Positions 1 to 64,000 of a stretch of 64,000 bases of DNA are shown here, piece after piece. Numbering within the stretch: position 1 is the first letter of the stretch; each line of letters starts with the position of its first letter. Origin of the DNA: Dyella halodurans (GTDB taxonomy: Bacteria > Pseudomonadota > Gammaproteobacteria > Xanthomonadales > Rhodanobacteraceae); assembly GCF_026283925.1 (NCBI RefSeq), contig NZ_JAPDPF010000004.1:62001-126000 (forward strand). The letters are read 5' to 3'. The notes below the pieces were generated by a model, which saw nothing but the letters and a program-made list of their open reading frames with translations, was not told the DNA's origin and made no database searches. Made by a program: the position numbers and the translations under genes.

Positions 1-662
1 TGAAGAGTTATTCGGACACTACACGCTATAGCGAAGCGGACCAGGAGCTGCTGCAGTTCGTTTCCACCCAGATCGCCGCAGCCATTGCGCGCAAGCTGAC
101 GGAGGCACGACTTCATCACCTGGCGCAGCACGACTCGTTGACCGATCTGCCGAATCGCGAACTCTTCTATCGCCAGTTCGACACCGCGCTGGACAACGCC
201 AGACGCCACCAAAGCCACATAGCCCTGCTATACATCGACCTGGACCGATTCAAGCAGGTCAACGACAACTTCGGACACCACATTGGCGATCTGCTGCTTT
301 GCGAGGTTGCGGTCCGCATCCGTCGCTGCCTGCGCGAATGCGATGTCGTCGGGCGCGTTGGCGGCGACGAGTTTGTGGTCCTGCTCAGCGCGATCCAGTC
401 GCCCAGCCAGGGCCTGGACGTCGCCGAAAGAATCCGCGAGGCGCTGGGCGCGCCCTTCCAGCTCGCGAACCAGTGCATTCGCATATCAACCAGCATTGGC
501 GTGGCCAACTACCCCGCGCATAGCGAGGATGCCGACCTGCTTACGAAAGCCGCCGACCATGCGATGTATCACGCCAAGAAAGAGGGCGGCAATCGAGCCT
601 TGATCGCGACACTCCCCGATTCCGCGCAAGGCCCGCAGGCCGACTTTGAGCAAGCCCCGTAA
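1..662 (+). CDS. Diguanylate cyclase (GGDEF) C-terminal part, gene truncated by window edge
   Basis: This is the 3' part of a gene that begins before the window; the frame is open from base 3. The first roughly 40 residues look like the closing helix of a GAF-type sensory domain (…FVSTQIAAAIARKL…). They are followed by a GGDEF domain with DSLTDLPNR at its start and an intact GGDEF signature (VGGDEFVVLL), and by a typical C-terminal region with ISTSIGVANYP and DHAMYHAKKEG. The intact signature predicts active synthesis of cyclic di-GMP from GTP. No EAL domain follows before the stop. The N-terminal input domain is outside the window, so the signal sensed is unknown. An internal TTG at 138 is not the real start because coding similarity continues upstream. 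Confidence 0.92.
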   Translation, partial: KSYSDTTRYSEADQELLQFVSTQIAAAIARKLTEARLHHLAQHDSLTDLPNRELFYRQFDTALDNARRHQSHIALLYIDLDRFKQVNDNFGHHIGDLLLCEVAVRIRRCLRECDVVGRVGGDEFVVLLSAIQSPSQGLDVAERIREALGAPFQLANQCIRISTSIGVANYPAHSEDADLLTKAADHAMYHAKKEGGNRALIATLPDSAQGPQADFEQAP

Positions 663-713
663 CCGCGGCGCGCCAGGCACTGAAGTCCCGGCCGACGCAA
701 GACCTGACTCAGG

Positions 714-998
714 TCACTTCCACTGATAGGCCGCGGCGCGCACGACGCGACTGCGCGCCTTGGCCGAGAGCGCCGGAAATGACTGCTCCAGGGCAAGTTC
801 TGCGGCAGCAGATCCTTCCGGTACGGATCCATCCGACCAGTGGCGCTCGTTGCAACCTTCCGACCAGATCGCAGTAATCAGGGAACGCTCGTCGTCCGCA
901 AGCCGCTCGATCGAGACCACGCTGTCATAGAACATCCATGGCCGGGCCCAATCGGTATAGGCCTCGATCACGGCGTTGATTTGCGAAAACTGACCCAT
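714..998 (-). CDS. Small hypothetical protein
   Basis: I do not recognise this protein of about 94 residues. It is acidic to neutral with several tryptophans (DWARPWMFYD, TAIWSEG), no signal peptide and no clear membrane segment. The frame stays open upstream to 1097, and the stretch before the chosen ATG (FGDTLLFTLLSELSR) reads like natural protein, so the true start may be further upstream, perhaps a TTG near 1050. No strong ribosome binding site decides between them. It converges on the upstream GGDEF gene. Coding status is supported by composition and length only. Confidence 0.55.
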   Translation of the reverse strand: MGQFSQINAVIEAYTDWARPWMFYDSVVSIERLADDERSLITAIWSEGCNERHWSDGSVPEGSAAAELALEQSFPALSAKARSRVVRAAAYQWK

Positions 999-1246
999 AC
1001 GGCTTAGCTCGCTCAACAGAGTAAAAAGCAGCGTATCACCGAAAGCCAAAGCCGTGCCGGCACGGCGGGCCTGGAGGCATGGCCAGCATGAGCCCACCCT
1101 GCACGATCGGGGTGCCTGGAAGGACCCATCAGAACGTGTCGGCTGCAGGACTCGGCGTGCCGGCAGTGGCGCCGGTTTAAGGCTACGCGATATCTTTGTC
1201 GGTGTTCAGAGCTGCGTTCGTGCGTCTTTGCCGAGGGCCATGCGCC

Positions 1247-1915
1247 ATGCTGAAAGAATTCAGCCAGACCGTCCTGCTGCTCGTCACGGGTCTATTCCCG
1301 ATCATCAACCCGCCTGCATCGGCACTCATCGTATTGAGCCTGATGCCGCACGCCACGCCAGCCGAACGCGCCGAACTCGCCTGGCGCATCACCACCAACA
1401 GCTTCGCCATCCTGCTGGGCTCGCTGGTGATTGGCGCCTACGTGCTGTCCTTTTTCGGCATTTCCATTCCGGTGCTGCGGGTGGCGGGAGGCCTGGTGAT
1501 CGGCATCGCCGGCTGGAACCTGCTGCAAAAGCCGGATGAAGAGGAGAGCGACGACGAAACCCAGGCACTGAACGCGCGCAAGAGCGACAGCTCGCTGGCC
1601 TCCAGGGCGTTCTACCCGTTGACGCTTCCGCTCACCGTGGGCCCCGGCTCGATCGCCGTGGCGATTGCGCTAGGCACGGGCACGCCCAGGGAAGGTCCTT
1701 CCGCGGGACACTTCCTGGGGGTGGGCGCGGCGCTCATCATTCTTTGCGCGAGCATCTATGTCTGCGTGCGCTTCGCCGGGGATCTGGAACGACTGCTTGG
1801 CACGGTTGGCACCCAGGTCGCCATGCGGCTGTTTGCCTTTGTGATCTTCTGCATCGGCGTGCAGCTGTTCTGGCTTGGCCTGGCGGAGTTGCTCGCCTCC
1901 GTCCCGTTGAAGTGA
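1247..1915 (+). CDS. MarC-family integral membrane protein
   Basis: The 222-residue protein is hydrophobic with about six membrane segments in two sets of three, the layout of the MarC/UPF0056 family. Family signatures are the opening FPIINPPASAL stretch and the second-half LPLTVGPGSIAVAIALG, separated by a charged loop (roughly residues 85-115) rich in Asp and Glu. The family was named for the mar locus but its role is unsettled; some members have been proposed as small-amino-acid transporters. The ATG at 1247 was chosen because the preceding residues in frame (VRLCRGPCA) look non-coding and a GAGGG lies upstream. It stands alone on this strand. Confidence 0.88.
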   Translation: MLKEFSQTVLLLVTGLFPIINPPASALIVLSLMPHATPAERAELAWRITTNSFAILLGSLVIGAYVLSFFGISIPVLRVAGGLVIGIAGWNLLQKPDEEESDDETQALNARKSDSSLASRAFYPLTLPLTVGPGSIAVAIALGTGTPREGPSAGHFLGVGAALIILCASIYVCVRFAGDLERLLGTVGTQVAMRLFAFVIFCIGVQLFWLGLAELLASVPLK

Positions 1916-2019
1916 GTGCTGCGTCCGTGTGTGCACGCGACGCGTGCGACACCGTGTCTCACCGGGGGCGTGCCCGTCCGACTCGTGTTAGATTGTGGCG
2001 CTGAATACGCACTCGCGCC

Positions 2020-2403
2020 TTGGGAATTCTGGTGCTTCAACGAAGGGCCCCTCGTCAATTCGTAGCCTGGCTGGCGATGCTGGCCATGCTGCTTATTGTG
2101 GTGATGCCGGCCATTTCGCGCAGCCTGCCGATGCCGGGATCCATGCACGGCCTGGACGACGGCTGCCCCCACCATCTGGCGGAAACCGGGCACCCGGCAT
2201 CGCCCGATGGTCCCGCTGACTCCACCGAACGCTGCGGCTACTGCGTCCTGCTTAACCACAACTCGCTGCTTGCCTCGGGCAAGGTGCTGCACCTGCTGCC
2301 GGCGGCTCCCAGCATGGCCGTTCACGTGCTGGCCAAGGCGGATGACGCCTACGCCTCACCGATTCTCAGCGCCCATCCCCGCGGACCGCCGCTGATCGGC
2401 TAA
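2020..2403 (+). CDS. DUF2946-type small exported or anchored protein
   Basis: A protein of about 127 residues with a single hydrophobic segment near the N-terminus (WLAMLAMLLIVVMPAI), followed by a His- and Cys-bearing region (GCPHHL, CGYCVLLNH). This is the organisation of DUF2946 proteins, which often sit beside copper- or metal-related outer-membrane genes; their biochemical role is unknown. The CxxC and His residues suggest metal or heme handling, which is inference. The start is uncertain: TTG at 2020 and GTG at 2032 are both possible and no ATG lies upstream of the membrane segment. It is followed in the same direction by an outer-membrane barrel and a TlpA-type protein, probably a functional group. 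Confidence 0.72.
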   Translation: MGILVLQRRAPRQFVAWLAMLAMLLIVVMPAISRSLPMPGSMHGLDDGCPHHLAETGHPASPDGPADSTERCGYCVLLNHNSLLASGKVLHLLPAAPSMAVHVLAKADDAYASPILSAHPRGPPLIG

Positions 2404-2571
2404 CGGCCTGCAGGCCTCAAGGCGGCATGCTTGCCGCCTGCGTCCATACATCATTCGAGCGAGTACCCGCCTGCGGGTGCCGTGCCGCGCTGCCGAGCGC
2501 CGCATGCGGCACGCCCTGCCCGGGCGCAGCCGAGACCACCTACGCGCGACCACGCTGGTCGCCAGCTATCC

Positions 2572-3732
2572 ATGGAATTCCCGTTCATGCGCGCCATGAA
2601 TTCGACAAGCACGTCTCCCCAGCAAGCTGCTGGATCACTATCCCGCGCATCTTGCACGCAAGCGCACGCGCTGCGCCTCACGACCCGGCCGCTGGCTGCG
2701 ATGGCCGGTTTTCTCTTCATGGGCATGCTTCCCCAGGCCGCCCATGCCTGCGCCACCTGCGGCTGCACGCTCAGCACGGATGCAGCCACGGGGTACTCCA
2801 CCGAGTCCGGTTGGCGCATCAACGTCGATTACACCTATATCGACCAGGACCAGCTGCGCAGTGGCGGCAGCAAGGCAAGCCCGGAACAGGTGGTGAACCA
2901 ACCCTCCGATCCCTCGCTGGGCGGCGGGGAAATCGAAAAGCGCACCATCAATCGCTACTACAACGTGGCTGCCACTTATCGCTTCGACGGGGATTGGGGC
3001 GTGACGTTCGTGCTGCCGTACGTCATCCGCGATCACTCCACCTACGGCACCCAGCTGCAGCCGTATACGCCGGCCGCAATCGCGCCCGATCAGATCAGCA
3101 ACTCGCACGTAGCGGGCATCGGCGACGCCAAGGTGCTTGCCAGCTATCAGGGCTTCCTCCCTACGCACAATTTCGGCGTGCAATTCGGCATCAAGCTGCC
3201 GACCGGCCATTACGGTGGCCAGACCGATGACGGCAATTTCGTGGGTCGCCCCACCACGTTCAATTCGGGCCCGAATCTCGGGCAGTCGCTGGATACCAGC
3301 CTGCAGGCCGGCACCGGCAGCACCGACCTGATTGCCGGCGCGTACTACTTCCAGCCGGTGAGCCAGAACTTCGACGCCTTCGTCAACGGACAATTCCAGG
3401 CGGCAATCAAACAGAACCTGGATACGCCGGGTGCCGATTTCCGCCCCGGCAATCTTGCTTCCATCAGCCTTGGGCTGCGCTACGAAGCCCATGCCAACTG
3501 GGTACCGCAGGTGCAGATCAACTGGTTCCACAAGAGCGCGGACCAGGGCGCCCTGGCCGACCGGCCCGACACCGAGGGAACGGTGGCTTACCTTAGCCCG
3601 GGCATCAGCGGCAGCCTGAGCGAGAAGCTGCAGGTTTATGCCTTCGTGCAGGTGCCGGTCTATAGCCATTTGCAGGGCTACCAGCTGTTCCCGCGCTGGA
3701 CCGGCACGGTGGGCATCAGCATGAAACTCTGA
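2572..3732 (+). CDS. Outer-membrane beta-barrel protein with N-terminal CxxCxC cluster
   Basis: About 386 residues. A long N-terminal region ends in a signal-peptide core (MAGFLFMGMLPQAAHA), after which the mature protein appears to begin with CATCGC. The rest alternates in amphipathic strands with many aromatic residues and ends in GISMKL, as in outer-membrane channel or transporter-like proteins. The cysteine cluster next to the predicted cleavage site is the notable point: it could bind a metal or be reduced by the TlpA-type protein encoded next. Several ATGs are possible (2572, 2587, 2596, and the one at the signal core), and the start is not settled by a clear ribosome binding site. Substrate is unknown. 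Confidence 0.78.
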   Translation: MEFPFMRAMNSTSTSPQQAAGSLSRASCTQAHALRLTTRPLAAMAGFLFMGMLPQAAHACATCGCTLSTDAATGYSTESGWRINVDYTYIDQDQLRSGGSKASPEQVVNQPSDPSLGGGEIEKRTINRYYNVAATYRFDGDWGVTFVLPYVIRDHSTYGTQLQPYTPAAIAPDQISNSHVAGIGDAKVLASYQGFLPTHNFGVQFGIKLPTGHYGGQTDDGNFVGRPTTFNSGPNLGQSLDTSLQAGTGSTDLIAGAYYFQPVSQNFDAFVNGQFQAAIKQNLDTPGADFRPGNLASISLGLRYEAHANWVPQVQINWFHKSADQGALADRPDTEGTVAYLSPGISGSLSEKLQVYAFVQVPVYSHLQGYQLFPRWTGTVGISMKL

Positions 3733-3826
3733 GCCTGAATCATCAGCAAGCCTTCGCTGGCGTCGCCGCGCTTTTGGCCGCGACGCTTCACGAGACGCTT
3801 CCATCCCTCCTTCTAGATTCCACGCC

Positions 3827-4369
3827 ATGCTCAACCATTTACGTCACCTGTTCGCCGCGCTGTTGCTGGCCCTGCTCGCGCAACCCCTGCTCGCCAACGA
3901 TCTGGTGGTAGGAAAGACCGCCCCGCCGATCGCCCTGAAGACCCTGGACGGGCAACAGATCGACTTGCGCGATCTGCGGGGCAAGGTGGTGATCGTGACG
4001 TTCTGGGCCACCTGGTGCGACCCCTGCCGCGAGGAGCTGCCCCTGCTTTCCCGCTACGTGCAGGAGCACGCCGACCAGGGCCTGATCGTGCTCGGCTTCA
4101 GTCTCGATTCGCCCGATCAGCTCGACCAGGTAAAAGCCGTGGCCAGCACGCTGAGTTTTCCGGTCGGGCTGCTGGGTGATCCCCACGTACCCGGCTACGG
4201 CCGTATCTGGCACCTGCCGGTGAGCTTCACCATCGATCGCAACGGACAACTCGTCGATAACGGCTGGAAGGACCAACAGCCCGCATGGACGCAGGACCGG
4301 CTCGACAAGATCGTGACGCCCTTGTTGAGCGCCGCGCACCAGGACGAGGTCGCGAGTCGTCGACCATAG
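3827..4369 (+). CDS. TlpA/ResA-like periplasmic thiol-disulfide oxidoreductase
   Basis: A 180-residue protein with an N-terminal signal sequence (hydrophobic core residues 8-23) and a thioredoxin-like fold of the TlpA/AhpC-TSA type. The active-site motif WCDPC has its two cysteines at residues 64 and 67, and the cis-Pro region is present (HLPVSFTID). Such proteins act in the periplasm to reduce specific disulfides, for example in cytochrome c maturation or copper centre assembly. It lies 94 bases after the barrel protein that has a CxxCxC cluster, which suggests that protein, or the metal it handles, as the target; this is inference from position. Confidence 0.9.
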   Translation: MLNHLRHLFAALLLALLAQPLLANDLVVGKTAPPIALKTLDGQQIDLRDLRGKVVIVTFWATWCDPCREELPLLSRYVQEHADQGLIVLGFSLDSPDQLDQVKAVASTLSFPVGLLGDPHVPGYGRIWHLPVSFTIDRNGQLVDNGWKDQQPAWTQDRLDKIVTPLLSAAHQDEVASRRP

Positions 4370-4519
4370 CTGGGCTGGAAGCCGGCAGTGAGCCGCCGCA
4401 CGTCTCCCTGATCTCGCCCACACGGACCCAGGCCCTTACTGGCGTGGCGGACTCCGCGAACGGATCCATCTGCTCGCAAGCTCTTGCATTCGCTGGCTAA
4501 CTCGCGTTTTTTCCCGGAG

Positions 4520-4537
4520 CTGTCACAAACCTGCAAG
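4520..4537 (+). promoter_or_regulatory. Possible Pho-box-like direct repeat upstream of the response regulator
   Basis: The sequence CTGTCAC-AAAC-CTGCAAG shows two 7-base blocks 4 bases apart, resembling the layout of a Pho box (CTGTCAT repeats), about 70 bases before the response-regulator start. The first block matches well, the second weakly. OmpR/PhoB-family regulators often bind their own promoters at direct repeats, so it may be an autoregulatory site. This is a weak call from a single copy. Confidence 0.25.
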
Positions 4538-4604
4538 ACAATCAGCACAGGTGGAGCTCCATGCGTTCGGCAGGCTTCGCGATCGCATCATTGACGGGGG
4601 ACCT

Positions 4605-5270
4605 GTGCACATCATTCTGGTTGAGGACGATCAGTCCTTGGGCGCTGCCATTCGGCGCGCGCTCGAACGTCTTTCGTATACGGTGACCTGGCTGCTCGAT
4701 GGCAGTCAGGCCGCTGCCGCCCTGCGTGATGAATCGGCCGACCTGGTGCTGCTGGATCTTGGACTCCCCGGCAAGGATGGCCTCGATGTCCTGCTCGAAA
4801 CGCGCCGCAACAGGATCACGACGCCGGTGCTGATCCTGACCGCGCGTGATGGCGTGCAGGCTCGCGTGCAAGGCCTGGACGCCGGCGCGGACGACTACCT
4901 CACCAAACCGTTCCACCTGGATGAGCTGGGCGCGCGCATCCGTTCGCTGACGCGTCGCATGCAGGGTCTGGCGGTGAACCGGATCGAAGTGGGCGCACTC
5001 TGCCTGGATGTGGGAACGTCGGAAGTGATGTTCCGCGGCAAGCGGGTGGAACTCACCCGCCGCGAATTTTCCTTGCTGCAGGCCTTGATGGAACGCGCCG
5101 GCCGCCTCGTCCGCCGGGACGCCCTGGATAACTCGCTCTACGGCAACGACAAGGTAGTGAGCGATGGCGCGCTGGACGTGCTGGTGCACTCGCTGCGGCG
5201 CAAGCTGAGCTTCGAGACGATCCAGAACGTGCGCGGGTTCGGCTACATGATCCCGCGGGACCCGCAATGA
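4605..5270 (+). CDS. OmpR-family response regulator
   Basis: The protein of about 221 residues has a receiver domain followed by a winged-helix DNA-binding domain. Acidic pocket residues Asp8-Asp9, phosphoacceptor Asp51 (VLLDLGLPGKDG), the Thr of LTARD and the Lys of TKPF are all present. The C-terminal domain ends with the typical RGFGYMI motif. The GTG at 4605 was chosen because ILVEDD normally begins within the first few residues and a GGGGG ribosome binding site precedes it; the upstream ATG at 4551 would add an odd 18-residue extension. Its stop overlaps the start of the histidine kinase gene by four bases, so the two form one two-component system. Confidence 0.92.
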   Translation: MHIILVEDDQSLGAAIRRALERLSYTVTWLLDGSQAAAALRDESADLVLLDLGLPGKDGLDVLLETRRNRITTPVLILTARDGVQARVQGLDAGADDYLTKPFHLDELGARIRSLTRRMQGLAVNRIEVGALCLDVGTSEVMFRGKRVELTRREFSLLQALMERAGRLVRRDALDNSLYGNDKVVSDGALDVLVHSLRRKLSFETIQNVRGFGYMIPRDPQ

Positions 5271-6655
5271 CTTTGAACAGCCTGCGTGGCCGACTGCGCT
5301 GGATGATCGTCGCGATGCTGCTGATCGTGTGGGTTCCGTTGGCCGTCTACAGCTTCTCGCACACCAGCGCGGAACTGGAGGAAATGTCCGACGGGCGGCT
5401 TGCCCAGGCCGCCCATACGATCAGCGCGCTGGTCCAGCGCGTGGGCATCCAGGGGCTGATCGGCAACGAGCGGCTGCTGGCGAGCGTGCAGAAGAAAAAA
5501 GTGATCCAGGCGGCCGGGGATGTTCCCACCTGGGAGTCCGAGGTCGGATTCCAGGTCTTTGACCCGCACGGAAAGCTGGTTCTTGGCTCGGCCAACCTGC
5601 TGGCGCTGCCGCCCTCGCCGATGGACCGTTCGTCTTACCAGGACCTGCGCAAGGCGCACCACATCTGGCGCGTCTACACCTACGTGGACACCTCCAACGA
5701 CCTGGTGATCCGCGTGGCCGAGCGCTATGACACCCGCCTCGAGATCATCAACACGCTGTGGCTCGAACACGGCCTGCCCTTCCTGCTCGGCCTGCCGGTG
5801 CTGGCGCTGCTGATTGGATGGTCCGTCGCGCGGGGCTTGCGACCCCTGGTGGCGCTCGCCTCGGCGCTGTCGTCACGCGAACCCGGCAGCCGTGAGCCGA
5901 TCACGCTGGAGAAGGCTCCGCAGGAGCTGCAACCCGTACTCACCGCCCTCAATGCGCAGCTGGCACGGCAAGAGGATGCGCTGGAACGCGAGCGACGCTT
6001 CAGTGCCGACGTGGCGCACGAGCTACGCACGCCACTGGCCTCGATCATGCTCAACCTGGAGAGCGCCTTGGCGACGGACGATGTGTCCGAAGTGCATGAC
6101 AGCCTCGCCGGCGCACACCACAGCGTGGGCACGCTGGCGCGCCGCATCGAGCAGCTGCTTGCGCTAGCCAAACTCGAAGCAGGTGCCGCCTCCAGCCAAC
6201 TCGCCACCGTCGACCTGATGGAAGTGGCCGGCGAGGTGATCGAGGAATTGACGCCGGTGATCGCCGGCAGCGGCGTGGAGCTTGGCTTCCCGCCGTCGAA
6301 TAAGCCGGTGCTGGTGCAAGGCTACGATGCGGCGCTCGCCGCCATGCTGCGCAACCTGCTGGAGAATGCCCTGCGCCATGTGCCGGCCGGCGGCCAGGTC
6401 CAGCTGGCCATCGAGCAGCACCAGCACGAAACGACCCTGGAAGTGATTGACGATGGCCCGGGCATTCCGCCGGAACGCCGGGATGCCGTGTTCCGGCGCT
6501 TTCATCGCGAAGCATCGAGCCGCGGCGAGGGTTACGGCCTGGGTCTTTCGATCGTGCAGCGGGCCGCCGGCATGCACAACGCGTCCATCGAACTGCTCGA
6601 CTCGCCGTTTGGCAAGGGCCTGCGCGTCAGAGTCGCCATTCCCCTGGGCGCCTGA
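5267..6655 (+). CDS. Sensor histidine kinase (TctE/QseC-like)
   Basis: A 462-residue inner-membrane kinase. Membrane segments lie near residues 12-32 and 168-188 and enclose a periplasmic sensor region of about 135 residues; a HAMP-like linker follows. The H box (FSADVAHELRTPLASI) puts the phosphorylated histidine at residue 251. The N box (LLENALRHVP), G1 (DDGPGIP) and G2 (GYGLGLSIV) ATP-binding motifs are intact. The overall design is that of TctE/QseC-type kinases, which sense small molecules or metals. It is translationally coupled to the regulator before it through an ATGA overlap. The signal is unknown, although the upstream TlpA/barrel genes could be part of the response. Confidence 0.93.
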   Translation: MTLNSLRGRLRWMIVAMLLIVWVPLAVYSFSHTSAELEEMSDGRLAQAAHTISALVQRVGIQGLIGNERLLASVQKKKVIQAAGDVPTWESEVGFQVFDPHGKLVLGSANLLALPPSPMDRSSYQDLRKAHHIWRVYTYVDTSNDLVIRVAERYDTRLEIINTLWLEHGLPFLLGLPVLALLIGWSVARGLRPLVALASALSSREPGSREPITLEKAPQELQPVLTALNAQLARQEDALERERRFSADVAHELRTPLASIMLNLESALATDDVSEVHDSLAGAHHSVGTLARRIEQLLALAKLEAGAASSQLATVDLMEVAGEVIEELTPVIAGSGVELGFPPSNKPVLVQGYDAALAAMLRNLLENALRHVPAGGQVQLAIEQHQHETTLEVIDDGPGIPPERRDAVFRRFHREASSRGEGYGLGLSIVQRAAGMHNASIELLDSPFGKGLRVRVAIPLGA

Positions 6656-6744
6656 CGATTCGGAGCAGCGATTCAGCGCAAAGCAAACTGTCGAGCCGCG
6701 GCGTCGTGAGACAATACGCCTTCCTGTCAGGACCAAGACTTCTC

Positions 6745-7026
6745 ATGACCGTCCCCAAAGACGCTTTTCGGCGCTTCCAGGAGGAACTCGCCGAACTGGA
6801 CCGCAAGCAGCAGGCGGCCCAGAAAGAGCTCACGGACGACGCACGCCTGGCCCTCGCCAAGAGCGAATTCCTGGCGATGCAGAAGCGCTACGGCTTGTCC
6901 GTCGCCGATGTGGTGGCCTTCTTCCCTGAAGAGGAAGGTATCCAGTACCTCCAGCAGCTCATCGCAGCGAGCGAGACGGGCACCAAGCCAAGGAAGCGCA
7001 GCAAGAAGCCCAGCGGGACGACTTAG
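6745..7026 (+). CDS. Small coiled-coil basic-tailed protein, H-NS-like N-terminal style
   Basis: A 93-residue protein. The first 45 residues form a charged heptad-rich helix, then comes a segment (KSEFLAMQKRYGLSVADVVAFFP) that resembles the linker of H-NS-family nucleoid proteins, and a lysine/arginine-rich tail (KPRKRSKKPS). The classical H-NS C-terminal DNA-binding motif (…GRGRxPxW…) is not seen, so a role in DNA binding through the basic tail is inference. The ATG at 6745 follows a non-coding-looking stretch. The next gene is on the same strand after a short AT-rich gap (about 7027-7090), unusual for this window. Confidence 0.75.
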   Translation: MTVPKDAFRRFQEELAELDRKQQAAQKELTDDARLALAKSEFLAMQKRYGLSVADVVAFFPEEEGIQYLQQLIAASETGTKPRKRSKKPSGTT

Positions 7027-7128
7027 CGTCCACTTCTGCACTACATAATAATTAAAACAAATAGTTACAAGCACATATTGAAGTGTGTTCGAAGATCTAA
7101 ACGTCACTCGACACCTACGGGAAACGCT

Positions 7129-7746
7129 GTGCCCCAAGCCCAACGCAGCCCCATGCTGTCGCTGTCGATCGGCCTGCTGGTCGTCGCCATCGCCAACTTC
7201 CTGGTCACGGCGTGCGTGCTGCAATGGATGCGCTCGGACCTCGATCCCATCGCCATGCCGCTGAGCGCCTATCTGATCGGCGCTGGTGGCGCGTGGCTGC
7301 GCGGTGCGTATTACCTGATGGCCGCCGCGCTGGCGGCCGTGGCATGGGCCAGCTATCGGGTGACCGACGTGCGAGAGCGCAGCCGCCTGGCAAGCGCACT
7401 GTTTGTCGCAGCCGCACTGACGCTACCGCCCGTGGCCATCACAGCCACCTACGCATACAGCGCACACGAGAACCTGGCGCGGCTGATCCACAGCATGGCG
7501 GCGCAAACCACCTTCCTGTGCCTGGTGATGGGCATGCTGCTGTTGTCGTCGCGCTGGCGACGCGATCCGCGCCTGGGGCGTGGCAACCCGGTGGGCATCG
7601 TGCTGGCCTGGCTGGCCTTCGTGCAGATGTGGTTGCTGGCTCTTTGGCCAGGCGCGCCACCCGGCCTGACGCAGAAGGTGCTGATCGCCCTGATCCTGCT
7701 ATGGCTGGGCTGGGCAACGCACCAGTTGCAGCGCGTTACCCGCTAG
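7129..7746 (+). CDS. DUF998-type integral membrane protein
   Basis: About 205 residues with roughly six hydrophobic segments separated by short basic loops, matching the layout of DUF998 family proteins; no catalytic motif is visible and the role is unknown. Possible starts are TTG at 7078, GTG at 7129 (GGGA a few bases upstream) and ATG at 7153; the first membrane helix begins just after the last, so GTG or ATG is most likely. It converges on the ammonia-lyase gene, with only nine bases between the two stops. Confidence 0.78.
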   Translation: MPQAQRSPMLSLSIGLLVVAIANFLVTACVLQWMRSDLDPIAMPLSAYLIGAGGAWLRGAYYLMAAALAAVAWASYRVTDVRERSRLASALFVAAALTLPPVAITATYAYSAHENLARLIHSMAAQTTFLCLVMGMLLLSSRWRRDPRLGRGNPVGIVLAWLAFVQMWLLALWPGAPPGLTQKVLIALILLWLGWATHQLQRVTR

Positions 7747-7755
7747 GCCCGCGAC

Positions 7756-9651
7756 TCAGCGCCGCGCGAAGACGCGATCGCGCACCAGCTCGCACACGCT
7801 GCGCACGTCGCCGTCCATGGCGCGATCGCGCGCCATGAAGCCGATGTGGCGACGCAGTGCATCGTGCGCCTCGCGCACTGCCGAACCGGCGTGGAAGTCG
7901 CCCACGTTGGCCAAGGCACGGGTCAGCTCCTGCACTTCGGCGACAAACTGCGCGTAATGCGGATGGCCCTCGCGTGGTGCATTGGCCACCTTGCCGGCCA
8001 GCGCCTGCCAGTCGCCGCGGGCCGCAAGCCTGCGCGCCGCATTGAGCATGGCCTGGCGGAAATCCAAAGCCTGTGCCGCGGTATACAACTCCAACGCAAT
8101 CACATAGCCGAGATCTTCCATCATCTCCAGCACGTGGCGCGCTTCGTTCGCACCCATCGACACATGGTCTTCCGCATTCGCACTGGTCGGCACGGAATAC
8201 ACACTCGCCGGATGCGCGCGCGTGGCCAAATCGTTCACCAGCGCAGCGGCGGTGTACTGCACGATCATGAAGCCGGAATCGGTGCCGTCTTCGTTGCCGG
8301 TAAGAAACGCCGGCAGGCCATCGTTGGTGGCCGGATCGACGAGCTTGTTCAGACGGCGCTCGGCAATCGATGCCAGCACCGGAATCGCCGCCTTCACGTA
8401 GCTCATGGCCAAGGCCAGCGGCATGCCGTGGAAATGACCGGCGGAGATCACCTGCTCTTCGATGAACTGGGCGTCTTCGGCGTCCGGGAAGATCAGCGGG
8501 TTGTCGGTCACCGAGTTCAGCTCGATGTCGATCACGCGGCAGGCCTGGGCCCAGGCATCTCGCACGGCGCCGTGCACCTGCGGCATGCAGCGCAGGCAGT
8601 AAGCGTCCTGCGGCTGATGCTTCTTGCCACCCTTGAATGGCAGGAAGCGCGCGTAGAACGCCTCGCGGCCATGGCGCTGGTTGGCCGGCACCCAGTCCCA
8701 ACCGATGTCGAACGTAAGCGCCTGATCAGCCGGATCGACCCAGGCATCGGCGGCCCACTGCTTGAAGCGCGGCACCAGATGGTAAGGAATGTCGACCAGG
8801 GTGCTGCCTTCGAGCAGTTCGCGCACATGCGCGGCCGTTTCGACCTGGCCAGGATGCGGGCGAAGGGCGTGTACCTCAGGACGCAGGGCGCCGCTGCGGC
8901 CAGCGAACGCGTCCAGCGTCATGGCGGCGGCGAGGTCGGCGAGATCCAGCAGATGTTCCAGTTCGTCCAGCGCCAGCGTCGCTGTGGCGAGCATCTGCGC
9001 CGTGCCGTTATTCAAGGCCAGGCCTTCCTTGAAGGACAGGCGGATCGGCGACAGGCCCGCGCGCTTCAGCGCTTCGGCACCCGTCATGCGCTCGCCCTGA
9101 TAGAACGCTTCGCCACCACCGAGCAGCACGATGGCCAGGTGCGAGAGCGGGGCGAGATCGCCACTGGCGCCCACGGAACCCTTCTCCGGCACCACCGGCA
9201 CCACGTCGGCATTGAGCATCGCGGTCAACGCCTTCAGCGTCTCCACGCGAATACCCGAATGGCCGCGCATCAGCGTATTGATGCGGATGACCAGCATCGC
9301 GCGCACCACATCCGCCGCGAATGGCTTGCCCACGCAGACCGCGTGGGTGGTGATCAGGTTGTGCTGCAGCTCTTCGAGCAGGGTGCCTTCGGGCTTGTCC
9401 TGACGACCACCAGGCAATTCATCGCGCAAACGATGCGCGCCCAGCAGCTTGTCGGCATTGCTGCCGAAGCCGGTGGTGACGCCATAGGTCGGTTCGCCAC
9501 AGCTGACCTTGTCGGCGAGGAAATCGGCGGCGCGCTGCACGCGCACCAGCTGCGCTTCGTCCAGCACGACACGCAGGCCCTGGCGCGCCACGGCGACCAG
9601 TTGTTCGCGTGTCAGGCTATTGCCGTCCAGGAGTATCGTGTTTGCGGTCAT
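7756..9651 (-). CDS. Aromatic amino acid ammonia-lyase (histidine-type), enlarged
   Basis: A 631-residue member of the HAL/PAL/TAL family, which removes ammonia from an amino acid using the MIO cofactor formed from Ala-Ser-Gly, here at 162-164 in GSVGASGDLAPLSH. The lid tyrosine (PTYGVTTGFG, Tyr56) and the SANAEDHVSMG motif with the Glu typical of histidine-specific enzymes are present. The selectivity pair is Thr102-His103, close to the Ser-His of histidine lyases. It is about 120 residues longer than usual HutH: an extra block of roughly 60 residues (about 286-346, Trp/Phe-rich) lies between HALRPHPGQ and YCLRCMPQV, and the C-terminus is also extended. No hutU, hutI or hutG is nearby, so a simple histidine-degradation operon is not supported. 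It lies downstream of hisS on the same strand. Confidence 0.9.
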   Translation of the reverse strand: MTANTILLDGNSLTREQLVAVARQGLRVVLDEAQLVRVQRAADFLADKVSCGEPTYGVTTGFGSNADKLLGAHRLRDELPGGRQDKPEGTLLEELQHNLITTHAVCVGKPFAADVVRAMLVIRINTLMRGHSGIRVETLKALTAMLNADVVPVVPEKGSVGASGDLAPLSHLAIVLLGGGEAFYQGERMTGAEALKRAGLSPIRLSFKEGLALNNGTAQMLATATLALDELEHLLDLADLAAAMTLDAFAGRSGALRPEVHALRPHPGQVETAAHVRELLEGSTLVDIPYHLVPRFKQWAADAWVDPADQALTFDIGWDWVPANQRHGREAFYARFLPFKGGKKHQPQDAYCLRCMPQVHGAVRDAWAQACRVIDIELNSVTDNPLIFPDAEDAQFIEEQVISAGHFHGMPLALAMSYVKAAIPVLASIAERRLNKLVDPATNDGLPAFLTGNEDGTDSGFMIVQYTAAALVNDLATRAHPASVYSVPTSANAEDHVSMGANEARHVLEMMEDLGYVIALELYTAAQALDFRQAMLNAARRLAARGDWQALAGKVANAPREGHPHYAQFVAEVQELTRALANVGDFHAGSAVREAHDALRRHIGFMARDRAMDGDVRSVCELVRDRVFARR

Positions 9652-9699
9652 GCTTGCTCCGAGCCCGGACGGGCCATCGATGGGGTTTTAGTTTCCTCA

Positions 9700-9725
9700 T
9701 CGCCACGCATGGGGAAGCGTGGCGA
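9700..9725. other. Perfect 9-bp hairpin between hisS and the ammonia-lyase gene
   Basis: TCGCCACGC and GCGTGGCGA form a perfect 9-base inverted repeat around an 8-base loop just after the hisS stop. There is no T-run on the minus-strand side, so it is not a classical terminator; it may attenuate, stabilise an mRNA end or be a small repeat. Confidence 0.5.
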
Positions 9726-9732
9726 CGATTCA

Positions 9733-11115
9733 TCAGGCGCCGACTTCGGCCTGAGCGAGCTCGACGCGTAGCGTCTTGATCAGCTCCGAGCGCTGCACTT
9801 CGAACTGATCCTCGCGGCGCAAGTCCTTCACCGTGACCACGCCCTTGGCCAGCTCATCCTCGCCCAGCACGATCACGAAGCGGATGCCCGCACGATCGGC
9901 GTACTTGAACTGCTTGCCGAGCTTGCCACCTTCCAGCACCACTTCAGTGGCGATGCCGGCGCCGCGCAACTCACTGGCCAGCGCGAGATACGCCGGCAGC
10001 TGTGCCGCATCCATCTGCGTCACCAGCACGTCGACCGTGCTCTGCGCGGTGCCGACCAGGCCGGCGTCGCGCAGCTGCCAGTAAAGCCGCGTCAGACCAA
10101 TGGAAATGCCCACGCCCGGCAAGTGCGACTTGGTGTACTGCCCGGCCAGATTCTCGTAGCGGCCACCGGAGCAGATCGAGCCGATCTGCGGATGATCGTT
10201 CAGCGTGGTCTCGTAAACCGTGCCGGTGTAGTAGTCCAGACCGCGCGCAATCGAGAGATTCAGCAGGTAGTGCGACTCCGGCACGCCGAAATCGCGGATC
10301 ATGCCCAGCACTTCCTTCAGCTCGGCGCGGCCCTGCTCCATCGCTTCCGGGCCGGGGCCCAGCGCGTCGAGCTTGGCGAAGGCATCCTGCAACGAGGTGG
10401 AGCGCGTCTGCACGAAGGCGAGAATCTTTTCCGCCGTCTCGGTGCTGAGAGCGAACGCTTCGCCAGTGAGCGTGTCGCGCACGTAGTCGGCGCCGCGCTT
10501 GTCAAGCTTGTCCACCTCACGCAGCACCAGCGTCTGCTGCTCGCCATCGGTGACGCCCAGGCTCTCGAAGAAGCCGCGCATCAGCTTGCGGTTGTTCAAC
10601 TGGATGGTGAAGGCGCCGATGTTCAGCTCGCGGAACACGCTATAGATCACCGCCGGCACTTCGGCGTCATAACGCACCGACAGGCTGTCCTTGCCGATCA
10701 CGTCGATGTCGCACTGGTAGAACTCGCGGAAACGGCCGCGCTGGGCGCGCTCGCCGCGGTACACGCGCTGCATCTGGTAGCGACGGAACGGGAACGACAG
10801 GTCGTGTTCGTGCTCGGCGACATAGCGCGCCAGCGGCACGGTAAGGTCGAAGCGCAGGGCCAGCTCAGGCACGCCATCGCCCTTCTCGGCGTTCAAGGCG
10901 CCGGTGGATTGCACGAAATAGACCTGGCGCTCGGTTTCGCCGCCGGTCTTGGTAAGCAGGACGTCGGAAAATTCCATCACCGGCGTTTCGATCGGCAGGA
11001 AGCCAAAGCGCTCGTAGTTGCGGCGGATCACGTCGAGCATGCGTTGGAACGCGATCTGGTCGAGCGGCAGCAGCTCGAGTACGCCGGGCATGGTGCGGGC
11101 CGGGGTAAGCGCCAT
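9733..11115 (-). CDS. hisS: Histidyl-tRNA synthetase
   Basis: A 460-residue class II synthetase that charges tRNA-His with histidine. Class II motif 2 is clear ([27 protein letters not shown]), as are the histidine-specific segments [12 protein letters not shown] and [11 protein letters not shown] and the motif 3 region [12 protein letters not shown]. The last 100 residues form the anticodon-binding domain. Length and motif order match the longer HisRS group found in several proteobacteria. The ATG at 11115 gives the usual short N-terminus before PGVLELLP. The gene is followed on the same strand by the histidine-type ammonia-lyase, an intriguing but perhaps chance pairing. Confidence 0.97.
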
Positions 11116-11315
11116 GAAATCCTCTGCTTAGCGATGGTAAAAACGTCAAATCACCGCCCGGCGGCGCACCGTCAGACGTAGCCGTATAGATTAGCAGAAG
11201 GCCGCCTCGAGCCCGAGTCGCACGGCTTTGTCAGCAGCCCGCGCACGCGCTGTCAGAAAATTCGCCTGCCCCTGTTGCCAAGACCGCGCAGGGTCATTAA
11301 GATACGCGGCTCCCA

Positions 11316-11392
<77 letters not shown>

Positions 11393-11406
11393 AAATTCGA
11401 AGAATC

Positions 11407-11455
11407 AAGGCTCTGAAAACCGCGTCGCCGCGAGCTTTCAGGGCCTTTTTCTTTT
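11407..11455 (+). terminator. Rho-independent terminator of tRNA-Pro
   Basis: AAGGCTCTGAAA pairs with TTTCAGGGCCTT (one G-U) across a GC-rich loop, followed by TTTTTCTTTT. It lies 15 bases after the tRNA and reads in the same direction. Confidence 0.9.
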
Positions 11456-11613
11456 CCGGCGCCCAGCCCTCCCCGAGTTGCCCTGGCCAACCACTTGAAG
11501 CTGGCCTTCCGGTGCCGCAGGCCCGCATACCCACCTCAGATCTTGCTGAGCATGCGCGCTGCGCCTTGCGCGGCGTCCCTGCCGCAGCCAAGGCGTCGTG
11601 AGATCCGCGCCGC

Positions 11614-12228
11614 TCAGGGCGTCTTGGCGGACTGCAGCTGCTCGACGATGGCGAGTGACTTGCTTACATGCTCCTGCGGATGCAGATGGTCGGCTTCCGA
11701 GGAGAACACCGCGGCGACTTTCCCGTCGCGCCCGATCACGAAGGTCGTTCGCGAAATGAAGCCATGGTCGATGACCTCGCCGCGCACGTCCTTCGCATTC
11801 GGTTCGGCCGCCGCCATTTTCAGGTCGTAGGACGCAGCGATCTTGCCGTCAGGGTCGGACGCGATCGGAAACTTGCCAGCGCAGTAGTTCGGGTCGGCCG
11901 AAAATGAATTAAGCCGCTGGATGCTGTCGGCCGAGACGCCAATGATGGTTGCGCCGGCCGCCGCAAACTTCGCCGCCTCGGTGGCAAAGGCATGCGCCTC
12001 GATATCGCAGCCGCCGGTATAGGCCGAGGGAAAGAAGTACACGATCACGGGTCCGCTCTTGAGCGCATCCGCCAACGACAGCTTGAAGTCCTTGCCGGCC
12101 TTGCTGGCCTGGGCGGTAAACGTGGGTGCGGTCGTGCCCTGGGCAATGGCCGCGAACGCCGACGGCGCCATGGCCATGCCCGCTGCCAAGGCAGCGGCTG
12201 CGAACGAAAACGTAAGACGCTTGTTCAT
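11614..12228 (-). CDS. Exported peroxiredoxin (AhpC/TSA, BCP/PrxQ-like)
   Basis: A 204-residue protein with a signal peptide (cleavage probably after SAFA, residue 26) and a peroxiredoxin domain. The peroxidatic site is PSAYTGGC with the active cysteine at residue 74, in the P-x3-T-x2-C arrangement; a second cysteine at residue 116 (NYCAGKFP) is a likely resolving cysteine. Such enzymes reduce hydrogen peroxide and organic peroxides; the signal places this one in the periplasm. It stands alone, with a 174-base gap upstream that must hold its promoter. The periplasmic reductant is not evident nearby. Confidence 0.9.
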   Translation of the reverse strand: MNKRLTFSFAAAALAAGMAMAPSAFAAIAQGTTAPTFTAQASKAGKDFKLSLADALKSGPVIVYFFPSAYTGGCDIEAHAFATEAAKFAAAGATIIGVSADSIQRLNSFSADPNYCAGKFPIASDPDGKIAASYDLKMAAAEPNAKDVRGEVIDHGFISRTTFVIGRDGKVAAVFSSEADHLHPQEHVSKSLAIVEQLQSAKTP

Positions 12229-12402
12229 TACAGAAACCCTCGTTGGTGTACTGGGAAGAGACTGTGCGGTAGCCCGATCCGGTGGGTGATCGACACGGTC
12301 GATGCGCCCCCTACTCGCCTAGGTTCGATCCCCAGGCAGTGAAGCGCAAGAGGCGGGCGCGCGGACGAGCGCCGTTCGGGGCGGCGCGATCGAGCACGCC
12401 CA

Positions 12403-13326
12403 TCAAATCTCGGTCAGCGGCATGCCCTGCCGGAGTCGATAGGCCTGGTGAAAGCCTCCCGTGTGATGCAGCTGGGCGCCTTCCACCAGAGCTTCGTCGG
12501 AAACCACGCGACAAAGGAAAAACCGGTGCAAGCCGATCTCCTGGCTATGCACGATGGCCAACTCCCGCACGCGCAACGCGGCGGCAACGGCGGGAATGCC
12601 GAATGCCCGTGACGGTCGCACGGCAAACGGTAGCGCATCCCAGTTCGTCAGCGGTTCCTTGTGATGCGCACCAAGCTTGTACACCACCGCCTTCGTCGCC
12701 GCGGGCATGCTGGACAGCACCACCTTACGCTGCTCCAGCATGGTCGGCACGGACACATTGGTGCTGCGTAGTGCGAGCGAAAAGAATCCGCTCCGTTCCA
12801 GCGGGCCGATCAAATCCATCGGAAAAATATTCTGTCGACCTGGCGCGTCGACGGAGACCAGCACCACCGGCCGTGGACACAGGTAGGCGATCATCAGCTT
12901 CTGTACCGCGGCAGGATCGGTATTCAGGTGGTTCGTCGCAAGGTTTTTCAGCATCAGGCGGTTCTGCAGCCACGCATTCCACGAGCGCCGCGGCCAGACG
13001 AGGCAGCGGTGCCCGCCAGCGGCGACGTGGTAGAGCGTGAGCGAGGTATTTTCCGCAGAGATCGCCGCCATCTGCACCAGCCGCAAGACGCCGAGCAGTC
13101 GTCCGCTGGCGCGATCGTGGTATTCCAGTACCGCGCGTTGGCCTGCATCGATGCTGGTGGCAATCACCAGCGGATTGAGCGAAGCCACGGTGTGGTCGGC
13201 CGTGACATCGGCCGAGTTGCCGCCCCAGCGCAAGGTGGCGGTGACGACCTGCTGCGGCGGATCGACGGCAACCGTCGACCACTGCGGCAGCGGACGCACG
13301 AACGGTCTTATCCAATCCTTCCACAT
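12403..13326 (-). CDS. FMN-binding split-barrel (flavin reductase-like) protein
   Basis: A 307-residue protein. The second half resembles the flavin reductase-like / DIM6-NTAB FMN-binding split-barrel family (YLCPRPVVLVSVDA…NIFPMDLIGPLERSGFFSLALRST…, then NWDALPF…VRELAIVHSQEIGLHRFFLCRVV). The first 110 residues are less typical and may be a second barrel. The expected role is a flavin-dependent reduction or flavin supply, possibly in tailoring a product of the surrounding gene block; the substrate is unknown. The ATG at 13326 follows the stop of the methyltransferase gene by one base, so it is the last gene of the leftward operon. A longer open frame to 13650 is only a shadow of that methyltransferase. 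Confidence 0.75.
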   Translation of the reverse strand: MWKDWIRPFVRPLPQWSTVAVDPPQQVVTATLRWGGNSADVTADHTVASLNPLVIATSIDAGQRAVLEYHDRASGRLLGVLRLVQMAAISAENTSLTLYHVAAGGHRCLVWPRRSWNAWLQNRLMLKNLATNHLNTDPAAVQKLMIAYLCPRPVVLVSVDAPGRQNIFPMDLIGPLERSGFFSLALRSTNVSVPTMLEQRKVVLSSMPAATKAVVYKLGAHHKEPLTNWDALPFAVRPSRAFGIPAVAAALRVRELAIVHSQEIGLHRFFLCRVVSDEALVEGAQLHHTGGFHQAYRLRQGMPLTEI

Positions 13327-13327
13327 C

Positions 13328-13957
13328 TCAGAGCCGCCGAAATAGCAAGAACATGTAAAGATGGGTGGCCCATCCGAGCCCACGCGGAATGAGGCGTTCC
13401 AGCCGAAAATGCGGCGCGGCCGCTCGCGCCACCACCTGCGGCGCGAAGCGATGAACACCGCTTTCGCTTGGGATGGCGTAGCGACCGTGGCGCATGAGCT
13501 TGATGACATTCGCCCGCCACCAGCCGTAACGCGCGTCCCCCAGGTAATACGGATTGAGCATGCTGGCCAGGACAAATCCTCCCTGCTGCACCACGCGCGA
13601 TAATTCTTCGAAAAGTTGCGTGTGGTCCGCGAAATGATCGAGGACGGCAAAGTTCGCGGTCACTGCCTGCACCTTGCAGTTGAGCGGTGGCGCAACCGCG
13701 ACGATGGTCTTGCTCGCGATTTCGTCGCGGCAGTGCTGTTCCAGGCACTCGTACATCGCTTTCGAAGGCTCATACACGAAGGTCAGGTGCCCGTTGGCGG
13801 CATAGGCCTTTGCATCGATACCGGTACCGGCACCGAAATCGAGAACGTCCGCTCCCGCCGGCAGCAGATCCAGCGCCATCTTCTGGAAGCTGTCGCGCAC
13901 CGCCTGGTCGCGTGGCGAGTTCAGAATGAATTTGTGGTACTGCTCTCCAGTATGCAT
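13328..13957 (-). CDS. SAM-dependent class I methyltransferase
   Basis: About 209 residues with the Rossmann-type SAM site VLDFGAGTGIDAKAYA, an acidic residue ending strand 2 (FVYEPSKAMYE) and a motif-4-like ANFAVLDHF. It resembles small-molecule methyltransferases of the Methyltransf_11/25 type. The start at 13957 (MHTGEQYHKF) is preferred over an ATG at 14014 because the upstream 19 residues look non-coding and overlap a possible small peptide gene. It lies between the ABC exporter and the flavin reductase-like gene, so it probably modifies the same product. C-terminal residues after 150 are aromatic-rich and could form the substrate lid. Confidence 0.85.
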   Translation of the reverse strand: MHTGEQYHKFILNSPRDQAVRDSFQKMALDLLPAGADVLDFGAGTGIDAKAYAANGHLTFVYEPSKAMYECLEQHCRDEIASKTIVAVAPPLNCKVQAVTANFAVLDHFADHTQLFEELSRVVQQGGFVLASMLNPYYLGDARYGWWRANVIKLMRHGRYAIPSESGVHRFAPQVVARAAAPHFRLERLIPRGLGWATHLYMFLLFRRL

Positions 13958-13976
13958 GCCATCGGCTACCTTGTTG

Positions 13977-14129
13977 TCAGCGTTGCGTATTGGGCACGCA
14001 TGACTCGCAGGCACAAGAAGGCTCGTTCACATGAGTGCTGCCTACGCCAGGAATGGTTGCGCCCCGCCAGACACAGACCTCCTGCCAGGGCGACGCATCG
14101 CCCTGCCCACGCACGACGAGATCGTGCAC
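13977..14129 (-). CDS. Possible 50-residue cysteine-bearing peptide (candidate precursor)
   Basis: A 50-codon frame starts at GTG 14129, five bases after the TAG of the ABC exporter, and ends at TGA 13979-13977, about 20 bases before the methyltransferase ATG. AGGGC just before the GTG can act as a ribosome binding site. The peptide begins with a hydrophobic/charged leader-like part (HDLVVRGQGD) and ends in a cysteine-rich tail (CACESC, then VPNTQR); a further Cys is at residue 19. Position between an exporter and modification enzymes is what one expects for a ribosomally made peptide precursor. Against it: codon third positions are less GC-rich than in neighbours, and its start shows some similarity to the tail of the exporter gene (GGGCAGGGCGA shared). 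Confidence 0.35.
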   Translation of the reverse strand: MHDLVVRGQGDASPWQEVCVWRGATIPGVGSTHVNEPSCACESCVPNTQR

Positions 14130-14134
14130 AGGCC

Positions 14135-15889
14135 CTAGGACTTCGCACAGTTCGACACGCCAAACGAGGCCTCCCCATGCGGCAGGTCGCCCTGCCCTTT
14201 AACGGTCGTAACAAGGTCCTTGCCGATGGTCAGGCATTGGTCTGCGATCCCTGCCACGCCACTCCGATGAGACACAACAATCAGGATCGTCTGCCGCAAC
14301 CGCGACTTCACGGATGAAAGAACCGCTATCTCGGCGGCGGAGTCGAGCGCGCTCGTCGCCTCGTCCAACAAGGCCAGGAAGGGCTGCCGCAGGATGACCT
14401 GGGCCAGCAGCAGTCGCTGCAACTCGCCTCCGGAAAGCCGGCTCGACGAATTGTGCAGTGCCGTGTCGAGTCCGTGCTTCGAACTTGCCAGTCGCTTGTC
14501 GAGCCCCACGTCCCGCAGTGCGCTGCGCAACATCTCGTCACTGGCATCGGGCGCAGCCCACAGCAGGCACTCGCGCACGGAATGCTGCCAGGGCCGGACG
14601 TTCTGGCTGACATAGGCACCATGCCGCACCCGTTCGCAGTACTCGTCAAAGCCGATCGGCCGTTCGCCGGCGCGTGCCGCAAACGTCACCGGCGCCATCA
14701 TGCCCGCCAGAACATCGACCAGGCTGCTCTTGCCGATGCCGGAGTCACCCGAAATCAGGGTCAGCTCGCCGGGCACCAGAACCAGGTCGCCGACATCCAG
14801 ACCGCAGGCTGGTGGCACCACCTGCATCCGCTCGATATGCAGCGCACCCGCGCAAGTCGTCGCGTGTGCTGGTGGCGCGGATGAGCGGGCCGAATCCAGC
14901 TGCATGTAGCGCTGCCACAGTTCGAAGGCCGGCGCGGCCGAACGCAGCTGATGAAAACTCTGCCGTGTCGTCATCAGATAGGGCAGCAGGCGCCCCAGCA
15001 ACAGGCACACCGCAATCAGCGACGACTGGTCGATGCCGCGCCAGCGATGGGCCAGCACGAACAGCCCCGCGATCCCCGCCGTCGCCAGCAGCTCCAGCAT
15101 CAGCCGCCCGGAAGCCACCAGCTCCAGTTGGCGCCGGTAGCCGTGGCACAGCCGGGCGGAAATGGCGCCGTAGCTTTCCTTCTCCACGTCCTCCTTGCCG
15201 AACGAGCGGATGTGGCGCAGGCGCCGCGGAAAATCCTCGCTATGCCAGAACAGTCGCGTCATGTCCGCAACGTACTGGCGACTGACCAGCGATTGCTCAC
15301 GCCCATAGGCACGTGACGCCAGCAGTCCAAGACCTGCGAGCAGCGGCGCCGCCAGCACCAGGGGTGGCGATACCCAGAACGCGAAACCGAGACTGACGGC
15401 AGCGGTGACGCCGGCGATCAGCAATTGCTGCAGGGCGTTGAAACCCTGCACGATGAGCTCGACGTTATGGATAAGGACATTGGCGATTTCCGCGGACGTC
15501 GAATCCGCCAGCGACTTCAACGGAGCGTCGACCACGCGCGCATGCACCCGGCGGCGCAGGCTCATGCCGTAACGACCCACCAGGCGCGCTCCCAGACGCG
15601 CTGTCAGCCAACGCAACAGAGCGAAGGCAACCATCGCGGCGGCGAAGATGGCGGCCTGCATTTCGACGCTGCGCCCTGCATCGAAAAGCACACTTCCAAA
15701 CGGCAGCGTGTGCCCCGGCTGTACCAGCGGCACCAGCAGCACCGTCGCGAGACTGCCGGCAAACGCTACGACCAGCGACAGCACCACATACGCCGCGGAT
15801 TCCGCCAACTCGGCGTGCGTAAGCGTACCCACCAGCGAACGCAGCAGGTCGTGGACTCGATCCGGTGCTGGCGACGGCGCGCCCGACAT
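14135..15889 (-). CDS. ABC exporter, fused membrane and ATPase domains
   Basis: A 584-residue half-transporter of the type I exporter class. Residues about 30-330 hold five to six membrane helices. The nucleotide-binding domain follows, with Walker A GDSGIGKSS (381-389), Q-loop (AYVSQNVRPW), signature LSGGELQR and Walker B FLALLDEATSALDS. The H-loop is present (VVSHRS). Half-transporters of this kind work as dimers exporting peptides, lipids or other small products. There is no N-terminal C39 peptidase domain, so it would not cleave a leader itself. Its ATG lies two bases after the stop of a 50-codon frame and it belongs to the leftward operon with the HprK-like kinase. Confidence 0.92.
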   Translation of the reverse strand: MSGAPSPAPDRVHDLLRSLVGTLTHAELAESAAYVVLSLVVAFAGSLATVLLVPLVQPGHTLPFGSVLFDAGRSVEMQAAIFAAAMVAFALLRWLTARLGARLVGRYGMSLRRRVHARVVDAPLKSLADSTSAEIANVLIHNVELIVQGFNALQQLLIAGVTAAVSLGFAFWVSPPLVLAAPLLAGLGLLASRAYGREQSLVSRQYVADMTRLFWHSEDFPRRLRHIRSFGKEDVEKESYGAISARLCHGYRRQLELVASGRLMLELLATAGIAGLFVLAHRWRGIDQSSLIAVCLLLGRLLPYLMTTRQSFHQLRSAAPAFELWQRYMQLDSARSSAPPAHATTCAGALHIERMQVVPPACGLDVGDLVLVPGELTLISGDSGIGKSSLVDVLAGMMAPVTFAARAGERPIGFDEYCERVRHGAYVSQNVRPWQHSVRECLLWAAPDASDEMLRSALRDVGLDKRLASSKHGLDTALHNSSSRLSGGELQRLLLAQVILRQPFLALLDEATSALDSAAEIAVLSSVKSRLRQTILIVVSHRSGVAGIADQCLTIGKDLVTTVKGQGDLPHGEASFGVSNCAKS

Positions 15890-15891
15890 CG

Positions 15892-16044
15892 TTACGGGCT
15901 CGCGCCGCTGGCCGACCGCATCGGCCGCGGCTTCGTTGGCACTTCGTGGTGAGTCAGAACGGCGCTACTCCGGACATGTTTTGCCATGTCGGTAAGTGCG
16001 GCAGGCACGCGAAAAGGTTGCGCGAAGCCGCCACGCTGCTTCAT
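15892..16044 (-). CDS. Possible 50-residue basic peptide preceding the exporter (candidate precursor)
   Basis: A 50-codon frame from ATG 16044 to TAA 15894-15892 fills the space between the HprK-like kinase gene and the ABC exporter gene, stopping two bases before the exporter ATG. The peptide starts MKQRGGFAQPFRVP, is basic and Ser/Pro/Arg-rich toward its end (…KPRPMRSASGASP) and has no cysteine and no signal peptide. The ribosome binding site is weak (TTTGGGC). Tight coupling to the exporter supports a real gene; the short length and mixed codon use do not. It could be a precursor or chaperone-like peptide, or simply a leader frame for translational coupling. Confidence 0.35.
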   Translation of the reverse strand: MKQRGGFAQPFRVPAALTDMAKHVRSSAVLTHHEVPTKPRPMRSASGASP

Positions 16045-16132
16045 TTGTTGCCCAAAGCGCAACCGAGCCGGAGCAGCGGGCTACTGCGTCTTGCCAGCCC
16101 GCGGGCCCTGCGCGGTGGTGAGATCGGCGGCA

Positions 16133-17380
16133 TCAGTCGAGAAGCCGGCGCAGTGTTTCGACAGCATCCCGCGGATGACGTCCGCGGCGCAGTTGATACA
16201 CACCCAGCTGCATCATTCGCTGCTCGAAACGATGCCAGCCCGGCTGTCGGGACGCATAGGCCTGATCGGCGCGCAGCCGTACCGCAATTTCAGCTCGGGG
16301 AATAACGCTCAACAGGGCACCGGGATCATCGGCCGGTTGGCCGGAAACGAACACCGCGCCGACCAGCTCCGGCGGAACCGCCGCGAGCCGCCCATGGCCT
16401 TGTCGCAAATCGGCTTCAAACTTCTCGACGCCACTGCGGCGACGAATGATGGGCGCCTGGCTGATCCAGCGCGTGGCTGCATCATCGTCGACGAAGCGCA
16501 GCGCATCGGCCTGCACGTGCAAGTAATTGGCGACACCGGTGGCGAGCAGGCTCTCGGGCTGCACGAACACGGCATCTTCGGCAAGAAAGTCCAGGCCCTC
16601 TAGCAGGCAGTGCAAGGCTAGGGTTGACTTGCCCGAACCGCTGGCTCCCAGCAACAGGACGCCGCGCCCGTGCTGGCCGACGCAGGCGCCATGCAAGGGC
16701 ACCAATCCAAGACCGCGCGTCGCCAAAGTGAAGACCGCAAATTCGATGAGCTCGTAACGCAGATGGTACGGATGACCGAGCATGTCCTCCGAGGCCACGA
16801 TGAGGGCGCGGTGCTGTTCGGGCGCCAAGACCACGTAGTTCGACGCATCCATCACGCCGCAGAGCAGACCCGCACCGGATTGCACACGTACCGGTGGCGG
16901 CTCGACGGCAAGCGGAAAAACCTGGCGCGGCAGCAAGCGCAGCTCGATGCGGAACTCAGGTTCGCCTATCGGGAAGTGATGTGGCGGCAGGCCGGCGTAA
17001 GCGGCCTCGACCAGATCCAACAGCGCCTCGCTGGTGCTTTCGAAGCGGAAGCATCCGCCCAGGACCTTCCGGCACACCGAGTAGCGGCGGTCGGCGGGCC
17101 GTTCGCAAAAAGGATCCGCACCGGCGTCTTGAACGTCGGCGCAGAGGACAGGGCCATCGTCGTCGATCAAAAGTTTCTGCCGTCTGATTGCCGGGCGCCG
17201 TACGGCGCGGATACGAATGCTGGCCAGTAAGTACCGCCTCGGCGGGAAAAGGTTGCGTCGGCGCCGCAGGCGGCCGCGGCTCGCCGGAACCGTGCGGCCG
17301 CACGTTGACGGCGATAGGCGGCGCGCGCGCCGATCATCTTGCCGCACCAGGCAACCGAAGCCGCACGCCGTGGCACTCAC
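16133..17380 (-). CDS. HPr kinase-related P-loop protein (HprK-related kinase A type)
   Basis: The C-terminal 200 residues match the catalytic core of HPr kinase: Walker A GASGSGKST (about 245-253 in the longest frame), LHGACV before it, and LAEDAVFVQ with the acidic Mg/phosphoacceptor-type residues after it. True HPr kinase partners are not seen, and the upstream region (SEALLDLVEAAYAGLP) fits the HprK-related kinases that occur with peptide or polysaccharide loci and nucleotidyltransferases. The frame opens with a GTG at 17380, but the first 50 residues look non-coding. The real start is therefore probably downstream, with a TTG near 17170 the only usual start codon before the conserved part. 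It is the first gene of the leftward operon and diverges from the radical SAM gene. Confidence 0.8.
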   Translation of the reverse strand: MSATACGFGCLVRQDDRRARRLSPSTCGRTVPASRGRLRRRRNLFPPRRYLLASIRIRAVRRPAIRRQKLLIDDDGPVLCADVQDAGADPFCERPADRRYSVCRKVLGGCFRFESTSEALLDLVEAAYAGLPPHHFPIGEPEFRIELRLLPRQVFPLAVEPPPVRVQSGAGLLCGVMDASNYVVLAPEQHRALIVASEDMLGHPYHLRYELIEFAVFTLATRGLGLVPLHGACVGQHGRGVLLLGASGSGKSTLALHCLLEGLDFLAEDAVFVQPESLLATGVANYLHVQADALRFVDDDAATRWISQAPIIRRRSGVEKFEADLRQGHGRLAAVPPELVGAVFVSGQPADDPGALLSVIPRAEIAVRLRADQAYASRQPGWHRFEQRMMQLGVYQLRRGRHPRDAVETLRRLLD

Positions 17381-17470
17381 TTCCAGTCAACGTCGATCGT
17401 TGGATCCGGTACGCCGGCCCGACGCCCATGCGCTGCCACAGCTTGCCCACGGCTCACGAGACCTTTTGCG

Positions 17471-18985
17471 ATGCTGAATATCCAGGTTGGACACTCCTAC
17501 TTTTTGGGCTACGACCCGAAACAGTGGGAGCGCGGCAAGCCCTATCCGCCACTCGCCACCATCCAGGTCGCCGCACTGCTGAGAGAGATGGGGCATGCCA
17601 TTACCCTGTTCGATGCGATGCTGGCCGACGGCGTCGAGGACTATCAGGCGTCCCTGCAGTCTGCACGACCGGACGTGGTGGTGATCTACGAGGACAACTT
17701 CAACTACTTGACCAAGATGTGTCTCGGCCGCATGCGCGAGGCGGCGTGCCAGATGATCGCCGAGGCACGCGCCGGCGGTGCGCGCGTGATCGTCGCGGGC
17801 TCCGACGCCTCTGACCACCCGGATGCCTTTCTTGCGGCGGGCGCGCATGCCGTGCTGATCGGCGAAGGCATCGCGGCGCTGATCGAATTAATCGGACGGC
17901 TGGAACGGGATGCGGATATCGACACGCAGGGCTGGGTAACCGGCATCGCCGGTGTCGCAACGCTGATGAACGGACAGACGCAACTGACGCGAGTCGGCGT
18001 GATGCCGCCCGATCCTCGCATGAAGGGCCGCCCCGCCTGGGACCTGGTCGACATCGAACGCTATCGCACGATGTGGCGCGAACGGCATGGCTACTTCAGC
18101 CTCAACATGGCGGCGTCACGGGGCTGCCCGTTCCGCTGCAACTGGTGCGCCAAGCCGATCTGGGGCAACCACTACAACCAACGCACGGCCGAGGACGTGG
18201 CAGCCGAGATGACTTACCTCAAACAGACGTTCAAGCCGGATCACGTCTGGCTGGCGGACGACATCTTCGGCTTCCACGTCGACTGGGTGACCGAGTTCGG
18301 TGCGCACCTGGTCGCCGCCGACGGTTCCATCCCTTTCACCATCCAGACCCGCGCCGACCTGATCAGCGAACGGATGGCCACGGCGCTGGAACATGCCGGA
18401 TGCGCGGAGGCCTGGCTGGGCGCGGAGAGCGGCAGTCAACGTGTGCTGGACGCCATGAACAAAGGCACGAAAGTCCCAGACCTCGTCGCAGCCCGTGCAC
18501 GGCTGGGAGAACACGGCATCCGCGTGGGCTTCTTCATCCAGCTCGGCTACCTGGGTGAGCAGTTGGTCGATCTGCTGGCAACCCGCGAACTGATCACGCA
18601 GGCTGTTCCGGATGACATCGGCGTCAGCGTTTCGTATCCGTTGCCAGGCACGAAATTCTACGAGCAGGTCAAGACCCAGCTTGGCGCGAAGACGCACTGG
18701 CAGGACAGCGGCGACCTGGCCATGATGTTCCGCGGCGCCTACGACTCGGACTTCTACCGTCACGTGCGTGATCTGCTGCATGAGCAGGTCATGCTGCAGC
18801 CATCGAAGGCTGCTGAAGCGCCGGCGGCTTACAGCGAAGCCATGGCAGCGCTCGATGCACGATGGGATGCGCTGATCGCCAACGAGCATGCGCACCGTTG
18901 CGTAGACGCCACCGCGTCAGCGCCCATGACGGCACAAGACACTCCCCCACCGGCCCGCCATGTTGCCGCCGCTAAAAATCGTTAA
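17471..18985 (+). CDS. B12-binding-type radical SAM protein
   Basis: A 504-residue enzyme of the BchE-like class. An N-terminal cobalamin-binding-like Rossmann domain (PPLATIQVAALLREMGHAI … VIVAGSDASDHPDAFLAAGA … GEG) is followed by the radical SAM core with the 4Fe-4S cysteines at 219, 223 and 226 (RGCPFRCNWC). Enzymes of this architecture do methylations, ring formation or other radical chemistry on diverse substrates; this one's substrate is unknown. The ATG at 17471 was chosen because conserved residues begin directly there. Its last 26 bases overlap the start of the nucleotidyltransferase gene. It heads the rightward operon opposite the HprK-like kinase. Confidence 0.9.
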   Translation: MLNIQVGHSYFLGYDPKQWERGKPYPPLATIQVAALLREMGHAITLFDAMLADGVEDYQASLQSARPDVVVIYEDNFNYLTKMCLGRMREAACQMIAEARAGGARVIVAGSDASDHPDAFLAAGAHAVLIGEGIAALIELIGRLERDADIDTQGWVTGIAGVATLMNGQTQLTRVGVMPPDPRMKGRPAWDLVDIERYRTMWRERHGYFSLNMAASRGCPFRCNWCAKPIWGNHYNQRTAEDVAAEMTYLKQTFKPDHVWLADDIFGFHVDWVTEFGAHLVAADGSIPFTIQTRADLISERMATALEHAGCAEAWLGAESGSQRVLDAMNKGTKVPDLVAARARLGEHGIRVGFFIQLGYLGEQLVDLLATRELITQAVPDDIGVSVSYPLPGTKFYEQVKTQLGAKTHWQDSGDLAMMFRGAYDSDFYRHVRDLLHEQVMLQPSKAAEAPAAYSEAMAALDARWDALIANEHAHRCVDATASAPMTAQDTPPPARHVAAAKNR

Positions 18986-20177
18986 GGCCGGCTTGCGCCG
19001 CACCACCGAAGCGCTGGCCGCGGAGTTGGCACAGCCCGGCGGGACAACGCCGGACTGGAGCGATCTCGAATGGCAGCTGGCAACGGCTGCTGCCGCTGCG
19101 CATGGGGTGTCGCCGCTGCTCTGCAGATTTTCCACCTGGCAGAAACCGGAGTGGCGACGATTTCTCGCGAGCCAGCGCGAGCATGTCGAGGAGCGCCATC
19201 GGCGCATCGCAGATCTGCTGAAGCGCATCGACGCCGGTGCCCGCACCACCGGCCTGGCCGTCGTTCCGCTGAAGGGTTCCGCGCTGCACGCCTTGGGACT
19301 CTACGCACCAGGCGAGCGGCCGATGGCCGATATTGACCTGCTGGTCCGCGAGCACGATGCCAGGCCGACGATCGAGCTGCTGCGGGAGCTCGGTTACGTG
19401 GAGTCGTTCGCGCAGTGGAAGCACCGGGTCTTCAAGCCGGCAGTGGGCACGCCCGTAGCCGCGCTGGGCGAGCACCGCGACACACCGGTCAATATCGAAC
19501 TGCATACCCGCATCCAGGAACGGCTGCCGATCTCCGCCGCCGACATCACCGAGCGGATCTATCCGCGCGAGCCGCGACCGGGTTTGAATGACTATCCGTC
19601 CAGCGGCGCCTTGATGAGCCATCTGCTGCTGCATACGGCGGGCAACATCTGCAATCGCAGCCTGCGACTGTTGCATCTGCACGACATCTCGCTGCTGGCG
19701 ATGCGCATGGCAGCGAGTGATTGGGACGTCTTGTGGGACAAGCATGCGGCCGACGCTCCCTGGTGGGCGCTGCCGCCGTTGCGCCTGCTTGCACGCTATT
19801 ACACGAATGCGGTTCCCGAAGCCGTGTTCGAGCGGCTCGAGCGCGACTGCCCTCCCCTGCTGCGGACGATTTCTCGCCGTCAGACCCTGACGCAGGTTTC
19901 GTGCTCGGAATTGTGGCTGCACGCGCTCCCTGGCATCGAGTGGTCCCGCTCCTTCGGCGAAGCCGGTCGCTACGTCAGGAGTCGTGTCAGACCGTCAGAG
20001 GAAGCCATCAAGGAACGCGCCGATATGGTACGGACACAGTTATGGCTCCAGGGTCAGGGCTGGGTCAAGCAGAACCAGGGCCGGCGCATCCTGACCATGC
20101 TCACCCGGCCGGTGCCGCGAATGGACACCATGTACGTGGTGCGCGCGGCATTCGAAGCTCCGGCTTCTGCGACTTAG
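18960..20177 (+). CDS. Nucleotidyltransferase-fold protein (NTP_transf_5 type)
   Basis: A 405-residue protein with the nucleotidyltransferase signature LKGSALHALGLY followed by PMADIDLLV, where the D-x-D pair would bind metal. This is the layout of the uncharacterised NTP_transf_5 family, often found beside HprK-related kinases, PqqD-like proteins and polysaccharide or peptide genes. The remaining 250 residues are helical with Trp/Leu/His-rich stretches (LLLHTAGNICNRSLRLLHLHDI). It may transfer a nucleotide to a small molecule, peptide or protein. The start overlaps the radical SAM stop, so the two are translationally coupled. Confidence 0.85.
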   Translation: MLPPLKIVKAGLRRTTEALAAELAQPGGTTPDWSDLEWQLATAAAAAHGVSPLLCRFSTWQKPEWRRFLASQREHVEERHRRIADLLKRIDAGARTTGLAVVPLKGSALHALGLYAPGERPMADIDLLVREHDARPTIELLRELGYVESFAQWKHRVFKPAVGTPVAALGEHRDTPVNIELHTRIQERLPISAADITERIYPREPRPGLNDYPSSGALMSHLLLHTAGNICNRSLRLLHLHDISLLAMRMAASDWDVLWDKHAADAPWWALPPLRLLARYYTNAVPEAVFERLERDCPPLLRTISRRQTLTQVSCSELWLHALPGIEWSRSFGEAGRYVRSRVRPSEEAIKERADMVRTQLWLQGQGWVKQNQGRRILTMLTRPVPRMDTMYVVRAAFEAPASAT

Positions 20178-20220
20178 CGCCTGCTTCGTGGTTCGGCAGG
20201 CATCCGGAGGGCGATGGGTG

Positions 20221-21177
20221 ATGAGCGCGCAACATCTATGCATGACCGCCGAGGAGCCATCGCTGTCCGGCATCCGGCTGCGATGCCCTCGATGCAGAAC
20301 CGACATCGGCGGATGGGACTGTCCCGCGTGCGGGTTCTCCATCGTGATCAACGACGATATCGCGCGAGCGTTGCCACCCGAATCGATCGCGCACTACGCC
20401 CGCTTCGTGGACGATTACGAACGCATAAGAGAGTCTGAAGGCCGCGGCAGCGAAAGCGCCGCCTTCTATCTCGGTCTTCCCTACCGCGATACGTCAGGAA
20501 GGCATCGCGGGCAATGGCGGATCAGGGCCCGCAGCTACGATTACCTGGCTCGGCATCTGCTGGATGGCGCCGGTCGCGGCAACAGGATCCTGGACCTCGG
20601 CGCGGGCAATGGCTGGATGAGCTTTCGCCTGGCACTGGCCGGGTATCGACCTTGTGCGGTGGATCTGCTCGCCAATGACAGCGACGGACTGGGAGCCGCC
20701 CGGCATTACCGCACGCGCCTGCCTGCACTCTTTCCGCGTTTCCAGGCCGAGATTCGCCGCCTGCCCTTCGCGGACGAACAGTTTGACGCGGCCGTGTTCA
20801 ACGCCTCCTTTCATTACGCCGAAGACTACGAGGCAAGCCTGCGTGAAGCGATGCGCTGCTTGAAAAAAGGTGGCGTGGTCATCATCAGCGATACACCTTG
20901 GTACAGCCGGCAGGAGAGCGGGGAGCAAATGCTCGCGGATCGTCGTGCGGCTTTCCGGCGAAGTCATGGCATGGCTGCTGACTCGATCGCCACGCTTGGA
21001 TTCCTTACGGATGAGCGCCTGGGCAGGATGGAAGACGCGTTATCGATCCACTGGGATGTGCATCGTCCGTGGTATGGCCTGACATGGGCCATGCGCCCCC
21101 TGGTGGCGAAATGTCGTGGCAGGAGGGAACCTTCGAGGTTTCGACTTTACGTAGCCCGCAAAAGCGCAGGATCGTGA
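20221..21177 (+). CDS. SAM-dependent methyltransferase with N-terminal zinc ribbon
   Basis: About 318 residues. The N-terminus carries two CxxC pairs (CPRC, CPAC) that suggest a small zinc-binding ribbon. A class I methyltransferase domain follows: SAM-binding ILDLGAGNGWMSFRLALAGY, acidic AVDLLANDSDG, and a central PFADEQFDAAVFNASFHYAEDY motif. The arrangement resembles methyltransferases that act on sugars or nucleotide-linked products. The ATG at 20221 has GGAGGG nine bases upstream; GTG 20188 is a longer alternative. Its TGA shares bases with the next ATG, so it is coupled to the glycosyltransferase. Confidence 0.87.
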   Translation: MSAQHLCMTAEEPSLSGIRLRCPRCRTDIGGWDCPACGFSIVINDDIARALPPESIAHYARFVDDYERIRESEGRGSESAAFYLGLPYRDTSGRHRGQWRIRARSYDYLARHLLDGAGRGNRILDLGAGNGWMSFRLALAGYRPCAVDLLANDSDGLGAARHYRTRLPALFPRFQAEIRRLPFADEQFDAAVFNASFHYAEDYEASLREAMRCLKKGGVVIISDTPWYSRQESGEQMLADRRAAFRRSHGMAADSIATLGFLTDERLGRMEDALSIHWDVHRPWYGLTWAMRPLVAKCRGRREPSRFRLYVARKSAGS

Positions 21178-22172
21178 TGAATTCAGCTCTACGCAGCACC
21201 CATGTGTCCAAACCGGTCATGGGCGAAACGGGCCGGGTCGCACCATCCGGCATGCCGGCGACCGAAATACCGGTGGTTTCGGTCGTGCTGCCGACCTACA
21301 ACCGCTTGCCGCTGCTGCGCGAGGCTATTGCATCGATAGTCAGGCAAACATTCGGCGACTGGGAGCTCATCGTCGTCGACGACGGTTCCACCGACGACAC
21401 GCGTGGTTATCTCGAAGCGATCGATGATCCAAGAGTCCGGCCGCTCTGGATGGAGCACCGCGGTGATCTCACCTCAGCACGCAGCGCCGGCCTCAAGCAC
21501 GCGCGCAGCAAGTGGGTGGCATTTCTTGATTCGGACGACGTGTGGCTGCCCATAAAACTGGAAGTGCAACTGCGCCGGCTCGCCGCGCAGCCTGAATGCA
21601 GGTGGAGCTACACGGGATACTCGCTGATCGACACGGAGGGGGCGTCGCTGCCGGAGCGGTCGGACCTCCTGCCTCGGCCGGTTTCCGGGTACATCCTCGA
21701 ACCATTGCTTCGGTTCAAACTCTCGACGCCGGTCCCGACCATGCTTGTGCAGCGATCGCTGATCGAGGAGATCGGCGGGTTCGACGAAGCCATCCCCATT
21801 CATTCCGACTACGACTTCGCGCTGCGACTCGCTGCACACAGCGAGGTCCTCGCGTTACCCGATATCTTGACGCTGGTTCGCGAACACCCGGACAGGACCA
21901 CCGCGCGCTTGCGCCTCGCGGAACTTTGCGCCGATCAGGAGCGCGTGTTCCGCAAAGCCGCGGCGGCCACGACGGACCCGAAAATGAGGGTGCTGTGCCT
22001 GCACCAGTGCGCGATGCAACTGGCAGGACAGGCGGCGGCATTGTCGCGGGAAAGGTCACACGGGGCCGCGTTCGCTGCACTGGTTCGCGCGGCCCGCATC
22101 ACACCTTTCAACGGCGTGGTCTGGAGAACCGCGGCGGGATGCGCGGTGCGGGCGTTGGGAGCGTTCAAATAA
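21177..22172 (+). CDS. GT2-family glycosyltransferase
   Basis: A 331-residue inverting glycosyltransferase of the GT-A fold. Nucleotide-sugar binding shows in SVVLPTYNRLPLLREAIASI, IVVDDGSTDDT, and FLDSDDVWLP with the metal-binding acidic triad. The later part (GGFDEAIPIHSDYDFALRLA) holds the ED-type catalytic region. It would transfer a sugar to a lipid-linked or small acceptor at the cytoplasmic face of the membrane. It is last in the rightward operon and converges with the polysaccharide operon, with about 65 bases between the stops. Confidence 0.9.
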   Translation: MNSALRSTHVSKPVMGETGRVAPSGMPATEIPVVSVVLPTYNRLPLLREAIASIVRQTFGDWELIVVDDGSTDDTRGYLEAIDDPRVRPLWMEHRGDLTSARSAGLKHARSKWVAFLDSDDVWLPIKLEVQLRRLAAQPECRWSYTGYSLIDTEGASLPERSDLLPRPVSGYILEPLLRFKLSTPVPTMLVQRSLIEEIGGFDEAIPIHSDYDFALRLAAHSEVLALPDILTLVREHPDRTTARLRLAELCADQERVFRKAAAATTDPKMRVLCLHQCAMQLAGQAAALSRERSHGAAFAALVRAARITPFNGVVWRTAAGCAVRALGAFK

Positions 22173-22236
22173 AGACGTGAATCACGATCAGGCTGGACGC
22201 CGCATCGCCGCCCGGTGCCACGCTCAGGCACTCGCT

Positions 22237-23346
22237 TCACCGTGCCACGAGAGGAGTGTATTGAGGATACAAAGCCTGGAACGCCTGAACGGTGCAATCG
22301 GCGTCCTCCAATATCGCGCGACGCTGCGCTGCCCTGGCCAGTCCGAGCCGCAGTTCCTCATCGGCAAGCATGCGATGGATGGCGTTCGCCAATGCATCGC
22401 CGTCCCCGACGGGCACGGCCAGGGCCGCCGACGGCGACCACTCCGCGAAATGCCCGACCGCGGTACCGACCGCAGGCACGCCTGCCACCGCGGCTTCCAG
22501 CAGCACCAGTGGGCCGGCCTCGTGCAACGAAGACATCACCAGCAGATCGGCCGACTCCATGAGGGGGCGCAGTTCGCGCTGCGTCTTGAAGCCAAGGAAA
22601 CTGACGCAGCGTTCCAACCCGAGTTGGCGGGCCAATTGCTGCATCTCGCCCTGCAGCGTGTCCATGCCGACGATATCCATCTGGAATTCCAGACCCGCTT
22701 CAAGCAAGGCCACCAGCGCCCGTAACAGGGTCGGTTGATCCTTGACGCGATTGAGGCTGGCGACGTGAATCAGCCGCGCCGGCCCTGCGCTGCGCTCACG
22801 CGGCGCCAGCGGTGGCCAGCGGTGCAAGTCCACACCAAGCGGCACGCGCCGGGCGTTGAGGCCAAGCGCCTGCAGCGAATCGATGATCGGCGCGCTGGCT
22901 GCGGTGATGGCATTGGCGCCGCGAAGTACGCACGCCTCTTGCAGCCGCCCTTTCCAGTTCTGTCGTCCGCCGTAGGCGATCTCGCGCAAGGCGACCAGCT
23001 CGCCGCCGGCGATATGCACCAGGCTCGGCAAGCGCAACGACTTCGCCGCGACGACGGCGATCAGGCTGCAAGCACCGGAAAAGATGGCATGAACCAGATC
23101 GAATGGCGCGCGTCGATGCTCCGCGCGGATCGCCGCGATCGCGCGCAGCCGGGTCCAGCCGTCGCCGATGTTGTGAATCGTGGCCCCGGCAAGCTCCCAG
23201 CGGCCCGCGGTCGGCTCCTGGCGCAGCGCGAAGACATGGACTTCGTGCGTCCGCGCCATCCGTTCGATCAGGGCCAGCAATGCCGGGATCACGCGATGGT
23301 CACCGGTACGATCCACGCCGCCCGGGATCACCAGCGCCAGCTTCAT
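22237..23346 (-). CDS. GT4-family glycosyltransferase
   Basis: A 369-residue GT-B fold retaining glycosyltransferase. The N-terminal domain opens with LALVIPGGVDRTGDHRVIPAL; the C-terminal domain has LIHVASLNRVKDQPTLLRAL and the conserved SSLHEAGPLVLLEAAVAGVPAVGT with the E-x7-E pair that holds the donor. The ATG at 23346 was chosen because the first 59 residues of the longer frame are Arg-rich shadow sequence. Its ATG overlaps the stop of the preceding GT4 gene by four bases. It is the last gene of the leftward polysaccharide operon. Confidence 0.92.
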   Translation of the reverse strand: MKLALVIPGGVDRTGDHRVIPALLALIERMARTHEVHVFALRQEPTAGRWELAGATIHNIGDGWTRLRAIAAIRAEHRRAPFDLVHAIFSGACSLIAVVAAKSLRLPSLVHIAGGELVALREIAYGGRQNWKGRLQEACVLRGANAITAASAPIIDSLQALGLNARRVPLGVDLHRWPPLAPRERSAGPARLIHVASLNRVKDQPTLLRALVALLEAGLEFQMDIVGMDTLQGEMQQLARQLGLERCVSFLGFKTQRELRPLMESADLLVMSSLHEAGPLVLLEAAVAGVPAVGTAVGHFAEWSPSAALAVPVGDGDALANAIHRMLADEELRLGLARAAQRRAILEDADCTVQAFQALYPQYTPLVAR

Positions 23347-24482
23347 GGTGTCCTCCGACGCCGGTCGTCCTGGACCTGGGCGTAAGCGTCGGCCCACTGA
23401 CGGCCCACGGCTGCGAATGACAGCGCGGCGTCGAAGTGCGCGCGCACTTGCGCCGAGGACGGCCTGTTCGCCACCGCATCGACCAGCGCATCGGCCAGCC
23501 GTGCCGCGTCGCCGCGGGGCCAAAGGTGACCGACGCGACTGCCACTGATCAACGCGCGGAAGGCGGGAATATCCGTGACTACCGGCGTCAAGCCACAGGC
23601 CAACGCCTCCAGTACGACATAGCCGCAGCTCTCGGTGAGGCTGCCCGAGACGAGCAGATCCGCCGCTCGCATGAGTGTTTCGACCTGCTCATGAGCGACC
23701 TTGCCGAGCAGGTGCACGCGTCCGCTGAGTCGGGGATCCTGTGCGACCCGAGCTTGCACCTCATTGAGCAGCGGCGCACTGCCGAACGCACACCACAGCT
23801 GCAGGTCGGGCAGCTGCAGCGTGGCCTTGGCCACACCCTCGAGCACGCTCAACGGGTCCTTGCCGGCGCTCAGGTGTCCCACCGAAAGCACGCATGGATC
23901 GCCGTAAAGACCCGTCTGCGTGCGCGCGTCGGCGCGACTCCCGGGGGTGAAACGGCTGCTCGATTCCGGTATCGCGAACAGCCGCGCGTTGGGCCCAAAC
24001 AATCCCACGCGGGTGAAGCGTCGCGCCAGCTCGGACGCCGTGAAGGAGACGCCGTCAATGGCCGCATACCAGCGCCGCCACCGCGGCCGCCGCCACCAGC
24101 GCGGCGGCCCGTCGGCGTGGTCCTGCATGAGGATGGGCAGTTGTGGCTGGCACTGCGATATGGCGAAAGCGTCCCCGGCAAAGGCCAGGCTGTGCCCGTG
24201 CAACACGTCTGCCTTGAGCTCGGCGAGCAGACCGGCGTAACGGTGCCCCCGGCTTGCAGCCGCGTCCAGTCCCCTCACATCGATGAAGTGGTAGTCGATG
24301 CCGTTGCGCGTGATCAGCGCCTCGCGTGCCGCCGCCTGCACCACCGAAACCCGGGTTCCGCCACTGGCGACCACCTCGGCAATGTCCACCAGCGAGTGCC
24401 ATTGCTCGAGCACCTCGGCCGGCGCAAGACGCTCCGGCGCAGGCAGGAAATTGATCTGCGCGACGTGCATGGCCGACGCCAT
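23343..24482 (-). CDS. GT4-family glycosyltransferase
   Basis: A 379-residue GT-B fold enzyme. It starts with a membrane-facing N-terminal domain (ADVLHGHSLAFAGDAFAIS) and carries the donor-site block LSVGHLSAGKDPLSVLEG and SGSLTESCGYVVLEALACGLTPVVTD with the E-x7-E signature. It probably adds one sugar to the growing undecaprenyl-linked repeat unit. Start ATG 24482 follows the radical SAM stop by one base (TAG-G-ATG); an ATG 12 bases further in is also possible. It is part of the same operon as the radical SAM block. Confidence 0.92.
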   Translation of the reverse strand: MASAMHVAQINFLPAPERLAPAEVLEQWHSLVDIAEVVASGGTRVSVVQAAAREALITRNGIDYHFIDVRGLDAAASRGHRYAGLLAELKADVLHGHSLAFAGDAFAISQCQPQLPILMQDHADGPPRWWRRPRWRRWYAAIDGVSFTASELARRFTRVGLFGPNARLFAIPESSSRFTPGSRADARTQTGLYGDPCVLSVGHLSAGKDPLSVLEGVAKATLQLPDLQLWCAFGSAPLLNEVQARVAQDPRLSGRVHLLGKVAHEQVETLMRAADLLVSGSLTESCGYVVLEALACGLTPVVTDIPAFRALISGSRVGHLWPRGDAARLADALVDAVANRPSSAQVRAHFDAALSFAAVGRQWADAYAQVQDDRRRRTP

Positions 24483-24483
24483 C

Positions 24484-25998
24484 CTAAAGCCCCTCGACCT
24501 GCGGCGTGCGCAGGCGCACCAGGCGGTTGGCCAGCTCCAGTTCCCACGGCCGGTTGTACCGGCCGTAGCGATATCGCCAGCCGGCCATGGCGCTCAGGCC
24601 GCGCTTGGCCCAGGACGGCGAACGCAGGTCCTGCACGGTGGGATAGCGGCAGCGCAGCACGGTGACGAAGTCCTGGATACGCTGGCGCAACTTGTCGTCC
24701 AGCCAGGGCGCATCGGCGTGGCAGGTGTAGTTGACCCAACGTGGCTGCGCCCATTCTTCCGGCGTCGTCGGAAACACCACCGGTTCGCCGTTGAGGTCGA
24801 ACAGCGGTTTCCCGGGGCGCTTGGCGCGATCCTGCTCGTGCCTGCTGATCTCCGGCAGCGGCGTGTAGATGTAGATGACGACTTCCGACTGCGGATTGAT
24901 CCGCTTCAGCGTACGGATGAACTCGAACGTGTGCTCGGTCTCTTCTTCGGTATTTTCCGGCGGTGCGACCATGAAGGACAGCTCGGGGATCACGCCGTGG
25001 CGCCGGCACAGTTCGACCACCTCCATGGTCTGGTCCGGCCGCGTACCCTTGCGGATTTCCTTGAGCATCTGGCCGTTTGGTGACTCCGCGCCGATATACG
25101 CCATGCGTAGCCGACTCTTGCGCACCAGTTTCCACGCATGCTCCGACAGGTTCAGCAGCGCGTCCGAGCGGGCGAAGCACCACCAGGGCAGCTCGAATCT
25201 GGCCATCACTTCGAGCAGCGGAACCATGTCCTTTTCGCGATCGAAAAAGTTGTTGTCGAAGTACTGGACCGAGTCCGCACCGAGTTCGTGCTTGAGGTAG
25301 CTGAGGTCGCGTTCCAGTCGCTCCGCCGCGGGCAGCACAGTGGTGCCACCGAACATCGCGGCCACGCCGCAGAACGTGCAGCGGAAACGGCAACCCGTGG
25401 CCGCCTGGTGCGCGACGGTGCGTCGACCGAGATAGGTACGCGCCAGGTATCGACGAGGGTCACCGAGCTTGTGGTAGGGCAACACGAGTTCGGTGTCACC
25501 CAGGGTGAAGCGGCGGTTCGGATTGTGCACGATCGCGCCGTCGTGCTTCCACGACAGCCCACCGATCGTCGCCAGCTTCGCGTCGTCCTTGCGGCCTATC
25601 GCGGCGATCAGCTCCGGCAGCGATTCCTCGCCCTGCCCTCGGACCACGTAGTCGACGTAAGGCGCGCCCAGCGCCGCGTCCGTATTGAGCGTCGGGAAAT
25701 AACCGCCCCAAACGATCGGCACCGCCGGAAAGCGCTGGCGAATGGCCGTGGAGACGGCGATGGCCGGAGCAAGTTGCGGACCGCCCATGACGCTGATGCC
25801 GACCGCGTCGAAGGGCGTCGCCTCCATCGCACGCAAGCTGTCGTCGATGAAATTGCGATCGACGTTGCCATCGACGATCTGGCTGCTGCCGGTTCGCTCC
25901 AACGCCGCCGACAGGTGCAAGAGAGACAACGGAAAGCGCGCGCTGCGACGCGACGTGATGGTGGGGTTGATCAGTAGGGTGCGCGGTCCATGGGTCAT
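24484..25998 (-). CDS. B12-binding-type radical SAM protein
   Basis: A 504-residue BchE-like enzyme. The cobalamin-binding-like domain covers about 1-170 (GISVMGGPQLAPAIAVS, IVWGGYFPTLN, VVRGQGEESL). The radical SAM cluster follows with cysteines at 203, 207 and 210 (TGCRFRCTFC), and then the barrel segments FARSDALL, YIGAESPNG and ELSFMVAPPENTEEE. It is the second enzyme of this class in the window and has the same length as the one at 17.5-19 kb, though the two sequences clearly differ. Sitting between glycosyltransferase and methyltransferase genes, it may do a methylation or another radical step on a sugar or lipid part of the polysaccharide; no substrate can be named. Confidence 0.9.
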   Translation of the reverse strand: MTHGPRTLLINPTITSRRSARFPLSLLHLSAALERTGSSQIVDGNVDRNFIDDSLRAMEATPFDAVGISVMGGPQLAPAIAVSTAIRQRFPAVPIVWGGYFPTLNTDAALGAPYVDYVVRGQGEESLPELIAAIGRKDDAKLATIGGLSWKHDGAIVHNPNRRFTLGDTELVLPYHKLGDPRRYLARTYLGRRTVAHQAATGCRFRCTFCGVAAMFGGTTVLPAAERLERDLSYLKHELGADSVQYFDNNFFDREKDMVPLLEVMARFELPWWCFARSDALLNLSEHAWKLVRKSRLRMAYIGAESPNGQMLKEIRKGTRPDQTMEVVELCRRHGVIPELSFMVAPPENTEEETEHTFEFIRTLKRINPQSEVVIYIYTPLPEISRHEQDRAKRPGKPLFDLNGEPVVFPTTPEEWAQPRWVNYTCHADAPWLDDKLRQRIQDFVTVLRCRYPTVQDLRSPSWAKRGLSAMAGWRYRYGRYNRPWELELANRLVRLRTPQVEGL

Positions 25999-26023
25999 GG
26001 CGAGGGCCTGCAAATCGGAGTAG

Positions 26024-26728
26024 TCATGCTTCGCGCCGCAACTGGAAGACCAGGGCGACCGGAACCTCGAGCGCCCTGCGGTCGAAATGCGCACCAGCGG
26101 GGATGTCGGCCGGGTCGAGCATCGGCTCCAGCACCTGCTCGATGCGCAGCCCCTGCGCTGCGCAGGCCGCGTGCCAATGGCTGTACAGATGCTGCGTGTG
26201 CCGCACCGCGTAACGCTCGCCATCGGCCTTGAAATCACGCAACCAGCCAAGCGCATGCCCGATCGGATGCACGTCGCTGCACAGGATCCTGCCGTCGGGC
26301 CGGGTCACGCGGCGCAGCTCGGCCAGCGCCTGTTGCAGATTCCCGAGATGCCCGATGACCAGGCCACAGATCGTCAGGTTCGACCAGGCATCGGGCAGTG
26401 GTAGAGCATCCAGACGGCCTTGCAGCAAGGCGACCTCGGCCTTGGCGACCGGCTCGCGCGCACCTAGCTCGGCACGCGCCCGCTCCAGCATCTGCGGCGA
26501 AAGATCCACGCCAATCACGGATGCCGCACCGCGTCGCAGCGCATGCAACAGGTAGCGCCCGCTGCCGCATCCCGCGTCCAGCACGCGCCTACCCGCCAGC
26601 TCGGCAGGCATCAGGGTCAGCATGGCGCGCTCTTCGGCCTGCATCAGCGGATTGTGCGCGCGCGCCGGATACGCGGGCGCCCAAAGCGCGTAGGCCTCGG
26701 CAGCTTCGAGAATGGGCGTATCGGTCAT
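26024..26728 (-). CDS. SAM-dependent methyltransferase (UbiE/BioC-like)
   Basis: A 234-residue class I methyltransferase with SAM-binding VLDAGCGSGRYLLHAL, acidic VIGVDLSPQMLERA and post-motif LTICGLVIGHLGNLQQALAELRRVTRPDGRILCSDVHP. The start at 26728 gives the usual short N-terminus (EAYALWAPAYPARAHNPL), as in BioC-type enzymes. It overlaps the amidohydrolase stop by four bases. The substrate is unknown, but the neighbours suggest it acts on the same product as the radical SAM protein and the amidohydrolase. Confidence 0.9.
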   Translation of the reverse strand: MTDTPILEAAEAYALWAPAYPARAHNPLMQAEERAMLTLMPAELAGRRVLDAGCGSGRYLLHALRRGAASVIGVDLSPQMLERARAELGAREPVAKAEVALLQGRLDALPLPDAWSNLTICGLVIGHLGNLQQALAELRRVTRPDGRILCSDVHPIGHALGWLRDFKADGERYAVRHTQHLYSHWHAACAAQGLRIEQVLEPMLDPADIPAGAHFDRRALEVPVALVFQLRREA

Positions 26729-27957
26729 CGGCAGTGTGCCTCGACGGTGAGGCCGCTCGTGCGCGCCTGACAGCAGGTGGCAAGCTCGAGTCCAGGTTCC
26801 ATCGCGATCAACGCCGGGTCGGCCAGCGACTGCGCCAACAGCTTGGGCTTGCCATCCAGGATCACCGACACGGTGTCCACGCCGGCAGCCTGAAACCATT
26901 CGACGAAATCATGGTCCGCCATGCGGGGAACGCCATCGCGTATCACGGCGCGGATCTCGCTGCGCTGGATGCCGGCCAGGCTGTTCGCTTCGTCGCCGCC
27001 ACGATCCTCGACGATGACCATGTCCGCCCGCGCTCCCGGCGCCAGACTGCCATGCTGCGGCAAGCGCAGAATGCGGGCGGCATGTGTCGTGGCCATGTCC
27101 ACCAGTTGTGCCGGCGCGAGATCGCCCAAGGCCATCGCGCAACGCATTTCCTCGAGCAGGTCGCGTGAGCCGCTCAAGCGCGAATCGGTACCCAGGGCCA
27201 GCCGCCCCGCATCGAAGAGACGGCGCGGCGCTAGTGTCTTCCCGAGCAGGGCCAGATTGCTGGCCGGACACCAGACCACCGCCGCACCGGTGACCATGAT
27301 GCGGGCGATGTCCTGCTCCCGCAGGCCCACGCCATGGATCAACACGCTGTTGGCCGCCAGGCAGCCGAGCTGATCCAGCGCGGCCAACTCCGCCTGGGCC
27401 GTCGCATCCGTGCCTTCGGCCAGATGGATCATCCACGGCCGTTCGACAGCGGTGGCGAGGAAGCTTTCGCGCACCGGCGGCCCGTAACCGGGCCACCCCA
27501 GCGCATAGCTCCAGCCGAAATCCCGCAGCAGGGCCACGGGAAAATCCGCGGCATCCAGCACCGGGTGCCAGGGATCATGGTGGGCTACACAGGTCGCGCC
27601 GGCGAGCAGATTCTTCAGGCCGCCGTGCCTGAGCCGCAAGGGCTTGGGCCACTGCAGCGCGGCGCTGACTTCAGGCTCCTCGAAATGCGGCCGGAACGCT
27701 TCGATCCATGCATAGCTGTTCGGGAAAGGTGCTCCGGCGTTCAAGGGCGGCACGGCGTTGACGTGCAGGTGATCGTGCGCATTGATCAGCCCGGGGAAGA
27801 TCAGATGATCGCGAAGGTCGACCCGATAGCCCCATGCCGCAAGCGACGTGGCCACGTGTCCATGGCGGATCATCAGCGGCTCGCGCGACACACCTTCGGG
27901 CGTGATGGTGCCCGCGTGACACAGGCTGGTACTCGCGTTGGGCAGCAAGACATCCAC
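26725..27957 (-). CDS. Amidohydrolase/deaminase-superfamily metal hydrolase
   Basis: A 410-residue TIM-barrel hydrolase. Metal ligands are visible: His61 and His63 (GLINAHDHLH), a later His in MIHLAEG, a His in VLIHGVGL, and the Asp of LALGTDSR. The C-terminal small domain (GSLAPGARADMVIVED) completes the composite sandwich of the family. It resembles cytosine/guanine deaminases, SsnA and chlorohydrolases, which hydrolyse C-N bonds on heterocycles. Such an enzyme is not normally part of an O-antigen or capsule operon, so it hints at an amide- or heterocycle-containing component. Its stop and start overlap or abut its neighbours, so it is truly in the operon. Confidence 0.88.
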   Translation of the reverse strand: MDVLLPNASTSLCHAGTITPEGVSREPLMIRHGHVATSLAAWGYRVDLRDHLIFPGLINAHDHLHVNAVPPLNAGAPFPNSYAWIEAFRPHFEEPEVSAALQWPKPLRLRHGGLKNLLAGATCVAHHDPWHPVLDAADFPVALLRDFGWSYALGWPGYGPPVRESFLATAVERPWMIHLAEGTDATAQAELAALDQLGCLAANSVLIHGVGLREQDIARIMVTGAAVVWCPASNLALLGKTLAPRRLFDAGRLALGTDSRLSGSRDLLEEMRCAMALGDLAPAQLVDMATTHAARILRLPQHGSLAPGARADMVIVEDRGGDEANSLAGIQRSEIRAVIRDGVPRMADHDFVEWFQAAGVDTVSVILDGKPKLLAQSLADPALIAMEPGLELATCCQARTSGLTVEAHCR

Positions 27958-27961
27958 GGAC

Positions 27962-28897
27962 TTAACGCCGACGCATGACGATCAGGAAGTGATCGCCCAT
28001 ATTGCGCAACACCGGCAAGCCACCCAGGTGATCGTCGAGCCAGCCCAGCCGTTCGCACCAACGACGATGGCTGCGGTAGTAATCCACGAGGTAAGGCGGC
28101 GGCAGGAACAAACTCAGCGCCCGATAGTTCTCCAGCTCGAAGTGCTCGGCGAAGGCATGGTAGAACTCGCGTGGCAGGTAGTAATAGGTCCAGATGGTGT
28201 GCCGGTTCATGCCCACCGCCGTCGCACCGCGCCTGGTACGCACGGCCGCCCGCTTGAAACGACCTCGCAGCGCGTAATGAACCACTTCCCATGGACAGAT
28301 CCGGCCGATGACTGACAACACCAGGCGCCCGTTCGGGCGCAGCAGGCGTGCGCACTCGGCCGCGATGGACTGCATTTCCGGCACACAATTGAACGGCCCG
28401 AAATTCGAGTAGATGCCGTCGAACTCGCCCTGCAGCCGATCGAGCTGGTGTATGCCAAGGTGCGTCGCCGTTACGTGGGACTCCAGCCCGGCAGCGGCCG
28501 CGCGAAACTTGGTCCGTCCCACCATCTGTGGCGACCAGTCCGTGGCGGCGACCTGATAGCCGCAGCGCGCGAACTCGATGGCGTCGATGCCGGTGCCACA
28601 ACCCAGATCGAGCAGGCTCGATCCGGCCGGAATATGGTCGAGCACGCTTTCCCACAGGGAAACCCGCATGCGCTGGATAAGTTCGTTATTGCCACGCGGG
28701 CCATCGTAATCCGCCGCAACGCTGTCGAAGGCGCGCTGCGTATCCAGCAATTGGCTTTCGCCCAACGATGCTCCCCACGGACGCCGGCCGTCCATCCCGC
28801 TTGCCGGGTCCTGCTTATCGGCGCCGAAGCCGTGCTGCCCGCCCATTTCCATTCGCGCTCCACCGCCATGCCGTGCGTATCTGAACGTGAGTGCCAC
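27962..28897 (-). CDS. SAM-dependent methyltransferase
   Basis: A protein of up to 311 residues with SAM-binding motif SLLDLGCGTGIDAIEFARCGY, VAATDWSPQM, and YSNFGPFNCVPEMQSIAAECARLLRPNGRLVLSVIG. The N-terminal 50 residues have a Gly/Asp-rich extension (ALTFRYARHGGGARMEMGGQHG) and may be partly non-coding, but the GTG start at 28897 shares a base with the Wzz stop (TAGTG), a typical coupled start. ATG at 28852 or 28846 are alternatives. The C-terminal region is Tyr/Trp/His-rich (NRHTIWTYYYLPREFYHAF), like lipid or quinone methyltransferases. It sits in the polysaccharide operon. Confidence 0.86.
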   Translation of the reverse strand: MALTFRYARHGGGARMEMGGQHGFGADKQDPASGMDGRRPWGASLGESQLLDTQRAFDSVAADYDGPRGNNELIQRMRVSLWESVLDHIPAGSSLLDLGCGTGIDAIEFARCGYQVAATDWSPQMVGRTKFRAAAAGLESHVTATHLGIHQLDRLQGEFDGIYSNFGPFNCVPEMQSIAAECARLLRPNGRLVLSVIGRICPWEVVHYALRGRFKRAAVRTRRGATAVGMNRHTIWTYYYLPREFYHAFAEHFELENYRALSLFLPPPYLVDYYRSHRRWCERLGWLDDHLGGLPVLRNMGDHFLIVMRRR

Positions 28898-29814
28898 TAG
28901 GGATGGCTTTGGTTGAATGCCCTCTCACGAACGGCGCGCATCTCGTAGCTCCGTCGCAGCGCATTTCTCGCCACGGCAGCAAAAGCCCCGAGCCCCATCG
29001 CCGCCAGAATGCCCACGCCCCAGAACAGGCCGGGATTGGGGAATATCGGTCCCGCGGGCACATAGACGGGCCAGAGCAGCGACGTCTCGTACGTATAGCC
29101 CGCGCTGAGTCGGGTGAGCAGATCACTCCGCGTCGTCTGCAAGTTGCGGATTTCCTCGCCCCTGCTGGCGACGAGTACGCCGGCGAGCGACGAAGCCTGG
29201 CCGCTCTTGTCTCCGGCTTCTCCCCTGCCCGCGATCTGCAACAGCCGATCCCGCTCAGCCAGCGCGTCCTTCAGGTCGGCCTGCACCTCGTCCAGACGCG
29301 CACGCGCAAGGGCCAGCGTTGTCGCCTCCAGACCTTGGTGAACGATACGCAACTGGGCAACCGTGGCCTCGGCGAACTGGCGAGCCTGCTGCGCGGAGTC
29401 TGCGCGCACGGTCAAGCGGACCAGCGCACCCGCATATTGCACCTGATCGACCTTCAGGCTCCTGCGATAGAGCCCGGCCTCGCGGGAATCAACTGGCAGG
29501 CCGAGGCTGTGGATGACCTCGTCCTGAAACGCCTTCGTCTGCAATCGCTCGGCAACCCGTTGCAGTGGCTCAACCTTCGGGTCCTGCCCCTGGGGGACCT
29601 GGCCGACCTGGGCGATTTGTATCCACGCGGTCGCTTCCCACTGGCGCCTTGCCAGATGCATAAAGGCAAACGTGGCTGCCAGGACCAGCACCACCATGGC
29701 CAGCCACCACTTCCACTCGCGAACGAGGATTCGCCACATGTCGACCAGATAGATTTCGTCTCTTTCCATGGCATCGGACTCGTTCAAGGAATCAGGATGA
29801 GGGTTTTCCGGCAT
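28897..29814 (-). CDS. Wzz-type chain-length determinant (polysaccharide co-polymerase)
   Basis: A 305-residue inner-membrane protein with an N-terminal helix (KWWLAMVVLVLAATFAFMHLA), a periplasmic coiled-coil-rich domain and a second helix near the C-terminus (FWGVGILAAMGLGAFAAV) preceded by a Pro-rich segment (PAGPIFPNPG). This is the layout of Wzz proteins, which set the length of polymers built by Wzy. There is no cytoplasmic kinase domain, so it fits an O-antigen-like rather than a tyrosine-kinase capsule system. It overlaps the polymerase gene by 23 bases. Confidence 0.85.
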   Translation of the reverse strand: MPENPHPDSLNESDAMERDEIYLVDMWRILVREWKWWLAMVVLVLAATFAFMHLARRQWEATAWIQIAQVGQVPQGQDPKVEPLQRVAERLQTKAFQDEVIHSLGLPVDSREAGLYRRSLKVDQVQYAGALVRLTVRADSAQQARQFAEATVAQLRIVHQGLEATTLALARARLDEVQADLKDALAERDRLLQIAGRGEAGDKSGQASSLAGVLVASRGEEIRNLQTTRSDLLTRLSAGYTYETSLLWPVYVPAGPIFPNPGLFWGVGILAAMGLGAFAAVARNALRRSYEMRAVRERAFNQSHP

Positions 29815-30964
29815 CCGCCGGCCGCACGGAGATGTTCGGTCCGAAACCTAGCGCCCGCCGGTTCGGCAGCAGCCCCGCAAAAGCCTGAAGCACGAGGCAA
29901 ATGACGATGAAACCGACGTTCGTCCAGGTAAATGCCTGCGGAGCGAACGGCGACATCACGCAGACGTAGGACATGCGCAGGAAGATCAGCAGCGAAAACA
30001 GCGATACCCTGGGATACAGGCGCCGCACGCTCCAGCGCTGCACGACATAAAGCAGGACGATGGACATGATCGCGCCGAGCGGGCCGAGCGCGAGCAGGAA
30101 CGGCAGGAACTCCGAGCCGACATTGATGTTCGATGCATCCAGCGGAATATCGGTGCCCGCCGTGGCGATTGAACCGCTCATGGGAACGAGCTGGTTGATG
30201 AGGAAGGTCGAGTTCGAATAGTGCTTGGCCAACAGGGAAGCAAAGTTGTACGGACCCGCGCTCGCATAGAGCACGAGCCACCTGACCCCCACGGGCGCCG
30301 AGCGATACAGATCGCTGAACGGCAGCGCCACGGTGTCCAGGGTTCCGGAGCGCAGAATGCCGAGCACCGAGAACACCGATGCCCCGATGATCGCCAACAG
30401 GGTAACGGTCACCCAGGGCAGGCGTTTCGCCGGGTCTCGGCGGAAGATGATCACCAGCGCCGTCGCGAACAGCGCCGCAAAGATCCGGTTGCGGTCAATC
30501 ACCAGCACCGGGAAGGCAAAGCCGATCAAGATGAGTGCGTTGCGCAACCACTTGTTCCGGGTGCACAGCAGGCCGATGGGAGGAAGCACCCAGCACATAT
30601 CGGAGATATGCCGAACATGCGCTCGTCCGCCTTCCATCTGGGCATACGACGCGGGCGCGTCGATCAAGGGAATCGGAAACAGGGTCAGGTCGAGCGCACA
30701 GAACACGATGATCAGGCCGGCAAATCCGAGCGCCAGCAAAGACTCGCGCGTCCCCAGGTAATTCCTGGCGCGAAACTGCGCCGCCGACGGCAACCTCAAT
30801 CCAGAGAGCAAGTCGAACAACATGATGACCAGGGTGGTGACCAGCAGCAGCAGGATCCCCTCCAGGTAACCGGACGGAAGCTTGTAGGAGAGCAAGGTCA
30901 TCCCACAGGCGAACAACATGGGCACGCCCAGATAGATCGACGGAATGCGCAGGAGTCGCCTCAT
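29792..30964 (-). CDS. Wzy-like polysaccharide polymerase
   Basis: A 390-residue protein with about ten to twelve membrane helices and a large non-membrane loop in the second half (LFSDLYRSAPVGVRWLVLYASAGPYNF…NINVGSEFLPFLLALGPLG). That topology is typical of Wzy polymerases, which join lipid-linked repeat units in the periplasm; sequence conservation in this family is very low, so the call rests on topology and context. The ATG at 30964 gives a short cytoplasmic N-terminus before the first helix and overlaps the GT2 stop by four bases. Confidence 0.75.
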   Translation of the reverse strand: MRRLLRIPSIYLGVPMLFACGMTLLSYKLPSGYLEGILLLLVTTLVIMLFDLLSGLRLPSAAQFRARNYLGTRESLLALGFAGLIIVFCALDLTLFPIPLIDAPASYAQMEGGRAHVRHISDMCWVLPPIGLLCTRNKWLRNALILIGFAFPVLVIDRNRIFAALFATALVIIFRRDPAKRLPWVTVTLLAIIGASVFSVLGILRSGTLDTVALPFSDLYRSAPVGVRWLVLYASAGPYNFASLLAKHYSNSTFLINQLVPMSGSIATAGTDIPLDASNINVGSEFLPFLLALGPLGAIMSIVLLYVVQRWSVRRLYPRVSLFSLLIFLRMSYVCVMSPFAPQAFTWTNVGFIVICLVLQAFAGLLPNRRALGFGPNISVRPADAGKPSS

Positions 30965-31908
30965 GCTCCCTCCGCCAGATGCAGGGCGGCCCTCAGCTTG
31001 ATCCTGGTGGTCACGACCAGGGACAAGTAGACCAGGAGGTGAAACGCGAGTGGCCACAGTCGCCGCTGTAGAAACGAGATCTTGGCGCCGATGAAGTGCG
31101 ACTGCGCCTTGAGCAAGGTGCGATAGGGGTCGCTGAACAGCGGCACCCTGCGCAAGGCCACGCTTTGCGATTCGAGCAGGTTGAGGATCCTGGCCCGAGT
31201 GTCGCGCGTCCTGCTCAGGTTCGAACTGTGCAGGCGATACGCACAGACACAGACGTCGATGAAGCCGATCGCATCATGCGATGCCAGGCGCAGGAAGAAA
31301 TCCCAGTCATCAATGCGCAGGCTCTCGTTCCACCCCGCGACCGTTTCCAGTGAGCGCTTGCGAATCAGCGCCACCGGACCTCCGATCGCCCAGTGGCTGA
31401 TGACCGCCAGACGGATGCCTTCGTCGGACTGATACAGGCCCTTATTCGCGTGGTGCAGGTCGCACATGCCACTGTCAAACAGCTTCCTGCCGTCCTGATC
31501 GATCACCACCGAATCGCCGATCACCGCCCACTTGCGTGGGTGTTCGAGCAAGTAGTCCACCTGCGCATCGAGCCCGCCGGGCAGCAGATAGTCGTCGCTG
31601 GCGCCGAGCCGCAGGAATTCCCCATGGGCGCGCGCGGCCAGTTCATTCATGGTCGCGGCAATGCCGCGGTTGTCCCGGCGTACGTATTCAATCGGTATCT
31701 CTTCGCGATGCTGGTCGATCCATTCGGCGATCCGCTCACCGGTCCCGTCGGTCGATCCATCATCGATGATGACGAGCTCCTTGGCCTCATACGGATCTTC
31801 AAGCACGCTATCGAGGCAGCGCTTCACGAAACGCTCATGGTTGAACGCGGGTATCAGCACCGACACCAGGGGCGTCGGCGTGATTCTTATCGGTAATCCG
31901 CCGACCAT
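30961..31908 (-). CDS. GT2-family glycosyltransferase
   Basis: A 315-residue GT-A enzyme. It has SVLIPAFNHERFVKRCLDSVL, IIDDGSTDGT, the metal site RLGASDDYLLPGG, and the acceptor region ESLRIDDWDFFLRLASHDAIGF. A hydrophobic stretch near the C-terminus (LWPLAFHLLVYLSLVV) may attach it to the membrane. The start at 31908 overlaps the end of the wzx-like gene by 22 bases. It likely adds a sugar to the repeat unit, and belongs to the Wzx/Wzy operon. Confidence 0.9.
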   Translation of the reverse strand: MVGGLPIRITPTPLVSVLIPAFNHERFVKRCLDSVLEDPYEAKELVIIDDGSTDGTGERIAEWIDQHREEIPIEYVRRDNRGIAATMNELAARAHGEFLRLGASDDYLLPGGLDAQVDYLLEHPRKWAVIGDSVVIDQDGRKLFDSGMCDLHHANKGLYQSDEGIRLAVISHWAIGGPVALIRKRSLETVAGWNESLRIDDWDFFLRLASHDAIGFIDVCVCAYRLHSSNLSRTRDTRARILNLLESQSVALRRVPLFSDPYRTLLKAQSHFIGAKISFLQRRLWPLAFHLLVYLSLVVTTRIKLRAALHLAEGA

Positions 31909-33161
31909 TGCTCCAACCCTCCGAGATAGCGGCGCGCGACCACGATATTGAAAACGAGGTAGAGGAAATAATTCGTGGAGAACGCGTAGATCGCCCCCAC
32001 CAGACCGAAATGCGCGGTGAACGCATAGACCAGCACGAGATAGCTGGCCGCGAAGACGCATTCGGAAATGATGAAAAGCCGCGTCATGGCCTTGGCCAGC
32101 ATGAGATAGGAAAGGACGAATGACGCGATCTTGATGACGTCGCCAACCAGCTGTGGACCGTACAGTTCGTTGGCCTGCGAGAACTCGCCGCTGAACAGCA
32201 GGAGCGTCACCCAGGTCCGCAGGACGTAGACCGCCAGCGCCAGGCCCATCACCAGGGGCAGCAGGAAGCGGTAGGCATGGCGTAGTTCGAGCATCAGCGA
32301 TGCCCGGTCATTGATCGACGCGAGTTTCGGCAGATAGTAGATATTGATGGCGGATGTAATGAACAGCAGGTAGGCGTCGGACACCTTGCTCACGGCCTGC
32401 CAGTAACCCACATGCTGCCAGCCAAAGGCGCCGACGAGATGGTCGCGTACCGCGATATTGACCAGGGGCGGCAACAGGGCGGAGGTGAGCGTCATGGTCG
32501 AGAACGCGGCGAGCCGCGTGACCATTTCACGATCAAAGCGCACCCGCAGCATGCTGCGCTTGAAGTACGGGCTCCTCCACCACATCGGCAGACCAACCGC
32601 CAGCCATAGCGTCTGCCCCAGCACCAGGGCGAGCAGCGCCCCTTCCAGACTCAGCCACTGCGAAAGCCACACCACCATCGCGATATTGAGCGCGGAGCCG
32701 GCGATCTGGACGAGAGCGAGGCGGCGCACGTCCATGAAGCCATTGATGACGGCAATGATGTAGTTGGCCAAGGCGATGCCCAATTGGGCCACGGCGAGCA
32801 CACGGATCAGGGCCGCATAGCGAGCATCGCCGAGCAGCCACTGCGCCATCTGCGTGCTGAACAGCAAGGTGGCGGCGCCGATCACCAGCGAGGCGCCCAG
32901 CGCATACCACAGTGCCGCGCCCAGCAGCCGCGCCAGGCGTTGCGCGTCGTCACGGTATTCCGCCACATACTTGACCACGCCAGCCCCTATGCCGCCTCCG
33001 GCAAAAACCGCGAGCAGCGACATCAGGCTCATGAACTGACCCAGCTTGCCGACGCCCTCCGGCCCGGCGAACGAGGCCACCAGCTTGACCACGACCAGCC
33101 CGGCCAGCAGGCGCGCGCCGGTGGAGGCGGCCGTATAAAAGCTGGCGCGTGCGATGCTCAT
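31887..33161 (-). CDS. Wzx-type flippase
   Basis: A 424-residue integral membrane protein with about twelve helices, beginning with [40 protein letters not shown]. This is the Polysacc_synt fold of Wzx flippases, which move lipid-linked repeat units across the inner membrane. Loops are short and the C-terminal helices are separated by basic turns. The ATG at 33161 overlaps the aminotransferase stop (ATGA); the frame's earlier start only adds three residues. Because the sugar repeat built upstream probably includes a 3-acylamino-3,6-dideoxyhexose, this would be its transporter. Confidence 0.88.
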
Positions 33162-34270
33162 GGCGAGCACCCGAATGCCCGGCAGGCCTGGATCACCTGC
33201 TCCACCGCGTCGCCGGCCAAGGTTGGCCCGATCGGAAGGCTAAGCACCTCGCGATGCAGTCGGTCCGTCAGGGGCAGATGGATCCCCTGCAACATCGGGT
33301 ACGCCGGCTGCAGGTGCGGCGGTACGGGGTAATGCACCTGGCTCTGGATGCCGCGAGCCCGTAAATGGCGTTGCAGCGCATCGCGCTGGGAACTGCGCAC
33401 GACGAAAAGATGCCAGACATGCTGCTCTTCCTGCACCACCTCGGGAAGCAGGATGTCGGGCTGACGGATCGCCTCGCGATAGCGTCGCGCCACCAGGCGG
33501 CGCCTCTGGATATCCTCGTCCAGATACTTCAGCTTCACGCGCAGCATGGCCGCCTGCATCTCGTCGAGTCGCGAATTCACACCGCGAAACGGATGGTGAT
33601 ACTTCACGTCCGAGCCGTAATTGCGCAGTGCCGCCACGCGCGCGGCAAGTGCTGCGTCGTCGGTGACCACCGCGCCGCCATCGCCCAGGGCGCCAAGGTT
33701 CTTGGTGGGAAAAAAGCTGAAGCCAGCAGCATCCCCGAAGGAACCGGCCCTGCGCCCCTCTCTTATGGCGCCGTGCGCCTGCGCCGCGTCCTCGATCAGC
33801 AGCAAGCCATGCTGCTTGGCCACCGCAGCCAGGCCAGGCATGTCGGCCAGCTGGCCATACAGGTGCACGGCCATGATCGCGCGCGTCCGTGGGCCGATGG
33901 CGTCCTTCAGACGCGCCGGATCGATGTTGAATGTCGCAGGATCCGGCTCGACCGGAACGGGCACCAAGCGGTTCTCGGTGATGGCAAGAAAGCTCGCAAT
34001 GAAGGTGTTGCCCGGAACAAGGATCTCATCACCTTCTTCCAGCGCCCCCAGCTCCTTGTAGCCGCGCAGGATAAGTGACAACGCATCCAGGCCGTTGCCT
34101 ACGCCCACGGCATGACGGACGCCGCAGTAAGCGGCGAACTCCTGCTCGAAGGCAGCGACCTCCTCGCCAAGGATGTACCAGCCGGAATCGATGACTCGCG
34201 CGGCCGCCGCCTTCAGCTCGTCGGCATAGCGCGCATTCAACTCCCTCAGGTTCAGGAATGGCACGTCCAT
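33158..34270 (-). CDS. DegT/DnrJ-family sugar 3-aminotransferase (FdtB/QdtB-like)
   Basis: A 370-residue PLP enzyme. It opens with [19 protein letters not shown] and has the PLP-binding region [10 protein letters not shown], then [18 protein letters not shown] with the Schiff-base lysine in TKN. Later come [27 protein letters not shown] and HVWHLFVV. The sequence style matches aminotransferases making dTDP-3-amino-3,6-dideoxyhexoses (FdtB for Fuc3N, QdtB for Qui3N). It fits the FdtA-like isomerase and acyltransferase at 36-37 kb. The ATG at 34270 overlaps the stop of the previous gene (TGATG). Confidence 0.88.
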
Positions 34271-35199
34271 CACAGCGCCCATTCGTAGAAGTCGTGCACC
34301 ACGCCGCGCGCCCCGAAATACTCCTTCTGCGTGATCAGGCCGCCATTCAGCGCCTTTCCTTCCTGCTCGGTGGAAATGCCAAGGGAAAAGTAATGCCGGC
34401 TGGCATAGAGCTCGATCAGCTCGGCCAGCAGCAGGTTCAGCGCATTCACGCGCCTGCCCTCTTCCGACGCCGCCAGGTACTGGGTGTGCACGCCACGGCC
34501 GAAGTCGTAGACGACGGCCCCGGCCAGCAATTCATCGCCACGTCGCGCATCGTAAAGCAGGATCTGCCGCGGAAAGCGCGCCTGCAGCAAACGCAGCTCG
34601 TCCAGGCTGTGGGTAGGCACCGCGTCGTGCTTGCACAACACCTCGGAAAGCAGGGCGTGGAAGCCTGCCAGGTCGCTGCTCGCCTGCACTTGCAGGCCAG
34701 CCTTTCTTGCCTTGTTGACCGCGCGACGGCGTCCGTCCGTGAAGCAAAAGGATTCCTGTAACGCGATGATCGAGGAAATGTCGCGCCGCTTCAGGCGCGC
34801 ACCGAGTCGATGCAACGCGTAGAGATCCTCATCCGCCGGATACGCGTGAAAAACGTGGGGGACGGCCTTGTAGATCACGCTATCCATGCCTAGCGCGCGG
34901 TAAATCTCGCCGATCGACTCGAACAGGGAAAGCGTCGATTCGGCACGCAATGCCTGCGTGCTGATGAGGCCGGCATAGGTGAGGCCGCCGTGGCTCACCA
35001 CCGTCTTGCCCAGAACATGCGCGGGAAAGACCGCCACGGGCTCGCCGTGGCGTTCAACCATGAGCGAGCGGTCGGCAAAGCGGTGGGCGTGATAGTCCAT
35101 ATAGCCCCGCTGATGCAGCAATACGCCGTTGCGCGATTGCTCGACGACGGCGTCCCAGGCACCCGCGTCCGCCGGCACGTAAGGCCTAACCGCAAGCAC
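34270..35199 (-). CDS. GNAT/FemAB-like acyltransferase
   Basis: A 309-residue protein that looks like a double-GNAT (FemAB or BioF2-like) acyltransferase: [39 protein letters not shown] in the first half and [24 protein letters not shown]…[15 protein letters not shown] in the second. Such enzymes transfer an acyl or aminoacyl group to a sugar amine or peptide. GTG 35199 is chosen for its GGAGG seven bases upstream and overlap with the preceding gene; the longer frame adds a poor N-terminus. In this operon it probably decorates a sugar amino group, but the acyl donor cannot be read from sequence. Confidence 0.75.
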
Positions 35200-36139
35200 G
35201 AATGCCTCCTTCGACCTGCGTCTGCGATGCTTCGGCGACACCGAAGCCGTCCAGCCCCATGTCATTGCCGTTGTAGAACATCAGGAATTTATCGCGCTGC
35301 CGAATCAGCGCCGGATAGCAGATGACCCGCGAGTCCCATCCGCTGGACGACAATGAAAGACCCAGCGCCTCATCATGGCGCTCCCAGTGCACGCCGTCGG
35401 CACTGTACGCGAGCCCTGGAAAATACTCCCCGGTGACATTGCCCCGCGTGAAGTACATGACGTAACCGCTGCCCATGCGATAGACGCGTGGACGGCCGAT
35501 CCGGTATTCGCTGCCACGCGGGCGCAGGCACACGACATCATCCCGCGGGATAGCCGCAAGATCGTCCGTCTCCACGTAACGAATATGGTAACGCGGGAAC
35601 GGTTGTCCGCCGATGTATTCCCAGTCGTCGCCAACCGCATACCACAGACGCCATCGACTCCCCTCGCGAATCACCGAATGAACGGCAGCAATGGTGCTCC
35701 GTCCCGGCGCCCGGTCGAGAATCGGGGTTTCCTGAGTTCGCAGAAAGCTTTCACCGCCATCGCGCGAAATCGCCAGGCCGGTGAATGCCAGGAACTTGGC
35801 CTTGGCCACCCGCTGAAAGCCGACGTAGAACATGTGCAGGCCGTCCGCGGCTTCGACGACATCGCCAAGAATCATCCCGTTGTCGTCGAAGCAGCCATCC
35901 CTGCCAAGCTCGATGACCGGCTCTTGGCTCACCCGGACGACGGTCGACGGCTCGTCAGCGCGAACGTCCACATAACCGATACGGCTGACGCCGTCGCCGT
36001 CGCGAAACCCTGCGTACACGCGTATGAGTTGCTCACTGATGCGAAAGGGGGTCGGTGTAAGCGCCGAGTGACGCATCCAGCCGCCCACGCTGCGCTTGGC
36101 CGTGTCGAATACCAGGCCTTTCTTGGTCCAGTCATTCAT
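35186..36139 (-). CDS. Five-bladed beta-propeller glycosidase-like protein (GH43/32-like)
   Basis: A 317-residue protein without a signal peptide. It shows the repeated blade pattern of the GH32/43/68/117 superfamily: FDDNGMILGDVVEAADGLHMFYVGFQ, AISRDGGESFLR, SEYRIGRPRVYRMGSGYVMYFTR, AYSADGVHWERHDEALG and ICYPALIRQRDKFLMFYNGN. The intact acidic triad cannot be confirmed by eye. The absence of export signal and its place in a polysaccharide operon suggest it recognises or trims an intracellular sugar intermediate rather than degrading external polymer. It is followed after six bases by the acetyltransferase. Confidence 0.7.
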   Translation of the reverse strand: MNDWTKKGLVFDTAKRSVGGWMRHSALTPTPFRISEQLIRVYAGFRDGDGVSRIGYVDVRADEPSTVVRVSQEPVIELGRDGCFDDNGMILGDVVEAADGLHMFYVGFQRVAKAKFLAFTGLAISRDGGESFLRTQETPILDRAPGRSTIAAVHSVIREGSRWRLWYAVGDDWEYIGGQPFPRYHIRYVETDDLAAIPRDDVVCLRPRGSEYRIGRPRVYRMGSGYVMYFTRGNVTGEYFPGLAYSADGVHWERHDEALGLSLSSSGWDSRVICYPALIRQRDKFLMFYNGNDMGLDGFGVAEASQTQVEGGIRACG

Positions 36140-36145
36140 CGCCCC

Positions 36146-36811
36146 TCATAGCCTCACATCGAAACTGGAGCGATCGGGGACCGCATGCGCGGGGGAACCG
36201 ACATAGACCCTCCCAGGCTCGGTGTCGCGCGTCACCAGCGCCCCGGCACCGATCACATTGTCGCTGGCGATCCTGACGTGATCGTTGAAGGTGGTGTTGA
36301 CCCCGATGAAGCTGCTGTCACCGATCTCGCAATATCCGGAGATGACCGCGTGCGACGCCACGAACACATGGTCCTGCACGACCGTGCGATGCCCCACATG
36401 GTTGCCGCTCCATAGCACGCAGTTGTTGCCAATGCGAACGAAGGGCTGGATGACATTGTTCTCGAAGATGAAGCTGTTCTCGCCGATCTGCGCATTGCGC
36501 CAGACAAAGGCGTGTGAACTGACGTACGTCGCGATCCGATAGCCCCTGCTCTTCGCATCCAGGTAGAAGCGCGTGCGCAGCCGGTTGAGCTGGCTCGCCG
36601 GTATCGCAACGAATACCGCGAAGTTCGCCGGGGGGTAGAGTGCCGGGAGGTCCTCGTAGGCCACCACGGGTCGATCGGCGAGTGTCGGCTGCGTAAGATA
36701 CTTTTGCTCGACGCTGAAGGCGACGACGTCGTAAGCGCTGTCGTGCTCGAAATATTCGCAGGCAATCTGTGCGAACTCACCAGCACCTACGATCACTAGA
36801 GGCCCTGGCAT
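36146..36811 (-). CDS. Sugar O/N-acyltransferase, left-handed beta-helix (PglD/FdtC-like)
   Basis: A 221-residue protein with an N-terminal Rossmann-like domain (LVIVGAGEFAQIACEYFEHDSAYDVVAF) and a C-terminal left-handed parallel beta-helix of hexapeptide repeats (ENNVIQPFVRIGNNCVLWSGNHVGHRTVVQDHVFVASHAVISGYCEIGDSSFIGVN). This matches PglD/NeuD/FdtC-type acyltransferases. The probable reaction is N-acylation of a dTDP-3-amino-3,6-dideoxyhexose with acetyl-CoA. The start overlaps the ketoisomerase gene by 16 bases, supporting consecutive steps. Confidence 0.87.
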   Translation of the reverse strand: MPGPLVIVGAGEFAQIACEYFEHDSAYDVVAFSVEQKYLTQPTLADRPVVAYEDLPALYPPANFAVFVAIPASQLNRLRTRFYLDAKSRGYRIATYVSSHAFVWRNAQIGENSFIFENNVIQPFVRIGNNCVLWSGNHVGHRTVVQDHVFVASHAVISGYCEIGDSSFIGVNTTFNDHVRIASDNVIGAGALVTRDTEPGRVYVGSPAHAVPDRSSFDVRL

Positions 36812-37233
36812 GCTGGCACTTCCGCCTGGTACGCGCCGCTGTGCACCTCGCGCAGGAAAACATCGTAGTCCGTGATGTAATCCGCCGGATCGTAGAACTG
36901 GTCAGCCAGGACCATCAGGACGCAGTCCTGGGTGAAATCGTACATCTCTCGCCACACCATGCGGCGCAACAACAGGCCTTGCGATGGATCGTCGAGCACG
37001 ACCTTGCAGGGTCCGCTGCCGTCGTCCAAAAGGAAGGTGACGGAGCCGCGCACGGTCACTGCCAGTTGATTCAGGTTGCGATGAGCGTGCATGCCACGGT
37101 GCACATCGCATTTGGTGGAGAACAGGTAGTACACGCGCCGAATGTCGAACGGCACGTTGAGGTCTTTCTCAAGCGAAATAAGCATGCCGCGATCGTCGCC
37201 ATGCATCTGCAATTGGATTCGCTCGATTTCCAT
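36796..37233 (-). CDS. fdtA: dTDP-6-deoxyhexose 3,4-ketoisomerase (FdtA/QdtA, WxcM-like cupin)
   Basis: A 145-residue cupin of the FdtA/QdtA/WxcM-C-terminal family. Key features are RGMLISLEKDLNVPFDIRRVYY, the histidine motif RGMHAHRNLNQ, a beta-barrel core (VRGSVTFLLDDG) and MVWREMYDFTQDCVLMVLADQFYDPADYI. These enzymes move the keto group of dTDP-4-keto-6-deoxyglucose from C4 to C3, the first step to Fuc3N or Qui3N; which of the two cannot be decided by eye. It is the first gene of the 15-gene leftward operon. The upstream dTDP-glucose steps (RmlA/RmlB) are not in this window. Confidence 0.85.
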   Translation of the reverse strand: MEIERIQLQMHGDDRGMLISLEKDLNVPFDIRRVYYLFSTKCDVHRGMHAHRNLNQLAVTVRGSVTFLLDDGSGPCKVVLDDPSQGLLLRRMVWREMYDFTQDCVLMVLADQFYDPADYITDYDVFLREVHSGAYQAEVPACQGL

Positions 37234-37412
37234 ATTCCAGGGCCGGCTTGTGGATTCTTAACGCGATCAACTTTCCCTTGGGTGCCATCTGGCTGGTGAA
37301 AGGTTGCATCGAAAGATCGGACCTTGATAATGAGTGCTGCGCCAAAGCCGTCCGGCACCACGCTGGAGGTGCGAGCTACATCTGGCACCGCGCGACCACC
37401 CGTGGACCGACG
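37234..37412. other. 179-base intergenic region upstream of the polysaccharide operon
   Basis: This stretch lies between the cytochrome gene and fdtA, both on the minus strand. It should hold the promoter of the 15-gene polysaccharide operon. I see no obvious terminator, riboswitch or strong sigma-70 hexamer pair; a few AT-rich words (GTTGATCGCGTTAAGAATCC on the minus strand) are the only suggestive part. No gene is apparent in it. Confidence 0.4.
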
Positions 37413-38123
37413 TCACCAGCTGCTGAGGTAAGCCGACAGCGCCTGTATGTCGTCGTCACTCAGCGTCTGCGCCACGCCATGCATCACCCTTGCATTGCTG
37501 TTGCCAGCGCGCGTGCCGCGCTTGAAGTCGCCCAGTTGCTTGGTGAGATACAGGCCGGACTGGCCACGCAGATGGGGAAACGTCGCCCATGGTGGTTGCG
37601 GCGCAGCGCTTGGATGCGGCTGCGGACCGAGGCCCGCCGGCCCGTGGCAAGCCTGGCAGGGTGGGATGCCGCGTGCCGGGTCGCCAGCCCGATACAACTG
37701 TGCACCACGCGAGCTGGCGTCGCCCTTTCCCGCCGGTTTCGGCGGCAGCGTGGCGTAGTAGCTGGCCAGGTTGCGCATATCGTCGTCAGTCAAGGTCGCG
37801 GCCTGGCCCGTCATCACCGGATCCTTGCGCTGGCCATCATGGAACTCCTTCAACTGTACATAGAGATAGCTTGCCGATTGCCCCGCCAGATGGGGAAAGT
37901 TCGGTGCGATCGCCACACCCTGCGGGCCATGACAGGCCAGGCACACCGCGGTCTTGGCGGCGCCGGCCTTGGCATCGCCGCTGATCGGGTGCATGCGACG
38001 CAGATCCTGCACGCTCGGCGGCGCGGCCGACGTGCTGGCCGCTGGCGCCTCGGCCGCAACGTCAAGCACGACGGTGGACATCAGCAGGCAAACCCACAGG
38101 AGAGGGGTGCGATGCGTCATCAC
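37413..38123 (-). CDS. Diheme cytochrome c (c4-like)
   Basis: A 236-residue exported protein with a signal peptide (cleavage probably after DVAA) and two cytochrome c domains. The heme-attachment motifs are CLACH and CQACH, and each half repeats the layout SASYLYVQLKEFHDGQRKDPVMTGQAATLTDDDM / SGLYLTKQLGDFKRGTRAGNSNARVMHGVAQTLSDDDI, as in cytochrome c4. Two methionines (PVM, RVM) could be the distal heme ligands. Such proteins shuttle electrons in the periplasm. It directly follows the MtrB-like barrel gene by five bases, so it may link the conduit to the respiratory chain. Confidence 0.93.
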   Translation of the reverse strand: MMTHRTPLLWVCLLMSTVVLDVAAEAPAASTSAAPPSVQDLRRMHPISGDAKAGAAKTAVCLACHGPQGVAIAPNFPHLAGQSASYLYVQLKEFHDGQRKDPVMTGQAATLTDDDMRNLASYYATLPPKPAGKGDASSRGAQLYRAGDPARGIPPCQACHGPAGLGPQPHPSAAPQPPWATFPHLRGQSGLYLTKQLGDFKRGTRAGNSNARVMHGVAQTLSDDDIQALSAYLSSW

Positions 38124-38128
38124 GGCTC

Positions 38129-40744
38129 CTACAACTTCAGGTTCAACATGACACCGACCAGACTCGCGTTGTAATGCAGCTGGCCACCCTTGTCGGTATA
38201 GAGGCGGTGGTCATAGACGAGTGTGTTGTTCAGTCCCAGATAATGCCAGTCGCTGAAGGCGCCGGTTTCATAGCGGCCGTAGAGGCGTACACCGACATTG
38301 CTGGTGACGCGAAAGCTCAGGCCCATGTCGAGCGTATTGGTCCTGTATTTGTCGTCGGGAAAGCCTTGGTTGGAGGCGGCGACGCTGGCGGCATCGCGGA
38401 AGGCCAGCGCACCGATGGTCGCGTAGTTGTAGCCGACATGGCCGACCGAGCCGGTATAGTTGTAGCTGAGGTCGGCACGCACCCGGCCAAAGTCGTGACT
38501 GAAGGTGAGCCCGGCATTGCGATTGGTTTCGCTGTCGTACTCCCACCATTGATTCGCATACGGATAAAACGGGCCACCGAGGTTGGGGTTGGTTTGGCCG
38601 ATACTGCCGTAGATTTTTCCGTTGTCGACAGAGTCCGCATCGTTGACGTTGGCGATGCCCATGCGCGAGCCTTCCACCCCGAGGTAACCGTTCATCGTGG
38701 TCTTCGGGCTGGGCTGCCAATCCCACTGCAGGGTGGCGCCGGTCGTCCTGGTGCTCTGCCGCCCGATCAGCGCGTCGTAGTTGTCACGATTGCCGTAGAA
38801 CGTGGCCGAGATCGTGGCCGATTCGCCCAGGGGATGGGTGACGATCAGGCGTGCCTTGCTTTCCGTCCGATTGGACAGGTCGTACATGCGCATGTCGGCG
38901 ACGGTGTAAGCCGGCAAGCCCACGGCCGGCGTGACGAAGCCGGGAAGCGATTGCGAATAGAACGGCACGTACGGATCGTAGTTGTACTGATCGCCGTCTC
39001 GCCTGGCGTATTCCCAGCTCAGCCGTATGGTGGCTCCCACGACATCGCGACTGACCCAGGCCAACTTGAAGCGCTGGTCATCGACGCGATTGCGCTCGCG
39101 ATACTTCGGCTCGTTGCGGTCATAGGTGTAGGTAACGCCGAGCGAGGTCTTATGGCTCAGTTGCCAGTCGGCGCCCAACTCAAGCACCGCATCGGTATAG
39201 CTGACGGGCACGTTGCGTACAGGAACGCTGTTCGATGCATACAGTGGGTTGTTCGGGTCGAAGAAGCCGGTTTGGCCAGGCACCACGGTGCCTTGCGAGC
39301 CGTTCTCAGAGATGAAACCGTATTGACCGGTGAGCGGGTTGTAGGCCAGGTAGCGAGTCTTGTCGTCCTCGCGATACCAGCGCAGGCCGGCATGCCAGCC
39401 GAACGCCTGGTTGGGATGAAAGGTGGCCCGGGCATCGAGTAGGCCGGTGTCGATACGCGCATTCGCACTGGGTTCGGACAGCGCCGCCGTGGTGTTCCAG
39501 TTCGCGCACGGAAACGTATAGTTCGCCGTTGGCGAAATGTAGACACCACCAGTACCGGTGCAGTTGGTCGGCGGCAGCAGCGCGTCGTTCTGGCGCATCG
39601 TTCCCCACGCCCCGGCCACCGTGAGCTGCCCGTTCCACTTCAGCTCGCGCGACAAGTCCAGTCGCACATTGTGATAGTCGTTGTTCGGCTCCAGCGAGAA
39701 CTGGCCAGTCGTGATGTTGGCTACCTGCGGCACGCCGACCACGTTGGACAAGGCAAACGGGCTCTGGAAGTCCAGGTAGTCCTTGTGATTGCGGAAGAAT
39801 GAGCCGTTGTAGGTCGCCAGGAAGTGCCAGACCTTGCCGACATTGCGCAGGCTGAGATTGATATCGGTAGTGCGGAAGTCGATGGGCCGCACCGTCTCCA
39901 GAATGCCGCCGTTGTCGGGGAATGAGTAATTGAAGAACATCGAGCCGCCCCATAGACGCGTGCCCGTGCGCTTCTCGTTGGTGATACCGGCCGAAGCGAT
40001 CCAGTTCTGATACACCACGCCCTCGTAGCTAAGCCCTTCGCGCGTGCGCTTGAGCCCGATGTTGTGCTCGGGCGTGACGGCCGACACGGCCGCCACTTGC
40101 GCCGGCGTGCTCCCGCCGGGGACCAGCGACGGGGGCAAGGTCAGGTTGGTCGTGCCGACACCATTCCAGATCGGGTAGGCGTTGGTCGACACGGTATGCG
40201 GCATGTCGCGGTAGAAGGCCTCGATCCGATAGCTGCCATATTGGCCGGCACGCAGGCGATAGAACTGGTCGTCCGCGCTGAGGTGGTTGCCGCGGAATTC
40301 GACGTATTCGCCGGTCTTCGGATTCCAGAAATTCAGCGCGAGCAGGCCCAAGACCGGTCCGCTGCGCCAGTCGGCGTACTGGCGAAAATACTCGGCGTTG
40401 CGGTCGCCGCCGACATGCAGGTAACCGAATTCGATCTCGCCGTTGTAAAGCCAATCGCCCTGCCCCACCGGTTTGCCCGCATTGACCATGGGCGGATACG
40501 GATAAAGATTGCCGGTGGGCGTACGCAGCATGCCGGCGTGCAGCAGGGACATGCCGTCCGGGTCGGCCGGTTGCAACATCGGGGTCCAGCCAAGCGGATC
40601 GAGTGCATTGCCAAACTGCGTGTCGCCCACGCGCATGGTGTCGCTGGTATCTCCCGCCAGCACGTCCTGCATGCCGCACAGGCCCAGCAGCAGGCTCAAG
40701 GTCAAGACGGTCGGCGTGGTGCGATTTTGCTTCAGCGCAAGCAT
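38129..40744 (-). CDS. MtrB/PioB-family outer-membrane beta-barrel
   Basis: An 871-residue outer-membrane protein with a signal peptide and long alternating beta strands rich in Tyr, Trp and Asn. It opens after the signal with GDTSDTMRVGDTQFGNALDPLGWTPML and has the repeated short-strand design of MtrB/PioB barrels (YRLRAGQYGSYRIEAFYRDMPHTVS, LRLSWEYARRDGDQYNYDPYVPF, ending in VGVMLNLKL). MtrB/PioB barrels insulate a decaheme cytochrome through the outer membrane. The decaheme gene is 12 bases upstream and a c4-like cytochrome is downstream, so the set is a classic porin-cytochrome conduit. Confidence 0.9.
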   Translation of the reverse strand: MLALKQNRTTPTVLTLSLLLGLCGMQDVLAGDTSDTMRVGDTQFGNALDPLGWTPMLQPADPDGMSLLHAGMLRTPTGNLYPYPPMVNAGKPVGQGDWLYNGEIEFGYLHVGGDRNAEYFRQYADWRSGPVLGLLALNFWNPKTGEYVEFRGNHLSADDQFYRLRAGQYGSYRIEAFYRDMPHTVSTNAYPIWNGVGTTNLTLPPSLVPGGSTPAQVAAVSAVTPEHNIGLKRTREGLSYEGVVYQNWIASAGITNEKRTGTRLWGGSMFFNYSFPDNGGILETVRPIDFRTTDINLSLRNVGKVWHFLATYNGSFFRNHKDYLDFQSPFALSNVVGVPQVANITTGQFSLEPNNDYHNVRLDLSRELKWNGQLTVAGAWGTMRQNDALLPPTNCTGTGGVYISPTANYTFPCANWNTTAALSEPSANARIDTGLLDARATFHPNQAFGWHAGLRWYREDDKTRYLAYNPLTGQYGFISENGSQGTVVPGQTGFFDPNNPLYASNSVPVRNVPVSYTDAVLELGADWQLSHKTSLGVTYTYDRNEPKYRERNRVDDQRFKLAWVSRDVVGATIRLSWEYARRDGDQYNYDPYVPFYSQSLPGFVTPAVGLPAYTVADMRMYDLSNRTESKARLIVTHPLGESATISATFYGNRDNYDALIGRQSTRTTGATLQWDWQPSPKTTMNGYLGVEGSRMGIANVNDADSVDNGKIYGSIGQTNPNLGGPFYPYANQWWEYDSETNRNAGLTFSHDFGRVRADLSYNYTGSVGHVGYNYATIGALAFRDAASVAASNQGFPDDKYRTNTLDMGLSFRVTSNVGVRLYGRYETGAFSDWHYLGLNNTLVYDHRLYTDKGGQLHYNASLVGVMLNLKL

Positions 40745-40756
40745 CGTCCTCCTCCG

Positions 40757-41896
40757 TCACTCGTGGAACTTCGGTCCGGAAGGATTGTTCGAGCCATGGA
40801 TATTGCTGTGGCAGGTCAGGCAGCCGCGCCCAATGATCCTCTCGTCCGGATGCGGGCCGGTGCCGAGCCCGGCCGGCGTCTGCAAATCATTCGGGTGCAA
40901 CGTCATGGTGTGGCACTGCTGACACAGCATCGGGATCGGCGCGACCAGCAGGGTCTGCTGGTTGGAGCCGTGCACGTCGTGGCAATTGAGGCAGTTCTCG
41001 CGCACCGGTGCGTGCTCGAACAGGAACGGCCCGCGCTTCTCGGCGTGGCAGGTGTAGCAGGTTTCATTGACCGTATCGGTTTTCAGCAGCGGCTTGGTGA
41101 TGCTGCCGTGCGGGTTGTGGCAGTCGGTGCAGGCCATCTGGCCTTCCGGCAATGGCATGTGCGAGCGACGGTTGAACTTGGCGCGGATGTCTTGATGGCA
41201 GCTCGCACAGACCTCGTTGATCGACGAGGCCGCCAGCAGGCCTTCCGGCGAAAGCCGTGTCATCGGATTGTGGCAATCGCTGCAGGACAGCCCGCGGTTC
41301 TCATGGACAGAGCCAACCCAGTGCTGGCGTGCACCACCGGCATGACAGCCCAGGCACACACCAGCCTGGACTCGCGGCGGCGTCTTCGATTCATGGGTAT
41401 ACGCGATGATCGAACCCGGCGCGGTGGGATCCTTGGCATGCACGGAGCCGGGGCCGTGGCAGGTTTCACAGGCGGCCTGCGGACCGCTGTTGGCCGCGCC
41501 AGCGCGGAACGAGATCACGTGCAGGCTGTGCGAGGCCTGGATGTTTTCCTGCGCGTGACAGGCCACGCAGGTCTTCGCACCAATCGCGTCGGCGTTCGGC
41601 GCCAGCGGGTTGACTGGAATCGGCGCGGCATCGAACGGCGTGGCCGGGCTGTCGCTTACTGGCGCAAGGTGTGGATCTTTTTGACGTGCAGCATTGGCCC
41701 CCATGTCGGTGGCCGGCAGCATTCGCGCGATATCGCCCTGGCTCAGTCCGCTGGAGGCGCTGTGCTGGACATCGGGGGGAGCGGCGCTGCTCGCCGCCGC
41801 CTGCTGGGCCTGCGCGCCAGGCGGGCTCAGCAACATGCCCGCGACGATCAGCATCACACTCAGCAAGGCGGCGCAACACAGCGAAACTAAACGCAT
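40757..41896 (-). CDS. Decaheme c-type cytochrome (DmsE/MtrA-like)
   Basis: A 379-residue exported protein with a signal peptide (residues 1-30) and exactly ten CxxCH heme motifs: CVACH, CETCH, CLGCH, CSDCH, CASCH, CTDCH, CYTCH, CLNCH, CQQCH and CLTCH. The number and spacing match DmsE/MtrA/PioA-type decaheme proteins, which pair with MtrB barrels. The motif pairs separated by about 35 residues are typical for the stacked heme chain. The ATG at 41896 was chosen over the frame's earlier start because the signal peptide begins there. Direction of electron flow, metal oxidation or reduction, cannot be read from the sequence. Confidence 0.95.
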   Translation of the reverse strand: MRLVSLCCAALLSVMLIVAGMLLSPPGAQAQQAAASSAAPPDVQHSASSGLSQGDIARMLPATDMGANAARQKDPHLAPVSDSPATPFDAAPIPVNPLAPNADAIGAKTCVACHAQENIQASHSLHVISFRAGAANSGPQAACETCHGPGSVHAKDPTAPGSIIAYTHESKTPPRVQAGVCLGCHAGGARQHWVGSVHENRGLSCSDCHNPMTRLSPEGLLAASSINEVCASCHQDIRAKFNRRSHMPLPEGQMACTDCHNPHGSITKPLLKTDTVNETCYTCHAEKRGPFLFEHAPVRENCLNCHDVHGSNQQTLLVAPIPMLCQQCHTMTLHPNDLQTPAGLGTGPHPDERIIGRGCLTCHSNIHGSNNPSGPKFHE

Positions 41897-42354
41897 GGCT
41901 TGGAGCCCCTTGGCTATCGCTGACACTCGATCGCTATCGACTTGAACTGCCTGCACGCCAATGCACCCAATGAATGGCGGCCACGCGTGCTGTTAGTGCC
42001 CGCATGGTGCCCTTTGGTTGCGGCAGGCTTCGGGCTTGATCGAAGCGCTGATGGGCAAGTGAAGATCAGCTGCCCAGGCGATCCTGTCGAAGGCGCGAGC
42101 CGGTGGCGTGTCAGGGCCGGGGAATGACTGGGGAGCCTTGGTCGCGCTCTCGGTGCCTAGAAACGTTTCATGGACCACATCCGCTTTGGCCGTTTCGACC
42201 GTATAGTAGCCAGGGGATCTCGACCCGGGTGATGCTTGCGCCCAGGGTGCGAGCGCTGGTCACCGAGACGATGGGCCGATGCTTCGCGACGATTTGCTTA
42301 TAGCCTTTCATCGTAAGTCGCCTGCCGTGGCCTGCGGGTCCCTACGGTGTCGAC
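41897..42354. other. 458-base divergent intergenic region
   Basis: This gap separates the leftward decaheme operon from the rightward TorF-like gene. I find no convincing gene, RNA or terminator. Short frames on both strands lack the codon bias of neighbours. A few GC-palindromic words (GATCTCGACCCGGGTGATGC near 42218) stand out but have no recognised regulator. Promoters for both operons must be here. Confidence 0.4.
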
Positions 42355-43218
42355 ATGTGCCTGGCTGACAGGGTCATGTCGACATGTCGCATCGATGGCG
42401 CAAGGACCCGGTTCCATCATTGCCTCACCATCCTCGGTCGCGGCGTGATCGCGCCGGTCGGTCGCGGTCTTGCCTATGCCTTGCTGCCTGTCGGCATCTG
42501 TCTGGCCACGGCGCCGCATGCCCAGGCGGCAGATTTGAGCGGCACGGTGGCGCTCAGCTCGCAATTGGTGGACAGGGGCCAGGCGGTCACGCCGCAAACG
42601 ACGATTCTGCAAGCCGCAGGGGCCTACGCGTTCGCCAGCGGATGGTCTTTCGGCCTGGCGGCGAGCACCGAAGTGCGTTCGCCGGATCGAATCGCTGAAG
42701 CCCTCGCACAACTTTCACGCCGTTGGTCGCTCGCCTCCGACTGGCAAATGCAGGCAGGCCTGGCCTATTACGACTACCCCGGCAATGCGCAAGCGCGACC
42801 CTATGAACGCGCCGAAGCAACGCTCGACTGGATCTATCGGGACGTGCTCACGTTCGGACTGTCCGCCATTTACGACATGAACGCGGAAGCCCCGCGCCTG
42901 CGCGGTGCAGCGGATGTAAACTTTCATTGGCCCTTGCCGGCGCACTTTGCCTTCTCTGCCGGTGCCGGCGTCACGCGATCTGCTGTTACCCCCTGCAACA
43001 ACGGTGGTCAGGGATGCGCAAGTTCCTACGAATACGGTTGGCCTGCCTACTACGCACCGGTTCCGGCGGAAACCTATGGCTACGGCCATGCCGGCTTGAT
43101 CTGGAGCAAGGGGTCCTGGCACCTGGAACTCGACCGTGTCGTCACCAGCGGGCTCACCCGTCCGCACGGCAGTTTCGAGACGGCGCCCTGGGTAGCCACG
43201 ATTTCCTTCTCATTTTGA
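42355..43218 (+). CDS. TorF-family outer-membrane protein
   Basis: A 287-residue protein with an N-terminal signal-like region (ALLPVGICLATAPHAQAA, cleavage about residue 60) and beta-barrel strands (LSSQLVDRGQAVTPQTTILQAAGAYAFASGWSFGLAASTEV), ending in VATISFSF with a terminal Phe as in many outer-membrane proteins. The opening pattern, with a D-R-G turn, is like TorF-family putative porins. A Cys pair (CNNGGQGC) lies in a loop. Function is unknown. The first 25 residues may not be coded; a later ATG or GTG is possible. Confidence 0.75.
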   Translation: MCLADRVMSTCRIDGARTRFHHCLTILGRGVIAPVGRGLAYALLPVGICLATAPHAQAADLSGTVALSSQLVDRGQAVTPQTTILQAAGAYAFASGWSFGLAASTEVRSPDRIAEALAQLSRRWSLASDWQMQAGLAYYDYPGNAQARPYERAEATLDWIYRDVLTFGLSAIYDMNAEAPRLRGAADVNFHWPLPAHFAFSAGAGVTRSAVTPCNNGGQGCASSYEYGWPAYYAPVPAETYGYGHAGLIWSKGSWHLELDRVVTSGLTRPHGSFETAPWVATISFSF

Positions 43219-43285
43219 CGCCGGGGCAACCCCGTCGCGCTGAAATGGCACTCACTCGTCAAATAGTGACGATTGCGAGGCGGCC

Positions 43286-43870
43286 ATGAACGACGCGGAC
43301 ATCGACGCAGATGCCACGGACCGCATTCTGCTGCAACGCATGGCGAGCGGCGACCGCACTGCGCTGGCGGTGCTGTATCGCAGCTACCACGGCAGGCTGT
43401 GCCGTTTCCTTTCCCGTTTGACGCGGCGAGCCGATGTCATCGAGGAAGTCATCAACGATTGCCTGTGGATCACCTGGCAGAAGGCGGGCAGCTTTCACGG
43501 AGACTCGCGCGTCTCCACCTGGATCATTGGCATCGCCTATCGCTGTGGACTGAAGGCACTGCGACAACATGGCGACGAACCCATGGAGGATGACGCGCTG
43601 TCGGAAGATCGCTTCCTGTCGCATAACCCGGACGAGGATCGCGAGCTGCGCGACTGGCTGGCGAAGGGCTTGAATCGCCTGTCGACGGACCAGCGGGTGG
43701 TGATCGAGCTGGTCTATGGGCTGGGCCACACCCTGGACGATGTCGCGGTCATCATGCAGTGTCCGGTCGGCACTGTGAAGGCGCGCCTGTTCCATGCGCG
43801 CGTCAAGCTGCGCAACACGCTGCCCCTGCTGGCAGGAGAATCGCCCATGCGGAACGAGAGCGCGTCATGA
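43286..43870 (+). CDS. ECF RNA polymerase sigma factor
   Basis: A 194-residue extracytoplasmic-function sigma factor. Region 2 (LYRSYHGRLCRFLSRLTRRADVIEEVINDCLWITWQKAGSF) binds the -10 element and core polymerase; region 4 (LSTDQRVVIELVYGLGHTLDDVAVIMQCPVGTVKARLFHARVKLR) binds the -35. The last four bases overlap the start of the anti-sigma gene, a standard arrangement. A likely self-regulated promoter must lie in the 67 bases upstream, but I see no clear ECF -35/-10 pair. Confidence 0.95.
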   Translation: MNDADIDADATDRILLQRMASGDRTALAVLYRSYHGRLCRFLSRLTRRADVIEEVINDCLWITWQKAGSFHGDSRVSTWIIGIAYRCGLKALRQHGDEPMEDDALSEDRFLSHNPDEDRELRDWLAKGLNRLSTDQRVVIELVYGLGHTLDDVAVIMQCPVGTVKARLFHARVKLRNTLPLLAGESPMRNESAS

Positions 43871-44502
43871 AATCTCCGTCGGATATCGACATGGATTGCG
43901 CGCGGGCCTGGGACGCCATGCCCTGGGTGCTGCAGCACAGCGCCACGCCAGCGCTGGACGAATGGCTCACCCAACACCTGGCCCAATGCGCTTCATGCCG
44001 CGCGGAGTTCGCGCAACAGAGCCGCCTGCGCCGTGCCCTCTCGTTGCCTTCGGATATTCCGCTCGATGCGAATGCCGGATTGAGGCGGTTGCTGGCCAGG
44101 GTCGATGCGCCGGATACCGAGGAGATATCACGGCGTTCGCGCCCCCCGAGCTGGTTGACGCGCGCGCTGGTCGCAGCGGTGTTGGTCCAGGCACTTGGCA
44201 TCGGCGTGCTGGGTGCGAAACTGTGGCTGGAAAGTGCGCACCCGGCTTATCGCACGCTGAGCCAGAACGTGATGCCGGCGCCCGCCGGTGCAATCCATGT
44301 CGTGCCTGACGAGAGCATGAAGGTGGCCGAGTGGAATGCCTTGCTGCACAGCCTGCACCTGCAGGTGGTGGGCGGGCCCAATGACGTCGGCGCGTACACG
44401 GTGGTGCCGGCGGGTGCAGCCGCGACGTCGAACGACATCCTGCAGAAACTGCGCGGGACGCAGGGTATCCGCCTCGCAGAGCCCGTCGCCGTCACCCAAT
44501 GA
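43867..44502 (+). CDS. Membrane-anchored zinc-finger anti-sigma factor
   Basis: A 211-residue protein. The N-terminal zinc-binding motif H-x3-C-x2-C (QHLAQCASC) is the ZAS anti-sigma domain that binds the ECF factor. A single membrane helix (ALVAAVLVQALGIGVLGAKLWL, about 95-117) is followed by a periplasmic domain of about 90 residues. Release of the sigma factor would follow modification or cleavage of this protein. The next gene is a subtilisin-like lipoprotein overlapping by four bases, which suggests it cleaves or is coupled to this sensor. Confidence 0.9.
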   Translation: MKSPSDIDMDCARAWDAMPWVLQHSATPALDEWLTQHLAQCASCRAEFAQQSRLRRALSLPSDIPLDANAGLRRLLARVDAPDTEEISRRSRPPSWLTRALVAAVLVQALGIGVLGAKLWLESAHPAYRTLSQNVMPAPAGAIHVVPDESMKVAEWNALLHSLHLQVVGGPNDVGAYTVVPAGAAATSNDILQKLRGTQGIRLAEPVAVTQ

Positions 44503-45800
44503 AGCATCGCGCCGCCATGTTCGTCCTCGTCGCCGTGATGGCCACGCTGGCCGCTTGCACCCAGCCACGACCGACGGTGCCACAGAGTGACAAGGCCTCG
44601 CTGGAGCACGTCGCCGCGTCGGCCATGGATACCCGGCGCGACATCGTGCTGGCCGTGGCCAATCCGATCGACCCGCCGGCGACGCACGCCGGCTCCAGCC
44701 TGCTTGGCTACACTCCTTCGGGCAACTACGGCGCCGGCCAGCGTGCGGCCTCCACCTTGGCCGCCCTGAAGGAAAGCTACGGGATGCGCGAGATCACCGG
44801 CTGGCCCATCAAGGCGCTGGACCTGTACTGCATCGTGCTGGAGCCGCCGACAGGGATGAGCCGCGAGGCCTTGCTGGCGGTGCTGGCAAAAGACAGCCGC
44901 GTGCAACTCGCGCAGCCGCTGCAGGATTACTCCGTCTATGCGGACGACTCAGCCAACGCGCACCGCTACAACGATCCCTACGTCAACCTGCAACGCGGCT
45001 TCGTCGAGACGGACGCCGCCGTCGCGCACAACCTCAGCCAGGGCGCAGGCATCCATGTCGCCATCATCGACACCGGCGTGGACATGCGGCACCCCGACCT
45101 CAAGGGCAGCATCGGCGAAGCGAAAAACATGGTGGACGCCGACGTCGCGGCGTTCACCTCGGACAGTCATGGCACCGAAGTGGCCGGCATCATCGCTGCG
45201 CTTGGCGACAACCATCAAGGCATCGTGGGCATGGCTCCCAAGGCCGTGCTCGATGTCTACAAGGCATGCTGGTACTCCACCGCGCGCGGCACGGGCGCGC
45301 ATTGCAATACGTTCACCCTGGCAAAGGCGCTGGCAGCCGTCATCGACACCAACACGCGCATCATCAATCTGAGCCTTGGTGGGCCTGAAGATCAACTGCT
45401 CGACATGCTGCTCGCCCAGCTGTTGCGCCAGGGTCGCATTGTCATCGCCGCCCTGCCTCCGCAAGGCAGCGCCGAAGGTTTTCCGAGCGATACGCCCGGC
45501 GTCATCGTAGTCCGCGTGGGCGGCAAGTCGGCGGCGCCCCCCAACGTCATCAGCGCTCCCGGTGGCGACATTCTTACCACCCAGCCGGGCGGCGGCTACG
45601 ACTTCAGCTCCGGCTCGTCCATGGCCGCCGCCCATGTCAGCGGCATCGCGGCGCTCCTGCTCTCGCTCTCGCCCAGGCTGGATGCGCATGCGGTTCACGA
45701 TCTACTGCTGGACACCAGCAAGACATCCGGTGGCGTGTCCCAGGTGAATGCGGCTTCGGCCGTCGAGATGCTGCACGCCCAGCACATGGCTTCGCGATGA
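44499..45800 (+). CDS. Subtilase (S8) lipoprotein
   Basis: A 433-residue protease. A lipoprotein signal ends LAAC with the lipidated Cys at 20, so it sits in the envelope. The catalytic triad is Asp191 (IIDTGVD), His224 (SHGTEVAG) and Ser374 (SGSSMAAAH). The usual oxyanion-hole Asn in AAxGN is not seen; the equivalent stretch reads VIAALPPQGSAEG, which may lower or alter activity. The Pro of GTSMAxPH is Ala. An N-terminal propeptide-like region lies at about 85-150. It is the third gene of the ECF/anti-sigma operon, so it probably processes the anti-sigma factor or another envelope protein. Confidence 0.93.
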   Translation: MKHRAAMFVLVAVMATLAACTQPRPTVPQSDKASLEHVAASAMDTRRDIVLAVANPIDPPATHAGSSLLGYTPSGNYGAGQRAASTLAALKESYGMREITGWPIKALDLYCIVLEPPTGMSREALLAVLAKDSRVQLAQPLQDYSVYADDSANAHRYNDPYVNLQRGFVETDAAVAHNLSQGAGIHVAIIDTGVDMRHPDLKGSIGEAKNMVDADVAAFTSDSHGTEVAGIIAALGDNHQGIVGMAPKAVLDVYKACWYSTARGTGAHCNTFTLAKALAAVIDTNTRIINLSLGGPEDQLLDMLLAQLLRQGRIVIAALPPQGSAEGFPSDTPGVIVVRVGGKSAAPPNVISAPGGDILTTQPGGGYDFSSGSSMAAAHVSGIAALLLSLSPRLDAHAVHDLLLDTSKTSGGVSQVNAASAVEMLHAQHMASR

Positions 45801-45831
45801 GGCCACCCACAGCTTCTACCTCAATCGCCCG

Positions 45832-45847
45832 GTAAACCCGGGTTAAC
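45832..45847. promoter_or_regulatory. Near-perfect palindrome upstream of folE2
   Basis: GTAAACCCGGGTTAAC is a 16-base palindrome with one mismatched pair, located 34 bases before the folE2 ATG. It could be an operator. FolE2 genes are often controlled by the zinc regulator Zur, but the sequence does not match a Zur box that I recognise, so the regulator is unknown. Confidence 0.4.
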
Positions 45848-45880
45848 GGCCGTCCCGACCCTGACCATCCGGCTCCCATC

Positions 45881-46822
45881 GTGAAAGGTATCCAGCGCGC
45901 CATTCGCCCCTTGCCCGATGCCACCGCCCAGGCCCAGGCCGTGGTGGAAAGCCTGCCGGACTGGACCGGCATCGAGGGCATCGACCTGCCATTGTGCTTC
46001 GACGCCGGCGACGGCGACGTGCAGCGCTCGCGCGCCCGGGTGGATGCTTTCCTCGGCTGCGCCTGCGCGAAACCAGACACGCTCCGTCGCTCGCACCTGT
46101 ACTCGCTACTGGACGAGCACCTAAGCGGCAACAGCATCGACGACAAGCTGCTCGAGCACCTGCTAAGGGAATTGATGCAAGCGCCCTCGGCCGCGGCCGA
46201 CCATGCGCGCATCGCCATCCGCTTCGAACATTTCGTGCGCCGCGCCGCGTTACGCAGCGACCACCGAGGCTGGCGGGCGTACCCGGTGCTGATCGAGGCG
46301 AGCCTCAGTCCCCGTGGCTTCCGCCTCGAGCTTAGCACCGAGGTCATCTATTCATCGACCTGCCCGGCTTCGGCGGCGCTATCGCGTCAACTCATCCAGC
46401 AACAGTTTGCCGATGATTTCGACGCGGCGGGGTCACTCGATCACGCCAGGATCATGGCGTGGCTGGGAAGCGAACAAGGCATCCTCGCCACACCGCATGC
46501 GCAGCGCAGCAAAGCCAGCCTGCGCGTGCGCTTCGTCGCGGGAGCCCCGCTCCATCTGATCGACCTGCTCGATCGCGTGGAGCAGGCCCTTGGCACGCCG
46601 GTTCAGACGGCCGTCAAGCGCGAGGACGAACAGGCGTTCGCGCTGGCCAACGGCAGCAACCTGATGTTCTGCGAAGATGCAGCGCGGCGCATACAGAACA
46701 CGCTGCTGGCGGATCGACGCATCGCCGAGTTCACGGTCCGGGTCGAGCACTTCGAAAGCCTGCATCCCCATGACGCGGTGGCCTATGTGAGCAGCACCGG
46801 CGGACACCTGCCAGATCCGTAG
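45881..46822 (+). CDS. folE2: GTP cyclohydrolase FolE2 (type IB)
   Basis: A 313-residue enzyme making 7,8-dihydroneopterin triphosphate from GTP for folate and related pterins. It carries the type IB signature: the metal-binding Cys161 in YSSTCPASAALSRQ and His206 in ATPHAQRSKASLRV. In this version about 40 residues separate the Cys and His parts, against about 10 in shorter FolE2 proteins, which is a known longer form. FolE2 works with metals other than zinc and is often expressed when zinc is scarce. It stands alone between the protease operon and an ABC transport operon. Confidence 0.85.
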   Translation: MKGIQRAIRPLPDATAQAQAVVESLPDWTGIEGIDLPLCFDAGDGDVQRSRARVDAFLGCACAKPDTLRRSHLYSLLDEHLSGNSIDDKLLEHLLRELMQAPSAAADHARIAIRFEHFVRRAALRSDHRGWRAYPVLIEASLSPRGFRLELSTEVIYSSTCPASAALSRQLIQQQFADDFDAAGSLDHARIMAWLGSEQGILATPHAQRSKASLRVRFVAGAPLHLIDLLDRVEQALGTPVQTAVKREDEQAFALANGSNLMFCEDAARRIQNTLLADRRIAEFTVRVEHFESLHPHDAVAYVSSTGGHLPDP

Positions 46823-47008
46823 CCGCTGCTGCCCTTTTGGCCTTGCCGGCCATCAGAGCGACATGTCGTGGCTGCAGCCATGGGCTTACGGTAGAGTCCT
46901 CAACCATGTTGCAGGTCCGACGCCAGCGAAGCTCCGTTTCGAAGACTGCCGGGTCATCGGACCGGCACCCATCATGGGTGCCGGGGCGACACTATTTCGG
47001 GAAAGTCC

Positions 47009-47779
47009 GTGTTCGGTGCTGATACGGCACCACCCATCGCGTTCGCGCTGGAGCGCGTATGCAAGCGCTATGGCGCGGTTATCGCGCTCGACGAAGTCAG
47101 TCTCAGCTTCGCCGCCGGAAGCACGACCGCCTTGATCGGCAGCAGCGGCGCAGGCAAGTCGACGGTCCTGCGCCTGTTGCTCGGACTCGATTGGCCAGAC
47201 CAGGGCGTGGTCTGGACCGACGGCGCCATCCTGCAGCGTGCCGACGTGCTCGAACTAAGGCGCCGCGTCGGCTACGTGATCCAGGAAGGCGGCCTGTTTC
47301 CACACCTTACCGTGCTGGAAAACCTTGCACTGCTGCCACGCCATATGGGCTGGAAGACCGCGCAAGTGCACGCACGGGCGAGCGAACTCGCCGAGCTTAC
47401 GCATCTTTCGCGCGACGTCCTGCAGCGTTATCCCGCCGAACTCTCGGGTGGCCAGCGCCAGCGCGTCGCCTTGATGCGCGCCCTGATGCTCGATCCCGAT
47501 GCCCTGCTCCTCGACGAACCGCTGGGCGCACTGGACCCGCTGGTCCGGCATGAGCTTCAGGACGAACTCAAGCGCATCTTCGACCAGCTGGGAAAAACCG
47601 TGATCGTGGTCACCCACGACCTGGCCGAAGCGGCGTGGTTTGCCGAGCGACTGGTCCTGTTCCGCGATGGCAAGGTGCTGCAGGATGGCCGCCTGCTCGA
47701 CCTGTGCGACCGGCCGGCAGACGAATTCGTCACGCGATTCGTCAGGGCGCAGCGATCCTTGCCCGAGGCCTCCGCATGA
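47009..47779 (+). CDS. Osmoprotectant-type ABC transporter ATPase
   Basis: A 256-residue ABC ATPase. Walker A GSSGAGKST, Q-loop VIQEGG, signature LSGGQRQR, Walker B LLLDEPLGALD and the H-loop VVTHD are all present. It is like OpuCA/YehX/OsmV but lacks the C-terminal CBS pair of OpuCA. It starts at GTG 47009 and overlaps the next gene by four bases. It would energise uptake of glycine betaine, choline or related compounds with the fused binding protein-permease encoded next. Confidence 0.9.
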   Translation: MFGADTAPPIAFALERVCKRYGAVIALDEVSLSFAAGSTTALIGSSGAGKSTVLRLLLGLDWPDQGVVWTDGAILQRADVLELRRRVGYVIQEGGLFPHLTVLENLALLPRHMGWKTAQVHARASELAELTHLSRDVLQRYPAELSGGQRQRVALMRALMLDPDALLLDEPLGALDPLVRHELQDELKRIFDQLGKTVIVVTHDLAEAAWFAERLVLFRDGKVLQDGRLLDLCDRPADEFVTRFVRAQRSLPEASA

Positions 47780-49251
47780 AGCGCGCGCTGCTCACCGTGC
47801 TGGCCATGCTTCCCGTGCTTGCCTGGGCCGCGCCGGTACGCATCGGCTCGAAGCAGTTCACCGAGTCGGTGATCCTGGGCGAATTGGTGCGACTCAACGC
47901 CCAGCAAGCCGGCGTCGACGCCAGGCACCAGCGCGAGCTGGGCGGCACCAGCATCCTGTGGAGCGCGCTTCAGCATGGCGATATCGATGCCTACCCGGAA
48001 TACACCGGCACGATCAGCCACGAGCTGCTGAAAGACATGCCTGCCGACGCGGATCTTCCCGCGTTGCGCGAGAAACTGAAACCGCTCGGCATCGGCATCA
48101 CCGACTCGCTAGGCTTCAGCGACACCTATGCCATTGGCATGCAGGAGCAGCGCGCGGCGAAGCTCGGCATTACCCGGATATCCGACCTGGCACGGCATCC
48201 CGAATTGCGCTTCGGCTTCTCCAACGAATTCATGGATCGCGCCGACGGCTGGCCAGGTGTGCGCCAGCGATACGGGCTGGCCCAGACGCAAGTGCGCGGA
48301 CTCGATCACACGCTGTCGTATCGTGCCGTAGCCAGTGGCGCCGTCGACGCCATCGACCTCTACAGCACCGACGCGGAAATTCCTTATTACCACTTGCGAA
48401 CCCTCGACGACGACCGCCACTATTTTCCGCGCTATGAGGCAGTCTTCCTGTATCGACTGGAACTGGAACGAAGCGCTCCCGCCTTCATGGCCAGCTTGCG
48501 CAAGCTGAGCGGGCGCATCGATGAAGCGGCCATGCAGCGCATGAATGCCGAAGTGAAGCTCGACGGCATGAAAGAGACGGATGTTGCCGCGCGCTTCCTT
48601 TCCGTGGCGCCCGGCGGTCACGATGACGGATTCTGGCAGCGCCTTTGGCAGCGCAGCGCCGAGCACGTCAAATTGGTCGCACTGTCGCTTGGCCTGGCCG
48701 TGGTGCTGGCGATACCGCTGGGCATTCTGTCGGCGCGATGGAAACGCACGGGTCATCTGGTCATCGGCCTTACCGGCATCCTGCAGACGGTGCCGTCGCT
48801 GGCGATGTTCGTCTTCATGATCCCGCTGCTCGGCATCGGAACCTGGCCGGCCATTGCCGCGCTGTTCCTGTACAGCCTGCTGCCGATTGTGCGCAATACG
48901 CATGCGGGCTTGGTCGGCATACCGCTGGAGCTGCGCGAATCCGCCGCGGCCTTGGGGCTGCCAGGCAGCGTGCGCCTGCGCCGGGTCGAACTGCCCATGG
49001 CGACGCGATCGATTCTTGCCGGCATCAAGACCGCGGCGGTCATCAATGTCGGTACCGCGACGCTCGCCGCCCTGATTGGAGCCGGCGGTTATGGCCAGCC
49101 TATCCTCACCGGCATTCGCCTGGACAATATCGGGCTGATACTCGAAGGTGCCGTGCCCGCCGCCGTGCTCGCCTTGCTGGTGCAAGGCCTGTTCGAGGGC
49201 ATTGAACGATGGCTGACGCCGCGTGGACTGCGGCTTGAGGCACGGCAGTAG
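47776..49251 (+). CDS. Fused substrate-binding protein and permease, OpuC/YehYZ-like
   Basis: A 491-residue protein: signal peptide (ending WAA), then an OpuAC-type substrate-binding domain (VRIGSKQFTESVILGELVRLNAQQAGVDARHQRELGGTSILWSAL, with DAYPEYTGTI) covering about 20-290, then a permease domain with the inner-membrane EAA-like motif (ELRESAAALGLPGSVRLRRVELPMATRSILAGIKTAAVIN). Fusion of the two units in one chain is seen in several quaternary-ammonium transporters. The binding domain comes first. With the preceding ATPase this makes a complete importer without a separate second permease. Confidence 0.92.
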   Translation: MKRALLTVLAMLPVLAWAAPVRIGSKQFTESVILGELVRLNAQQAGVDARHQRELGGTSILWSALQHGDIDAYPEYTGTISHELLKDMPADADLPALREKLKPLGIGITDSLGFSDTYAIGMQEQRAAKLGITRISDLARHPELRFGFSNEFMDRADGWPGVRQRYGLAQTQVRGLDHTLSYRAVASGAVDAIDLYSTDAEIPYYHLRTLDDDRHYFPRYEAVFLYRLELERSAPAFMASLRKLSGRIDEAAMQRMNAEVKLDGMKETDVAARFLSVAPGGHDDGFWQRLWQRSAEHVKLVALSLGLAVVLAIPLGILSARWKRTGHLVIGLTGILQTVPSLAMFVFMIPLLGIGTWPAIAALFLYSLLPIVRNTHAGLVGIPLELRESAAALGLPGSVRLRRVELPMATRSILAGIKTAAVINVGTATLAALIGAGGYGQPILTGIRLDNIGLILEGAVPAAVLALLVQGLFEGIERWLTPRGLRLEARQ

Positions 49252-49294
49252 CGATCCACGCTCGCACCCGACTGCCCGGCAAAGACGCTGCTCG

Positions 49295-50899
49295 TCATCG
49301 CGGGCCACCCAGGGTGGCTGAGCGCACGGGCATCTTGCCCTGGATGAAGATGCCGGCGCTGATCGCGCTCAGCAGCGCCAGGGCAGCAGAAATCAGCATG
49401 ACCCAGCGAAATCCGGCCACGAATGAGCGACCCACGGCGCGCTTCAAGGCGGATGTCATCGCGTCGGAATAACCCTCCGGAACGACCATGCCGGCGAGCT
49501 TCTCGCGCTGCCCCATGATGGAAGAAACCAGTTCTGTCGGCGCGTGCAAGGTCGCCAATGCCTCGCTCAAGCGGTGATTGAACGTCAGCGTCAAGACAAT
49601 GCCGAACACGGCAATCGCCAGCAGCGACGCCGTACGCGATACCGCGTTGTTGACGCCGGAGGCCGTTCCCGCGAGCTCCTTGCCAACGGCATTCATCACC
49701 GTGGCGGTCAAGGGCGCCACGGTGATGCTCATGCCGACGCCAAGCATGCAGATCGCCGGAAAAAAAGCCGTCCAATAACGGCTTGCGACGGACGGCACGG
49801 CGAACATCGCAAACCCGCAGGCCGCTATCACGGGCCCCACGACGAGCGGCAGCTTCGAGCCAAACCGATCGACCAGTCCTCCGGCCCAACGGGACAGCAT
49901 GAACATGATCGCGATGAATGGCAGCAACGCCGCACCTGCCGCGGTGGCGCCATAGCCTTGCACCTGGATCAAATTCAGCGGCAGAAAGAACAGGCTCCCA
50001 CCCAGCGCCGCGTAGAGCAGCAAGGTCAGTACATTGGCGCCGGCAAAATTGCGATTGCGAAACAGTCCCAGCGGCAGCATTGGCGACGCGCTGCGCGCCT
50101 CCACTCGAACGAACAGCAGGAACGCCAGCACGCCCATCACGGCGGCCATCCAGACCGGGGTTGCCGCCCAACCGCGCGAAGGTGCCTCGATGAAGGCGAA
50201 CACCACGCCCGCCAGTCCCACCGTGGCCAGGGCCGCGCCCATCACGTCGATGGCTCCGCTCCCTTCCCCGCCCCTGCTCTCGGGAACCTTGAAGGCGCAC
50301 AGCACCAGCAGTATGACGCCAAGCGGTGCGTTCACCAGGAAGGCCCAGTTCCACGAATAGTGCTCGACCAGAAAACCGCCGATGACAGGCCCGATCGCCG
50401 CCGTGATGCCGGTGAATCCCGACCAGGTGCCGATGGCCGCGCCACGCTCCGACTGCGGAAACGTGGCACTGATCAGGGCAAGACTGCCGGGTACCAGCAG
50501 CGCGGCGCCGACACCCTGAAAGGCCCTGGCCGCAATCAGTGGAGCGATCGCAGTCGACAGCGAGCAGCCGATCGATGCCAGCGTGAACAGGCCAGTACCG
50601 AGCATGAAAATCCGCTTGCGCCCAAACCGATCACCCAGCACCCCGCCCACCAGCAGCAGCGATGCGAGAAACAGCGCATACGACTCCATGATCCATTGCG
50701 CGTCGGCCGTCGTGGCACCCAGCTCGCGCTGGATTGCCGGCAAGGCGACATTGACAACCGTGCCATCGATGAAAGCCAGGCTGGATCCGAGCACCGCGGC
50801 AACCAGGGTCCAGTGCCGCGAGGGCCTCGCGCATGGTTTCGCCGCCCCGCCATACAGGATGACGCCGTTATCGCAGGGAGGCTTTCCGATCTGGCTCAT
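49295..50899 (-). CDS. DHA2-family drug:H+ antiporter (MFS, 14 helices)
   Basis: A 534-residue efflux pump with about 14 membrane helices. Motif A variant GDRFGRKRIFMLG, motif D1-like LGSSLAFIDGTVVNVALPAIQ and motif C (GAAIGTWSGFTGITAAIGPVIGGFL) mark the DHA2 group, which exports drugs and other toxic compounds. The start ATG at 50899 is chosen for its position before a short Pro/Cys-rich N-terminus. It faces the osmoprotectant operon with about 43 bases between stops. Confidence 0.92.
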   Translation of the reverse strand: MSQIGKPPCDNGVILYGGAAKPCARPSRHWTLVAAVLGSSLAFIDGTVVNVALPAIQRELGATTADAQWIMESYALFLASLLLVGGVLGDRFGRKRIFMLGTGLFTLASIGCSLSTAIAPLIAARAFQGVGAALLVPGSLALISATFPQSERGAAIGTWSGFTGITAAIGPVIGGFLVEHYSWNWAFLVNAPLGVILLVLCAFKVPESRGGEGSGAIDVMGAALATVGLAGVVFAFIEAPSRGWAATPVWMAAVMGVLAFLLFVRVEARSASPMLPLGLFRNRNFAGANVLTLLLYAALGGSLFFLPLNLIQVQGYGATAAGAALLPFIAIMFMLSRWAGGLVDRFGSKLPLVVGPVIAACGFAMFAVPSVASRYWTAFFPAICMLGVGMSITVAPLTATVMNAVGKELAGTASGVNNAVSRTASLLAIAVFGIVLTLTFNHRLSEALATLHAPTELVSSIMGQREKLAGMVVPEGYSDAMTSALKRAVGRSFVAGFRWVMLISAALALLSAISAGIFIQGKMPVRSATLGGPR

Positions 50900-51125
50900 G
50901 GCTTTCGCAACGGCGCCTGGGGCGGAGTGTCCCAAGCGATCTTAGAGCCTGTTGAACATCCTCGCAGGACGCGTTCGCGCAACGCGAGTGGCCATCCCCG
51001 CCAAATCGTCATCGCAGCCCTTGCTGAGATAGCTATTTGGCGCGGTATATCGCCCTGCCCGTGGTCCTCAACAAACCCTTCACCACTACCGTGGATCACT
51101 GGGCATTGCCACCGGAGACATGCCC

Positions 51126-51521
51126 ATGGAACTCCCCAGCCCAGGTACCGCCCGCGTCGTCAGGATCCCGGGACCCGATCATCCCATCACGATCGAGCGC
51201 AACCCCCATCGCATCGTGGTGAAAGTCGCCGGACGCGTCATTGCCGACACGCGCAATGCACTCACGCTGCAAGAGGCCAGCTATCCCGCGGTGCAGTACA
51301 TCCCCCGCCAGGACGTCGACATGACGTCACTGGCGCGCACCGATCACGCCACCTACTGCCCCTATAAGGGCGAATGCAGCTACTACAGCATTCCCTCCGG
51401 CGGCGACCGCACGGTGAACGCGGTGTGGACGTACGAGCATCCCTACGAAGCCGTCGCCGCGATCAAGGATCACCTCGCGTTCTACGCCACGCGTGTCGAC
51501 TCGATCGAAGAACTCGACTGA
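51126..51521 (+). CDS. DUF427 family protein
   Basis: A 131-residue protein matching DUF427: RVVRIPGPDHPITIERNPHRIVVKVAGRVIADTRNALTL, YIPRQDVDMTSL, TYCPYKGECSYYSI and WTYEHPYEAVAAIKDHLAFYATRVD. The family is widespread and uncharacterised; the Cys pair in CPYKGEC is a conserved feature. ATG 51126 has GGAG at the proper spacing, better than the ATG six bases earlier. It is alone on its strand. Confidence 0.85.
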   Translation: MELPSPGTARVVRIPGPDHPITIERNPHRIVVKVAGRVIADTRNALTLQEASYPAVQYIPRQDVDMTSLARTDHATYCPYKGECSYYSIPSGGDRTVNAVWTYEHPYEAVAAIKDHLAFYATRVDSIEELD

Positions 51522-51637
51522 GGCATTCCCTCGTAAGGCGGGCGCCCTCCCAACTGCCTCACTGGGTATCGACCGCGCCATCACTCGTTGCGGCCTACCC
51601 AGTTGGCAGATAGCGTTGACCCAAGCGATGCGTTCGT

Positions 51638-52387
51638 TCACTGCCTCAGCGGGAGAAATACCGCCAGCGACGCACCCAGCGGATCGCGCAGTACCGAGAA
51701 GCGGCCGATGCCGGGGATATCCGTAGGCGGTACGCAGATGTCGGCAGCCAGGGACTTTGCCTTCGCCGTACTCGCGTCCACGTCGGCGACATGCACATAA
51801 GGCAGCCAGAAGGATGACGCACCGGGGATAAACGACTTCATGATGCCGCCGCGCCGGTTGTCGCCGTTCTTCATCACGTAATAAGCGCCATCGCTCATCG
51901 GCACGTCGTCATGCGAAAGACCGAACAGTCCTTCGTAGAACGCCAGCGCTTTCAGCGGATCGCTTGCTTGCAACTCATGCCAGCACCAGTGGCCTGGCGG
52001 CACATCGGCATCGGCGCGATCGTCCCCGGCGTTGCGCCAGATGGACACCGTCGCGCCCACCGGATCGAGCAGGGTCGCGCCTCGGCCGACGGGTGGAAAA
52101 TCAGTCGGCGGCATCCATGGCTGGGCACCGGCCAGCAGGGCTTGCGCATAACTCTTGTCGACATCGGCAACGCTGAGGTAGATGCCCCAGTTGGACGGTT
52201 CCTGCTCCTGCGCGGTTCGATAGCCGCCAATGCCCTCCCCTGCATTGCTGATGACCTGATAGCTGCTGCCAGCCACCTCCATCGCCGAGCTGGTCCAGCC
52301 GAACAGCGCCTCATAGAACGCGCGCGCTTTGACGGGGTCGGCACTGGCGTGCTCGACCCAGACGAGTTTTCCGGACATCGCATGCAT
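51638..52387 (-). CDS. Two-domain VOC (glyoxalase/bleomycin resistance) protein
   Basis: A 249-residue protein made of two similar vicinal-oxygen-chelate units (WVEHASADPVKARAFYEALFGWTSSAM… and WHELQASDPLKALAFYEGLFGLSHDDV…), each starting with the E/H residue for metal binding and ending with DPVGATVSIW or DPLGASLAVF. Enzymes of this class isomerise or cleave small molecules or bind antibiotics. The substrate is unknown. The ATG at 52387 has GAGGAGAT eight bases upstream. It is downstream of the SRPBCC-GST gene and may be co-transcribed. Confidence 0.88.
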   Translation of the reverse strand: MHAMSGKLVWVEHASADPVKARAFYEALFGWTSSAMEVAGSSYQVISNAGEGIGGYRTAQEQEPSNWGIYLSVADVDKSYAQALLAGAQPWMPPTDFPPVGRGATLLDPVGATVSIWRNAGDDRADADVPPGHWCWHELQASDPLKALAFYEGLFGLSHDDVPMSDGAYYVMKNGDNRRGGIMKSFIPGASSFWLPYVHVADVDASTAKAKSLAADICVPPTDIPGIGRFSVLRDPLGASLAVFLPLRQ

Positions 52388-52443
52388 GGCTTGATCTCCT
52401 CGTGAGTCACAGGAACTTCGGAAGAAGTCGTCCCGCACCATCG

Positions 52444-53529
52444 TCAATGCGCGGGAGGTGGCTGTGTCGCCGTGAAACTGGGCCGCGCGCGCATCGCTGC
52501 CTGGGCACGCCGCACGTTCGGGTACTTGTCGAGCATGGCGCTGCCTTCGGGAAACGCGTCGACATAAAACAGGATCGGCGCCAGCAGATAGTCGGCCATG
52601 GACGGTGCGGCGCCGGCGAGATAGTCGCGCGCGCCGTAGGCGTCATCGAACAGCCCGAGTTGGCGGTCGACCTCTGGCACAGCCGCATCGATCGCGGCGC
52701 GATCGGGCTGGCCATCCGCGCCCTTGGGGAAGACGTACTGCATCACGTAGTGCCGAACCATGGCGTCATAGGCGTAGCAATTGATCACGCTGATCCACTG
52801 CTCGCCGCGCGCGCGGATCGCCGCCGGCCCCATCGGCAACAGGCTCGGTCCATCAAAGGCCTCGTCGATATAGCCGAGGATCGCGCGTGTCTCGTAGAGT
52901 TCCAGGTCGCCATCGCGCAGCACCGGAATGCGGCCGAACGGATGATGCTCGGCGATATCGGGCGTGTGCGGAGCGGCCGGCTGCAGCGTATAGACCACGC
53001 CCTTCTCGGCCAGCGCCATGCGCACCGTGCGGCAATAGCTGCTGCGCGGATCACCGATGACCGTCAGCGTGCCTGCCGTGCCGGCCGGGTCGAGGTAATC
53101 GGACAAACGGTTGAACACCGACTGCCAGCCCGGCGCATGGCCATCCCGCGACATCGCATCGGGGAAGCCGGTATGGCGCATATGCAGGGAGGTGCCGCCA
53201 TCGCGCGCGGTGAGCGTCACCTCGATCAGGGTGACCTTGTCCGGCGGCATGGCGCCTCGTTCCCAGATCCAGGTGTAGGCGAGAAAGTCCGCGCGATCGA
53301 GCGATTGATACTCGCCGCCGACCACAAAGCTTGTGCCATCCCGCGCCGTGATGACGATGCGATAGCGACCGCCCACGCGCGCATCGGCGCTGACCTCGGC
53401 AACGTGCATGCCGCGCGGGCAATGCCAGGCGGCCAGCGCTTCCTGCTGGGTAAAGGCATCAAATACCTTCTCGCGCGGGGCGCGGATGAAGCGGGTCATT
53501 TCCAGTTGGAAGGTGGCGGCTTGAGTCAT
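52444..53529 (-). CDS. Fusion of an SRPBCC (AHSA1-like) domain and a glutathione S-transferase
   Basis: A 361-residue protein. Residues 1-150 are an AHSA1/SRPBCC domain (TRFIRAPREKVFDAFTQQEALAAWHCPRGM, GWQSVFNRLSDYLD) with a hydrophobic cavity for small ligands. Residues 155-361 are a GST with an N-terminal thioredoxin fold (VIGDPRSSYCRTVRMALAEKGVVYTLQPAAPHTPDIAEHHPFGRIPVLRDGDLELYETRAILGYID). A single long frame covers both, and the linker is short (AGTAGT), so the fusion is not a readthrough of two genes. It overlaps the ArsR regulator by four bases. It may bind and conjugate a small aromatic or toxic ligand. Confidence 0.88.
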   Translation of the reverse strand: MTQAATFQLEMTRFIRAPREKVFDAFTQQEALAAWHCPRGMHVAEVSADARVGGRYRIVITARDGTSFVVGGEYQSLDRADFLAYTWIWERGAMPPDKVTLIEVTLTARDGGTSLHMRHTGFPDAMSRDGHAPGWQSVFNRLSDYLDPAGTAGTLTVIGDPRSSYCRTVRMALAEKGVVYTLQPAAPHTPDIAEHHPFGRIPVLRDGDLELYETRAILGYIDEAFDGPSLLPMGPAAIRARGEQWISVINCYAYDAMVRHYVMQYVFPKGADGQPDRAAIDAAVPEVDRQLGLFDDAYGARDYLAGAAPSMADYLLAPILFYVDAFPEGSAMLDKYPNVRRAQAAMRARPSFTATQPPPAH

Positions 53530-53894
53530 GGCTTTTTTCTCCGAGCAGGGGGAGCGTGCGTGGCCGCGCCGTGCGTGCGTTCGACGAATTCGACCAGGCG
53601 ATCGAGGTTGTCTTCCCAATGCCGCCGGTACGTCTCCAGCCAGTCATGCGCACCACGCAAGGCATCGGCGCGCAGATGGCAGATGCGCCAGCGCGCATCG
53701 ACCTCGCGCTCGATCAGGCCGGCGTCCGCCAGTACGCGCAGATGCCGCGAGATGGCCGGCGCCGAGATGCTGAAGGGACTGGCCAGGTCGCCAACAGTGG
53801 CCTCGCCTTCGGCAAGCCGCGCCAGGATGGCGCGACGGGTCGGATCGGCGAGTGCCGCAAAGGTGGCAGAGAGCGGGTCTTGATCCATGGGCAT
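53526..53894 (-). CDS. ArsR-family transcriptional regulator
   Basis: A 122-residue winged-helix repressor: MDQDPLSATFAALADPTRRAILARLAEGEATVGDL, recognition helix SISAPAISRHLRVLADAGLI and wing EVDARWRICHL. No metal-binding Cys motif of classic ArsR is seen; this is the group often paired with SRPBCC (AHSA1) genes. It overlaps the fusion gene by four bases and has an exact palindrome directly upstream, likely its own operator. It probably controls the operon in response to a small ligand. Confidence 0.93.
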   Translation of the reverse strand: MPMDQDPLSATFAALADPTRRAILARLAEGEATVGDLASPFSISAPAISRHLRVLADAGLIEREVDARWRICHLRADALRGAHDWLETYRRHWEDNLDRLVEFVERTHGAATHAPPARRKKP

Positions 53895-53901
53895 GCCTTC
53901 A

Positions 53902-53919
53902 ATTAACCACTTGGTTAAT
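53902..53919. promoter_or_regulatory. Perfect 8+2+8 palindrome, probable ArsR operator
   Basis: ATTAACCA-CT-TGGTTAAT lies eight bases upstream of the arsR-like ATG. Both arms are perfect, and AT-rich sequence is unusual here. This is the size and position expected for autoregulation by the winged-helix repressor. It may overlap the promoter. Confidence 0.7.
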
Positions 53920-53975
53920 CGATAGTCAAGTGCCTTGGGCCGTACTTGGGGTCCGCTGACGTTACTCGGGGTGTC

Positions 53976-54788
53976 TCAGGCTTCCAGTGCCAGCGCGGTC
54001 AGCCGGTCCAGCTCTTCGTCGTCGAACCCGGCTTCCAGCCGTGCAGGACGATTGAAGGGGCCGCGCAAGGTGCGCCCCATGTAGCTGCGCAGCAAATCGA
54101 TGAATGCTTCGCGCGGATCGAGCCCATCGCGCTCGCAGCAATGGCGGAACCAGCGCGTGCCCGCGGCCACGTGGGCTACTTCCTCGCGCAGGATCACGTC
54201 CAGGATGTCGACCGTGCGCGTATCGCCCACCGATCGCAGCCGCTCGATCATGCTGGGCGTGACATCGAGCCCGCGCGCTTCGAGCACACGAGGCACCAGC
54301 GCCATGCGCGCCGTGTCATTGTCAGCGGTTTTCTCGGCCATTTCCCACAGGCCGTTATGCGCATCGAAGTCGCCATAGGCGTGGCCCAGCTCGGCCAGGC
54401 GCGCCGACAACATGGCGAAATGGCGTGCCTCGTCGTGGGCGCAGCTGGCCCAGTCGCGGTAGTACGCCTCCGGCTTGCCGCGGAAGCGATACACCGCGTC
54501 CCAGGCCAGGTTGATCGCGTTGAACTCGATATGCGCCACCGCGTGCACTAGCGCAACACGCCCTTCCGGCGTGCCCAGCCCGCGTTGCGGCACCTGGCGT
54601 TGAGGCACCAGCAGCGGTCTTGCGGGACGCCCTGGCGCGCCGATGGGTGCGGGCGGCGGCGAGTTCGGATCGGCATGCAAGGCACCGGACTGAAACGCCT
54701 CCCAGGTGGCGTGGGTCAGGCGCAGTTTCTCGGCCGGATCGGTGGCGTCGAGGCAGCGTTTGGCGGCGGCGTGGAGGTCGGTCGTCAT
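53976..54788 (-). CDS. DUF455 ferritin-like protein
   Basis: A 270-residue protein of the DUF455/ferritin-like diiron group. Iron ligands are visible as HIEFNAINLAWDAVYRF, ASCAHDEARHFAML, and EEVAHVAAGTRWFRHCCE. This family includes tRNA-modifying MiaE-like proteins, but DUF455 members have no firm role. The N-terminal 60 residues are Pro-rich. The start at 54788 (MTTDLHAAAKR) is preferred to an ATG 18 bases upstream. It is followed by a hairpin typical of Xanthomonadales intergenic regions on its upstream side. Confidence 0.85.
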   Translation of the reverse strand: MTTDLHAAAKRCLDATDPAEKLRLTHATWEAFQSGALHADPNSPPPAPIGAPGRPARPLLVPQRQVPQRGLGTPEGRVALVHAVAHIEFNAINLAWDAVYRFRGKPEAYYRDWASCAHDEARHFAMLSARLAELGHAYGDFDAHNGLWEMAEKTADNDTARMALVPRVLEARGLDVTPSMIERLRSVGDTRTVDILDVILREEVAHVAAGTRWFRHCCERDGLDPREAFIDLLRSYMGRTLRGPFNRPARLEAGFDDEELDRLTALALEA

Positions 54789-54839
54789 GGAGTTTGTCGC
54801 GAGCACCCGCCCTTTACCCCCTTTTTGGGGCTCACCCTG

Positions 54840-54862
54840 CCCTCTCCCCGGTGGGGAGAGGG
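54840..54862. repeat. Perfect 10-bp hairpin (CCCTCTCCCC…GGGGAGAGGG)
   Basis: The arms CCCTCTCCCC and GGGGAGAGGG flank a three-base loop, just downstream of purF on the minus strand. Such CCCTCTCCC hairpins are common dispersed repeats in Xanthomonadales genomes and may stabilise or end transcripts. There is no T-run. Confidence 0.7.
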
Positions 54863-54872
54863 TTCAAATGCA

Positions 54873-56348
<1,476 letters not shown>

Positions 56349-56363
56349 GGTTGTTGCCTGTAT

Positions 56364-56969
56364 TTAGAAAGACGTCGCAGTAGCGGCCGTGGACGTGGCC
56401 GCCGGGTGGGCTTTGTGCTCGGTCGCTGGCGAAGCGCCCGGCACAACCGCCGGCAAGGCGGGAAGATGGTCCAGCAGCGCCGGGGGATTCAGGTGGTGAC
56501 GAACACTGTCCGGCACCTGTTCACCCAGCCACGCAGCCACTCCCTTGAACTGCGGCAGTAATACCGAGTCGTTCCACCACGGGTCGCGAATCACCGCGGT
56601 AAACCCGAGCAGAAACACCGCCAGCGTCACCAGCAAGACACCGCGGGCGAAACCGAACAACATCCCAAGCAGGCGGTCGGTGCCGGACAAACCCGTGCCC
56701 TCGACCAGCTTGCTCACCAGGAAACGCAGCAAGGCTCCTGCAATCAATACGACCAGGAAGCAGATGCCGTAACCCACCAGCATCCGCGCCGACGGCAGCT
56801 GGATACTGTGTTCGAAGTAGCCCGCCACGGCAGGCCCAAACATCCAGGCCACCCAGAACGCCAGCGCCCACACCACCAAACCCAGCACCTCGGAAATGAG
56901 GCCTCTCCATAGACCAATCAAGACCGACAGGCCAACGACGGCGAGGATGATGTAGTCGGCCCAATTCAC
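56364..56969 (-). CDS. cvpA: CvpA family membrane protein
   Basis: A 201-residue inner-membrane protein with four helices (starting WADYIILAVVGLSVLIGLWRGLISEVLGLVVWALAFWVAWMFG) and a Pro/Ala-rich cytoplasmic tail. It matches CvpA, known as colicin V production protein, whose true role in envelope maintenance is not fully settled. It lies 15 bases before purF on the same strand, and after the SPOR gene, as in the well-known folC-dedD-cvpA-purF order. Confidence 0.93.
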   Translation of the reverse strand: MNWADYIILAVVGLSVLIGLWRGLISEVLGLVVWALAFWVAWMFGPAVAGYFEHSIQLPSARMLVGYGICFLVVLIAGALLRFLVSKLVEGTGLSGTDRLLGMLFGFARGVLLVTLAVFLLGFTAVIRDPWWNDSVLLPQFKGVAAWLGEQVPDSVRHHLNPPALLDHLPALPAVVPGASPATEHKAHPAATSTAATATSF

Positions 56970-56990
56970 CGGGTCACCAGTTCAAAATGT

Positions 56991-58052
56991 TCAGGGAGCG
57001 CTGACGACGTTGCCGTCGACACCGAGCTTGGTCTTGATCTGGTCGCGTATCCGCACGGCGTCAGCACGCTGCGTCTGCGGACCCGCGCGTACGCGCCACA
57101 ACTGCTTGCCACTGGCATTGACGGTATCGACATAGCCGTCGAAACCGTTGGCGCGCAGCTTGTCGCGCAGCGCATTGGCATCGGCCTGGCTACCCATCGC
57201 CGCCACCTGCACCGCCCAGGCGCCCGCGCCCCCGCCCGACGCACTCGAAGCAGCTGCCGTATTGGCAGCGGCGGCGGGCTTGGCGGCCGGCATATCGTCC
57301 TGCGTCGGCGTGGCAGCACTGCTTTCGAGGCGCGCCGGCGCCCCGGGAATGGTCTGGCTGATCTTCAGGCGGGCGGCTTCGGCCGCGGCGCGCGACTCGA
57401 ACGGGCCTGCCGTGACCATGGTCAGCTGCTTGCCGGCCTGGGTGATGGCGCGACCGGAAACCGGGTAACCCAGTGCGTGCACCCGCTGGATCAAGCCTTG
57501 CGCACTGGCCGATGACGCATAGGCGCTGAGATTGACCGAATACTGGCCATGCGCACCGGTCGCCGCCGCCGTCGCCGGCTCGGGCTCAGGTTGTGCGGGC
57601 ACCGCCGGGGTGGTGCTTGCCTTGGTCGGCTTGCCGGTGGACGCCGTGGCCGAGGTCTGGGCGGGAATCAACGGCTGCACCGCCGTCGTGCCGCCCTTGG
57701 TGACCGTGGTCGGTTCAGGCTTCTGGCCTGCGGCGGGGTCGATCTCCACATCGCGGGGGCGGTTGGAGCCAATATTCACCGTGGCCAGCTGATCGCTAGG
57801 CGCGGGCGTCGCTGCCGGCGCCTTGGCCACGTCGATGGCCGGCTTCGGCGCCGGTGCGGCGCTGGACGGCACGGCAGCCCCAGGCGTCAGGCTCATGGTC
57901 TTGGTCTGCAGGTCCCGATCCGGCGCCGGCGGGATGGCGAGACTTACCGATTCGTCGGCGCTGCTGCTCGGCGGGCTGCTGGAAAAGAACATCGGCACAA
58001 AAAGGACCGCCAGCGCAATCAGAACGGCAGCTCCCAGCAGACGTGTTTTCAA
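56991..58052 (-). CDS. SPOR-domain protein (DedD-like)
   Basis: A 353-residue protein with a single N-terminal membrane helix (RLLGAAVLIALAVLFVPMFF), a long Pro/Ala/Thr-rich linker, and C-terminal SPOR repeats. One SPOR unit ends the chain (WAVQVAAMGSQADANALRDKLRANGFDGYVDTVNASGKQLWRVRAGPQTQRADAVRIRDQIKTKLG) and a second, YSVNLSAYASSASAQGLIQRVHALGYPVSG, comes before it. SPOR domains bind denuded glycan at the division septum. Two domains make it longer than E. coli DedD. It lies between folC and cvpA. Confidence 0.9.
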   Translation of the reverse strand: MKTRLLGAAVLIALAVLFVPMFFSSSPPSSSADESVSLAIPPAPDRDLQTKTMSLTPGAAVPSSAAPAPKPAIDVAKAPAATPAPSDQLATVNIGSNRPRDVEIDPAAGQKPEPTTVTKGGTTAVQPLIPAQTSATASTGKPTKASTTPAVPAQPEPEPATAAATGAHGQYSVNLSAYASSASAQGLIQRVHALGYPVSGRAITQAGKQLTMVTAGPFESRAAAEAARLKISQTIPGAPARLESSAATPTQDDMPAAKPAAAANTAAASSASGGGAGAWAVQVAAMGSQADANALRDKLRANGFDGYVDTVNASGKQLWRVRAGPQTQRADAVRIRDQIKTKLGVDGNVVSAP

Positions 58053-58131
58053 GACAGGCTCCTAGGCGGCGGGCGCGGTGCGAGAACGGCGCGATTATAC
58101 CTGTCTGAGTCGCCGATCAGGCTGATACCCA

Positions 58132-59409
58132 TCATCGCGATTCAGCAAGCACCGCCGCTGCCACAAAAAAAGAGCCAAAGGCCAGCACGCGCTCGCCCTG
58201 CTTCGCCGCTGCGCGCGCCGCGGCGAGCGCCGCCGATACGTTCTCATGCGCGTCGAAGTGCGCTTGCGGCAGCGCCAGTGCCAATTGTTCCGCCAGCACG
58301 TTCGCCGGCAGGCCACGCGGCGTATCGCGCTCCAGCCCGGCGAGGTGCCAGTGATCGATTCTTGAACCCAGCGCGCGCATCACGCCAGCCACGTCCTTGT
58401 CGGACAGCGCCCCATACACTGCATGCACGCGACCACCAGGCTGTGTGTCCAGCCAGTCGGCAAGCGCGCGAGCCGCTTGCGGGTTGTGTCCCACGTCGAC
58501 GATCAGGACAGGATCGCCGCCCAACGACTGCAGGCGTGCCGCCACCTTTGCCATGCGCAAGCCGATCGAGGCCACGGCCTGCAGATCCATGGCAGCCAAC
58601 GGCGCATCGATGGCACGCAAGGCATGCAAGGCGGCGATGGCGGCAGCGGCATTCGCGTATTGAACGGGTGCGGCGAGTGCAGGATCAGGCAAGTCCAGCG
58701 TGGGGCCGTCGAGATGATGCCAACGCCAGCCTCCGGCCAGGCGTTCCACCGAGAAATCCGCGCCAGCCCGCGCCATCCGGGCACCGATGCGACCCAAGGC
58801 TTCGACCAAGCCTGCCGGCGGATCGAGTTCGCCAACGATGGCCGGCCTGCCGGCGCGCGCAATACCGGCCTTTTCCACGCCGATGGTGTCGCGGTCCGGC
58901 CCCAACCAATCCATATGGTCGAGATCGACCGTGGTGATGATGGCCACGTCGGCATCGACGATGTTCACCGCATCGAGTCGCCCGCCCAAGCCCACCTCGA
59001 GCACGGCGACATCGAGGTCGGCGCGCGCGAACAGGTCGAGTGCCGCCAGCGTGCCAAACTCGAAATACGTCAGCGAAATATCGCCGCGTGCCGCCTCGAT
59101 GCGCTCGAAGCTCGCGATCAGCAGGCTGTCATCCGCATCGGCACCGTCGATGCGCACGCGTTCGCGGTAATGCATCAGATGAGGTGAGGTATAGCAGCCC
59201 ACGCGGGACCCTGCGGCAGACAGCATGGCCTCCAGCATGGCCACGGTGGAACCCTTGCCATTGGTGCCGCCGACGGTGATGACACGTCGCGCCGGCGCCG
59301 GTGCGCCCATGCGCTGCCAGACCGCGCGCACGCGGTCGAGACCTAGTTCGATGCTGCGCACATTGACGCGTTCCTGGTACGCCAGCCATTCGTCGAGTGT
59401 GCGGGTCAT
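58132..59409 (-). CDS. folC: Bifunctional folylpolyglutamate synthase / dihydrofolate synthase
   Basis: A 425-residue Mur-ligase-like enzyme that adds glutamate to dihydropteroate and folates. It shows the ATP-binding loop VGGTNGKGSTV, the SPHL motif YTSPHLMHYRERV, the omega-loop residues YFEFGTLAALDLFA, and VLEVGLGGRLDAVN and DHMDWLG. The C-terminal domain has DVGHNPQAA. The ATG at 59409 was chosen over a longer Arg-rich frame. It heads the folC-SPOR-cvpA-purF group, which mirrors the E. coli order. Confidence 0.96.
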   Translation of the reverse strand: MTRTLDEWLAYQERVNVRSIELGLDRVRAVWQRMGAPAPARRVITVGGTNGKGSTVAMLEAMLSAAGSRVGCYTSPHLMHYRERVRIDGADADDSLLIASFERIEAARGDISLTYFEFGTLAALDLFARADLDVAVLEVGLGGRLDAVNIVDADVAIITTVDLDHMDWLGPDRDTIGVEKAGIARAGRPAIVGELDPPAGLVEALGRIGARMARAGADFSVERLAGGWRWHHLDGPTLDLPDPALAAPVQYANAAAAIAALHALRAIDAPLAAMDLQAVASIGLRMAKVAARLQSLGGDPVLIVDVGHNPQAARALADWLDTQPGGRVHAVYGALSDKDVAGVMRALGSRIDHWHLAGLERDTPRGLPANVLAEQLALALPQAHFDAHENVSAALAAARAAAKQGERVLAFGSFFVAAAVLAESR

Positions 59410-59577
59410 GCGCCCGCTACTCCGGCAGTGGCGCGGTCGAATGCGGCGTAGCAGCGCTCGATCAGGGACGGGCTGGCGGACATCCAAGGGCTTCCGGCTG
59501 TGAAACGGGTGCACAGCTTAAAGCATGCTTGCCGTTGGGATGATTCCGACCGGACATCCGGTTGTAGCTACCACTTG

Positions 59578-59607
59578 CCGTCATCCCAGCGAAAGCTGGG
59601 ATGACGG
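59578..59607. repeat. 13-bp hairpin with GAAA loop (CCGTCATCCCAGC…)
   Basis: CCGTCATCCCAGC-GAAA-GCTGGGATGACGG is a perfect 13-base stem with a GNRA tetraloop in a 218-base gap between folC and the small membrane gene. It resembles REP-like dispersed elements of this bacterial group. Nothing else coding is evident in the gap. Confidence 0.75.
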
Positions 59608-59627
59608 CAGAGAGCAAGCACGCAGCC

Positions 59628-59792
59628 TCAACCCCACAGATGAATGCCACTGGCGCGCAACACCCAGTACATCCCGAATGCCGTCCAGAACATTTTCTTC
59701 AGCGCACGTGCCGCAAGCAGCGCCAGCAGCAGTCCCAGTAGCAGCGGCAGGTGTTTTTCCAGCGTGCTGCGTATGTTGTCGATGATGTTCAT
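59628..59792 (-). CDS. 54-residue membrane peptide
   Basis: A complete 54-codon frame with a strong purine-rich ribosome binding site (GGGAGGGGA) seven bases before the ATG. The peptide has an amphipathic charged start (NIIDNIRSTLEKHL), a hydrophobic helix (LLLGLLLALLAARA) and a Trp/Tyr/Phe-rich tail (KKMFWTAFGMYWVL) ending HLWG. It is downstream of the copper ATPase gene on the same strand. I do not recognise it; small membrane proteins near metal pumps are sometimes regulators or assembly factors, which is inference only. Confidence 0.72.
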   Translation of the reverse strand: MNIIDNIRSTLEKHLPLLLGLLLALLAARALKKMFWTAFGMYWVLRASGIHLWG

Positions 59793-59799
59793 GCCGTCC

Positions 59800-59826
59800 C
59801 CTCCCGCACCCCATCGGTGCGGGAGG
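59800..59826 (-). promoter_or_regulatory. 11-bp hairpin holding the ribosome binding site of the small membrane gene
   Basis: On the minus strand CCTCCCGCACC pairs perfectly with GGTGCGGGAGG across a five-base loop, and the 3' arm plus the next bases form the GGGAGGGGA ribosome binding site of the 54-residue gene. The structure would hide the site and also resembles an end-of-operon hairpin after copA. Confidence 0.6.
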
Positions 59827-59889
59827 CATCATCGGCTTCGCGCGCTACGCGCGGCAGGGAATCCCGTCAGTCATCGCGGGTGACAAGCA

Positions 59890-62319
59890 TCACAACGGGG
59901 CACGGCGCAGTCGCAAGGCATTACCCACCACGGACACGGATGACAGGCTCATGGCCAGCGCCGCAACCATCGGCGACAGCATCACGCCCAGCAGCGGATA
60001 CAGCAGGCCCGCCGCCAGCGGCACGCCTACCGCGTTGTAGACAAAGGCAAAGAACAGGTTCTGGCGGATGTTGCGCACCGTCGCCTGCGACAGCGAGCGA
60101 GCGCGCACGATGGCCGTGAGCTCGCCTTTCACCAGGGTCACCTGGGCGCTTTCCATGGCGATATCGGTGCCGCTGCCCATGGCGATACCGACATCGGCGG
60201 CGGCCAGCGCCGGCGCGTCGTTGATGCCATCGCCGGCCATCGCGACGCGCTTCCCCGCCGCACGCAAGCGCTGGACCACGGCGGCTTTGTCGAGTGGCGA
60301 CACGTCTGCATGCACTTCATCGATGCCCAGGCTGCCCGCCACCGCCTTGGCCGTGGTGGCGTTGTCCCCGGTGAGCATCACCACGCGCAGGCCGGCCGCA
60401 TGCAGGTCACGGATCGCCTGCGGCGTGCTGGCCTTGATGCGATCGGCCACGGCCATCAGGCCCGCCAGCGTACCGTCGATGACCAGATACATGACGGTGG
60501 CACCGTCGGCGCGCAACGCGTCGGCTCGGGTGCGCGCCGCGCCGTCGGGCTCGACGCCAATGTTCGCCAGCAAGCTAAGGTTGCCTAGCGCGACAGCATG
60601 GCCCTGCACCTCGCCTTCCACGCCAGCACCGGTCAGCGTGCGGAAATGGGACACGCCCGGCACGCTGACGCCGGCCGCTTGCGCGCCCGCAAGGATGGCG
60701 CGCGCCAGCGGATGCTCGCTGGGTTTCTCCAGCGCCGCTGCCATCGCCAGCAGTACTTCACGTGCATGGGCGCCCAGGCTGACGACCTCGGTCAGCGCCG
60801 GCCTGCCTTCGGTCAATGTGCCGGTCTTGTCCACCACCAAGGTGTCGATCCCGCGCAGGGCTTCGATGGCGACCGCATCGCGGAACAGCACGCCGTTCTG
60901 CGCCGCGCGACCGCTGGCCACCATGATCGAGATCGGTGTGGCCAAACCCAGCGCGCAGGGACAGGCGATGATCAGCACGGACACGGCCGCAATCAATGCA
61001 TGGGCCAGACGCGGATCCGGTCCCAGCAACGCCCAGCCCGCAAACGCCAACGCGGCGACTGCCACCACGGCCGGTACGAACCAAGCCGCCACCCGATCGG
61101 CCACCCGCTGCAGCGGCGCCTTGCTGCGCTGGGCCTGGGCCACCAGCGCCACGATCTGCGCCAGCATGGTTTCGGCACCCACCTTTTCCGCACGCATCAA
61201 CAACGCGCCGTCCTGGTTGATGGTGCCGCCCGTAAGATGCTCGCCCCTTGCCTTGACCACCGGCAAAGGCTCGCCGGTGAGCATGGATTCGTCGATATGG
61301 CTGTTGCCATCGAGCACCACGCCATCGACCGGCACTTTTTCGCCGGGCCGTATGCGCAGCATGTCGCCAACATGCACATCGTCCAGCGCCACGTCATGTT
61401 CACCGCCATCGGCGTCGACCCGGCGCGCCGTCTTGGGCGCCAGCCCCAGCAAGCCCTTAAGCGCTTCGCCGGTACGCCTACGCGCGCGCAGCTCCAGGAA
61501 GTCGCCCAGCGTGACCAGGGTGACGATGACCGCCGCCGACTCGAAGTACACGCCCACGCGGCCGTGCATATCGCGGAAGCCCGCGGGAAACAGCGACGGC
61601 GCGAGCAAGGCCACCGCGCTGTAGACCCAGGCCACGCCTGTACCCAGCGCAATCAGCGTGTACATGTTTGGTGACCACGGCCTGAGCGAATGCCAGCCAC
61701 GCACGAAGAACGGCGCACCGCCCCACAACACCACCACGCTAGCCAGCAAAGCCTCAGCCCACGCGGCGGCACCGCCCCACGGGGCCGGCCAGTGCCAGCC
61801 GAACAAATGCGGCCCCATCGCCAACACAAACACCGGCAGGGTGAGCGCGGCCAAGGTCCAGAATCGACGTGACATGGCGCGCAACTCGTGGCCATCGTCT
61901 TCGTCCAGGCTTGGCATCATCGGCTCCAAGGCCATGCCGCATTTCGGGCAATGACCAGGACCGATCTGCTGCACTTCCGCATGCATGGGACAGGTATAGG
62001 TGGCGCCGGCGATGACTGGCGCGGGCGCACCGCCTTCCTGCAGGTAATGCGCGGGATCGGCCATGAATTTGTCGCGGCAGCGCTGGGCACAGAAGTGATA
62101 GGTCAAGCCGCCGTGCTCGGCGTGATGCGGCGTGGTGCGTGGATCCACGCGCATGCCGCAGACCGGATCCTTCTCGGTGTGCGCTACGTGATCATGATGC
62201 GCATGCTGTTGCTGTTCGAGCGGGGCGCTCGAAGCCGCGCCGCCGCCACAGCACGACTTCTGCGCCGGCTCGACCGCTTTCGCTTTGGCGCCACAACATC
62301 CTTGCTGGTCGGCGCTCAT
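59890..62319 (-). CDS. copA: Copper-exporting P1B-type ATPase
   Basis: An 809-residue heavy-metal ATPase. The N-terminus is Cys/His-rich ([23 protein letters not shown]), followed by a YHS-like domain ([35 protein letters not shown]) and a heavy-metal binding motif ([24 protein letters not shown]). The core has the transmembrane CPC ([12 protein letters not shown]), the TGE loop (LTGEPLPV), the phosphorylated Asp of DKTGTLT, HP (SEHPLA) and [10 protein letters not shown]. It moves Cu(I), possibly Ag(I), out of the cytoplasm. It overlaps cueR by four bases, so both are one operon. Confidence 0.96.
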
Positions 62320-62741
62320 GCCTCGCCCTCCTCGTCAGCCAGCGCGCGCAGGATCGGACATTGATCCGGTGAACCGTGACCGGGACAGGCCTCGACCAGT
62401 TGCTCCAAGCCATTGCGCACACGGGTGAGTTCGGCAATGCGCGCGTCGATGGCGGCCAGGCGCTCCTGCGCACGCTTCTTCACCGCCTTCACGCCGCGCT
62501 GGCGATCGGCAGACAAGGCCAGCAGATCGCGAATCTCCTCCAACGTGAAGCCAAGATCCTTGGCCCGCCGGATAAAGCGCAGCTGCCGTACGGCACTGAC
62601 GTCGTAGCTGCGATAGCCCGAGGCGCGCCGCAGCGGCTCGGGCAACAGCCCTTCGCGCTCGTAATAGCGAATGGTGTCGATCGCCACGCCGACGCGCTTG
62701 GCGACGGCCCCGATGGTCATGGGTGTGCTTTGAATGTCCAT
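62316..62741 (-). CDS. cueR: MerR-family copper regulator (CueR-like)
   Basis: A 141-residue regulator. N-terminal winged helix [40 protein letters not shown], a dimerisation helix and a C-terminal metal loop [14 protein letters not shown], with two Cys in the spacing of monovalent-metal sensors such as CueR (CueR has CxxxxxxxC). It binds a promoter with a 20-base spacer just upstream, including its own. Start ATG at 62741 lies at the predicted transcription start, so the mRNA may be leaderless; the ATG at 62720 ([10 protein letters not shown]) is the alternative. It is overlapped by copA. Confidence 0.92.
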
Positions 62742-62747
62742 GCAACA

Positions 62748-62779
62748 AGTCTAGACCTTTGATCAAGGTCCAGGGTCAA
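62748..62779 (-). promoter_or_regulatory. MerR-type promoter and operator for cueR-copA
   Basis: On the minus strand the -35 TTGACC and the -10 TAGACT are 20 bases apart, a longer spacing than normal and diagnostic of MerR regulation. The spacer contains the dyad GACCTT-GATCA-AAGGTC, with perfect six-base arms. The -10 places transcription start close to 62741. Confidence 0.85.
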
Positions 62780-63295
62780 GCTCCATGCTGCGACGGCTGA
62801 TGTTGTGGAGAGTCCCTAACCTTGGCATTGACGCCTATTACCTTGGCACTGGCCGTTAACGATGGCACTGGCCAGCCCGAATACGAGGCTGACGATGCGG
62901 TCGGCGCTTGACCAATGCCCGCCACCAAACTCTTGGCTATCCTCGACAACTGACCCTATAAGCCCCCGCCACTCAAAGCAGGGGCGTCGCCACTTGTAGA
63001 ACGCCGCTGAGCTCATGTCCCGCTGGCGACGGTGCTGGCGTGTCGGCCTTGGCTTGCCAAAGCACGGCCAGATTCTGGCTATTGGTAAATCGCGACTTCT
63101 TCGTGGAACTTCTCGGGTCAGCCTAGGAGAGGGGATAGAAGACGTCTGCTGCTGCGAAGGTGCATCTTGTTGGCGCAATGCGCCCCCGGTTGCCAGGATT
63201 GCAAAGCAAAGTAACCATTACCTTGAGAATTTCTCGATATTCCTCAGGATATTTTGAATTACTTGCCGTACACGAATACTTCTTGCGGCGACCGT
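62780..63295. mobile_element. Non-coding region with probable insertion-sequence remnant
   Basis: About 500 bases without a convincing intact gene. Two signs of an old insertion sequence are present. First, three related blocks (TTGGCATTGACGCC, TTGGCACTGGCCGT, ATGGCACTGGCC) occur at 19-21 base spacing between 62822 and 62873, like the multiple terminal repeats of IS21-family elements. Second, on the minus strand near 63016-62990 the translation DMSSAAFYKWR resembles an IS3-family OrfA segment. The frame breaks soon after. The end of the region (63180-63290) is AT-rich for this window. Confidence 0.35.
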
Positions 63296-63835
63296 TCAAT
63301 CTTTGGCTTTGAGGCCGACACGCTGGCGGATGCGTATCGCCAGCGGAATGGCGAAGATGAGGGCAATAGCCGCCGAAAACCCCGCGTCGAAGTACCTCCC
63401 GGCAAGCGAGGGATAGGCCAAGGTATGCTCACTCGTTGGCCCTGCATAGATCGCAACGACCCGGTCGTTGTAGATGAGTCTGCCGACCGAGTGCGTGCCT
63501 TGTCCAAGCTGATCGTTGATGCCCGAGTAGGCATGTGCGGTCGTGATCGTGCCGGCCGGGGTTCTGAGGGACAGGAGATAGGAAGGTCCGCTACGCCCCA
63601 TCACCAACTGGGGATCGTGGCTCAGCGTATCGAGTTCGAACTGGCATTCGCCGGAGGTTGCCTGGTGTTCGACCGCCGGATGGCACGATGGATCCTGCTG
63701 GAACCGCCGCAATGCCTGTGCCTCAGATGGAATGAAAGCAAGGTTGTAGAGGGCGCATAGCGTTGCGATGACGACGATCGCACCCAGGAAGGCGTTCGTC
63801 CCTTTGGTTTGGGGCATGGAGCCTGGAGGAGCCAT
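63296..63835 (-). CDS. Hypothetical membrane protein with two helices
   Basis: A protein of up to 179 residues (start at 63835; ATG at 63817 also possible). Two hydrophobic helices (FLGAIVVIATLCALYNLAFI and FSAAIALIFAIPLAIRI) flank a domain of about 110 residues with two Cys (PSCHPAV, GECQFEL) and a YAGPTSEHTLAYPSLAGRYFDAG segment; it may face the periplasm. I do not recognise the family. It is preceded on the same strand by a 42-codon frame ending one codon earlier. Confidence 0.7.
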   Translation of the reverse strand: MAPPGSMPQTKGTNAFLGAIVVIATLCALYNLAFIPSEAQALRRFQQDPSCHPAVEHQATSGECQFELDTLSHDPQLVMGRSGPSYLLSLRTPAGTITTAHAYSGINDQLGQGTHSVGRLIYNDRVVAIYAGPTSEHTLAYPSLAGRYFDAGFSAAIALIFAIPLAIRIRQRVGLKAKD

Positions 63836-63838
63836 CGG

Positions 63839-63967
63839 TCAACGTGACAAACGAAGTTCAAACGGTCGGTGGACGCCAAGCTCCGGTGCATCAGGATAAA
63901 GATGCTCAAGCTCCACACGCCTGAGGGTAAAGTCCTTGCGATTTTCCATGGCCAAATTCAACTCCAT
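63839..63967 (-). CDS. Possible 42-residue peptide or leader frame
   Basis: An ATG-TGA frame of 42 codons with charged, non-membrane character (KDFTLRRVELEHLYPDAPEL). It ends one codon before the ATG of the membrane protein and is in the same reading frame. It may be a real small gene, a coupled leader, or an N-terminal region separated by a stop (sequencing error or mutation). The window edge prevents further study upstream. Confidence 0.3.
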   Translation of the reverse strand: MELNLAMENRKDFTLRRVELEHLYPDAPELGVHRPFELRLSR

Positions 63968-64000
63968 AAATCCGCGTTGAAGACCGACCTACCGGTAGCT

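Follow-up and report, generated by a model that had tools for sequence, protein, structure and literature searches.

A gene set for a conduit that would carry electrons across the outer membrane was identified in the soil bacterium Dyella halodurans, within a stretch of 64,000 nucleotides that as a whole is called the window here. It encodes a decaheme cytochrome of the MtrA type, an outer-membrane barrel of the MtrB/PioB type and a diheme cytochrome c4. By gene content and conservation, the conduit appears to be real, typical of the family Rhodanobacteraceae and MtoAB/PioAB-like, with a barrel subfamily of its own and c4 as partner. In relatives it can occupy a slot beside genes for an ECF sigma factor, a putative anti-sigma factor and an S8 protease, and the same slot is taken by an unrelated Cyc2-like protein in relatives that lack mtrAB at this place. 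According to our main reading, which we regard as fairly probable, the conduit in the slot would lead electrons inward, with Fe(II) as the best candidate donor, and would be driven by the ECF factor together with a polysaccharide operon via a shared promoter. The novelty lies in the exchangeable slot and in the sigma factor that probably regulates it. The most informative part lay beyond the original prediction, namely the sharing of the slot with a Cyc2-like protein, the ECF/anti-sigma/S8 genes, the promoter-like motif and the carriers beside c4 in other genera.

The conduit genes

The mtrA-like gene (40757..41896, minus strand) encodes 379 amino acids from an ATG with exactly ten CxxCH motifs and matches TIGR03508 with 256.7 bits (cut-off 192.2). 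It is followed after 12 bases by the gene for the mtrB/pioB-like barrel (38129..40744, minus strand, 871 amino acids) and, 5 bases further on, by that for the diheme cytochrome c4 (37413..38123, minus strand, 236 amino acids from a GTG, two CxxCH motifs). The ten motifs, the 871-residue barrel, the diheme cytochrome and the two gaps had been described in the original prediction and were confirmed. The ten motifs in the mtrA frame are not due to chance, because among the window frames of more than 60 residues the c4 frame has two and every other motif-bearing frame has one.

The decaheme protein aligns with the MtrA of the solved MtrCAB complex (6r2q_A, E 6e-62), and the barrel is homologous to the MtrB of this complex. 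Over 56 MtrA rows, 21 His columns are conserved to at least 90%, and 17 of the 21 are also His in the aligned 6r2q stretch. The third protein is homologous to cytochrome c4 structures (6q2u, E 5.5e-40; 1etp, E 2e-32), and a Met is conserved in its relatives in both domains, about +43 and +153 from the first Cys, which suggests His-Met ligation of the c4 hemes. Unoccupied heme motifs had been a concern of the original prediction; from the conserved MtrA His columns and c4 Met positions, heme attachment and ligation look intact.

A second concern was that the barrel might belong with non-MtrB porins. Its match to PF11854 (305 bits, E 1e-90, cut-off 23) argues for the MtrB family, though TIGR03509 is matched with 217 bits, under the cut-off of 240; the protein is a member of a divergent Xanthomonadales subfamily. 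A structure model of the barrel was poor (mean pLDDT 47.7, from a 16-row alignment), and its series of strands would fit a large barrel, weakly. Cys395 and Cys413 are invariant in 18 of 18 aligned barrel sequences and lie in a long loop of this weak model, possibly as a surface disulfide.

The GC content of the locus (0.63, as compared to 0.62-0.65 around it) gives no sign of recent import, although in a quick tree the mtrA of the window nests among sequences of Rhodanobacter and Dyella subtropica. Three loci of the same genus (L054-L056) share 50-51% identity with the window in the barrel and 74-76% in mtrA.

Distribution and conservation

Loci of this kind had been thought less expected in a Xanthomonadales genome. 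This view has to be given up, as an MtrB-family barrel over the PF11854 cut-off is found in 87 of 233 Rhodanobacteraceae genomes and the subfamily is spread through the family. A profile of the subfamily scored above 1000 bits in 5 of 398 genomes of the phylum, all labelled as the same family or order and with the next match at 114 bits, and in 33 of 299 genomes of the order, where five more reached 408-592 bits. All 56 main-clade barrels examined (54 distinct loci) have both mtrA and c4 no more than two genes away, a count that omits four loci repeating counted contigs and 14-15 loci with conventional, intermediate or no barrels. As far as sequences can tell, this conserved unit supports the proposed reading as a conduit. 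Genes in the relatives were taken from a simple gene caller, which missed or mis-started some. At the set-aside loci, c4 was annotated in 0 of 15, and thus the c4 link marks the main clade only. Tandem mtrA-mtrB-c4 sets were observed at two loci (L066 and L067).

The original prediction had proposed a phylogeny of the decaheme protein with MtrA, DmsE, PioA and MtoA. In a quick MtrA tree with many long branches outside, the main-clade sequences group in a single starred clade that is separate from the MtrC-linked sequences. A plasmid search for named MtrA relatives yielded one, on a Photobacterium replicon.

The MtrA-like protein falls in the DmsE-family model TIGR03508, which would fit a DmsEF-like conduit serving an extracellular reductase of another substrate such as DMSO or iodate. 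The same model also takes in MtrA, PioA and MtoA. Against a DmsEF-like role, no molybdopterin oxidoreductase was found among the scanned neighbours, and the constant partner is c4, which makes this explanation very improbable.

A slot shared with a Cyc2-like protein

The cassette of the window is flanked by two gene groups. On one side lies the polysaccharide cluster (28897..37233, minus strand) with wxcM at its head, encoding a WxcM-like protein, a NeuD-like acetyltransferase, a weakly GH32-like protein (below cut-off), a FemAB-like acetyltransferase, a DegT aminotransferase, a flippase, a glycosyltransferase, one protein without assignment and Wzz. On the other side, a series on the plus strand begins with a TorF-family putative porin (42355..43218; TIGR02001 39.7 bits, below the cut-off of 47.15) and an ECF sigma factor (43286..43870; PF08281, PF04542 and, with 63 bits at a cut-off of 42.9, TIGR02937). 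A putative anti-sigma factor follows (43867..44502), which has an H-x3-C-x2-C motif, a hydrophobic stretch recognised by eye, 35.7 bits on NF052375 (below the cut-off of 100) and no Pfam match. The series continues with an S8 subtilase-type protease (44499..45800; PF00082 114.7 bits, lipoprotein-like signal by eye) and FolE2 GTP cyclohydrolase (45881..46822; NF010200 251 bits, cut-off 215), which ends the ECF-S8 series in some relatives.

Over 55 rows, mtrAB-c4 was found beside ECF-S8 upstream on the same strand in 7, upstream on the opposite strand in 3 and downstream on the same strand in 12; the window shows the upstream, inverted arrangement. In Dyella subtropica (L011, ~7602), no ECF gene was called and an antisense-type reading frame is present instead, so that the ECF gene may be a remnant there; mtrAB-c4 still adjoins wxcM.

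In relatives that lack mtrAB at this place, the same flanks surround genes for a monoheme cytochrome, a ~450-residue protein and, in some cases, a b561. The ~450-residue protein carries a single heme motif near its N-terminus and, in 31 of 31 sequences, ends in Phe, which together with the motif described next is expected of a Cyc2-type cytochrome-porin. For Cyc2, which has a fused porin, a signature AXPXFAR[Q/K][T/Y] before CXXCH and a PXL after it are given in an excerpt of an earlier study (PMC8406198). The corresponding A-x-P-x-[Y/F]-A-R-[Q/K]-[T/Y] precedes CxxCH in 29 of the 31 slot proteins (23 Tyr, 6 Phe), the other two being without the motif as called. The protein is named only Cyc2-like, because most sequences have Tyr for the published Phe, PxL occurs within 12 residues after the heme motif in 20 of 31, and no match was found in Pfam, NCBIfam or PDB. 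The open-licence literature does report Cyc2 in Rhodanobacteraceae: in the portions available of three reports, the family is among the main groups of a Cyc2 cluster linked to Acidithiobacillus (PMC10654088), and Cyc2 homologs are mentioned in a Rhodanobacter genome (PMC5566968) and in a genome close to Dyella japonica (PMC7767972).

The genome that contains the window also has a second, distant Cyc2-like gene (L221, contig C11, 156392 on; 31% identity), directly followed by a diheme c4-like gene. This genome thus seems to have two conduits that are unrelated to each other and are both accompanied by a c4.

Both conduits were never found together at the slot. An S8 gene is present in 112 of 233 family genomes, of which, among the matches listed, 60 have a close Cyc2-like gene nearby, 27 have mtrB nearby, none has both and 25 have neither. 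These counts are based on S8 rows with E <1e-80, Cyc2-like genes of at least 58% identity at 3.6 to 9.8 kb from S8, and mtrB within 15 kb; matches to S8 above 1e-80 and to mtrB above 1e-60 were discarded, as were eight mtrB rows whose PF11854 scores marked their barrels as conventional. Again among the matches listed, a close Cyc2-like gene occurs in 61 genomes, and in 60 of them S8 is present and always close by. Weaker Cyc2-like relatives are common and occur in at least 142 of 233 family genomes at 1e-10. A comparison of 58 loci, hand-chosen and many of them for holding mtrB, comprised 31 with a Cyc2-like gene, 22 with mtrB, 5 with neither and 0 with both. As relatedness inflates any p value, label changes were counted on a tree of ECF and S8 from 54 loci, where 7 changes of the Cyc2 label are required and starred branches force at least 5 of them. 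The idea that the ECF-S8 genes are dedicated to mtrAB was rejected, since they are also found next to the Cyc2-like conduit or with no conduit beside them.

Adjacency and exclusion could also be a matter of inherited gene order, if the ECF, anti-sigma, S8 and TorF genes and the conduit do no more than share an insertion hot spot. The 25 genomes in which S8 stands without either conduit nearby would fit such a hot spot, as would the separation of S8 and mtrB, which, of 56 genomes having both, are distant from each other or on separate contigs in 29; the ECF link of mtrAB is therefore not universal. Against a mere hot spot, mtrAB-c4 adjoins ECF-S8 in three arrangements, and the promoter-like motif described below also bears on this explanation.

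A promoter-like motif and a possible regulon

A scan of upstream regions for gapped pairs returned the same pair, GCAACC(TTT)-N-GG[C/T]AC, for ECF, b561 and linked mtrA. In the window, it is found before mtrA (41995..42021, minus strand) as GCAACC-N15-GGCACT, which is also present in L052, before wxcM (37281..37307, minus strand) as GCAACC-N15-GGCACC, and before the ECF sigma gene (43226..43252, plus strand). Up to 250 bases upstream, GCAACC-N15-GG[C/T]AC precedes ECF in 50 of 55, wxcM in 39 of 43 and b561 in 20 of 26 cases, as compared to 2/51 for TorF, 0/57 for S8, 20/817 for other genes and about 1% in shuffled sequences, counts that are optimistic because the same loci served to discover the motif and its pattern was refined once sites had been inspected. 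The window contains 9 sites with at most one mismatch versus 1.6 expected, an expectation that is circular, the pattern having been drawn from window sites; the six further sites are five at 14.0-17.4 kb and one at 28.9 kb.

Not built into this procedure was a contrast among mtrA genes. The motif precedes mtrA in 8 of 9 cases upstream of ECF, the inverted window included, versus 1 of 34 at loci without ECF (1/48 with repeats and conventional types; Fisher p 5e-7 for 8/9 against 1/34, relatedness ignored). This contrast argues against the hot spot. In favour of the hot spot, the motif at a same-strand mtrA that replaces b561 could be a leftover; it may be the old b561 promoter. The inverted mtrA of the window has a site of its own. 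Taken together, we see a small chance that a shared insertion hot spot is the whole explanation. Downstream of the S8 gene, the motif was found before mtrA in 0 of 12 cases; in this position, mtrA would have to be transcribed along with the ECF operon. At the slot-resident locus L055, neither mtrA nor its ECF gene has the motif.

Returning to the main reading, the ECF factor may recognise the motif, because it stands before the ECF gene. GCAACC-N15-GG[C/T]AC would then probably be the promoter from which this factor drives its own operon, the slot-resident conduit and the polysaccharide operon next to it, and the S8 protease perhaps acts on the anti-sigma factor.

Elsewhere in the window, radical SAM, NTP_transf_5, HPr-kinase-like, ABC transporter and methyltransferase genes at 12403-21177 look like a peptide-modification cluster. 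It contains motif sites at 14034, 15995 and 17230 (minus strand) and at 16059 and 17351 (plus strand) and may be in the same regulon as the conduit.

Direction of electron flow

According to the accessible part of a published account, MtrAB cores can run either way, and the direction is unreadable from MtrAB alone (PMC8805035). The original prediction had noted that no MtrC- or CymA-type gene is adjacent, and by the models used this extends to the whole genome. The OmcA/MtrC model TIGR03507 gave 0 matches there, PF09699 matched the mtrA frame only, and PF03264 matched only mtrA and one NapC/NirT protein, so that a dedicated CymA was not found. The sole NapC/NirT protein of the genome sits behind napA and a napB-like gene (below model cut-off). 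At the 54 distinct mtrB-c4 loci, no further called gene encodes a protein with at least four CxxCH motifs, and hence no MtrC is seen there.

Cupredoxin-type or HiPIP carriers accompany the cassette in relatives. At 15 of the 54 loci, a gene for a HiPIP (7/54), a plastocyanin-like protein (9/54) or azurin (3/54) lies within 3 kb, some loci having two kinds; matches to PF01355 and PF00127 confirmed carrier genes on examples. No HiPIP gene was found within 3 kb of the window cassette, which is outside the seven HiPIP loci. Cytochrome c4, HiPIP and azurin usually have a high potential.

We infer inward electron transport from these usually high-potential kinds of partner, from MtrC and CymA not being found, and from the resemblance of the alternative tenant to an iron oxidase. 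The decaheme wire of MtrA inside the MtrB-type barrel would carry electrons across the outer membrane, and c4, probably of high potential, would be the periplasmic partner that takes them from MtrA. Electrons would thus pass from an extracellular donor, with Fe(II) as the best candidate, via MtrA and c4 to an oxidase or the bc1 complex.

There is a real though minor chance that the conduit works in the opposite direction, with c4 or NapC feeding MtrA and electrons leaving the cell to Fe(III), Mn(IV), humics or an electrode, for respiration or redox balancing. Outward flow would agree with the homology of MtrA and MtrB to their MtrCAB counterparts and with the NapC/NirT quinol dehydrogenase in the genome. 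Further, as stated in the accessible part of the same account, PdsA, a periplasmic diheme cytochrome, serves MtrCAB and is found in Mtr pathways elsewhere among the gammaproteobacteria (PMC8805035). However, the cytochrome of the window is a canonical c4 by its match to 6q2u, and its assignment as PdsA was rejected, as it reaches 50 bits on the PdsA model versus 271 bits for a PdsA-like protein of Photobacterium, likewise under the cut-off of 330. Further points against outward flow are that no MtrC/OmcA match and no dedicated CymA were found in the genome, that sister operons contain genes for HiPIP, azurin and plastocyanin-like proteins, and that the alternative in the slot resembles an iron oxidase.

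Work on Sideroxydans, the best-studied Mto system, bears on both directions. In the part of the report available, the high-potential MtoD is proposed to serve an oxidase, and MtoA bound the low-potential PmcA and not MtoD (PMC13390432). The PmcA result counts against a high-potential partner, which weakens the main reading and strengthens the opposite direction.

Implications

A wider reading can be put forward tentatively, as plausible rather than likely: in Rhodanobacteraceae, one ECF regulon would contain an exchangeable conduit, either MtrAB-c4 or Cyc2-like, switched together with a surface polysaccharide for Fe(II) oxidation. If this were true, electron uptake would be made together with a matrix by which iron oxide would be kept away from the cell. 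In the open-licence literature, as covered by titles and abstract openings and with subscription papers outside the scope, no description of the slot exchange or of ECF control of the conduit was found.

The slot is a natural exchange experiment, in which two unrelated outer-membrane conduits replace each other at one locus and a common function becomes testable. For a large family of soil bacteria, it also points to a promoter and a regulator that are candidates for controlling extracellular electron transfer, and the role of Cyc2 and MtrAB homologs in organisms that are not known as iron oxidisers becomes directly testable.

Comparison with known systems

By gene content, the cassette is like MtoAB and PioAB(C) of Sideroxydans and Rhodopseudomonas, with a decaheme MtrA-type cytochrome and an MtrB/PioB barrel and without an outer-surface cytochrome. 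A further likeness to PioABC is the HiPIP, the protein kind of PioC, near 7 of the 54 loci of relatives, the window not being among them. Unlike in MtoAB/PioAB, the barrel forms its own subfamily, c4 is a constant third gene and the genes can lie in an ECF slot.

With the MtrCAB-PdsA-CymA pathway of Shewanella and Vibrio, the cassette shares homologous MtrA and MtrB, but it has no MtrC and no CymA, has c4 in place of PdsA, and its MtrA belongs to a separate starred clade in the quick tree. It differs from DmsEF in that there is no extracellular molybdoenzyme among the scanned neighbours.

In Acidithiobacillus, the route from Cyc2 via Cyc1, a c4, to rusticyanin likewise combines an outer-membrane conduit with a c4, and cupredoxin-type carriers are found in the sister operons of the cassette. 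The conduit itself is different here, since it is MtrAB, unrelated to Cyc2; yet in relatives the slot can instead be taken by a Cyc2-like protein, echoing the Acidithiobacillus route.
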